Shown piece after piece: positions 1 through 23,670 of a stretch of DNA of 23,670 nucleotides. Location: IMG/VR virus record IMGVR_UViG_3300032006_000086, positions 1 to 23,670 of that record, one strand, 5' to 3'. The translations under genes were made by a program, and so were the position numbers. Every line of letters begins with the position of its first letter. Within the stretch, counting starts at the first letter, position 1. Under the pieces are notes generated by a model. That model saw nothing but the letters and a program-made list of their open reading frames with translations. It did not search any database and was not told where the DNA came from. The DNA comes from a virus.

Positions 1-45
1 GATGCGATGGCTCCCCAAGAGGAAGCCGAAGTAGCAGAGGAGTAA
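1..45 (+). CDS. 3' end of upstream gene, probably portal (head-tail connector) protein
   Basis: The first 15 codons are open in frame 1 and end with TAA at 43-45, five bases before the scaffold start. The visible residues form a short acidic, alanine/glutamate-rich tail. The gene is cut by the window edge. In T7-like phages the gene directly before the scaffold is the portal (gp8), which often has such an acidic tail. The product is therefore inferred from order, not from a recognisable domain. Confidence 0.5.
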   Translation, partial: DAMAPQEEAEVAEE

Positions 46-49
46 TCCA

Positions 50-811
50 ATGGCAGACACATACGAAATCAACGACCCTAGCGAAGAGGAAATCTCTCTT
101 GAAGAACAAGCAAAGAACATTCCAGAAGACGACTCATCAGGCGACCGCCCCGAGTGGTTACCTGAAAAGTTCAAGAGCCCTGAAGATTTGGCAAACGCCT
201 ACAACAACCTTGAATCAAAACTTGGCTCAGGTGAAGCGCCTAGCGAAACAGAAGACCTCCCACCTACAGAAGCTGGTAACGAGAGCCAAAGCGGTGAGGG
301 GCAAAAAGCGGCAATCGAAGCTGCTAGTGCTGAATGGCAAGAAAGCGGAGAGCTGAGCGATATGACTTATAGCGCCCTCGCAGAAGAGGGGTTGAGTCGT
401 GAGTTGGTTGATTCGTTTATTGAAGGGCAGAAAGCTCTACAGACTTCTGAAGAAGACAGCCTGATGGCTGCTGCTGGAGGTAGAGAGAATTATGCGCGTA
501 TCGCTGAGTGGGCCTCTGAATCACTGACAGAGACTCAGCTGGACGCTTATAATAAAGCTCTCGAAACAGGCACTGAGGCGCAAGCCAAACTGGCTATTGA
601 CTGGCTTAAGGGTAAATACGACACCGCCAACGGCACTAACCCAGCTCTTATTGCAGGGAAGACTCAAGGGTCTAGCAGTAATCCTTTTGAAAGCAGAGCG
701 CAGATTATCTTGGCAATGTCTGAGAGAGATGCAAACGGTAACAAGAAATACGAAACCGACCCGGCGTATCGCAAAGAGGTTGAGCGTAGACTAGCTATAA
801 CCAATATATAA
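50..811 (+). CDS. Capsid assembly scaffolding protein (T7 gp9-like)
   Basis: This 253-aa, strongly acidic protein is predicted to guide procapsid assembly and then leave the head. The N-terminal ~90 residues are rich in Glu, Asp, Ser and Pro and look disordered. After them comes the segment typical of T7-like scaffolds, with the GGRENY motif (residues 143-148) followed by a WA pair and a helical C-terminal part. It is somewhat shorter than T7 gp9 (about 307 aa). The start has a good Shine-Dalgarno sequence (GAGGAG about 10 bases upstream) that overlaps the end of the preceding gene. Its place immediately before the capsid module, separated only by the lysis-like cluster, supports the call. 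Confidence 0.85.
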   Translation: MADTYEINDPSEEEISLEEQAKNIPEDDSSGDRPEWLPEKFKSPEDLANAYNNLESKLGSGEAPSETEDLPPTEAGNESQSGEGQKAAIEAASAEWQESGELSDMTYSALAEEGLSRELVDSFIEGQKALQTSEEDSLMAAAGGRENYARIAEWASESLTETQLDAYNKALETGTEAQAKLAIDWLKGKYDTANGTNPALIAGKTQGSSSNPFESRAQIILAMSERDANGNKKYETDPAYRKEVERRLAITNI

Positions 812-813
812 AC

Positions 814-1002
814 ATGGCCGAAGTACTTACATGGTTTAATGAGAACAAAGGTGAAGTCATTGGTATCCTTACAGGTATCGTGACTGTAGCCAGTCTCATC
901 GCCACTATGACCCCCAACGAGAGCGACAACAAGTGGGTCGCTCGCGCATCTAAAGTGGTGAGCTGGCTCGCCCTGAACATCGGAAAAGCTAAGAGCAAGT
1001 AA
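814..1002 (+). CDS. Small one-TM phage membrane protein (possible holin or lysis accessory)
   Basis: A 62-aa protein starting two bases after the scaffold stop. Residues about 14-33 form one hydrophobic segment (GEVIGILTGIVTVASLIAT). A TPNESDNKW stretch follows, then a hydrophobic/basic tail ending LALNIGKAKSK. Small phage membrane proteins with a TP-x-D-D/N motif and a LALN-GKAK-like tail are common in marine and other phages and are often labelled putative holins. Here it opens a cluster with a lipoprotein and an amidase, so a lysis role is a reasonable inference. A better class II holin candidate lies at 19089, so this one may be an accessory or antiholin. No Shine-Dalgarno sequence is clear; the start is likely translationally coupled to the scaffold gene. 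Confidence 0.7.
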   Translation: MAEVLTWFNENKGEVIGILTGIVTVASLIATMTPNESDNKWVARASKVVSWLALNIGKAKSK

Positions 1003-1154
1003 TGGTTAAACTGGTTGTCAGTTTATTGATTCAGTTCCCTAAGCTGGCTGACTTGTTCTTTAAGGTCAGGGATGAATACTTTAAGGCGTATAAAGCTCGC
1101 CGCCATAAGCGCAACGATAAGTTTATCAATCGTTGGGTGCACGACGACGATTAA
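1002..1154 (+). CDS. 50-aa conserved-type phage protein of unknown function
   Basis: The ATG overlaps the preceding stop in a TAATG arrangement, so translation is probably coupled. The 50 residues begin with a short hydrophobic or amphipathic stretch (VKLVVSLLIQF). A charged part follows, rich in Lys, Arg and Tyr, and the protein ends in an acidic HDDD tail. The hydrophobic stretch is too short for a confident membrane span. The lipoprotein gene starts inside it in another frame, an arrangement like Rz/Rz1 spanins. However, this product lacks the long periplasmic coiled coil expected of an inner-membrane spanin. Function is not assigned; context suggests lysis or envelope interaction. Confidence 0.6.
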   Translation: MVKLVVSLLIQFPKLADLFFKVRDEYFKAYKARRHKRNDKFINRWVHDDD

Positions 1155-1269
1155 GAAGAGTGAAATTCCGGGCTTTATTCAAAAGTTGGAACAGCATTCT
1201 TTCTCTCCTGAAGAAAAAGAAACAATCGCTGAAATCCTCCGATACGCCAACGACCTTGAGTCCCGGTGA
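1072..1269 (+). CDS. Small lipoprotein, outer-membrane spanin-like (Rz1-like)
   Basis: A 65-aa protein with a textbook lipoprotein signal: basic N-region (MNTLRRIK), hydrophobic core, and a lipobox SIVGC with the modified cysteine at residue 23. The mature part would be about 43 residues, beginning CTTTIKKSE and ending in a helical acidic segment. Size and signal resemble phage o-spanins, outer-membrane partners in the last step of lysis of Gram-negative cells. It is not proline-rich as lambda Rz1 is. The gene starts inside the preceding small gene in a different frame and overlaps the start region of the amidase, placing it in the lysis-like cluster. The partner inner-membrane spanin is not obvious. 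Confidence 0.65.
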   Translation: MNTLRRIKLAAISATISLSIVGCTTTIKKSEIPGFIQKLEQHSFSPEEKETIAEILRYANDLESR

Positions 1270-1837
1270 TATTGTTGGTATTTGTGTTGGTCACTCTAGA
1301 CCTAACGACGCAGGAGCGCTCAGCGTGACTGGGGTAAATGAATGGCTCTACAACGTGCGCTTAGGGGCGCTCTTAAAAAAGCACCTGTATGAAGAGGGTG
1401 TCTCGTCTATTTTGTATGACGAGTATGAAGGCAGCAGCTACGGAAGCGCCATGCGCTGGATAGCGCACAAGATGGCAGAGGACAAAGTAACCTTGGCTAT
1501 AGAGCTGCATTTTAACTCAGCATCCCCTACAGCATCAGGCTGTGAGATGCTTTACTACCACAGCTCAGCACAAGGGAAACGCTTAGCTACAATGCTTCAG
1601 AGAGAAGTTATTGTAGAATACAACACGAAGAATAGGGGCATTAAGCCCATGCAAAGATTTTCGCGGGGTGGAGGCTTCTTGGTAAAAACCAAGTGCCCTG
1701 CCGTGATATGTGAGCCTTTCTTTGGCTCTAATGAACGAGAGTGGAGAATGTTCTCTACTTCCCGCAGCCTTCTAGCGCGAGCATACGCTAGAGGTATAAA
1801 GAATTTCCTGTCGATTAGTAGCGAATTAGTAGCCTAA
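1256..1837 (+). CDS. N-acetylmuramoyl-L-alanine amidase endolysin (Amidase_3 family)
   Basis: This protein is predicted to cut the bond between MurNAc and L-Ala in peptidoglycan for host lysis. All expected zinc and catalytic positions of Amidase_3 are visible (numbering from the start chosen here): His13 in VGHS, Glu29 in NEWLYN, His85 in ELHFNS and catalytic Glu153 in CEPFFGSN. The catalytic domain fills nearly the whole 193 aa; there is no separate binding domain and no signal peptide. The start is uncertain. The frame is open from a TTG at 1133, but the first ~40 codons overlap the lipoprotein gene and encode an implausible Arg/Lys-rich shadow. A TTG at 1256 places the domain right after the start and overlaps the lipoprotein stop by 14 bases. 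In T7 the lysis amidase lies elsewhere (gene 3.5), so its position between scaffold and capsid is notable. Confidence 0.85.
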   Translation: MSPGDIVGICVGHSRPNDAGALSVTGVNEWLYNVRLGALLKKHLYEEGVSSILYDEYEGSSYGSAMRWIAHKMAEDKVTLAIELHFNSASPTASGCEMLYYHSSAQGKRLATMLQREVIVEYNTKNRGIKPMQRFSRGGGFLVKTKCPAVICEPFFGSNEREWRMFSTSRSLLARAYARGIKNFLSISSELVA

Positions 1838-1934
1838 GTGCCCGAAAGGATAACACTAGAGAGCGAACGGCGTGAACGGAACGACTTGAAACGGTAAATT
1901 AAATTCTAACCCCTTAAAGAAAGGACTATAAACA
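1838..1934 (+). promoter_or_regulatory. Capsid leader: possible phage promoter, GAACGG repeats and strong RBS
   Basis: This is the only sizeable gap inside the structural operon. Around 1850-1863 it holds ATAACACTAGAGAG, loosely like the CACTATAGGGAG core of T7-type promoters, and T7 also has its strong phi10 promoter in front of the capsid gene. Just downstream come spaced copies of GAACGG (1864-1869, 1874-1879) and GAAACGG (1888-1894). An AT-rich stretch follows, then AAAGAAAGGAC ending about 10 bases before the capsid ATG, the best ribosome binding site in the window. The RBS is well supported; the promoter is a suggestion from position and weak similarity, because no second copy was found to define a consensus. 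Confidence 0.4.
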
Positions 1935-2990
1935 ATGGCTAATGAAGGCATTTTGAAGCCGTCGCGTCTTGGTGTAAACCTGACTACTGACGGAAGCTTC
2001 GACCAAGATAATGCGCTGTTCTTGAAGGTGTTCGCAAACGAGGTCTTGACGACCTTTGAAGAAGCGAACGTGATGAAAGCGCTCCACACCATTCGGACTA
2101 TTTCGAGTGGTAAGACAGCCCAATTCCCTGTAATTGGGACCGCAACCGCTAAGTACCATACTCCCGGTCACGATGTGTTTGAAGAAGGAGGCACCTCGCC
2201 TACCTACAACCAGACCATCAAGCATACCGAGAAGACCATCAGTATTGATGATGTACTTCTGGCGGCTACTTCCATCGCTAACATCGATGAGCTTAAGAAC
2301 CACTACGAGGTCAGGTCCGTATATGCGACTGAGCTTGGTCGTGCTCTTGCTAAGCGCTTCGACTTGGCGACCATGAAGACGCTTGCTGCTGCTGCTGACA
2401 GTGCTGCCAATATCGATGGTATTACTCCAGCTGGAACCACCGTAGACGCTAGTACTACTTTGGGAGAAGTATACACAGCTACAGCCGCTCAGATTGTTAA
2501 GCTGTTTGGTGCAATCGCACAGAAGATGGACGAAAACGACCTCCCGAAAGAGGGTCGATTTGTTCTTCTTCCTCCAGAGGAGTTCTACGCCCTTCTGGGT
2601 GCGGACACTGTGGCGATTAACCGCGACTTCGGTCCCGGCGGTAACGTAGCTTCGGCATCGCTTCCGTCGATTCACGGTCTTAGAATCGTTGTCAGTAATC
2701 ACCTTGAAGACCTGCGCGGTAATGCCGCTGGAGACCTTGAAAGTGATGATACGTCAGCGACTGGTGGCGCAGCTAACAATCCGTTTGGTGGCACTACTGG
2801 CTACAACGGCGACTTGAGCACCCTCAAGTTCCTTGCCGGACACCCGTCCGCAATCGGAACCGTGAAGCTCCTCGACCTCGCCGTGGAATCCGAATACTCA
2901 ATGTCTAAGCAAGCCACGCTCATGCTGGCTAAGTATGCAATGGGTCACGGAGTCCTGCGGCCTGAGGCTGCTTTCCGTATTGTTGAGTAA
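1935..2990 (+). CDS. Major capsid protein (T7 gp10-like)
   Basis: The 351-aa shell protein of the head, close in length to T7 gp10A (about 345 aa). The N-terminal arm (SFDQDNALFLKVFANEVLTTF) and the following FPVIGTATAKYHTPGHD segment match the HK97-fold capsid proteins of T7-like podoviruses. Later come the ALAKRFDLATMKTLAAAA spine-helix region and a RFVLLPPEEFYALL segment. The C-terminus ends GHGVLRPEAAFRIVE, typical of this family. Codon use is more GC-ending and regular than in neighbouring tail genes, as expected for the most highly expressed protein. It has a strong RBS and is followed at once by a strong terminator hairpin, as in T7. Confidence 0.95.
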   Translation: MANEGILKPSRLGVNLTTDGSFDQDNALFLKVFANEVLTTFEEANVMKALHTIRTISSGKTAQFPVIGTATAKYHTPGHDVFEEGGTSPTYNQTIKHTEKTISIDDVLLAATSIANIDELKNHYEVRSVYATELGRALAKRFDLATMKTLAAAADSAANIDGITPAGTTVDASTTLGEVYTATAAQIVKLFGAIAQKMDENDLPKEGRFVLLPPEEFYALLGADTVAINRDFGPGGNVASASLPSIHGLRIVVSNHLEDLRGNAAGDLESDDTSATGGAANNPFGGTTGYNGDLSTLKFLAGHPSAIGTVKLLDLAVESEYSMSKQATLMLAKYAMGHGVLRPEAAFRIVE

Positions 2991-3009
2991 TCAACCCAAT
3001 AACCCTTGA

Positions 3010-3050
3010 GGGGGTCTTCGTAGTTTATTCTGCGGAGGCCCCCTTTTTTT
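3010..3050 (+). terminator. Rho-independent-type terminator after the capsid gene (T-phi-like)
   Basis: A 14-bp stem pairs 3010-3023 with 3030-3043 around the loop TTTATT, with five G-C pairs at the base and three G-U wobbles in RNA, followed by seven T at 3044-3050. It lies 20 bases after the capsid stop, the position of the T7 late terminator. It would lower transcription of tail genes relative to capsid. The right arm contains GGAGG (3034-3038), the only Shine-Dalgarno-like sequence before the next gene, so read-through RNA may also have hindered translation initiation. Confidence 0.9.
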
Positions 3051-3053
3051 CTT

Positions 3054-3647
3054 ATGGCTCTAACTACAGAACTCGAAAGCGTAAACCAAATGCTTGGGCA
3101 TATTGGTGAAGCTCCCGTAAACTCCCTAGCCGACACAGCTGCTCTTCCTATTTCGGGAAGTATCGCTTTGACCACGCTACGTGAAATCGCAAAAGAAGTT
3201 CAAACTGAGGAATGGCACTTCAACACGATTAGTAAGTATGAGCCAATTCTTGAGGCAGACGGTAAGCTGCGCCTGCCAGACAACACTTTGTTTGTAGACC
3301 CGGTGGATAAGTCAGACGACTACGTCCAAAGGGGGTTGTATTTATATAATCGAAAAGACAAAACCTTTATCTTCACATCCACTGTTGAAGTTGATTTGAC
3401 CGAGCAGCTGGCATGGGATGACCTCCCAGAACCAGCGAGACGTTATATAACCCTCAGAGCGTCTCGTGTGTTCCAAGGGCGTATTGTTGGTAGTCGTGAG
3501 CTTGAATCGCTCATTGCTGCTGATGAGATGCAAGCGCGGGCGCGTCTTCAGGAACTTGATTCTCAGTCCTCTGACCGGACCATTTTCGATAGCTCTGATG
3601 TCTACTACAGACTGGGAGTTAATCGTAAATACAATGTAATTTCATAA
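3054..3647 (+). CDS. Tail tubular protein A (T7 gp11-like, adaptor/gatekeeper)
   Basis: The 197-aa protein has almost the same length as T7 gp11 (196 aa). It forms the ring joining portal and nozzle. Family features are the N-terminal LESVNQMLGHIGEAPVNSL segment, the EVQTEEWHFNT segment, and the central LFVDPVDKSDDYVQRGLYLYNRKDKTF strand region. The C-terminal helical part includes PEPARRYITLRASRVFQ. The gene starts right after the capsid terminator; the only SD-like sequence is inside the terminator stem, 15 bases before the ATG. It ends one base before the tail tube B start. Confidence 0.92.
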   Translation: MALTTELESVNQMLGHIGEAPVNSLADTAALPISGSIALTTLREIAKEVQTEEWHFNTISKYEPILEADGKLRLPDNTLFVDPVDKSDDYVQRGLYLYNRKDKTFIFTSTVEVDLTEQLAWDDLPEPARRYITLRASRVFQGRIVGSRELESLIAADEMQARARLQELDSQSSDRTIFDSSDVYYRLGVNRKYNVIS

Positions 3648-3648
3648 A

Positions 3649-6600
3649 ATGCCTCTGATTAACTCTTCGGTATCTAACCTCATCCAAGGCGTCTCTCAGC
3701 AGCCTGATGCGGTACGCTTTCCCGGCCAATGCGCCGAGCAAGAGAACGCCTTGTCGAGCGTTGTGGATGGCTTACAGAAGCGTCCAGCTACTCAGCACGT
3801 TGCTACCCTGCTAACTGAAGTTGCTTTAGATGCTAATGCTAAGGTTCACTTTATCGAAAGGGATAATAATGAGCGGTATGTTGTTATTATTAAAGGCACG
3901 GACAATAAGACAATTTCGGCCTATAATCTAACTACAGGAAAGCAAACGAGAATAGACCAGAAATACAGAGGACTGGTAAACTCCTTTACAATAACAAACG
4001 ACGACGCAGGAGCGCCGAGTAGCGCTGACATAGAAATAACTACACAGTGCCCTTTAGTTATAGCCGCCAATGATGATGGAACTACACCAGTGGGGACTTT
4101 AAAGGTTGTAGGTGGTGGGTGGACTAGCGCTAAACGCTACAACTTAATGGCAGTGGGGGATGGAGAAGACAAAAATATACTCAAAATAGAGAGCCTAGAA
4201 GATGGTATAACACTCTTTGATACGACAAAAGGAGAGCTACAGAGCGTCATAGAATACACTATAACAGGGACGAACTCTGACTTAGTTTTAGATAGCGATA
4301 GTTACCTTACTGATAACAGTGGAGAAGGAGTAGCTACTCTTTCCGTTACTCCTACAGTACCTAAAGACGACCTTAGCTTGATGACTACTGGGGATGTCAC
4401 CTATGTACTGAATACGAAAAAACCCGTAAGCAAAGACCCTATATCTAAAACTAGGCCACTAGACAAAAGCGCTTTAGTATTTATCAAGCAGGGAGACTAC
4501 GAAAAGAAATACGGAGTGCGTATCAACATAGACGGAGATGCTAATTCTCCCCACGAGCATCACTGGTATTCAGGAGCGTCCCAAAGGAAAGCTGATGGTA
4601 AATTCTTTAACACAGCTAAGAACGCGCAAGCAGACACTATATTGGCAGGGTTATTTAGCAATGACACAGAAACGGTTTATGATGCACAAGGCGAGCTTGA
4701 GCACACCGAAGCGGTTGGGACTAATAATGGATTAGGGAACCTTAACGCTAATGGGTTCACCGCCGACCTATTAGCTCCACAGATAGGTAAGATAACAGGA
4801 CCTGACTCACCTAACTGGACAATACATCCGGTAGATAGCATGGGAGGAGAAGGGGTAGGCGTGGTTCATAAGTCAGTCACAGCTCTCACAGACCTCCCAA
4901 CTGTGGCTCCCCATAGGTATAAAGTAGAAATCGCAGGGGACCTAGAGGAGCAAACAGACAATAGGTATGTCCAGTTTCTTACTGCGGGTTCCGATGAAAC
5001 CACCCCTGATGGAGAAATAGGGCAAGGCAGCTGGTATGAAATCGGAGGGGCAAATATTCCTAACCATTTTAACATTAACACGATGCCCTTGATGCTCAGG
5101 AGCACAGCTGAAAATGTGTTTGAGCTTGGGCATATGCCTTTAGATGGGCTACTGGCTGGAGACGATAATACCAACCCAGACCCTTCTTTTGTGGGAAGCA
5201 CGATAACTGGGGTATTCTCTTTTAAAGGAAGACTTGGATTTCTTTCTGGGGCTTCAGTTAGTTTAACCGAAGTTAAGTTCGGCTCTTATGATGCTCTTAA
5301 TGACATCCAGCATTACAACTTCTACAGGATGTCCGTAGCTTCGTTGTTAGATAACGACACAATCGACGTTACGGTTTCTTCAGCTCATGTAGTTAACCTA
5401 ATGAGTGCAGTTCCTTTTCAGGACAACCTTGTGATGTTCTCTGAATTTGGGCAGTTCGTCTTACGAGGGGGAGACCTTCTTACTATTAAGACTGTATCAG
5501 CAAACCCTATTACCGAGTATGAGTGCGACAGCTCCGTTGCTCCAGTATCTCTAGGCTCTTATATTTATTTTCCTTTCAGAAGGGGAAGTTTCACGGGAGT
5601 TAGAGAGTTTACCATGACCGTCGATAGGGACGTGTATGACGCTAACGAAGTCACTTCTCACGTTCCTCAGTATATTCCCACGAACTTAGTGGCGATGTCA
5701 GGCGCGGCTTCTGAGGAACTACTCGCCCTGACTGATGGGACGGACGTTTACATTTATAAGTATTTCTTCAGCGGTAACGAAAAGATTCTTAGCTCATGGA
5801 GTAAGTTTACTATTAGCGGGGGAGGAATCAGGGGCCTATGTTTCGTAGACGCTGACTTGTTTATCGTTCAGGCGGTAAAGGGGCAGACGCATCTGTTGAA
5901 GATGCCTTTGGAGAACAAATACAGAGACCCCTCTGGGTTCAACACACACCTAGACCGCAGGGTAGAGCGTGAGTTTAAGGCAGACGCTACTGAGCCGACT
6001 ATTGTTGTCCCTTATCTCTTAGCTGAGGGCGAGACCTTTGAAGTGTATACTAAGGACGGGCTATTACTCCAGAACACTAAGACTACGGTAGATGGTTCTT
6101 CCACCCTAATTACTTTTAAAGATGGAGTAGTATCTGGAGGCGTACCCGTGACGCTAGACCTAGCAACATCCGGCCTAACCCCCTCAAGTTTTCCTGCTGG
6201 TTCAGAAACAGGGCTTGATTTGGACACCGGGCTTTGGACGCAGACGCTAAGCGTAACTAATAACGGTTCAGAAACAGTTCCGTCCTTTAACATTTTTGTT
6301 ACGGGGCTACCCGCTGGTGTGACGCTGTATAACGCTGATGGAGAATATGGAGGCCGCAGCTTTATAACGAACAATACACCCTTAGCGGCGGGAGCTACCA
6401 TCGCTGGTCTGACCCTTAAATACTTTCAACCGGACACCTCTGGAGGGTTTACCCCTCAGTTTAGTTTAGGTGTCCCCGGTAATGAAGTGTATGTTGGTAT
6501 TCCTTACTTAATGAAGTACACCTTTTCAGAGCAATTCTTTGGAGCCCCTTCTGGAGATAAGCTTAGCCCGACAAACGTGGGCAGAAAGCTAATCAGGAAT

Positions 6601-6870
6601 GGAAGCATCTTCTTTACGGATACGTCTCATTTTGTTGTTAAGGTCACTCCAGACCTCAGAGACACTTCAGAAAGCGCATTTAACGCTACTATAGTTCAAT
6701 CTACAGTAGAGGGCTCTATGCCTCTTGAAACGAATAGCTTCAGGTTCCCTGTATTTACGGACCCTAAAGGAACCACTATAACCATTGAGAACGCCACTGC
6801 TGCGCCCTGTAACCTTCAGAGCGCAGAATTTGAGTCTTTTGTGCATCAGCGTTCCAGAAGATATGGATAG
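3649..6870 (+). CDS. Tail tubular protein B / nozzle (T7 gp12-like) with inserted Ig-like domain
   Basis: This 1073-aa protein forms the nozzle of the short tail. The N-terminus (SNLIQGVSQQPDAVRFPGQ, about residues 9-27) and the C-terminal SFVHQRSRRYG are diagnostic of gp12. The middle keeps family blocks such as the SVASLLDNDTIDVTVSS region, LVMFSEFGQFVLRGG and YIYFPFRRGSFTGVREF. It is about 280 residues longer than T7 gp12. Much of the excess is a block at about residues 835-940, with NNGSETVPSFNIFVTGLP and LAAGATIAGLTLKYF. This reads like an Ig-like/CARDB-type beta-sandwich inserted before the conserved VGIPYLMKYTFSEQF strand. There is no clear RBS; the start is probably coupled to the upstream gene. 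The 3' end overlaps the next gene by 8 bases. Confidence 0.93.
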   Translation: MPLINSSVSNLIQGVSQQPDAVRFPGQCAEQENALSSVVDGLQKRPATQHVATLLTEVALDANAKVHFIERDNNERYVVIIKGTDNKTISAYNLTTGKQTRIDQKYRGLVNSFTITNDDAGAPSSADIEITTQCPLVIAANDDGTTPVGTLKVVGGGWTSAKRYNLMAVGDGEDKNILKIESLEDGITLFDTTKGELQSVIEYTITGTNSDLVLDSDSYLTDNSGEGVATLSVTPTVPKDDLSLMTTGDVTYVLNTKKPVSKDPISKTRPLDKSALVFIKQGDYEKKYGVRINIDGDANSPHEHHWYSGASQRKADGKFFNTAKNAQADTILAGLFSNDTETVYDAQGELEHTEAVGTNNGLGNLNANGFTADLLAPQIGKITGPDSPNWTIHPVDSMGGEGVGVVHKSVTALTDLPTVAPHRYKVEIAGDLEEQTDNRYVQFLTAGSDETTPDGEIGQGSWYEIGGANIPNHFNINTMPLMLRSTAENVFELGHMPLDGLLAGDDNTNPDPSFVGSTITGVFSFKGRLGFLSGASVSLTEVKFGSYDALNDIQHYNFYRMSVASLLDNDTIDVTVSSAHVVNLMSAVPFQDNLVMFSEFGQFVLRGGDLLTIKTVSANPITEYECDSSVAPVSLGSYIYFPFRRGSFTGVREFTMTVDRDVYDANEVTSHVPQYIPTNLVAMSGAASEELLALTDGTDVYIYKYFFSGNEKILSSWSKFTISGGGIRGLCFVDADLFIVQAVKGQTHLLKMPLENKYRDPSGFNTHLDRRVEREFKADATEPTIVVPYLLAEGETFEVYTKDGLLLQNTKTTVDGSSTLITFKDGVVSGGVPVTLDLATSGLTPSSFPAGSETGLDLDTGLWTQTLSVTNNGSETVPSFNIFVTGLPAGVTLYNADGEYGGRSFITNNTPLAAGATIAGLTLKYFQPDTSGGFTPQFSLGVPGNEVYVGIPYLMKYTFSEQFFGAPSGDKLSPTNVGRKLIRNGSIFFTDTSHFVVKVTPDLRDTSESAFNATIVQSTVEGSMPLETNSFRFPVFTDPKGTTITIENATAAPCNLQSAEFESFVHQRSRRYG

Positions 6871-7330
6871 CGTTGTTGAGACTACTCCAGAAGGTCACAC
6901 TATTAGGATGACCACACAGGCTCACATAGATGAGCTTAAAGAGAATCTCAGGGAGATGGATAAGATTGAGGTTGCCTGCTTTAAGAGCAACCCGGAGAAC
7001 GCACTTAATAACGCCTTTTTGCATGACGACATCACGATGACGGTGATGACCAAGGACGAGAATGTTATGGCTATATTCGGCTCTGGTAAAAAAGAGGAGC
7101 CTTATATATGGATGTTAGGTTCTCCTGAAGTGGAGGCTTACTCCAAGGACTTTCTTCGTCATTGTCGTAAGTGGGTGTGGGCTTTGACCGAGCTGTATGG
7201 GCAGGTCTCAAACTACATACACTCAGAAAACTTTGTATGCCTCAAGTGGCTTGAATGGTGCGGAGCTTCTTTCAGTGAGCCTTTTAGCATCGACGACCAA
7301 ACCTTTATTAAATTCACTATAAATAAATAA
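6863..7330 (+). CDS. Internal virion protein A (T7 gp13-like, DUF2833/GNAT-like)
   Basis: A 155-aa protein between the nozzle and internal protein B, the place of T7 gp13 (138 aa). It has the expected opening (a short charged part, then IDELKENLREMDKIEVACF), the VMAIFGSGKKEEPYIWMLG core, and a C-terminal WLEWCGASFSEPFSID segment resembling the end of GNAT-fold acyltransferases. In T7 the protein is needed for virion assembly and is not known to act as an enzyme. The ATG at 6863 overlaps the nozzle stop; the frame is open further upstream, but that part lies inside the nozzle gene. Confidence 0.85.
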   Translation: MDSVVETTPEGHTIRMTTQAHIDELKENLREMDKIEVACFKSNPENALNNAFLHDDITMTVMTKDENVMAIFGSGKKEEPYIWMLGSPEVEAYSKDFLRHCRKWVWALTELYGQVSNYIHSENFVCLKWLEWCGASFSEPFSIDDQTFIKFTINK

Positions 7331-7336
7331 CTGATT

Positions 7337-8023
7337 ATGTGTATAGTATTACCCCCTGCGGTTCAGGCAGCGCTGACGATTGTGTCTGGGGTGGCTAATT
7401 ACGCCTCCCAAGCTCAAGCAGCGAGAGCACAAGAAAAAGCTCAGTATCAAGCGTCCATTAACGAGATGAAGAGGTGGCAGCACGAAGTTAGTGCTGAACG
7501 CATAGCGGAAGGGCAAGAAGATACAGCAGATGCTCTTGAAGCTCAGAAAGCCGCACGAGAAGCGCAAGAAGCCATAGGTACAATTATAACAAGCGCCGAA
7601 GAGCGTGGGGTTGAGGGTAATGCTACCGGGCTTGCTGTGGCTAACTTCATGCAAGCTAACGCTAACTACCAGACCGCTTTAGACAAGCAAGGGCAGATGA
7701 GGAGACTTTCTAGAGCGCACAGAATCAGAGGAGGAGCGCTAGGATATGTACAGAACATGACAAGAATTAACAAACCCATCGACAGACCTAACTTCTTAGG
7801 GACAGCGCTGAATACCGCCATGCAGGCGTCTGCTGTATTCCAGAATGCCGAGCTTAGCCAAATGCAGCGTGGCCTATATGCTAGAGAGCGTGGGCTTTGG
7901 AACCAGCAGACGGCAAGAGGGATTCAGTCGCGCACGATGGCGAGGCAGAGCGCTGGAATAACCGGAGAGACCTTTAATAGGTTCCGCATCCAAGCCGTAA
8001 ACAGAGCGACAGGAGCAAGATAA
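7337..8023 (+). CDS. Internal virion protein B (T7 gp14-like ejection protein)
   Basis: A 228-aa protein, near the length of T7 gp14 (196 aa), which is ejected at infection and forms the outer-membrane part of the DNA-delivery channel. It starts with a hydrophobic alanine/valine-rich segment (VLPPAVQAALTIVSGVANYA). A long alanine/glutamine/glutamate-rich helix follows, then a GTIITSAEERGVEGNAT motif typical of this family, and a basic C-terminal part. It sits between internal proteins A and C, in T7 order. There is no clear Shine-Dalgarno sequence. Confidence 0.85.
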   Translation: MCIVLPPAVQAALTIVSGVANYASQAQAARAQEKAQYQASINEMKRWQHEVSAERIAEGQEDTADALEAQKAAREAQEAIGTIITSAEERGVEGNATGLAVANFMQANANYQTALDKQGQMRRLSRAHRIRGGALGYVQNMTRINKPIDRPNFLGTALNTAMQASAVFQNAELSQMQRGLYARERGLWNQQTARGIQSRTMARQSAGITGETFNRFRIQAVNRATGAR

Positions 8024-8024
8024 A

Positions 8025-10964
8025 ATGGCTAAAAGAACATCCCTAGCAAAGCAACTGGGTCTTTCAGATGACCCCGTGCAGCCGCAAAGTTTCAGTAGAG
8101 AGGCTTTTAAGTTATCCCCCGTTCCCGTGCGAGGGGGTGGTTGGTCTACTGCGGTCGCCGCTACACCCACACCGTCTCAAACTAACTTAGGACGTTTGTC
8201 TGGTGCTCTTTCTCAAGTGAGTGGTTTGTTAGCTCAAGCGAAAGCTTTTGAGGACAAGAAGCTTGAGATGGAACATAAAGGTCTTCAGATAGACCATCAA
8301 ACAGCTCTCTCCCAGCTTCAAGGGCAGGCTATGGATGCTCGTATTGGAGAGCTTGCGACCAAGATGGACATGGCCGAGCAGATGACAGCGGAAGCTGCTG
8401 AAGCGAACTACTGGGCTAGTATGTCGTTTGAGGAAAGAGAGCGAGCGGAGCGGGAGCAAGCGGAGTTTGTAGACGAAATAGGTAAAATTAGGACAGACGC
8501 TCAGAACGAGATGTTTAAACAGGAGGCTCAAACTCCTGAAGCTAAAAAAGACCCTGTAGTCAAAAACGAAAGAAGAGAGCTGTATAGAGGGGCTCAGGTA
8601 GCTAGAGATTTTCCAGCCGCTCTAACCGAGGCTCTACAAGAATGGGCTGAAGGAAGCGGCGAAGAAGGCGTTCAATTTAGACCCAGCGAGGAAGACTATA
8701 ATGAGTTCGTTATCCAATTTACTGAACGCTACAAAGGGGAACATAACATTGAGCTAGGAAGCACTGCTGACAGAGCTTTTAACGTGGGAACTAGGCGGGT
8801 CTTTGAAACTGTAGTCCCAACCGAAAAAGTTAAATTGTTTGCCGCTTTAGAGGGCGAAGTCCTCATAGATGATATCAAGCAGGCGGAACAAACTCTTGGT
8901 GATATACTCAGTGCAGGAGGGTCTGTATTGGATGAAGCCGCGCTGGAAGCTCCTTGGTGGAACACCCTTAAAGGAAGGAGTCTTAAACAGAAAGACGCTT
9001 TCTTTAAATTGTATGTTGACAACCTTTTAGCACAATCAGAAGCCAACCCAGCTGCATTAGAAACCGCTAAGTTTCTTCTTCGTCTTCCCGACAAAGACCC
9101 AGAGTTTAAATACAGGAGTGACGCTCCTTTCTCTGAGAGTAGTTTGTATCTAACCCAGTTAAATAGAATACTACTCGCAGAAGAGCAGCAGGAGGAAAAG
9201 AGAATAGCAAAAGACGGAAAGAAAGCGTCTCGCTTAACGAATCAACTAGCTCCCTTTATTGCGTGGAGCGCAAGAGGGCTTAGTGTCGATGAAAATTCTA
9301 GCAGGGCTATAAGCGCTCTTCAGCAGGCCTCTGCGCCTACCTCAGCGCTGTTTAGGAGTGTGTTCCCTACTGAACTCACAGAGCAAAATAAAGTGCTACT
9401 AGAGGAAATAGAAGCAGCACCTGAGTATATCCGCTCTGAAGTGGCTCAGTTTATCGCTAATAACTATGCGACTTTTGCTAATAACAAGGAGGGTACTTAT
9501 GAAGCTCTTCTCAAGCGCCTTACTCCTCAAAACCAACCTGAATATGGTCTCCTACCAAAAGACGGGGGCAGGTATACAGGTAGCGACATTGCAAGGGTCA
9601 TAAGGGAGGCTGGTATAGAATTATCCCGACAAGCCGCCGAATCTCTTGGCGATTTCGGAGGGAAAGACGGTCCTTACGGAGAGGGAGATGTACCGGATGA
9701 GGTGAAGGCTAAGCAGTTTTCCGATAAAAGGCTAAGAGAAGAAGTGTATGGTCCCGCCTTGGCTAACAGAAAAGCAGCAAGCCGCAACGCTGTTGAAAAC
9801 TATCTAAACGAATACGAAAGCGAACACGGTACTACGCCGGATATGGAGCAGGCAGCGAAAGATTTAATGCCCATACTAAGTGAAATATATGGCGATAGGA
9901 TGCTCGCTGACATTGCTAGGTATACTGAGGAATCTTTGGAGAGACAGCGGGAAATCGAAGAGATAAGAGCTGCTTCAGTTGAAAAAGGAACCTTAGAAGG
10001 ACTACGAAACGAGCATCGCTCGGTGGTACGCCCTGAGGAGGAATTTGGCGCTAACGAAGGTGCTATACCTTGGTGGGAAAGACAGGACATATATCCTTCC
10101 ACTATGGAGAATGAACCCTCCTTAGGGGCTCTACTTAAGTCCTTTAACGATAAAGCTATAAAAAGAGTTAAAGAAGGGGCAGACGTTACGCCTACCCAGA
10201 AAGCAGAAGAGGCTGACGTATTTCTAGATTCTCTATCTAAGGGGCGCGAAAGATATGAGACCTTAGAAAGAGAAGCTAGAAGAGGTATTATCGATTTATA
10301 CAAAACAGGGTATGGCGCTGTGACGAACTCTCCACCGCAAATGGGAAGGGAAAACTTCCCCGCAATGAAAGAGTTTTATCCTTTTTACTTTAAGCAGCAA
10401 AGAGCTTGGGAGCAAAAGATGGCACATGGAGTGAACATAGAAGACCTGAAAGGCTACATGAGCACCTCTATTGTAAACAACAAGTCTACAGGGCACGTCG
10501 TTATTGATACCCAAGAATCTTATTGGAACGAGGCTGCTGACGAACTGTATAGTGAACGCGGTAAGCGCCCCGAAAAGCACCCCAGTGATTGGAAGTACAA
10601 GGGTACTTGGATAGGGACTCCTACTAAGGGAATAAGACTCCCAGAGGATATTAGAGAAAGAACTACACGCCAGACCGCGCCCTACTTGTATATGGATAAC
10701 GGAGTGGGCTTGAATAAGCTGAAAATACTTAGACCTCCCATCGTTAATTTACCTCAAAATGTCGTTAAAAGAGACGCTGACGGTAGCATCAAATCCGTAA
10801 ACGAGAGCGCCTTTATAAAAGCCACTAACTTGAAACCGGAGGGGCTGAAGCAGCTAACGAACTATTACGGCTTTGAGACCCCTAAAGAGTTTATAATGTA
10901 TCAGTATGACCATCCCATTGCGCGGAGCCAAGTCCTTACCGGCAAAAAACTAGATTTTAAATAA
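8025..10964 (+). CDS. Internal virion protein C (T7 gp15-like ejection protein)
   Basis: A 979-aa protein, larger than T7 gp15 (about 747 aa), which forms the periplasmic tunnel during genome ejection. The N-terminus is short and basic, followed by an alanine/glutamine/glutamate-rich helical region with coiled-coil character (about residues 60-190). The rest is mostly predicted helical repeats without transmembrane segments, signal peptide or visible catalytic motif. Identification rests on size, composition and its place between gp14-like and gp16-like genes. The start has an AGGAG-type site in the end of the preceding gene. A C-terminal part (about 780-979) has more mixed composition and could bind internal protein D. 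Confidence 0.85.
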   Translation: MAKRTSLAKQLGLSDDPVQPQSFSREAFKLSPVPVRGGGWSTAVAATPTPSQTNLGRLSGALSQVSGLLAQAKAFEDKKLEMEHKGLQIDHQTALSQLQGQAMDARIGELATKMDMAEQMTAEAAEANYWASMSFEERERAEREQAEFVDEIGKIRTDAQNEMFKQEAQTPEAKKDPVVKNERRELYRGAQVARDFPAALTEALQEWAEGSGEEGVQFRPSEEDYNEFVIQFTERYKGEHNIELGSTADRAFNVGTRRVFETVVPTEKVKLFAALEGEVLIDDIKQAEQTLGDILSAGGSVLDEAALEAPWWNTLKGRSLKQKDAFFKLYVDNLLAQSEANPAALETAKFLLRLPDKDPEFKYRSDAPFSESSLYLTQLNRILLAEEQQEEKRIAKDGKKASRLTNQLAPFIAWSARGLSVDENSSRAISALQQASAPTSALFRSVFPTELTEQNKVLLEEIEAAPEYIRSEVAQFIANNYATFANNKEGTYEALLKRLTPQNQPEYGLLPKDGGRYTGSDIARVIREAGIELSRQAAESLGDFGGKDGPYGEGDVPDEVKAKQFSDKRLREEVYGPALANRKAASRNAVENYLNEYESEHGTTPDMEQAAKDLMPILSEIYGDRMLADIARYTEESLERQREIEEIRAASVEKGTLEGLRNEHRSVVRPEEEFGANEGAIPWWERQDIYPSTMENEPSLGALLKSFNDKAIKRVKEGADVTPTQKAEEADVFLDSLSKGRERYETLEREARRGIIDLYKTGYGAVTNSPPQMGRENFPAMKEFYPFYFKQQRAWEQKMAHGVNIEDLKGYMSTSIVNNKSTGHVVIDTQESYWNEAADELYSERGKRPEKHPSDWKYKGTWIGTPTKGIRLPEDIRERTTRQTAPYLYMDNGVGLNKLKILRPPIVNLPQNVVKRDADGSIKSVNESAFIKATNLKPEGLKQLTNYYGFETPKEFIMYQYDHPIARSQVLTGKKLDFK

Positions 10965-10972
10965 AAAGAATA

Positions 10973-13900
10973 ATGTCAGAATTCCCTACTACAGGCTCTC
11001 TCTTTGAAGAAAACCTTAAGAACTCCAGCCCGAATCCTGAAGGAGTAGCAGAGGGTAGCTCAATAATCCCCACAGCGTCTTATAGCAATACAGCTAAAGG
11101 AAGCCCTTTGCAGGGGGTAAACGCAGAAAAAAGCGAAGAGCCCCTTGCTTCTGCTGGCTTAGCTGTTCCTCCTACCGAAGAACGCGCAGATAAAACTCAG
11201 AGCCCAAGCACTGAAGACGACAAAATTGGTCTTGGGGATGTTGCAGGAGATATGGGCCTATTTGCGCTGAGAGGTGTGGAGGGCTTTGCTGAGAGTGTTG
11301 CTGGTTTGTTTGGTTCTAAGTGGGACAGAGAAGACTGGAGCGTCTTTGGGAAATCAAAAACCGTTGTAGGGTCTTTTGGTGAAAACCTTGTTCAATTTGG
11401 AATAGGGTTAATCCCCGGCTTGGGGACCGCAGGATGGGTTTCTAAAGCCGCTAAATTGAATAAAGGAAGTAAGCTCGCCAAGAGGGCAAGTACTCTTCGT
11501 AAGGCGCGAGCGCAGAAAAGCCTCGGTCACCAAGCAGCCTTTAGCGGAAAAGTACCAGCGCCTATCGCTCCCTTGGCTAAGGGGAATAGGTCTCTTGATA
11601 TAAAAACCCTTAAGCGCTTAGCTAAGATGAAGAAGACAGCTAAGACCGCTGCTATTTGGGGTTATGCAGGTGCCGTGTCTGACTTTGTAGCATTCAAAGG
11701 GCAAGAAGCGCGCCTGTCGAATCTGCTACAGGGGATGGGTGTTGAGAATGATTTGGTTCAGTATTTAGCGTATGACCCCACACAAGATTCCAGTGAAATG
11801 GAAGAACGCCTTAAGAATGTTATTGAAGGCGGTATTGTTGGTACAGCTGTTGGTGGTGTCATTGATATAGCGGGTAGAGCGGGAGCTTTTAAGTTTATTG
11901 GAAAGTCTATCGGTAAAATCAGACGCAAGAATCAGCTTGTTCACGAAGGAATGGACGAAGCTGAAGCTATCGAAAAAGCTGAAAGAGAGTTCGTAGAGGC
12001 TGTTTCAGATGACCCAGAAATGCTCCGAGAGATGGCGGATTTTGAGGCTCAGATGAAGCACGAACAGTATCTGAGAGATAACGGTGCCCTCCCGGCTCCT
12101 GCGCGTCTGGGAGGAGATGAGCTACCATTCGGAGGTAACGAGGACACGCTAGATGTCTGGTATGGTGCGGGTCAAAACAAAGAACTCAGCAACTTAGCTC
12201 CTAGACCGTTTACGTATGAAGGAAAGGAATACAAAAGCGTAGAACACGCATACCAGACGCTAAAGTCAGGGCGGTTTGATGACGCTACATACAGTAACCC
12301 TGCGTGGAATAGAGGCGGCGTTAAAATAAGAGGAAAGCTACAAGCTGACAAGGAGACTAATGTAGGCTTGATGGAGCGTCTTATTAGGGAGTCTTTCGAG
12401 CAGAATCCAGAGGCTTCTCAAGCGCTCCTTAAAACTAAAGGAAAGACTCTTACCCACCTAAGGGACAGAAGCATCTGGAGGGATAAGTTCCCCGAAGCGC
12501 TCACCAAGGTGCGCTCAGAGCTTGAAGCTAAGCAGCCTAAAGAAGCGCCTCCAGCTCGTGTTGAGGAGCCCTCAGGACCCACAATGCACTCTGGAGGAGC
12601 CAGTGGGGCTGACACAGTGTTCCAAGAGATGGCAGAGAAGGCAGGAATGAATGTTAAAGCTCATTCGTTTCGAGGACACGCTGCTGGTAACAAGCGGAGA
12701 GTGGAGCACACTCCCGAAGAGCTTAAGGAAGCCAACGAGCACCTTAAGAGAGCAAACAAGACTCTTAAGAGGAAATTCCCAGCAGGAAGCGCCTACGTCA
12801 ACAATCTCCTGAGAAGGAATTATTTTCAGGTTAAGGATGTTGACCAAGTGATTGCTGTGGGGCGGATTGAAAACGGACAGGTGCAGGGAGGAACTGCATG
12901 GGCTACCCAGATGGGCGTAGACATGGGTAAAGAAGTTCATGTGTTTGATATGAACACTAATAGCTGGCACTTCTGGGACGGCACCACTTGGGGTAAATCC
13001 GGTGAAGGAAAGAGGCCTATTTTGTCGGACAGCTTTGCTGGTATTGGCTCTAGGAATCTTTCTGATGAAGGCAAAGAAGCCATCCAGAATCTGTTCAAAG
13101 ACTCCGCCTTTATTAAGCGACGCAAAGCGGCGCACACCAGCGCCCAGTCGGCAGCTGGGAGGCAGTTGACCTCATTAGGCGAGAAGCCCCAAGAGACTTC
13201 TAGTAAGATTGTCCCTGTCAGCGACCCGGACGCTATTTCCGTCATGCGCGGCCCTCAGGGAAGGCACATGAATAACACCAAACCCGGAGAGCCGGGGTGG
13301 TTGGGGAACCCATTCAAATGGAAAGGGAACGGAGGCAAAGGAACGGTGGAAGAAGCCATCGCTAAGTTCAAGCAAGCCTTCTTGAAGCGTATTGAAGAAG
13401 ACCCAGCGTTTAAGGCTGAGCTAGAAGGAATCGTTGGGCGAAAGCTTGGTTACTACAAGCCTAAGGCTGAGAAAAGCCACGCTCAGGTTATTAAGGCGTG
13501 GTTGGACGAAGCAGGGGTAAGTAAGACTCCTAGAAGGGGGTTTAAGCCGACTAATACTTACACAGGGCTTGTGGATAAACTAAAAGAAAACCAAGTGTTT
13601 GTCTTTACCTCAAACCATAGAGGATTTCACGGAGCAGGTTCCGCAGGGTATGCCAGCTTTAATGTAAGCGGTAATAGATGGCGGGAGATGGGTTATGGTG
13701 AGCTACCTGACGGAACCCAAGGAAAATGGAATGTTAAAGGACAGGGCGAAGGTCTTCAAAAAGGAACTGAAGGAGAATCTTATGCTTTGCCTACCGTAAC
13801 AAAACCGGGCGCTAAAAAATCTATTCCAGAGGAAGAACTCGTCTCTAACATCAGGAAGATGTATGAGACAGCCCGAGCTAACCCTGAAAAAGAATTTTTA

Positions 13901-16900
13901 GTAGCTCAGAGCGCTAAAAAGGGACTCAGCGGGTGGAGCGGGGATGACATGGCTCGTATGTATCATGCGGCAGGGGAAGTCCCAGATAATGTTAAGTTTG
14001 AGCAGAGGTTTGGGGCCAAAATAGACAATCAAAGCAGGAAAGGCATTGACGAGTTCCCTGTAGGTGGTGCGGGAGGAGAAGCTCCCAAGAAACTCCCACT
14101 TCCTAAGATAAAGGGTGAGGATGCTACCGTGGACATGGTGGACGACCTAAGCGAGGCAGAACTTAATGAGTTCTTGTCTGAGTTTGGTGACCTAGATATC
14201 CCTAGCGTTGCCGGGGCGTTATCGACCAAGAGGCAGATAGCCAAAGACATTATCGAAGCTGGAGAGCACACGGGAGAGGTCATTGCGGACATCGAAGGCT
14301 TAGTAACTAAAGTTGTGAGCGAAGCTGGTGACGACTTCCTGACAGGAACAGGAGACCAAGCAATTCTTGCAGGAAGAAAGCTTCTTTCTGGGGTGCATAG
14401 TAATGAAGGACTAGTTGCGTTAGTTCGTGTTCTTGCGCGTAAAGCGGTCGAGAAACGCCATGATTTGCATGGCCCTTCTAGAAATGCGGAAGAAACATTC
14501 GACAGGGTGGAGAAGTCTCTTGTCGATAAAGACCACTGGGATGTCTTTGACAGGGACCTAGTTCACCAACGCCTAGAGCAGGCTAGAGGTAACGTAGACG
14601 CTTTGGAAAGAATCTATGCGGAACAAGACATGATTCACAAGCTCTACACTACTTTAGCTGAAGAGGTTGGAGAGTCGGTTAAGAGAGCCGAGAAAGCGAA
14701 GAAGACAAAGGGCACCGTCACTTTTGATATCATGGAAGACGGGGTGGCCAAGCAGGCGGTATACGGTTACGAGGAGTTGCTTACTGAGGTGTATTCAAAC
14801 CTCGATAAGTTCTTGGCTGTTAAAGAACTGTGGGCTGAGTACGGAACCCACCTTTCGCTGGGGATGCTTCAACGCAAGTTCATCTACGAAGGCACAGGAA
14901 CAAGGGGCATAACTCGTAGAAAAGACTTAGGGTTCAGGCCCAAGATGAAAGGTGTAGACTATGACCAGTCTATGGAAAGGAGGGCTTATATGCAGGGAGT
15001 TAGAGGGTCCAGAAGCCAACGTCAATTCCTAGCGGAACTCAGACAGGCGACTAACGCCTCAGACCTAGAGGCTGCTTTAGGTAAAATAGGTAAAGACTCT
15101 AGAAACGGGTTCGCCAGAACTATGGGTTGGTATCTCAACGCTTTGCTCAGTAACCCTGTGACTTGGGGCGTTAACATGGTTGGAAGCGCTATTATGAAAG
15201 GCTTTAGAGACTTTGAGGTCATTGCGGGAAGTATGGCGCAGTTCGCGCATACTGGTAATGCTGACCTGCTAAGAACTCGTATTAAAGCCATCTACGACAT
15301 GGAGTCTTTTATGGAGGCATGGAAGTATGCCGCTATTAGCCTTAAAGAAGGAGAGCCAAGAAGTATTGCTGGGCACACCGCTTATTCAGACAACAGGTTT
15401 GAAGATATGAAATCAGGGTGGCACTTCGGAGACGGAGATGACCCCCTGACTAGGGCCGGTAATTGGTTTGGTAATCTTGTATCAGGACCTTCTAGAGTCC
15501 TCATGGCTGGTGATGAGTTCTTTAAGCAGTGGAACTACCGCTCATACGTAAAGGCAGATTTAGCTATGGAGGCGCACAGGAGAGGCATAAAGGACCCGTA
15601 CGAAATAGCCTCTTACGTTAGAGACTCCTTTGAATCACACATGACCAAAGAAGGGCGCATAGCCAATGAGGCCAATGTTTATAAAGAAGCCGCGCAAGCA
15701 GCGGACGACAACGGGCTTAGGTTTGGAAAAAGAGCCTCCTTTATTGACGAATACATGGATGAGCACTTTTACGAAAACAACCTGAGACTTGATGACGGCT
15801 TTGTCTACCGGACTACAGAGCAGAGAGACTTACTAGTTAACAGAGCCACCGACTGGGCTTTGGTTAACACTTTCACAAACAATCCTTCTCATCCATTTGC
15901 TAGGTGGGTTTCTAAAACAGCTATGGCGCACCCTTGGCTTTCGTTCGCTATTCCCTTTGTTAGAACCCCGACAAATATCCTTACGTTCGCCATGAGCAGG
16001 GTAATCCCGCTACCCGGATGGGGCAAAGCACATCAAGCATTTGATGTTCAGGATGTGCTGGATAAAAGAGGCAGGCCCGGCGGCTATGGCGCTTTGAGTC
16101 TTAATCCTAACAGATTTACGGTAGGCAGTGAGCAGGCGATAATGAACACTAATCGTTACGCCAAAGCCGCAAGAGGACAAGACACCGGGATGGAGCTTCC
16201 AGCGGACGCTAGGGAAAGATACGAAAATTCAGAGTGGAACGAACCTGTAGTGAAAAGGGAAGAAATACCTTTAAAGAAGGCAGACGGAAGACATCAAGCT
16301 CCCGCTTTCATTAGATATGACGAAGGACCTACTGGAACAATCCACATAGACGAAGCTAGAATCAAAGAGATGTATGACCGTAAAGCTTGGAGAGCGGATG
16401 GTCCTAACGTGGTTCCGGGGGTAAAGCCCCTAGATGACAAGCACTTCAAAACCCCTGAAGATTTTGAAAACTTTGTTATGGAGCACGAAAAAGCGCATCA
16501 GTATCTCAGGCAAAGAAAGCGCGAAAACGAATCAAAGGGTGACTATGAAAACAGAGTAAACCAAGAAGCTTTGAAGCGGCTTGAGTTTAAGAAAAATCAC
16601 GGCTCTGGCTGGCAAAAGCAGCTAAAAGAGCAATACGGTGATATGCCGTTTTCTGAGGCTATGGCGAAAGAGCACCTACACGCGCAAGCGCAAGCTGGTG
16701 CGGTAGCCGCAGCTGAGCACCACGGAAGACTGACTACCGCTGCTATGATGACGGCAAGTTCGTTGTACACTATAGAGCTTATTCAGGAACGTATTACAGG
16801 TTCCCCACCAGAATCTAGAGCTGCTAAAGCTGCGTGGGATGCTGCTGGAAAGAGGCCTTGGTCTATTCTAGTTGGCGAAGGAGAAGACGCTAAATGGGTT

Positions 16901-17806
16901 AGCTACCAAAGAATGGACCCGTTTGCTACCATTATAGGTATATTTGCTGATATCGTACACATGACTCCTGCTTTAGCGGGAGAAGACGAAGCGATGGGCA
17001 TGATTGCGACTGACTCAGAGATAGAAGACGGTATGCAGGCTATGTCTAAGGTAGCCGCAATCATCTCAATGACATTCACCAATAACATCACTAACGGGTC
17101 TTATGTAGAGGGGCTTTACGAAACTATGGAAACTTTCAAGGACCTTACTAAGGCCCCTGAGTTTCTAGCGAAAATCGCATCTGGGTTCGTTCCTACGGGG
17201 CTTACTTGGACAGAAAACCTAGTAGAAAAAGACCCTCAAATTTATGAGGCTCGTAAGTTGCTAGACCATGTGATGAAGAAAGTCCCAACCTATATGCGCC
17301 CAGATATGCCTGAGACGCCTGTGACGTCGGCTAGGCTGGAACCAAGAAGGAACTGGCTGGGAGAAAAGATAAAGAAGACAGGACCGTTCCTTCCTTCTTT
17401 TATTGGTCTTGGTCAGCAAGTTCCCTCTTCAACAGACCCTGTTGACTTAGAGCTTCTTTCTATAGGTAAAGGGTTCTTACAGAGACCCTCTATATGGAGC
17501 GGCGTGTTGGACACTAAGAAGTTCAGAAACACTAACGGAGGTCAGTCAGCGTACGACAGGCATCAAGAGCTGCTTTCTACTATGAATCTTGGAGGGCGAA
17601 CTGCTAGGCAGTCTATTAGGGCGTTAATTGAGAGCCCTAAATACCAAGCTCTTCCCCCGGCTACAGACATGACTATTGGGAAGACGCATCCAAGACAGAG
17701 AGCTATAGCTAAAATACTTAATTTCTACTCAGACCACGCTAAAAACCAAGTGATGGAAGAGTACCCGGAATTGAGACAGGCTTATTACCAAACCTTACAA
17801 CAATAA
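10973..17806 (+). CDS. Internal virion protein D (T7 gp16-like) polyvalent protein with NADAR, SLOG-like, DUF4326, A1S_2505-like and HExxH domains
   Basis: This 2277-aa core protein is far longer than T7 gp16 (1318 aa). Residues 1-80 look disordered. About 85-330 is an Ala/Gly-rich region with GxxxG-type hydrophobic segments (LVQFGIGLIPGLGTAGWV; IEGGIVGTAVGGV). Residues ~390-520 are NADAR-like (LSNLAPRPF; SVEHAYQ at 422-428). Residues ~535-710 are a SLOG/DprA-like Rossmann domain (SGGASGAD 540-547, VQGGTAW from 637, FAGIGSRNL 688-696). Residues ~753-850 are DUF4326-like (WLGNPF 776-781), and ~873-1013 A1S_2505-like (VFTSNHRGFHGAG). The conserved core-protein region follows (~1350-1700: LLSNPVTWGVNMVGS, LMAGDEFFKQWNYR, FVRTPTNIL). 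HEKAH lies at 1838-1842, with Glu1865 in NRVNQEAL as a possible third zinc ligand. The C-terminus has YQRMDPFATIIGIFADI. No N-terminal lytic transglycosylase motif is seen. By analogy with T7 it would be ejected into the host. Confidence 0.88.
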   Translation: MSEFPTTGSLFEENLKNSSPNPEGVAEGSSIIPTASYSNTAKGSPLQGVNAEKSEEPLASAGLAVPPTEERADKTQSPSTEDDKIGLGDVAGDMGLFALRGVEGFAESVAGLFGSKWDREDWSVFGKSKTVVGSFGENLVQFGIGLIPGLGTAGWVSKAAKLNKGSKLAKRASTLRKARAQKSLGHQAAFSGKVPAPIAPLAKGNRSLDIKTLKRLAKMKKTAKTAAIWGYAGAVSDFVAFKGQEARLSNLLQGMGVENDLVQYLAYDPTQDSSEMEERLKNVIEGGIVGTAVGGVIDIAGRAGAFKFIGKSIGKIRRKNQLVHEGMDEAEAIEKAEREFVEAVSDDPEMLREMADFEAQMKHEQYLRDNGALPAPARLGGDELPFGGNEDTLDVWYGAGQNKELSNLAPRPFTYEGKEYKSVEHAYQTLKSGRFDDATYSNPAWNRGGVKIRGKLQADKETNVGLMERLIRESFEQNPEASQALLKTKGKTLTHLRDRSIWRDKFPEALTKVRSELEAKQPKEAPPARVEEPSGPTMHSGGASGADTVFQEMAEKAGMNVKAHSFRGHAAGNKRRVEHTPEELKEANEHLKRANKTLKRKFPAGSAYVNNLLRRNYFQVKDVDQVIAVGRIENGQVQGGTAWATQMGVDMGKEVHVFDMNTNSWHFWDGTTWGKSGEGKRPILSDSFAGIGSRNLSDEGKEAIQNLFKDSAFIKRRKAAHTSAQSAAGRQLTSLGEKPQETSSKIVPVSDPDAISVMRGPQGRHMNNTKPGEPGWLGNPFKWKGNGGKGTVEEAIAKFKQAFLKRIEEDPAFKAELEGIVGRKLGYYKPKAEKSHAQVIKAWLDEAGVSKTPRRGFKPTNTYTGLVDKLKENQVFVFTSNHRGFHGAGSAGYASFNVSGNRWREMGYGELPDGTQGKWNVKGQGEGLQKGTEGESYALPTVTKPGAKKSIPEEELVSNIRKMYETARANPEKEFLVAQSAKKGLSGWSGDDMARMYHAAGEVPDNVKFEQRFGAKIDNQSRKGIDEFPVGGAGGEAPKKLPLPKIKGEDATVDMVDDLSEAELNEFLSEFGDLDIPSVAGALSTKRQIAKDIIEAGEHTGEVIADIEGLVTKVVSEAGDDFLTGTGDQAILAGRKLLSGVHSNEGLVALVRVLARKAVEKRHDLHGPSRNAEETFDRVEKSLVDKDHWDVFDRDLVHQRLEQARGNVDALERIYAEQDMIHKLYTTLAEEVGESVKRAEKAKKTKGTVTFDIMEDGVAKQAVYGYEELLTEVYSNLDKFLAVKELWAEYGTHLSLGMLQRKFIYEGTGTRGITRRKDLGFRPKMKGVDYDQSMERRAYMQGVRGSRSQRQFLAELRQATNASDLEAALGKIGKDSRNGFARTMGWYLNALLSNPVTWGVNMVGSAIMKGFRDFEVIAGSMAQFAHTGNADLLRTRIKAIYDMESFMEAWKYAAISLKEGEPRSIAGHTAYSDNRFEDMKSGWHFGDGDDPLTRAGNWFGNLVSGPSRVLMAGDEFFKQWNYRSYVKADLAMEAHRRGIKDPYEIASYVRDSFESHMTKEGRIANEANVYKEAAQAADDNGLRFGKRASFIDEYMDEHFYENNLRLDDGFVYRTTEQRDLLVNRATDWALVNTFTNNPSHPFARWVSKTAMAHPWLSFAIPFVRTPTNILTFAMSRVIPLPGWGKAHQAFDVQDVLDKRGRPGGYGALSLNPNRFTVGSEQAIMNTNRYAKAARGQDTGMELPADARERYENSEWNEPVVKREEIPLKKADGRHQAPAFIRYDEGPTGTIHIDEARIKEMYDRKAWRADGPNVVPGVKPLDDKHFKTPEDFENFVMEHEKAHQYLRQRKRENESKGDYENRVNQEALKRLEFKKNHGSGWQKQLKEQYGDMPFSEAMAKEHLHAQAQAGAVAAAEHHGRLTTAAMMTASSLYTIELIQERITGSPPESRAAKAAWDAAGKRPWSILVGEGEDAKWVSYQRMDPFATIIGIFADIVHMTPALAGEDEAMGMIATDSEIEDGMQAMSKVAAIISMTFTNNITNGSYVEGLYETMETFKDLTKAPEFLAKIASGFVPTGLTWTENLVEKDPQIYEARKLLDHVMKKVPTYMRPDMPETPVTSARLEPRRNWLGEKIKKTGPFLPSFIGLGQQVPSSTDPVDLELLSIGKGFLQRPSIWSGVLDTKKFRNTNGGQSAYDRHQELLSTMNLGGRTARQSIRALIESPKYQALPPATDMTIGKTHPRQRAIAKILNFYSDHAKNQVMEEYPELRQAYYQTLQQ

Positions 17807-17817
17807 CCCCAGAAAAA

Positions 17818-19089
17818 ATGGCAGAATCATATACAGAAATCACTCTAGGAGCGGCTGCTTCAGGCACTAATGGGGTGGATAACGTAAACCACGGTCCTTG
17901 GACATTCGACTACATCAACACCGGAGACATCGAGGTGCGTGTTAAAGTAAGTTCTACTTGGCACCCAATAGTTGTATCCAGTGTAAATACGACCACGAAA
18001 ATCGTCACCCTAGCAGCGGCTCCTAATGTAGCCACTTCAGGCGGGGGAGCAGGTGCGGCTGAATCAGACACCCTGCGAATCTACAGGGCCACGTCACTGT
18101 CCCCTATCGTTGACTTCCAAGCAGGCTCACGAATTGCTGAAGCAGACTTGGACAACGCTTACAGACAAGGTCTATTTGCGGCTCAAGAGGTAGCTGAGGA
18201 CGCACATACGACAGGGGGAGCGGGTGCTACAGCGCTTACAGCGAATTCGGTTGAATTATCTCATATGACCGACAATTCGGTCGATACTCCTGAGTTAGTA
18301 GATGATTCGGTCACAGCGGCTAAGATTGATGATGGCGCTGTTGGAGCAGCGGCGTTGGCTTCTACGTTGGACCTTAGTGATAAGACGGTAACCTTGAACG
18401 CGACTACATTGAACCTATCTGGGGCTCAATTTGGGGGTATCCTACCTCTTGCTAAAGGGGGGACTGGCTTATCGGCAAAAGCGCCGGGAACTATTCTGGA
18501 GTATATTTCAGGTCCTTGTGACGGGCACACTGTGACGAAATCTACTGGCGTTGGGACTCATATATTCCCTAGCGCAGCTGCACAAGTGCTCACTGGTACT
18601 CACGAGACTGTGAGTGGTTCTTTGTTCAATTATACCCCTCCCTCAGGAACTAAGTGGGTTTCTTATGAGCTAAACTTCACTATTAGCAGAGATGACACTT
18701 TTGTTAATTCCTTTGGTATGTTCAAGTTTTGGCTAGGAGAGGCTGGAGGAGCTTCTGATGGCTCGTATACTGAAGTTACAAATGCGAAGTTTGGAATAGG
18801 TAACTCAAGTCAACACGGAGACAGGGCTACTTTTAAATGGGTTATCCCTATTGACAGTTCTTATCAATCAGGAGGAGCACCTTATGGCGCTATTGATTCT
18901 TGGGGAGCCAGTCGCCACCTTAAGCTTACGGCTAGGCATTGGGCGTATTCCTCAGACATCCGTAACGTAAAGCTCAACCAGCTGATGCTGTGGGACGATG
19001 ATGCGTCTACAGGCGAAGGAAACGATGACACTAACGCAGAATCCACGCTTCTTAGCGCACCAACCTTAACTGTAATAGCCTCGTTGTGA
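17818..19089 (+). CDS. Tail fibre protein (T7 gp17-like N-terminal domain)
   Basis: The 423-aa protein attaches to the tail by an N-terminal domain like T7 gp17 (DYINTGDIEVRVKV, a DTLRIYRATSLSPIVDFQAGS segment, LDNAYRQGLFAAQEVAEDA). A shaft follows at about residues 145-185 with short imperfect repeats (NSVELSHMTD, NSVDTPELVD, DSVTAAKIDD) and the fibre motif LPLAKGGTGL at about 209-218. The C-terminal ~200 residues form a beta-rich presumed receptor-binding domain beginning ILEYISGPCDGH with a YTPPSGTKWVSYE strand. This type of tip is seen in marine phage fibres. It is shorter than T7 gp17 (553 aa). Its place after internal protein D and before the holin matches T7. Confidence 0.88.
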   Translation: MAESYTEITLGAAASGTNGVDNVNHGPWTFDYINTGDIEVRVKVSSTWHPIVVSSVNTTTKIVTLAAAPNVATSGGGAGAAESDTLRIYRATSLSPIVDFQAGSRIAEADLDNAYRQGLFAAQEVAEDAHTTGGAGATALTANSVELSHMTDNSVDTPELVDDSVTAAKIDDGAVGAAALASTLDLSDKTVTLNATTLNLSGAQFGGILPLAKGGTGLSAKAPGTILEYISGPCDGHTVTKSTGVGTHIFPSAAAQVLTGTHETVSGSLFNYTPPSGTKWVSYELNFTISRDDTFVNSFGMFKFWLGEAGGASDGSYTEVTNAKFGIGNSSQHGDRATFKWVIPIDSSYQSGGAPYGAIDSWGASRHLKLTARHWAYSSDIRNVKLNQLMLWDDDASTGEGNDDTNAESTLLSAPTLTVIASL

Positions 19090-19244
19090 TGGAATCTACG
19101 CATTTTCCAGCGGCCATAGGCATCATTGGGATGCTAGGGTCGTTTACTTTGACTGAACTCAATATGGTAGTTGGTATTGCCGTAGGGGTTACCACCCTAT
19201 GCTATTTACTATTAAAGACTTACAAAGAATGGAGAAAGAAATAA
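19089..19244 (+). CDS. Holin, class II type (T7 gp17.5-like position)
   Basis: A 51-aa protein starting on the last base of the fibre stop (TGATG). It has two hydrophobic segments: AAIGIIGMLGSFT (about 8-20), then MVVGIAVGVTTLCYLLL (about 26-42), separated by a short turn with Thr, Glu and Asn. It ends in a basic tail KTYKEWRKK. Two membrane spans with a charged C-terminus are the class II holin design. In T7 the holin gene 17.5 lies exactly here, between fibre and small terminase. Together with the amidase at 1256 and the lipoprotein at 1072 it completes a lysis set that is split across the genome. Confidence 0.8.
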   Translation: MESTHFPAAIGIIGMLGSFTLTELNMVVGIAVGVTTLCYLLLKTYKEWRKK

Positions 19245-19453
19245 ACAACCAAGAGGAACGTCTTAAAGACCTCCAGAGCCTACTCATTAACGAGTTTATC
19301 TCTCGTATTGAGTCAGGAGAGGCAGCTCCAAGTGACTTGAACGCCGCCAGACAGCTTTTGAAGGACAATGGAATCCATGCGGGTCTGTCGAAGGACAACC
19401 CGATGGAGAATCTTGTGAAAATCTTACCTTTCGACGAGGCAGCAAATGGCTAA
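19199..19453 (+). CDS. Small terminase subunit (T7 gp18-like)
   Basis: An 84-aa protein, near T7 gp18 in length (89 aa). The small terminase recognises concatemeric DNA and regulates the motor. A charged helix (KEINNQEERLKDLQSLL) is followed by FISRIESGEAAPSDLNAARQLLKDNGI, the pattern of short T7-type TerS proteins (helix, GEA turn, DLN helix, LLKDNGI). The ATG at 19199 has AGGGG 10 bases upstream and overlaps the holin by 46 bases. An ATG at 19229 would give 74 aa with less overlap but only a weak RBS. The gene lies between holin and large terminase, overlapping the HNH gene by 8 bases. Confidence 0.82.
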   Translation: MLFTIKDLQRMEKEINNQEERLKDLQSLLINEFISRIESGEAAPSDLNAARQLLKDNGIHAGLSKDNPMENLVKILPFDEAANG

Positions 19454-19676
19454 GAAAAGAAATTACAGAAGAGAGTACGACACTTACCACAAGCGTAAGC
19501 GCCAAAAGAAAAGGCGCGCTGGCCGCAATAAGGCGAGACGCATGATGATAAAAAAGAAGGGTAAGAGTAAGCTGAAGGGCAAGGATGTTCACCACAAGGA
19601 CCGCAACCCGAGGAATAACAAACGCTCTAACCTGAGGATTCAGAGTAAGAAGAAAAACAGGGGAAACAACAAGTAA
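19446..19676 (+). CDS. Small HNH-endonuclease-like protein beside the terminase
   Basis: A 76-aa, extremely basic protein. The N-terminal ~42 residues are mostly Arg and Lys. The C-terminal part carries an HNH-like signature: DVHHKDRNPRNNKRSNL starting at Asp47, with His49/His50, Asn54 and Asn57/58. The zinc-binding cysteines of many HNH proteins are absent. Small HNH proteins adjacent to terminase genes are common in tailed phages, and in some systems they assist DNA cleavage during packaging. The start has GAGG about 8 bases upstream and overlaps TerS by 8 bases, so it is probably made together with the packaging proteins. It could be a packaging accessory nuclease, a homing-type remnant, or only a DNA-binding protein. 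Confidence 0.75.
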   Translation: MAKKRNYRREYDTYHKRKRQKKRRAGRNKARRMMIKKKGKSKLKGKDVHHKDRNPRNNKRSNLRIQSKKKNRGNNK

Positions 19677-19680
19677 ACCT

Positions 19681-21342
19681 ATGGAAGTCCCAGATAAGCT
19701 GAAAGACTTTCGCAATTTTCTATACATAGTATGGAAAGAGCTTAACCTACCAGACCCAACTACTATTCAATATGAAATCGCTGATTACATGCAAAAAGGA
19801 GATAGACGAGCTATTATCGAAGGCTTTAGGGGAGTCGGTAAAAGTTGGATATGCTCTGCATTCGTTGTCCACCAGCTCTTGCTCGACCCAAGAAGAAACA
19901 TCCTTGTTGTCTCTGCGTCAAAAACAAGAGCAGACGATTTCAGCACTTTTACACTTAGACTCATCCATGAGTTGCCTCTTCTCGCTCATTTGCGACCAAG
20001 TGAAAAACAAAGATTCTCTAAAATCAGCTTTGACGTCGGACCCGCGCCAGCCTCCCACGCCCCCTCCGTCAAATCCTTGGGAGTCACGTCTCAACTGACG
20101 GGCTCACGGGCTGACATCATCGTCGCAGACGACATTGAGGTGGTGGGCAATAGCGCCACCCAAGGGATGCGCGACAAGCTTGGCGAACAGGTCAAGGAGT
20201 TCGACGCAATCATCAAGCCCGATACTGACTCCAAGATATTGTTCCTTGGAACACCACAGTGCGAGGACACAATCTACAACAAGCTCACTGAGCGGGGATA
20301 CAAAAAACGCATTTGGCCTGCTAAATACATCACAGAAAAGGTCAATGAGACTGGGTATGACGGGTGTGTTAGTGAGTTGTGTGTTGATGAGAGCAGGGTA
20401 GGGGCCACCACAGAGCCCCTGAGGTTTTCTGACATCGACCTAGCGGAGCGAGAAGCGTCCTACGGGCGCACCGGGTTCGCCATGCAGTTCATGCTGGATA
20501 CCCGCCTGAGCGACATCGAGAGGTTCCCGCTGAAGACCAGCGACCTCATAGTGATGTCTGTGGACCCCGAGGTGGCTCCTGAGAAGCTTGTGTGGGCCAG
20601 AGACCCTAAACTGGAGTGGGACTCCTCTGTGCCCAATGTGGCGCTCTCAGGGGACAGATTCTACCGCCCTATGGAAGTCCTTGGGGACTACATCCCATAC
20701 ACAGGCTCTGTGATGGCTATCGACCCCTCAGGACGGGGCAAGGATGAGACCGGATACGCCATCGTCAAGATGCTCAATGGATACCTCTACGTGGTAGATG
20801 CCGGGGGTCTCCAAGGCGGATATAGCGACGAGGTCCTCAAGGCCCTTTCAATAAAGGCCAAACAACAGAAAGTGAACTTCATCGTGGTCGAAAGTAACTT
20901 CGGGGACGGGATGTTCGTGGAGCTTTTCAAGCCCATCCTTACCAAGATTCACCCATGCACCATCGAGGAAGTCAGACACAACATCCAGAAAGAGAAAAGA
21001 ATCATCGATACCCTAGAACCCGTGATGAACCAGCACAGGCTGGTGGTTGACCCGAAAGTCATACAACATGACTATGAAAGCGCACAGACGTATCCGCTAG
21101 AATCACAGCTGAAATACCAGCTAATCTACCAGATGTCCCGCTTAACGAACCAAAGAGGGGCCATTACGCAGGATGACCGCCTTGATGCACTCAGTATGGC
21201 GGTCGCATATTGGACAGAACAGATGGCTCAGGACGCTGATAAGCGCATGAATGAGCGTAAAGTAGACCTTCTAGACGAGGAATTAAGGCGATTTGAGGAG
21301 TCCTACACGGGTAAATCAAGCCTACAAACCACTTGGATGTGA
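19681..21342 (+). CDS. Large terminase subunit, ATPase and nuclease (T7 gp19-like)
   Basis: The 553-aa packaging motor is near T7 gp19 in length (586 aa). Motifs in order are Walker A GFRGVGKSW at residues 48-56 (Lys54) and Walker B IIVADD with Asp150/Asp151. The C-terminal RNase H-like nuclease has AIDPSGRGKDETGYA with Asp348, VVESNFGDG with Glu404, and QDDRLDAL with Asp498/Asp502. The ATPase translocates DNA into the procapsid and the nuclease cuts concatemers at genome ends. It lies at the end of the late region, as in T7. A phage using this terminase type would be expected to have direct terminal repeats; the window alone does not show them. Confidence 0.95.
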   Translation: MEVPDKLKDFRNFLYIVWKELNLPDPTTIQYEIADYMQKGDRRAIIEGFRGVGKSWICSAFVVHQLLLDPRRNILVVSASKTRADDFSTFTLRLIHELPLLAHLRPSEKQRFSKISFDVGPAPASHAPSVKSLGVTSQLTGSRADIIVADDIEVVGNSATQGMRDKLGEQVKEFDAIIKPDTDSKILFLGTPQCEDTIYNKLTERGYKKRIWPAKYITEKVNETGYDGCVSELCVDESRVGATTEPLRFSDIDLAEREASYGRTGFAMQFMLDTRLSDIERFPLKTSDLIVMSVDPEVAPEKLVWARDPKLEWDSSVPNVALSGDRFYRPMEVLGDYIPYTGSVMAIDPSGRGKDETGYAIVKMLNGYLYVVDAGGLQGGYSDEVLKALSIKAKQQKVNFIVVESNFGDGMFVELFKPILTKIHPCTIEEVRHNIQKEKRIIDTLEPVMNQHRLVVDPKVIQHDYESAQTYPLESQLKYQLIYQMSRLTNQRGAITQDDRLDALSMAVAYWTEQMAQDADKRMNERKVDLLDEELRRFEESYTGKSSLQTTWM

Positions 21343-21346
21343 GAAA

Positions 21347-21661
21347 ATGGCCACTATACAACCCCCAAACCATATCAATGTGGCTGGTATACGCATCCCA
21401 GTCCACATTAAAGAAGAAATGCCGGGTCGTCTCGCTGAGTATGACCCCGAAATGCGGTGCATAAACATCCACGTTAGCGTCCTAAGGGACCGACAGCTGT
21501 TCAGAGCTACGCTAGTTCACGAAGTGATCCATTGTGCCCTCGACTTGGCTGGCATATCGTTCAACACAAGCAGAGTCCTTTCTGAAAAAATAGAAGAACA
21601 GGTGGTCTCAGCAGTAGAGAGCCTAGCCGCTCCAGCCATTATAAGGGTGTGGAGGTTGTAA
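21347..21661 (+). CDS. Small HExxH metallopeptidase-like protein
   Basis: A 104-aa soluble protein with a zinc-peptidase motif HEVIH at residues 58-62 in a helix (TLVHEVIHCALDLAG). A following acidic helix (EKIEEQVVSAVESL, about 80-93) could supply the third ligand, probably Glu83 or Glu84. The arrangement is like small SprT- or ImmA/IrrE-type phage proteins of unknown target. It starts 4 bases after the large terminase stop. The frame is open upstream of 21347, but that part lies inside the terminase gene. T7 has no equivalent. Possible roles are late proteolysis of a host or virion protein, or a structural zinc protein. Confidence 0.75.
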   Translation: MATIQPPNHINVAGIRIPVHIKEEMPGRLAEYDPEMRCINIHVSVLRDRQLFRATLVHEVIHCALDLAGISFNTSRVLSEKIEEQVVSAVESLAAPAIIRVWRL

Positions 21662-21685
21662 GAGAGGGCATATATGGAGACCGGG

Positions 21686-21721
21686 GGACGCTCTAAGTAC
21701 ACTTAGAGTTGTCCTACGGAC
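21686..21721 (+). promoter_or_regulatory. Hairpin with mutually exclusive pairings downstream of the metallopeptidase gene
   Basis: An 8-bp stem, CTCTAAGT (21691-21698) with ACTTAGAG (21701-21708), is flanked by GGAC (21686-21689) and GTCC (21711-21714), which can extend it. The same GTCC can instead pair with GGAC at 21718-21721 in a 3-base-loop hairpin, so two folds compete. There is no T-tract, so it is not a standard terminator. It may be an RNA processing site, a regulatory fold or an operator. Confidence 0.45.
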
Positions 21722-21732
21722 AATAATAACAA

Positions 21733-21786
21733 TCCACCTATAATGGATGTGGAATGTGAGTTATAAGTGGTTATTAGCACTTATAA
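21733..21786 (+). promoter_or_regulatory. AT-rich region with TATAAT and a 9-bp inverted repeat
   Basis: A perfect TATAAT lies at 21739-21744, inside a small hairpin (TCCAC 21733-21737 with GTGGA 21749-21753). No convincing -35 box is at the usual distance, so the promoter call is weak. Just downstream is a perfect 9-bp inverted repeat, TTATAAGTG (21761-21769) and CACTTATAA (21778-21786), with an 8-base spacer. It is operator-like in form, with no T-run after it. Confidence 0.35.
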
Positions 21787-21841
21787 GCCCACCAACAGCG
21801 CACTCATAGTGTAACCCTGAGTACCCCTTGTCAAACATAAA

Positions 21842-21913
21842 ATGAAAAGACGTTTCAGACGCCAAGTGCGCTCCAGACAAAGGAGGCGCAGAGTAGCCAA
21901 AAAAGACTTTTGA
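21842..21913 (+). CDS. Possible 23-aa arginine-rich peptide
   Basis: A short open frame from ATG 21842 to TGA 21911-21913 encodes MKRRFRRQVRSRQRRRRVAK plus three residues, with 11 of 23 residues Arg or Lys in the first two thirds alone. The composition recalls tiny nucleic-acid-binding packaging peptides of small phages. There is no clear ribosome binding site, and a run this short could be chance. It is listed because no other gene occupies 21662-22019. Confidence 0.25.
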   Translation: MKRRFRRQVRSRQRRRRVAKKDF

Positions 21914-21976
21914 GCTTGTCCGTAGACAGGTTCTACCTACGTTTTGTTGCGTGTTGTGTGTTGTGTGTAACGCAAA

Positions 21977-22009
21977 GTCCCTTGGCCCTCTCAACGAGGG
22001 CTGAGGGGC
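21977..22009 (+). promoter_or_regulatory. 14-bp hairpin covering the RBS of the next small gene
   Basis: Positions 21977-21990 pair with 21996-22009 around the loop TCAAC, giving 14 continuous pairs including three G-U wobbles in RNA. The core is GCCCTC with GAGGGC. The right arm contains GAGGGG (22003-22008), the SD-like sequence for the GTG start at 22020. No T-run follows. Upstream at 21947-21967 are three 7-base tandem units (TTGCGTG, TTGTGTG, TTGTGTG). The hairpin could gate translation of the downstream pair of small genes. Confidence 0.55.
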
Positions 22010-22019
22010 AACGCTTCCA

Positions 22020-22208
22020 GTGAAACCAATGGGCTCTAAAAGAGGTAAATACGACAAAGGACGAGACCGAACTAACAGGAAACCCGACTACCTACGTGGT
22101 CTCTCCTCTTCGGTCAACAAAGCGTGTGACGACTGGCTCAGGAAAAAGGGACTAAAAGCTCTTAGCTGGAAAGAGCAACTCAAAGGGAAGCAAAATGAAG
22201 GTCATTGA
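22020..22208 (+). CDS. Small basic protein of unknown function
   Basis: A 62-aa, Lys/Arg-rich soluble protein beginning MKPMGSKRGKYDKGRDR. It has a central SSVNKACDDWLRKKGLKAL helix and a charged tail. I do not recognise a family. Start choice: GTG at 22020 has GAGGGG 11 bases upstream; the ATG at 22029 (59 aa) lies too far from that site. It overlaps the next small gene by 14 bases, so the two are probably translated together. The position after the terminase region corresponds to where T7 has its small gene 19.5. Confidence 0.55.
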   Translation: MKPMGSKRGKYDKGRDRTNRKPDYLRGLSSSVNKACDDWLRKKGLKALSWKEQLKGKQNEGH

Positions 22209-22362
22209 TGTCTCAAAATACTGGGGTCAAATACAGACCATCAGCAAAAGGGCTGTTATCAAGAGCACCTTGGAGAAGCTCTCTGAACACCTAGAGGGAG
22301 ATGAGAAAGCTACAGGCTTGCTCAAGGAACTCAGGGCCCTTTGTTTAGGTGAAAATATCTGA
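22195..22362 (+). CDS. 55-aa protein of unknown function
   Basis: The ATG at 22195 has a good ribosome binding site (AAGGGAAG a few bases upstream) and lies within the end of the preceding gene in another frame. The 55-aa product is soluble and mostly helical, with a hydrophobic/charged pattern in KSTLEKLSEHLEGDEKATG and LLKELRALCLG. It has no recognised motif. RBS and overlap make it a credible gene; it is the last one before the non-coding region. Confidence 0.6.
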   Translation: MKVIDVSKYWGQIQTISKRAVIKSTLEKLSEHLEGDEKATGLLKELRALCLGENI

Positions 22363-22502
22363 GAGGGTAACGCTCTAGCGTGATTAGGGGCCGCCCCCCA
22401 TACCCCCCGTCCGCTGCCGGAATCCACCTCGCTCTCCTCGCTCCTCCGCGCCAGACCGTAGGCATTACTTGCCTCCTCCGCGCTGGGACGCACAGGGACC
22501 GC

Positions 22503-22551
22503 CCAATGCGCGCCCTTGGACGGGCTTAAAGTGGCGCATTGGAAGAGCCCG
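22503..22551 (+). ncRNA. Possible H-type pseudoknot
   Basis: A perfect 9-bp helix joins CCAATGCGC (22503-22511) and GCGCATTGG (22534-22542). CGGGCT in its loop (22521-22526) can pair with AGCCCG just outside (22546-22551), giving an H-type pseudoknot with connecting loops of 9, 7 and 3 bases. An alternative local pairing inside the loop (GCCC 22512-22515 with GGGC 22522-22525) would compete with the second helix. The 3-base loop is tight for a 9-bp helix, so the two helices might alternate instead. Confidence 0.45.
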
Positions 22552-22768
22552 TTGCCTCTCCTAAGCGCAGCCTTGGGGTGGTTCGCGTGTGATTGATTGT
22601 GCTGGCGTTTTTTACTATCACGCACCTAGATACCTCTGGGGCCTTCAGCCGGACGCTTGCTCAGCGGGAGCCAAGGAATGTCCTTGGATGCCTTTGTCTT
22701 GAGTCCGTGTTGCGCTGCCGTGTGGCCCAGCCACCCGGAGTCGCACAACAAGTCCACAAGACGGGCTC

Positions 22769-22789
22769 AGTGGATGCAGTAGCTCCACT
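22769..22789 (+). repeat. Hairpin with repeated 13-base core, copy 1
   Basis: The core GATGCAGTAGCTC (22773-22785) sits between AGTG and CACT, forming a 6-bp stem (GA/TC pairs included) with loop TGCAGTAGC. The identical core recurs at 23340-23352 between different but equally complementary flanks. The loop contains the palindrome TGCA, which could allow loop-loop pairing. Confidence 0.65.
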
Positions 22790-22805
22790 AAGCAGCCAGT
22801 GAGGC

Positions 22806-22866
22806 CTCCAGCCGGGTGCGACTTGCGACACGCTTCGCGCAAGGGAGAAGGCGCTGGGGTTTTTTT
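22806..22866 (+). terminator. Terminator-like stem with T-tract
   Basis: CTCCAGC (22806-22812) pairs with GCTGGGG (22853-22859), 7 bp with one wobble, around a 40-base loop that contains a CTTGCG/CGCAAG hairpin. Seven T follow at 22860-22866. The large loop makes it less typical than the capsid terminator. It could end transcription from the late operon or an upstream non-coding RNA. Confidence 0.4.
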
Positions 22867-23048
22867 CTGCTGCTGGTTTCCTCATTGGGATTCACTGCGT
22901 TCACCCACACATGGCGACAAGGGCAAGGCGTCAGGTCCAACAACTCCGTCGCTGCGCTCCTTCAACAAATTCCTCATAAGCAAATTGGCGGTCATGCCAA
23001 TTCACTTATTTCCTCATTTCTTGGAGCTTGTTGGCTGACACTCTCCCA

Positions 23049-23100
23049 TATTTTTGGTTGTTGTAGTTAGCGCTACGCGGCTATTGATGAATCAAAAATA
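23049..23100 (+). repeat. Structured element A (helix plus inner hairpin with bulged A)
   Basis: The outer helix pairs 23049-23059 (TATTTTTGGTT) with 23090-23100 (AATCAAAAATA), 11 bp with one G-U. The inner hairpin is TAGTT, bulged A at 23069, GCG, loop CTA, CGC, GGCTA (23064-23083). Element B repeats the same design with different bases. Confidence 0.65.
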
Positions 23101-23178
23101 GGGGGCCCGACCCTTGCGCCCCGTCCCAACTCTGTTGCCCCTTTTTGTCCGTCTCATGCCCCACTTAGGAGTCTAATC

Positions 23179-23270
23179 GAGCAGCAGTGTAACCGTCGTT
23201 TTTTTGCCTGTGTAGTAGTTAGGCGCTGCGCGCCGACTATCATTAGGCAAAAATAACTTGGTGGCTGCTC
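23179..23270 (+). repeat. Structured element B (same design as element A, longer closing stem)
   Basis: GAGCAGC (23179-23185) pairs with GCTGCTC (23264-23270), and ACC/GGT adds three pairs inside. The T/A-rich helix is TTTTTGCCT (23201-23209) with AGGCAAAAA (23245-23253). The inner hairpin is TAGTT, bulged A at 23221, GGCGC, loop TGC, GCGCC, GACTA (23216-23239). It matches element A in arrangement, including the bulged A. Confidence 0.65.
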
Positions 23271-23278
23271 TCAGCAGA

Positions 23279-23451
23279 GTGTCGCTTTTTGAAGGCTCTA
23301 TGAAGCACAGCTTAACGCGCTTGATGCAGAAAGTACACAGATGCAGTAGCTCTGTGTTCTTTCCGCCCAGCTAAAAGATGTCTCGCGACAAATCTTTTAT
23401 CTTACAAGCGCTACTGTGCTTCATGTACGAGCCTACAAAAATGGGCGACAC
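23279..23451 (+). ncRNA. Three-way-junction RNA domain
   Basis: Five stacked helical segments close the domain: GTGTCGC/GCGACAC (23279-23285 with 23445-23451), TTTTTG/CAAAAA (23286-23291 with 23436-23441), AGGCTC/GAGCCT (23293-23298 with 23429-23434), an 11-bp segment (23300-23310 with 23414-23424), and GCGCTTG/CAAGCGC (23317-23323 with 23405-23411). That is 37 pairs in total. Two hairpins branch from it: 23329-23340 with 23352-23363 (12 positions, one T-T mismatch), which carries core copy 2, and TAAAAGA/TCTTTTA plus TGTC/GACA with loop TCGC (23372-23399). It lies inside the 14-bp helix 23151-23164/23459-23472. Confidence 0.7.
23335..23357 (+). repeat. Hairpin with repeated 13-base core, copy 2
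   Basis: The core GATGCAGTAGCTC (23340-23352) sits between ACACA and TGTGT, giving a 7-bp stem with loop TGCAGTAGC. The core is identical to that at 22773-22785 while the flanking stem differs and remains paired, so the hairpin rather than the flank sequence is kept. Confidence 0.7.
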
Positions 23452-23518
23452 CTGTGGGGTGGGGCATGAGACAGGGAGGGGGCAATCCGTTGGGACTTAT
23501 GTGTAGGGTGGGAAACCT

Positions 23519-23670
23519 ATGCATCCGACTGATACATACCAAACGACAGTCTGCCCCTATTGCGGGAGCAAGACAGAGCCCGTAGGAACAACTCCAACCC
23601 TCCGCACGTTCATGGCGTGTGCCTCTATGAGTCGAGAGACTATCTTCGACTACCAACTATCATACTTAGC
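23519..23670 (+). CDS. 5' end of a small CPxC zinc-binding protein (partial)
   Basis: The frame is open from ATG 23519 to the window edge, 50 codons. It begins MHPTDTYQTT and has a CPYCG zinc-knuckle at residues 12-16, followed by GSKTEPVG. One further Cys at residue 35 (MACAS) is visible so far. An AGGGTGGG sequence 7-14 bases before the ATG can serve as RBS, but it is also the right arm of the outermost helix of the upstream structured region. Proteins with CPxCG starts are frequent among small early phage proteins. Function cannot be assigned; the rest lies outside the window. Confidence 0.5.
   Translation, partial: MHPTDTYQTTVCPYCGSKTEPVGTTPTLRTFMACASMSRETIFDYQLSYL

Follow-up and report, generated by a model that had tools for sequence, protein, structure and literature searches.

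We propose that a phage ejection protein carries a block of ADP-ribose-handling domains into the host ahead of the DNA, where the block would blunt NAD-based defense, and we consider this explanation moderately likely. The protein is encoded in the window, a 23,670-base stretch from an IMG/VR virus record. Judged by its sequence, it is best read as a polyvalent protein with a T7-like gp16 as its chassis, as disparate effector domains are combined in one large protein. The domains and their folds, the homology of the chassis, the gain and loss of cassettes, and the exclusion of cysteine were each established by sequence or model, and from the chassis and the excluded cysteine we infer that the block is present in the virion.

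Source phage and gp16-like chassis

The window has a T7-like late gene order, which runs capsid, tail, nozzle, gp14-like, gp15-position, gp16-position, tail fiber, and terminase (Table 1). A nozzle gene, gp14, and a 979-residue gp15-position gene lie upstream of the gp16-like frame, and the gp14-gp15-gp16 order of T7 ejection proteins is present. The terminase is 74% identical to that of Ayaqvirus S45C18 and about 63% identical to those of roseophages, and the source is therefore a marine Autographiviridae-like phage, the host of which is probably an alphaproteobacterium.

We call the protein gp16-like because of gene order and because of homology to the marine "internal virion protein D." By tblastn, residues 1336 to 2273 matched internal virion protein D from both pelagiphages and roseophages, with an E of 4e-16 to CRP-804, and the sister protein of contig L021 matched phrog_6651 (1.9e-19). 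A PDB search with a profile built from six gp16-like proteins, however, did not recover T7 gp16. Ordinary gp16 relatives are about 1140 to 1350 residues long versus 2277 residues here, and the entire length reads as a single open reading frame that is uninterrupted across every domain junction. The preliminary description had placed four domains, in a fixed order, between the N-terminal part and the core, and each domain was found there with a match to at least one published profile. That description overlooked a further, zincin-like insertion within the core.

Table 1. Features of the gp16-like protein and neighboring ejection genes
Feature	Residues	Position	Strand	Basis
gp14-like ejection protein		7337..8023	+	Pfam T7_gp14 5e-16
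gp15-position ejection protein, 979 aa, zero cysteine		8025..10964	+	Gene order; Cys count
gp16-like ejection protein (internal virion protein D), 2277 aa, zero cysteine		10973..17806	+	Open frame; tblastn; Cys count
gp16 N-terminal conserved part	86-380	11228..12112	+	Own HMM, matched in gp16 of ordinary marine podoviruses
NADAR domain	391-522	12143..12538	+	phrog_1017 1e-12 (domain); Pfam 4e-7 (segment; under gathering score)
SLOG, circularly permuted YpsA type	537-708	12581..13096	+	phrog_768; alignments; AlphaFold model
DUF4326, cysteine-free variant	745-848 (approximate)	13205..13516	+	Pfam; PHROG; alignment
A1S_2505 domain (macro-domain fold)	863-1013	13559..14011	+	NCBIfam; PHROG; AlphaFold
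gp16 core part 1	1361-1674	15053..15994	+	Own HMM; alignment
Core insertion with zincin-like HExxH module	1678-1898	16004..16666	+	Alignment; L036 identity
gp16 core part 2	1913-2271	16709..17785	+	Own HMM

Domains of the inserted block

The first domain was suggested earlier to be NADAR-like, and the PHROG match and the retained active-site residues agree, while the third active-site position depends on the alignment. The motif SVEHAYQTLK (residues 422 to 431) places E424 and K431 at the described active-site positions, seven residues apart as in solved members, and this Glu and Lys are conserved over the superfamily (PMC11543638). The third position is Glu, Asp, or, in the phage type, His (PMC11543638), and H495 falls either at that position or next to it, depending on the alignment. 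An LTH motif is shared with the giant-borne relatives L119 and L151. When the PDB was searched by sequence, the sole match was to YbiA (E 0.013). T4 gp30.3-type phage NADARs have the domain in common, and a phage member that was tested could hydrolyze guanosine-ADPr in vitro, yet it failed to shield cells from DarT1 (PMC11125620). Those proteins are free-standing, however, whereas here the domain lies within a predicted virion protein. Structure modeling was performed on the block in two parts and without NADAR, because the pieces came out misaligned when all four domains were aligned together.

The second domain matched phrog_768 (5e-15 on the domain), and its AlphaFold model had a pLDDT of mostly 95 or more. 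The profile and the model bear out the earlier SLOG-like assignment and place both motifs within one circularly permuted domain, which opens with SGGASGAD (residues 540 to 547) and closes with FAGIGSR (residues 688 to 694), an order common to its relatives in alignments. The best PDB match of the model was 3imk (probability 1.00, target TM 0.62), at a weak E of 3e-3, and a PDB search with the SLOG sequence returned nothing relevant. The Pfam family of circularly permuted YpsA proteins matched the SLOG copy of giant protein L036 at 0.019.

The third domain, with the motif WLGNPF at residues 776 to 781, matched Pfam DUF4326 on the segment at 2.4e-5 (25.4 bits versus a cutoff of 25) and phrog_464 at 3e-8. 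The preliminary description took the family to be uncharacterized, but an assignment to the rhodanese-phosphatase clade had already been published (PMC9503650). The Cys-rich C-terminal motif of standalone members, C.C..CHG, is replaced by YY..SHA, and other giant-protein copies carry a similar replacement. Because the cysteines of standalone members are lost, a Cys-based phosphatase mechanism is unlikely for this copy.

The fourth domain belongs to the A1S_2505 family, an unnamed phage family in databases that includes N4 gp14-like proteins; it matched NCBIfam NF049995 above cutoff (2.8e-15) and phrog_2072 (7e-16) and carries the motif FTSNHRGFHGAG at residues 878 to 889. The AlphaFold model (pLDDT 89.5, pTM 0.86) had, as its leading PDB matches by Foldseek, macro domains or macro-based designs and fusions (E 3.7e-5), and it reached a Z of 9.7 to TARG1 and YmdB. 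By its model, then, the domain is a macro (ADP-ribose-binding) fold, and this family too no longer stands as uncharacterized. In N4-like phages, members of the family are standalone genes, whereas here the domain is fused and has a longer insert that is common to giants L028 and L029.

A zincin-like insertion in the core

Alignment to eight gp16 relatives revealed extra residues between the two parts of the core, and the insertion is absent from ordinary gp16s and from the second effector-bearing gp16, L065. It contains HEKAH at residues 1838 to 1842 (positions 16484 to 16498) with a Glu further downstream, and it shares 50% identity with a module of L036, in which the domain order is DUF4326, zincin, SLOG. 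Motif, synteny, and L036 homology thus point to a zincin-like module that is likely a protease. No family was matched in a profile search, no match was found among the phage records searched, and relatives were too few for a good model. An early match of our gp16 core HMM in L036 proved, by alignment, to be the zincin insertion. HExxH was found in none of the ordinary gp16s examined, and L065 gp16 has a separate HEMLH in a region that matches the virion RNA polymerase (vRNAP) of N4, in which an HExxH domain is present (PMC12633501). Zincins are the commonest domain of polyvalent proteins (PMC5512222).

Gain and loss of cassettes

In sister phage L021, the same gp16 retains NADAR, DUF4326, and the zincin, but another stretch sits where SLOG would be, and macro is missing. 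Between the two genes, 7 of 43 fourfold sites differed in DUF4326 versus 297 of 584 elsewhere in the gene (P = 1e-5), and by this measure the DUF4326 cassette was swapped more recently than its surroundings. The two cassettes shared with L021 are under purifying selection (omega 0.12) that equals in strength the selection on the remaining gene, and the low dS in both points to recent exchange. A second gp16 lineage, L065, has SLOG as well as DUF4326 (Pfam 2.4e-4) at the corresponding place. The SLOGs of the two gp16s fall in separate, supported halves of the tree, which makes two or more entries of SLOG into gp16 most likely. Among the other gp16 proteins examined, L021 and L065 have partial sets of the domains. 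When close relatives were sought for the entire block, a single contig came up.

The same domains occur in giant proteins of other phages. SLOG was found inside the vRNAP of the N4-like Klebsiella phage Pylas (about 42% identity) and at the C terminus of a crAss-like protein of 4328 residues, and macro was found inside crAss-like "RNA polymerase" giants. Like the protein here, these are giant, cysteine-free or cysteine-poor proteins with SLOG or macro, but the chassis differ, and a single domain of the four was found in each. Mass spectrometry has detected the equivalent class of large proteins in virions of phi-crAss001 (PMC10172136). Dereplicated, the ORFs from our SLOG and macro scans numbered 123, the first A1S_2505 alignment having been too diverse for scanning. 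Of the 51 giant ORFs that had SLOG or macro after dereplication, our own HMMs called at least two of the four domains in 19, versus 0 of 64 small ones; 19 is an upper estimate, because a Pfam check of the DUF4326 calls confirmed some, weakly supported others, and gave no support to those in L108 and L151. Among the ORFs scanned, only the window protein has all four domains.

Coupling of NADAR, SLOG, macro, and DUF4326 in DNA viruses has been described, with a proposed role against soluble ADP-ribose derivatives (PMC9503650). The viral versions in that account of virion-packaged NAD-ADPr systems are typically standalone, with myoviruses stressed, whereas here the same four kinds of domain are joined in one podovirus ejection protein. 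Polyvalent proteins (PMC5512222) are likewise large, ejected, and multidomain and combine effectors with a zincin-like module. That text makes no mention of NADAR, SLOG, or gp16, however, and here a T7-like gp16 provides the chassis and an ADP-ribose-handling set the effectors. The polyvalent-protein idea was raised in the preliminary description and has been strengthened by the zincin module, the exchange of cassettes, the other ejected giants, and the cysteine-free domains.

Exclusion of cysteine

The gp15- and gp16-position proteins of the window together contain 0 cysteines in 3256 residues, whereas terminase and nozzle contain five each. Giant-borne copies of the domains were uniformly free of cysteine, both for SLOG (28 of 28 versus 3 of 36 standalone copies) and for macro (27 of 27 versus 9 of 32), and cysteine alone among residues showed an all-or-none change between the two settings. 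Mann-Whitney P values for cysteine ignore kinship, and as the tree requires four changes between giant and standalone, the raw values overstate independence; the association nevertheless holds across all four changes. The absence of cysteine from one N4-like vRNAP was noted earlier (PMC4837373). The simplest reading is that the cysteine-free domains pass through ejection, and passage of this kind would argue against removal of the block before packaging.

Cysteine is also missing from the capsid protein of the window phage and from two more of its short virion proteins, and thus the absence of cysteine is not exclusive to ejected proteins.

Proposed function and alternatives

How the block might act can be outlined in steps. 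A T7-like gp16 would have gained NADAR, permuted SLOG, DUF4326, and macro between the N-terminal part and the DNA ejection core, as well as a zincin-like module inside that core. The protein would be packaged in the head, from which it would thread into the cell before the DNA. Although gp16-N of T7 ends in the periplasm, which weighs against this reading, the domains of the block may here be delivered to the cytoplasm, refold there, and bind or perhaps break ADP-ribose-type molecules, such that NAD-based defense is blunted prior to phage gene expression. The zincin may cut the protein and free the block. The most likely targets would be soluble NAD-derived alarm signals, with base adducts less likely. 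The preliminary description named DarT-like, Thoeris, and other NADase systems as candidate targets. Of these, DarT as the main target is down-weighted relative to soluble signals, because the phage NADAR that was tested gave cells no protection from DarT1 (PMC11125620).

The main alternative, which we think unlikely but worth weighing, is that the block only binds, as a sponge or sensor for ADP-ribose-type ligands, and that some of its domains are catalytically dead. Macro folds often just bind ADP-ribose, and the DUF4326 copies in giants lack cysteines. Moreover, some YpsA-type SLOG domains are ligand sensors (PMC9503650). NADAR, however, retains its Glu and Lys positions, and the shared cassettes experience purifying selection of the same strength as the remaining gene. 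It is improbable that, in place of counterdefense, the domains contribute early in infection to RNA repair or to the salvage of NAD and nucleotides. NADAR and macro have been linked to both activities in some phages (PMC9503650), but the recurring partners of these domains are each other and zincins rather than repair enzymes, and neither an RNA ligase nor a salvage gene was seen in the 23,670-base fragment, which is an incomplete contig.

The zincin might also release the block to act late in the producing cell and not in the next host. Phage P1 DdrB is processed before packaging (PMC5512222), and a zincin-like module is present here, yet the zincin-bearing N4 vRNAP is packaged whole (PMC5512222). 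Exclusion of cysteine also extends to the block and to homologous giant-borne domains, as would be expected mainly if the block were ejected, and we regard late action as quite improbable. An assembly chimera or a neutral passenger is hardly credible: SLOG and macro in this gp16 are known from one contig only, but a single open frame spans every junction, the same gp16 in the independent contig L021 has NADAR, DUF4326, and the zincin, the independent gp16 of L065 has DUF4326 and SLOG, and the shared cassettes are under purifying selection.

NAD-based immunity is a main bacterial answer to phages and is fast acting. If delivery of the ADP-ribose-handling block ahead of the DNA is correct, then the ejection protein contains a kit that acts before the phage genome is transcribed. 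The macro fold now provides an identity for A1S_2505, a widespread unnamed phage family that includes N4 gp14-like proteins, and the same cassettes move between unrelated ejected giants. Perhaps ejection proteins commonly serve as vehicles for ADP-ribose-processing cassettes that are shuffled across T7-like, N4-like, and crAss-like lineages, with capture accompanied by complete loss of cysteine as a signature of injected proteins and of the domains they capture. We find that idea evenly balanced, but if it is true, the absence of cysteine would be a simple test for which phage proteins are injected.

Related domains in other phages

The macro-type A1S_2505 domain and DUF4326 also occur outside giants, the very large phage proteins that carry SLOG- or macro-type domains. 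Fusion of the former to a SLOG domain was found in a Bacteroides phage, and the small DUF4326-like protein of the N4-like phage Axy04 was matched by our own HMM only, not by Pfam. The Axy04 gene lies near a gene for a standalone macro protein, and both are among the early genes. Further domain combinations were found within giants, and the reading frame of the crAss-like giant, with its 73 TAGs, is open only if TAG is a sense codon.

Features in the window and in compared phage sequences (coordinates are each sequence's own)
Sequence	Coordinates	Feature
Window	6785-7330	ORF flanked by the nozzle and gp14 genes
L024, phage DAC16	310-1035	A1S_2505 fused to YAcAr-type SLOG (Pfam, 2.7e-11)
L008, phage Axy04	3846-4655	DUF4326-like protein
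L031	3724-12504	SLOG-bearing giant, also matching 2OG-Fe(II) oxygenase (AlkB-type family; 4e-7)
L046	1604-10222	NADAR, DUF1848, SLOG and weak DUF4326 (2873 residues)
L011, crAss-like cr113_1	15-12998	Giant

At the position equivalent to the window ORF, phage S28C10 carries the annotation "putative acetyltransferase."

Cysteine is absent from the ejection proteins of the window (8025-17806) and from the domains captured by giants (L028-L187); in this comparison, standalone copies of those domains usually contain it. Finally, the unnamed domain phrog_9995 lies directly upstream of SLOG or DUF4326 in three giants (L029, L037, and L057), and may be an additional member of the domain set.

Follow-up and report, generated by a model that had tools for sequence, protein, structure and literature searches.

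A conserved candidate structured RNA and a lineage-specific hairpin array at the late/early junction of a marine T7-like phage

We analyzed the window, a 23,670-bp virus fragment (IMGVR_UViG_3300032006_000086), together with related contig loci, which carry L-numbers below. All nearest relatives of its terminase (19681-21342) belong to the Autographiviridae, identifying the fragment as part of a T7-like phage of that family. The nearest named phages by terminase were marine Autographiviridae of Roseobacter and Pelagibacter (CRP phages, HTVC phages and Ayaqvirus S45C18), with uncultured Ayaqvirus S45C18 (AP013544) at 74% and Roseobacter phage CRP-171 at 63%. Beyond the terminase lie an HExxH ORF, two small ORFs and then, from 22363 to 23518, a stretch of 1156 nt for which the first-pass annotation had reported no believable gene. 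We confirmed this by searching the seven ORFs of 60 aa or more that lie in this stretch or overlap it, plus the open ORF at 23519, against PHROGs and Pfam (E ≤ 0.01), which returned no match in either database. The relatives share the order of terminase, HExxH ORF, small ORFs, a gene-free 0.77-1.16 kb and early genes, and those reaching far enough to include the early genes were L085, L087, L089, L094 and L096. The features of the window are listed here; the 59-aa ORF could alternatively start at the GTG at 22020, giving 62 aa, and no relatives were found for the ORF at 23519.

21347-21661, directly after the terminase: HExxH ORF
21667..22013, + strand: E1, conserved structured non-coding element, starting with GGCATATATGGA and ending with a 14-bp hairpin
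21842..21913, + strand: predicted 23-aa arginine-rich ORF inside E1, MKRRFRRQVRSRQRRRRVAKKDF (tblastn)
22029..22208, + strand: 59-aa ORF between E1 and E2, ATG at 22029, with homologues in relatives
22195..22362, + strand: 55-aa ORF, the last gene before the 1.15-kb stretch, with homologues in L082-L087, L089, L093-L096 and L135
22343..22408, + strand: E2, conserved GGGTAACGCTCTAGCGT...CCCCCCATACCCCCC (blastn, this span in L091, a longer or partial span in L093 and L096)
22565..22613, + strand: E3, GGTGGTT...GGCGTTTTTT, terminator- or pause-like (blastn, L093, L096 and L107)
22614..22620, + strand: earliest copy of ACTATCA, a one-strand motif of the early region that recurs at 23236 and 23656
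22773..22785, + strand: GATGCAGTAGCTC, first of two copies, forming the apical part of a hairpin
23100..23518, no strand: lineage-specific nested-hairpin domain (z -13.3; 132 pairs common to the folds of both strands)
23151..23164, no strand: 5' arm of a perfect 14-bp helix, exact inverted repeat
23340..23352, + strand: GATGCAGTAGCTC again, forming the apical part of a hairpin whose basal stem differs
23459..23472, no strand: 3' arm of the perfect 14-bp helix, beyond L082, which ends at 23403
23519..23670, + strand: possible first early ORF (CPYCGS), 50 open codons, its frame cut by the end of the record

This region is a non-coding stretch leading from terminase-side genes to early genes, as a T7-like concatemer junction is. 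In the T7 concatemer, 1163 nt separate gene 19.5 from gene 0.3, compared with 1156 nt here; both phages show terminase, small gene(s), non-coding junction and early genes in succession, with a start-like motif upstream and a T-rich site downstream. In T7 the phiOR promoter precedes the terminal repeat and ATCTGTT stands directly behind it. The two junctions differ in that the T7 one contains no E1 according to our model R1 and is little structured (z -3.3), while E3 of the window lacks ATCTGTT and the E1 start motif is unlike the T7 promoter. The accessible part of a report on P-SSP7, another marine T7-like phage, gives a 206-bp terminal repeat and a 728-bp stretch ahead of ORF1 in the assembled junction and does not mention structured RNA there (PMC3350473); this likeness is one of description, not of sequence. 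By analogy with T7 and P-SSP7, where this is the place of the terminal repeat and the early leader, we take 22363-23518 to be the late/early non-coding junction. The contigs L167, L083 and L102 stop within ~50 nt of E3, which is what a physical genome end would produce; other contigs stop elsewhere, and the coincidence is suggestive only.

The first-pass annotation had drawn all of 22363-23518 as one giant ornate RNA, citing long complementary segments nested in order around a perfect 14-bp helix. The helix is exact, with GTCTCATGCCCCAC at 23151-23164 pairing with GTGGGGCATGAGAC at 23459-23472 across 308 nt. Among 500 dinucleotide shuffles each, a perfect inverted repeat this long turned up 3 times for the 1156 nt and never for 23100-23518. 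The complete stretch folded at -500.4 kcal/mol against -421.1 ± 9.9 for dinucleotide shuffles (z -8.0, 40 shuffles), 79 kcal/mol below them, and its reverse strand at -507.5 kcal/mol (z -8.3), 95 below; thirteen 800-nt controls taken from other parts of the window ranged from z +0.7 to z -3.2. This signal was confined to the last 419 nt: 23100-23518 folded at -211.6 against -138.2 ± 5.5, with none of 100 shuffles as low, and 22363-23162 was unremarkable (z -1.1). Sub-stretches of about 400 nt, each compared with 16 shuffles, agreed with this division (22363-22762, z -0.9; 22763-23162, z -2.0; 23119-23518, z -14.7). The nested helices are thus present far beyond chance in these 419 nt but not across the 1.15 kb, of which the remaining ~740 nt folded no better than shuffled sequence.

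We also considered the suggestion that the stretch is a divergent GOLLD or ROOL. GOLLD and ROOL commonly, though not universally, neighbor tRNA genes, and they assemble into homo-oligomeric nanocages; ROOL is comparable in length to E1-E3. Both are large structured phage RNAs of unknown function, and GOLLD is raised during phage lysis, according to the accessible part of one report (PMC12286853). A search of the window and ten relatives against Rfam gave no match at the gathering score, for this stretch or for E1, and neither GOLLD nor ROOL was among the five matches at E ≤ 10 for 21640-23670. Matches at the relaxed threshold were chance-like (sroD at E 0.19 and others; mir-3613 at E 0.15 in L108). 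No tRNA gene was found in the window, and blast against named phages returned no match for the region or for 218 nt of the L087 junction. Apart from the comparable length, E1-E3 is unlike GOLLD and ROOL, having no Rfam match or nearby tRNA and lying at the genome end beside the terminase.

The z-score of the complete stretch and the 308-nt helix would fit one giant RNA, of a new class or divergent from GOLLD and ROOL. We consider this very improbable, because ~740 nt carry no fold signal, the match with L087 and L089 ends at 22383, and the 419-nt domain belongs to one lineage and folds with equal stability from either strand; in addition, the conserved, stop-like E3 sits inside the proposed RNA, the fold of that RNA is not conserved and no Rfam family matches it. 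A structured RNA candidate does exist at the end of the late region, although it is a different object from the one drawn: the conserved multi-helix candidate occupies 21667-22408 (extending to 22613 if E3 is included), so that 22363-23518 contains no more than its 3' edge. This stretch is the 3' edge of a conserved junction RNA, followed by ~690 nt of largely ordinary non-coding sequence (including E3) and a young hairpin array.

The 419-nt domain folds into a long imperfect stem bearing side hairpins. Of the 162 pairs in its plus-strand fold, 132 recur in the minus-strand fold, and the composition-controlled energy difference between the strands has a z of -0.01, with neither strand preferred. 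G-U pairs in the fold numbered 15 on the plus strand and 3 on the minus strand; shuffles expect 8.0 ± 3.8 more on plus, and we kept this count only as a weak strand signal. We found one homologue, L082, which is partial. It is identical to the window for the first 480 nt and then differs in blocks that mostly coincide with hairpins, including a hairpin inserted near 23335 and deletions on both sides of the 23179-23272 stem. This single partial homologue shows both a compensatory change (a C-G to A-T double change at 23207/23247) and many plain pair breaks within 22844-22958. Searches with 24- and 26-base patterns for further homologues of this domain, or of that in L087 and L089, returned only contigs already known.

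L087 and L089 have flanks ~91% identical to the window, yet their blastn match with it stops at 22383, beyond which only E3 still resembles the window (seen with L083). Their gaps are 79% alike, with long identical blocks interrupted by swapped hairpins. In the window, two hairpins share the tip GATGCAGTAGCTC on different basal stems, and in L087 two hairpins share a basal stem with different tips. Structured gaps occupy the same place in L085, L087, L089, L093, L094 and L096 (z -4.5 to -7.2), with other sets of hairpins, and were not found in L114 (z -0.4) or, in 250-nt scans, in L103, L110 and L162. The 419-nt domain is structured but not conserved in sequence, and it is limited to a single lineage.

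A domain unselected as RNA could arise at a hotspot, by fold-back template switching or by mobile palindromes nesting in a tolerant non-coding stretch, and we regard this as a serious possibility, though with the balance somewhat against it. It would fit the equal stability of the strands, the pairs common to both folds, changes that consist of block swaps and hairpin insertions, the hairpin pairs with exchanged tips or stems, and the unstructured gaps of the more distant L103, L110, L114 and L162. A neutral process, however, need not maintain structured gaps at one place in six other close relatives, and 15 G-U against ~1-3 A-C pairs in the fold of the window is a weak sign of RNA. It is also possible, if doubtful, that the domain serves as a structured 5' leader of the first early mRNA, perhaps one processed by RNase III or resistant to RNase, whose function depends on pairing and not on sequence. 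In favor of a leader, the domain ends at the ATG of 23519, and L087, L089, L085 and L094 also have stretches rich in hairpins ahead of their first early gene; the compensatory change at 23207/23247 and the two-sided deletions in the 23179-23272 stem count for it too, and in T7 one 400-nt stretch a little upstream of gene 0.3 reaches z -5.1. Set against the leader are the missing strand preference, the single partial homologue, an ORF at 23519 that is cut off and has no relatives, and a search for sigma70-like promoters between 22363 and 23100 that found none. Selection on pairing and mutational growth of hairpins each explain the domain, and they are not separable here.

A scan of the surroundings gave a second folding signal at 21663-22028 (z -4.8 on plus), where E1 lies. 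Of 35 related loci, 34 have the E1 start motif behind the HExxH gene, and the exception (L097) ends 169 nt past that gene; left out before these 35 were L090 and L104, whose contigs end at the HExxH gene, and L149 and L154-L156, which had weak HExxH matches. Model R1, whose seed includes the window, scores the E1 of the window at 187.6 bits. We assessed covariation in an alignment of 30 sequences (A2, without L088 and L099, which are too short, and without L084 and L113). Helix 2 (CTCTRAG/CTYAGAG) had two-sided changes at 4 of 7 pairs with 100% of cells paired, and these sequences, like the ten used below, are relatives whose cell counts are not independent events. The whole structure scored 0.245, against 0.136 ± 0.012 for shuffles and at most 0.091 for slid structures. 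The hairpin at the 3' end of E1 was present in 31 of 34 loci as 13 distinct stems, the other three loci being L088 and L099 (too short) and L098 (anchor missed). Among the 149 pairs of 11 typed stems (those of L114 and L135 omitted), 30 were G-U, and A-C was absent from the anchored part, which fits plus-strand RNA and not a DNA hairpin.

Folding energies of E1 were moderate, with z from -1.6 to -5.8 on the plus strand across 16 loci and often similar values on the minus strand. Consensus folds as a test of strand gave a mixed outcome: the minus strand was slightly better for the 30-sequence 5' part in A2 (-11.66 vs -9.65), and the plus strand was favored for an alignment of ten compact relatives, A4 (-54.5 vs -43.8). 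In L100-L105 the whole stem of hairpin 2 is inverted (CTTAGAG...CTCTAAG for CTCTAAG...CTTAGAG), with all pairs kept.

Model R1 recognized no E1 in 5 of 8 records, namely AP013544, CRP-171 and HTVC134P, which differ from the window in this respect, as well as T7 and the L120 contig. Since E1 is absent or unrecognizable there, it does not serve T7-like phages in general as a packaging part. Weak R1 matches occurred right after the terminase in L124, L125, L130 and L133 (E 0.04-0.84), and three of these four begin with a similar GAGGTATATATG; they hint at a wider E1 family and were not counted as members.

Some loci carry ORFs or inserts in or beside E1. The 23-aa ORF was found by tblastn at E ≤ 2e-5 in the window, L082, L083, L087, L089 and L091, far more weakly in L092 (E 1.2), and by alignment it is absent from the compact relatives; in the group of the window, L087 and L091, arginine makes up 10 of the 23 residues of this predicted ORF. 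Between E1 and the small ORFs, L096 has an extra 60-aa ORF that begins with hydrophobic residues (MKAMTLTETLVVLLISMVLSLC...), and L094 has a similar insert. In L091, L092 and L098 a different coding-looking insert separates the HExxH ORF from E1.

Pattern searches located the E2 motif in 23 of 34 loci; for E3 the count was 22 of 34, with L085 in addition, and none was found in L110, though this contig extends far enough. In relatives without the two small genes, E1-E3 forms a single non-coding unit of 549-571 nt (L100, L101, L102, L105, L108 and L127), compared with 937 in the window, where two ORFs intervene. The consensus fold of ten such compact relatives contained 72 pairs. Two-sided changes affected 13 of these, where shuffles gave 8.3 ± 1.7, and the score was 0.207, compared with 0.140 ± 0.008 for shuffles and no more than 0.077 for slid structures. 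In the closing helix of this fold, GGGG near the start of E1 pairs with CCCC in E2; in the window, pairing between E1 and E2 would need to bridge two ORFs. Compensatory changes across homologues, the mark of a conserved structured RNA, were thus found for E1/E2. In the accessible parts of the literature on GOLLD/ROOL, RNA of marine Autographiviridae, structured phage RNA, the T7 right end and ACTATCA, we found no description of E1.

E1, E2 and E3 might instead be DNA signals, such as terminase binding sites, a terminal repeat or a replication start. Their position beside the terminase at the genome end would suit such signals, as would the strongly conserved ATATAT and GAATGTG outside the main stems, and the wholly inverted hairpin 2 stem of the L100 group is permitted for a DNA hairpin. 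The 3' stems of E1, however, show G-U rather than A-C, several helices carry compensatory changes, and the elements extend over ~550 nt; we therefore regard a DNA-only role as unlikely.

We also compared E3 with known transcription stop sites. Class II sites of phage RNA polymerase are described, in the accessible part of one report, as unstructured, found at concatemer junctions and in need of a downstream T-run (PMC11617373). E3 has a T-run (22608-22613 in the window), though the strict ATCTGTT is missing from it in all 34 loci, and we do not claim membership of this class. L094 has ATTTGTT at this place, and L110-L115 have an exact or near copy of ATCTGTT inside E1. Intrinsic (rho-independent) terminators have a GC-rich hairpin immediately upstream of a T-run; by eye, L085 has CGTCT/AGACG ahead of TTTTTT, a pairing that is not conserved in the window or in L100, and a terminator scan of the window did not list E3.

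Taken together, we think it probable that the junction holds two unrelated things, a conserved plus-strand RNA (E1-E3) and a hairpin array, and that the transcript of the former aids concatemer processing. Late transcription would start at the promoter-like GGBATATATGGA (21667), a putative counterpart of T7 phiOR. The E1 transcript would fold into several helices, with GGGG near its start and CCCC in E2 closing it over a long range. It would then pause or stop at E3, which may serve as a weakly structured site for a single-subunit RNA polymerase beside the genome end, and this pausing would help the terminase to process the concatemer. As the positions of the E1 start and of E3 match the places of phiOR and ATCTGTT in T7, a transcript ending or pausing at E3 is the most economical proposal. 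The 419-nt array would be a young element ahead of the first early ORF that changes by exchanging whole hairpins, most likely carried in the early leader transcript and having no conserved fold of its own. In a bolder reading, E1-E2-E3 would represent a new class of large RNA (~0.4-0.55 kb), made at the genome end of marine T7-like phages and taking a direct part in cutting or packaging the concatemer, which would make it a packaging RNA in phages that are not known to have one; the array would be a rapidly evolving element that shields the entering end or is processed there. This reading seems quite unlikely to us.

The conserved RNA (E1-E3) is the part worth following. It lies beside the terminase in dozens of marine T7-like contigs and has no Rfam family. 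If it acts through its transcript as we propose, a genome-end process so far attributed to DNA sites and proteins would gain an RNA part. The E1 alignment and model R1 make this testable in any isolate carrying E1. The locus also illustrates that a spectacular fold in a single sequence may be young and unconserved while a modest neighbor carries the evolutionary signal.

Finally, we noted a short motif, ACTATCA, that is mostly followed by T or C and is strongly enriched on the coding strand in early regions. Across L085, L087, L089, L093, L094, L096, L103, L110 and L114 it occurred 53 times on plus and 0 times on minus in the early region, and 0 times in the late parts; over all 20 loci examined the counts were 75 and 8, the 8 falling in L144-L147. 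The first 22.6 kb of the window contain none. We tried the motif as a promoter and found, over 128 sites, no conserved letters in the 50 bases before it or the ~20 after it except the next T/C. It could act as a Chi-like, RNA processing or antitermination signal. Among other repeats, the L092 junction has two similar GC-rich stretches around GCTCCGCTCACTATCACT, at 5516 and 5764, and the junction of L125, a more distant relative, contains a run of ATCGATA-type repeats at ~2380-2520.

Follow-up and report, generated by a model that had tools for sequence, protein, structure and literature searches.

Paired double-decker hairpins predicted in a structured non-coding region of a T7-like marine phage

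In phages, the first events in the infected cell are determined by the beginning of the early region, and in T7-like genomes a terminal repeat is located between the terminase and the early genes. In T7, the early mRNA is processed by RNase III at several hairpins, each about 60 nt long, which are placed between genes. The virion RNA polymerase of N4 uses hairpin promoters. The GOLLD and ROOL RNAs are usually, but not always, associated with tRNA genes. Both are described as large, non-coding and highly structured RNAs of phages and prophages, with unknown function (PMC12286853), and the RNase III substrate R1.1 is described as being cut at a single bond into products of 47 and 13 nt (PMC4858673). 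Among the papers listed by literature searches, none dealt with a region such as the one addressed here. Like GOLLD and ROOL, this region is large, non-coding, highly structured and located in a phage; unlike them, it has no Rfam match, the window contains no tRNA, and its relatives do not share a conserved sequence core.

The window, which is the whole stretch of DNA analysed (virus record IMGVR_UViG_3300032006_000086, 23670 bases), is by its gene content a fragment of an uncultured marine T7-like (Autographiviridae) phage. The gene set includes a Gp10A-like capsid protein, a tail tubular protein, T7_gp14 and a T7 tail fibre N-terminus, and the + strand carries all long virion genes as well as the terminase (Table 1). 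The best named relative of the terminase is AP013544 (Autographiviridae, Ayaqvirus), with 74% over 95%. Relatives were gathered by terminase, and the best 80 of 516 loci were used; PF00940, the T7-type single-subunit RNA polymerase, is present in 8 of 19 relative records. The internal virion protein shows weak matches to NADAR and DUF4326, both under the Pfam cut-off. The first early ORF has no Pfam match, and no relative was confirmed when it was used as a query of the viral contig collection (viral_contigs); its CPYCGS is zinc-ribbon-like by eye. The small ORF on the terminase side returned four contigs, all of them already known. Searches located no tRNA in the window, no sigma-70-like promoter in 22300-23670 and no terminal repeat in the fragment.

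Table 1. Coordinates of the features discussed (window positions, unless a relative is named)
Feature	Position	Strand	Remarks
Internal virion protein	10973-17806		2277 aa
Small HNH_3 endonuclease ORF	19446-19676		directly 5' of terminase
Terminase large subunit	19681-21342	+	
Last small post-terminase ORF	22195-22362		
Structured non-coding region	22363-23518	+	1156 bases; between ORF 22195-22362 and first early ORF
Conserved block 1	22360-22408	+	3' of terminase-side ORF; common to several relatives
Conserved block 2	22565-22613	+	ends GGCGTTTTTT; then ACTATCAC at 22614
GATGCAGTAGCTC hairpin tip, copy 1	22773-22785	+	stem AGTGGA/TCCACT
GATGCAGTAGCTC hairpin tip, copy 2	23340-23352	+	stem ACACAGA/TCTGTGT; L002 has an extra hairpin just 5'
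Element A, double-decker hairpin	23043-23105	+	U-rich/A-rich outer helix 23049-23059/23090-23100, another 5 bp beneath bulged A at 23048; inner stem 23063-23068/23079-23084, bulged A 23069, then GCG/CGC stem; 3-nt loop CTA, 23073-23075
Element B, design as in A	23192-23262	+	outer helix inside 23198-23210/23244-23257; inner stem 23215-23220/23235-23240, bulged A 23221, then 5-bp GGCGC/GCGCC; 3-nt loop TGC, 23227-23229
Pair changed on both sides, window vs L002	23207, 23247	+	C23207-G23247 to A-U
ACTATCAT, strand-biased 8-mer inside B 3' arm	23236-23243	+	diverged version in A
Long-range helix, 14 bp perfect	23151-23472	+	23151-23164 with 23459-23472; would close B-containing domain
Second long-range helix, 11 bp perfect	23300-23424	+	23300-23310 with 23414-23424
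First early ORF	23519-23670	+	runs off window end; contains CPYCGS
GGGTCC 5'-bulge paralogous hairpin family	L007 9013-9056, 9221-9262, 9500-9547; L009 9179-9220, 9424-9471		

The non-coding region is strongly folded, and the elements A and B represent a small portion of it. Over 22560-23500, the folding z is -9.8 on the + strand and -11.9 on the - strand (20 shuffles each), and 300-base windows reach their peak of -7.2 at 23151-23450, within the strongest stretch of about 23100-23500. In 200-base windows, coding stretches remain near background, with mean z of -0.5 to -0.9. The ORFs listed inside the region are not conserved: the nearest relative, L002 (contig IMGVR_UViG_3300020371_000413), has lost a net 17 nt at about 22888-22907. 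The L002 contig stops short of the partner sides of the 14-bp and 11-bp helices, which frame the stretch containing B or the one after it, and a pattern scan of viral_contigs for the 3' closing helix yielded 0 stretches. A blastn search with 22360-23670 against the phage collection returned nothing.

An earlier note, made from the letters of this DNA, described A and B as tandem copies of a duplicated RNA motif, each with an outer helix and an inner hairpin carrying a single bulged A, in which pairing is kept as bases change. Both elements fold in this manner as RNA on the + strand: the z is -3.5 for A, a fold matched by 1 of 200 shuffles, and -4.7 for B, matched by none of 200. The note's description holds for the bulged A (23069 and 23221), the outer helix ends (GGTT/AATC in A, GCCT/AGGC in B) and the two inner stems. 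The two copies lie on the + strand and are not adjacent, and the word tandem is loose because 152 nt and other structure separate them. Like the T7 RNase III sites, A and B are predicted, internally asymmetric hairpins roughly 60 nt long in what is, by gene order, the early region; unlike those sites, they cluster before the first early ORF instead of between genes. A short GC stem, a 3-nt loop and a possible start signal adjoining recall the N4 hairpin promoters, whereas the relatives here encode a T7-type single-subunit RNA polymerase and hairpins 5' of the candidate start signal, ACTATCAY, are not general.

The kinship of A and B was assessed in two ways. Their local alignment score is 45, against a maximum of 34 among 2000 shuffle pairs, and for A with the L002 copy of B the score is 57, compared with 42 in shuffles. 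MAFFT places the helices of A and B in different registers, as it does with the elements of two further relatives (L007 and L009); the covariance model was built from B only, with its window and L002 copies, which is stricter than a joint model of A and B. With filters off, A is the next match of this model in the window (30.8 bits, E 6.7e-5), and it is recovered at E 0.0022 across 787 kb from 91 sources, comprising the window and 90 of 220 loci. On the reverse strands B reaches 25.8 bits, as expected of a near-palindrome, and A reaches 13.2 bits. The alignment score and the model match together mark the two as related copies, and A and B are paralogous double-decker hairpins on the same strand, in line with the duplication that had been proposed.

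Beyond the window, copies of A and B are scarce. Among the best 80 of the 516 terminase-gathered loci, L002 alone has both; the shape pattern of A in viral_contigs returned one stretch, the L002 contig, and that of B returned 25, of which the same contig alone is real. A covariance scan had been suggested for finding further examples, whose lack in related phages was to count against the motif. Such examples turned up only in part: in the 91 sources the B model has no confident match other than those in the window and L002, though relatives have hairpins of similar build but different sequence at this place. An additional relative (L003) matches over the first 273 bases at 98.5%, after which the contig ends. 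L002 matches the region at 92% up to its contig end at window position 23403. Element A is identical in L002, whereas B differs at 4 of 57 positions, consisting of one compensatory pair and two unpaired positions. All 21 pairs of B are kept, with a chance probability of zero broken pairs of 0.029 (0.018 for a 60-base version of B), though a test of this kind is weak per single element and gives P of 0.12 to 0.19 in three of four. The claim that pairing is kept as bases change is thus upheld in B, by one pair and with none broken. Additionally, L002 carries a complete extra hairpin near 23335 and exchanged hairpin tips elsewhere.

A broader pair-conservation test was applied to nine non-coding comparisons, which were hand-picked from loci with alignable left ends and are not fully independent, as some loci were used twice. 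Pairs were predicted from the first sequence alone (probability >= 0.7) and judged in the second at well-aligned positions only, with random placement of the same substitutions as the null. On the + strand, 8 pairs changed on both sides were kept against 0.52 expected, 3 were kept through one-sided change via G-U against 10.2, and 14 were broken against 27.3. The corresponding counts on the - strand are 5 (0.53 expected), 10 (11.8) and 11 (29.5), while four terminase coding controls stay close to expectation with 2 (1.24), 18 (20.1) and 48 (47.1). Whole-region folds transfer poorly: the changed pairs kept are 5 of 13 from the window to L002 and 4 of 7 in reverse, and 26 of 76 from L007 to L009 and 20 of 83 in reverse. 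RNAalifold consensus structures hold 10 two-sided kept pairs among 202 for L007/L009, a count biased by the method, and 2 among 121 for the window and L002. The pair test and the poor transfer therefore support local hairpins and not global folds. Measured against the nearest relatives, the alignments suggest that the sequence changes with its pairing maintained.

Relatives without A or B present other hairpins at the same place. L007 and L009 (terminase identity 91%) have two hairpins that share an outer helix (AATAATGGG/CCCATTATT) and a 5' bulge of 6 bases but differ in their inner hairpins, the helices being compared by eye. L007 has a third hairpin in which the GGGTCC bulge motif persists, as does the inner tip, on a different outer helix, and L009 lacks the first copy of this family; a pattern scan of viral_contigs for the element found two stretches, those two contigs. 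In element D of this pair, and likewise in a long-range helix, the only two differences form one compensatory pair. In the hairpin common to L005 and L014, which lies 5' of ACTATCATT, two pairs have changed in a compensatory manner and one is broken. In front of the first early ORF, L013 and L016 carry a double-decker hairpin that is T-rich and has a 3-base loop; the B model scores it at a non-significant 21.3 bits (E 0.41). In a survey of 200-base windows on the + strand, with eight relatives picked out of the 80, the mean z is -1.8 for the window, -2.4 for L007, -2.1 for L009 and for L014, -1.7 for L005 and -1.2 for L013; weak folders are L012 and L030 (-0.5 each) and L023 (-0.85). Among outgroups, AP013544 (-0.03) and CRP-171 (-0.50) are near background and LUZ100 reaches -1.2. 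A structured left end general to Autographiviridae was rejected on the near-background values of AP013544, CRP-171, L030, L012 and L023; the strongly folded left end belongs to a small clade.

The reading that we favour, tentatively and at slightly less than an even chance, takes A and B as duplicated RNA modules within a long, structured leader of the early transcript. The sequence itself shows the hairpins, their paralogy, their position and one compensatory change in B; we infer that the region is transcribed, and that the hairpins form and act in the RNA. Such a leader would be a + strand transcript that starts where the terminase region ends and reaches into the first early gene. A and B would act on the early transcript itself, the most likely action being that double-strand-specific nucleases, RNase III for example, process or protect it. 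This step is proposed because of the analogy with T7 and its R1.1 site; a need for processing or protection would conserve the shape of a hairpin and leave most letters free. The leader reading is favoured by the gene direction, by the kept bulges, by the relation of A to the B model on the + strand, by the kept pairs of B in L002, by the folding z of the region, by the excess of two-sided kept pairs in the nine comparisons and by similarly built hairpins at the same place in L007/L009, L005/L014 and L013/L016. It is also favoured by the folding of A, which is good only as + strand RNA. Folded as RNA, the reverse complements give a z of -0.85 for A and -3.85 for B, and DNA parameters give -1.96 and -3.4, with the inner helix of A as described being absent under DNA parameters. 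The G-U pairs of A turn into A-C on the opposite strand. Against the leader reading, the - strand at least equals the + strand in folding over the whole region, and the shortage of one-sided G-U changes counts against RNA because RNA selection should tolerate G-U. The lack of a sigma-70-like promoter in 22300-23670, the poor transfer of whole-region folds, the weakness of the broken-pair test for single elements and the overlap of B with ACTATCAT also count against it. The RNA character assigned to the motif by the earlier note is favoured by the strand-specific folding and the DNA-parameter fold of A, and is left unproven by the equal folding of the - strand and the G-U deficit.

The same two observations, wobble-type changes rarer than expected and a region without strand preference, make DNA palindromes the main rival, which we consider unlikely but deserving of weight. 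The left end would accumulate hairpin-forming DNA; its arms would be kept complementary by template switching in replication (quasipalindrome correction), or the palindromes would have a DNA role in replication or packaging near a terminal repeat, and the compensatory pairs would be single mutational events instead of products of RNA selection. The excess of two-sided Watson-Crick changes with few G-U intermediates on the + strand is in agreement with this, as are the gain and loss of whole hairpins between close relatives (the extra hairpin of L002, the third element of L007) and the placement of the region between terminase and early genes. However, the strand-specific RNA folding of A speaks against palindromic DNA, arm correction would tend to remove the bulged A and the asymmetric 5' bulges, which are in fact retained, and the fragment has no located terminal repeat.

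A doubtful explanation, less probable than palindromes, is that function resides in ACTATCAY, in the 3' arm of B, which could for instance be an initiation sequence for a phage RNA polymerase; the hairpin would then be a by-product or serve as a DNA/RNA switch. In its ACTAT core the motif is similar to T7-type promoters. The three ACTATCA copies of the window (22614, 23236, 23656) are all on the + strand within the last 1.06 kb, and in four assembled contigs 36 of 36 ACTATCAY copies follow the gene direction, mostly in the early region. Across the 80 terminase-oriented loci, ACTATCA occurs 149 times with the terminase and 14 times against. In 15 records, 65 of 77 ACTATCAY copies point the same way as the terminase and 12 the opposite way, which speaks against this explanation; 11 of these 12 come from two related records (G015 and G016) where every copy opposes the genes, and two other records have no copy. 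A reversed-pattern control on the 15 records is not independent, because ACTATCA is identical when read backwards. In the pieces examined outside the group, AP013544 has 1 copy in 13.4 kb, and CRP-171 and LUZ100 have 0. A is without the motif, the flanks show no conservation at other positions, and 20 of 34 copies in three contigs lie within ORFs by a crude ORF call, unlike simple promoters. A general hairpin 5' of ACTATCAY was rejected, with only 11 of 107 distinct contexts at z < -2 and a mean of -0.5. The 8-mer may nevertheless serve as a promoter, priming or RNA signal, and, as it overlaps B in the form of ACTATCAT, selection at that site may in fact act on the 8-mer. It is dense in the early region of many loci, for example L014, L016, L023 and L048.

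That the region is a known structured RNA or an ordinary signal (GOLLD, ROOL, a group I/II intron, a tRNA-like structure or an intrinsic terminator) is most improbable: its length and structural richness recall large phage RNAs, but Rfam at gathering gave 0 matches in the window and 0 in six relatives, which excludes GOLLD and ROOL, Rfam at E up to 5 gave only two chance-level hits to other families in 22300-23670, no tRNA is present, and neither A nor B has a GC stem followed directly by a 3' T-run, the run sitting in the 5' arm.

Taken further, the leader reading would describe a marine T7-like clade with a structure-only, ornate leader RNA of roughly 1 kb, which might act early in infection as a decoy or shield against nucleases of the host or against defences that sense RNA; we regard this as speculative and improbable. 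It is equally a long shot that, in such a leader, paired double-decker hairpins, one-sided bulges and long-range closing helices are kept while nearly all letters, and entire hairpins too, are replaced at about 90% terminase identity. If hairpin shape is indeed selected and sequence free, control or shielding of early phage RNA would be missed by sequence-based family searches. The relative pairs suited to testing shape selection, and the separate strand-biased 8-mer, are now named.

Some smaller features accompany these elements. The identical 13-base tip GATGCAGTAGCTC sits on two different stems 567 bases apart; in viral_contigs the tip occurs in 95 stretches, and it was rejected as a wider signal, as the 79 newly obtained contexts look like chance or coding matches. 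The conserved blocks 1 and 2 are kept among relatives whose other left-end sequence cannot be aligned, and are possibly packaging or terminal-repeat signals. Block 1 contains a small hairpin and C-runs.

Follow-up and report, generated by a model that had tools for sequence, protein, structure and literature searches.

In phage T7, the first early gene is immediately preceded, in the leader of the early transcript, by the RNase III site R0.3, which is irregular and double-stranded. The genome ends of T7-like phages fall at the junction of late and early genes, and genes that all lie on one strand are a general trait of the group. Two other structures offer comparisons of shape: the packaging RNA of phage phi29, which is ~170 nt long, is encoded near the genome end and consists of a closing helix and two arms at a three-way junction, and the inverted terminal repeat of AAV, which is T-shaped, with a long stem and two small tip arms, strand-symmetric and almost purely Watson-Crick paired. 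A repeat of the AAV type lies at the physical end of the genome and is resolved by a Rep nickase. GOLLD, ROOL and OLE are large, branched ornate RNAs, the first two of phage origin (PMC12286853). The T7-like phage LUZ100 has 244-bp direct terminal repeats, and an antisense RNA has been reported for it (PMC10134795).

The DNA analysed here (the window) is a linear virus fragment of 23,670 bases from IMG/VR and represents part of the genome of a T7-like marine phage. Pfam matches identify an amidase (1133–1837), a Gp10A-like capsid protein (1935–2990), a tail tube protein (3054–3647), a nozzle (3649–6870) and, on the plus strand, a T7-type terminase large subunit (19681–21342), which served as the anchor for finding relatives. 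The related terminases belong to marine autographiviruses, with Ayaqvirus S45C18 being the closest annotated record (74%). All identified genes of the window run on the plus strand. The late gene cluster also encodes a 2277-residue protein (10973–17806) that is an array of nucleotide-related domains, with weak matches to NADAR and DUF4326 and a DprA-like PHROG match; the position of its gene points to a putative internal virion protein, perhaps an injected one. A small protein encoded next to the terminase (21344–21661) carries a HEVIH zinc-protease-like motif and matches PHROG 1233, whose function is unassigned, while its SprT match lies below the cut-off.

No convincing long gene was found between ~21661 and 23518. 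Two short elements, 22343–22374 (around CTGAGAGGGTAACGCTCTAGCGTGA) and 22565–22613 (plus strand, ending in GGCGTTTTTT), are kept 3′ of the terminase across many relatives and are candidates for terminal-repeat, packaging or transcription signals. The second marks the late side of a non-coding interval, at the other end of which lies a putative open reading frame on the plus strand (23519–23668) with a CPYCG motif, which runs off the record. It has no family assignment, and a scan for its protein returned no matches. Judging from the relatives, it is probably the first early gene.

The strongest fold of the window is a 173-nt domain at 23279–23451, for which RNAfold gives a single dominant structure on the plus strand, with identical MFE and centroid (the minus strand folds as well). 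The domain had been described in an earlier note as five stacked helices closing on two arms in a three-way junction, and this architecture was reproduced: helices of 8 bp (23279–23286/23444–23451), 5 bp (23287–23291/23436–23440), 6 bp (23293–23298/23429–23434), 12 bp (23299–23310/23414–23425) and 7 bp (23317–23323/23405–23411) lead to arm 1 (23326–23366, plus strand, with the tip GATGCAGTAGCTC) and to the predicted arm 2 (23369–23402, plus strand). The helices add up to 38 closing pairs (8+5+6+12+7) rather than the 37 counted earlier. The domain has an MFE of −79.1 kcal/mol, compared to −43.3 ± 4.2 kcal/mol in 200 dinucleotide shuffles (z −8.4), and its z ranges from −8 to −10 across tests. 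Among all 173-nt windows, scanned with a correction for GC content, it ranks first on both strands at 5.6 standard deviations, the next best values elsewhere being 3.9 on the plus and 3.2 on the minus strand. The domain is real, and the earlier note was right that it is not a product of chance. It was also right that this is not a tRNA: ARAGORN finds neither a tRNA nor a tmRNA in the window, the record being a fragment.

The domain does sit at the tip of a 14-bp helix, as had been noted, but it is not an independent object. It forms one branch of a larger unit of ~376 nt (~23125–23500, plus strand) with a predicted branched fold, located in the non-coding stretch that separates the late genes from the open reading frame at 23519; the z of the unit is −10 to −12 on the plus and −12 to −15 on the minus strand. 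Its outer helices (23125–23130/23489–23494, 23134–23144/23476–23486 and the 16-bp 23151–23166/23457–23472) enclose two branches, the domain and its sister, hairpin arm A (23179–23272, plus strand), which contains ACTATCAT at 23236. The long-range 14-bp helix, with the plus-strand arms GTCTCATGCCCCAC (23151–23164) and GTGGGGCATGAGAC (23459–23472), is a perfect inverted repeat whose arms are 294 nt apart, and it ends 46 nt before the ATG at 23519. The unit itself ends at ~23494–23500, about 20–25 nt before this ATG. The longest helices in the predicted fold are of 16, 12 and 10–11 bp. The idea that all of 22650–23500 is exceptional was rejected, the signal being confined to 23125–23500: the 5′ part of the interval (22614–23124, plus strand) has little structure (z about −2 to −3), and it is the 3′ unit that accounts for most of the low z of the 851-nt stretch as a whole.

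Comparison with an IMG/VR contig from another sample (L002; terminase 99% identical, 95% identity over 21661–23403) indicates that the base pairing is kept through compensatory changes. Arm A has a double change from C-G to A-T at 23207/23247. Arm 1 has a double change from A-T to G-C at 23335/23357, an A·C mismatch of the window (23328/23364) that is repaired to A-T, and a complete inserted extra hairpin. In arm 2, the apical loop holds both substitutions (UCGC to UUAC on the plus strand, GCGA to GUAA on the minus strand), while the lower part of arm A is rebuilt in L002, not simply conserved. Several indels relative to L002 break any reading frame, so the structured region is non-coding; indels also break the frame in 22614–23124. 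The alignment stops at 23403, within arm 2, and L002 is therefore a partial homolog of the domain and the sole one: pattern scans of viral contigs for the domain returned only L002, and a scan for its 3′ half returned nothing. Contigs L083–L085, which have 18-mer matches, show no similarity beyond the word in surroundings that look protein-coding, and were rejected. Palindromic chimeras are known from metagenome assemblies, and an inverted chimera created in assembly or amplification would be one origin of such a stretch. This explanation is largely refuted by L002, an independent contig in which this unit recurs with differences that compensate each other; the arms, moreover, differ throughout, and we consider an artefact exceedingly improbable.

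In two more distant relatives, L007 and L009 (terminase 91%), similarity to the window extends to about 22383; they share a further conserved element, past which their sequence is unrelated to that of the window and has a z of about −6 to −9 overall and about −5 to −6 in a 3′ domain. They contain an 11-bp long-range helix, TCCTAGCATGA/TCATGCTAGGA, with arms 387/414 nt apart, which ends 46–53 nt before the first early open reading frame. Two double changes are clear in this pair (8997/9119 and 9515/9537), and the same place (9303–9333) holds an 11-bp hairpin whose sequence is new throughout. The structured parts of the window and of L007/L009 show neither sequence homology nor a conserved core sequence, and their likeness of layout is suggestive only. 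The non-coding interval is ~900–990 nt long in three phages, compared to about 70–100 nt in others (103 nt in L005 and 71 nt in L013 between the ...GGCGTTTTTT element and the first open reading frame). In the other relatives, no 300-nt stretch equals the structure value of the window, and the structure is absent from relatives whose terminase is 85–92% identical.

Which strand and which molecule the structure belongs to is not named by the fold itself, because both strands fold about equally and the pairing is nearly all Watson-Crick. On the minus strand, the z of the domain is −10.1, and with DNA parameters the domain takes the same shape at a z of −9.5. Minus-strand z values are similar or better overall and slightly better in most comparisons, with z varying by 1–3 units between runs with the shuffle set, while the energy is lower on the plus strand for arm A and for the whole unit. 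On either strand, shuffles gain more from G·U pairs than the structure does, unlike what would be expected for an old RNA, and the pairing has too few exceptions to point to a strand. A systematic list did not bear out a general preference of small hairpin loops for one strand. We place the structure on the plus strand because the identified genes of the window run on it.

The strand symmetry is what the main rival model would explain. Here, the inverted repeats would be DNA-level palindromes at the late/early genome junction (a terminal repeat or concatemer junction), acting as DNA hairpins during replication, packaging cuts or the formation of ends, with a shape like the T-shaped terminal repeat of parvoviruses. 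Like the AAV-type repeat, the structure is long-stemmed, strand-symmetric and nearly purely Watson-Crick paired, with two tip arms, and it is located where T7-like genomes end. Unlike the AAV case, the window comes from a tailed phage, its ends are perhaps not physical ends, and no Rep-type protein was seen in it. The model would not explain why the structure is missing from close relatives (terminases 85–92% identical). The spacing of the 14-bp arms (294 nt, or 387/414 nt between the arms in L007/L009) is far for a cruciform, and added hairpins and wholesale replacement of helices fit poorly with a sequence-specific cut site. We regard this model as possible but doubtful.

A structured antisense RNA made from the minus strand would agree with the slightly better z values of that strand. 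Two small clues lean the same way: the pair 23328/23364, read on the minus strand, is U·G in the window and U-A in L002, and the loop of arm 2 is a GNRA loop in both (GCGA and GUAA, respectively). The antisense RNA of LUZ100 provides a precedent in a T7-like phage (PMC10134795). The direction of the identified genes, the lower plus-strand energies of arm A and the whole unit, and the 1–3-unit shifts of z between shuffle runs speak against such an RNA, and a consensus scan of the interval showed no minus-strand promoter; we find it improbable.

The structure matches no catalogued RNA family. A comparison with known large RNAs and with three-way-junction RNAs, the latter suggested by the earlier note, produced no match at the gathering score among 4227 Rfam families, including group I and II introns and other catalogued RNAs; GOLLD, ROOL and OLE are not among the Rfam matches up to an E-value of 10, and phage and plasmid records contain no close homologs. 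The domain resembles the phi29 packaging RNA in size, closing helix, two arms and three-way junction, but has no Rfam match. Furthermore, the phi29 RNA goes with the packaging ATPase, whereas the structure is missing where the terminase is 85–92% identical, which rules out an essential packaging RNA. Large size and branching are shared with GOLLD, ROOL and OLE, but the window structure lacks an Rfam match and a common conserved region, and GOLLD and ROOL are often found near tRNA genes, whereas this fragment has no tRNA. An RNA in the style of these large ornate phage RNAs could act in trans, whether as decoy, scaffold or accessory early factor, and stand before the first early gene by chance. 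Its occurrence as an accessory, the preservation of its helices while the sequence changes fast, and its branched, tip-rich shape would suit this role, as would the 13-nt tip sequence present twice (22773 and 23340) and the long non-coding interval of the three phages. The absence of an Rfam match and of a core sequence common to the window and L007/L009, together with the unexceptional 5′ part of the interval, make such an RNA rather unlikely.

Our preferred reading, which we hold tentatively and at somewhat less than an even chance, is that the structure is the 5′ leader of an early transcript, acting like T7 R0.3 but much larger. It would be transcribed on the plus strand, like the genes of the window, and its long Watson-Crick helices would serve as a processing and protecting element. 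A double-strand-specific nuclease, e.g. RNase III, would cut the helices, giving the early mRNA a fixed 5′ terminus some 20–50 nt ahead of the first early gene. Drift of the sequence and the gain of hairpins would be tolerated, provided that the helices stay closed. This reading fits the place before the first early open reading frame, the long helices and the occurrence of large versions in some relatives only. Like R0.3, the structure is irregular and double-stranded, and its predicted 16-bp, 12-bp and 10–11-bp helices provide the kind of long irregular helix that could serve RNase III. The open reading frame that begins about 20–25 nt past its end is, judging from relatives, putatively the first early gene. 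Unlike R0.3, the structure is several times larger and branched and precedes an unrelated first early gene, and its transcription and cleavage are predictions.

In favor of the leader are the strength of the fold and its uniqueness in the window, the double changes, repaired mismatch and added hairpin apparent in L002, the non-coding position past the terminase region and the ...GGCGTTTTTT element and before the open reading frame at 23519, and the similar layout in L007/L009 with unrelated sequence. Against it stand the consensus scan of the interval, which showed no sigma-70-like promoter, the similar or better z of the minus strand, the two small clues that lean to it and the lack of a G·U gain beyond shuffles. 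Most relatives also do without such a leader, and the one homolog is partial, ending at 23403. The structure might also belong to a class of large branched RNAs that some marine T7-like phages make where their early region begins. Such RNAs would lie outside every catalogued family and act as accessory early factors, exchanging their sequence one helix after another under a constant architecture, with a long-range closing helix ~50 nt ahead of the first early gene and a multi-branch interior. Such a class is conceivable, though we consider it unlikely.

If transcribed, the structure would be a large leader or non-coding RNA of marine T7-like phages present in no searched catalogue and evolving too fast for sequence searches to link its members, and it would offer a test case for the processing and protection of early mRNA in such phages. 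If it acts as DNA, it bears on how T7-like genome junctions are handled.

The GATGCAGTAGCTC tip of arm 1 (23340–23352) is the second copy of a 13-nt sequence also present 567 bases upstream (22773–22785), where it could form a similar hairpin that is not part of the local MFE structure. In a survey of 134 sites with this sequence, longer stems are about as many as chance predicts. Two unrelated phage contigs, L210 (minus strand, ~9434–9575 of the reverse complement) and L135 (2054–2195), share a 93%-identical intergenic piece with the GATGCAGTAGCTC tip in a longer hairpin; this likeness to the window is probably a coincidence, since the variable pair was already prescribed by the patterns used in the search.

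Downstream of the terminase in eight relatives (L014, L016, L023, L034, L030, L048, L058 and L009), no other heptamer comes close to ACTATCA in strand asymmetry: it has 61 copies on the gene strand and 0 on the other, compared to about 0.2–2.4 per locus expected from a third-order Markov model. Most copies have T or C as the next base. In these loci, hardly any copies lie on the 5′ side of the terminase, and those of the early region fall inside and between genes. The window has three copies, all after 22600, at 22614, 23236 (inside arm A) and 23656. Apart from the following pyrimidine and a weak one at −2, the flanks show no further conservation. The promoters of the relative LUZ100, by contrast, are 17 bp long, and ACTATCAY was rejected as a classical T7-type promoter. 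In L012 and L018, repeated GC-rich hairpins of the TGCTCGCTAATCGCGAGCA type occur 1.5–2.2 kb past the terminase, shortly before ACTATCAC copies.
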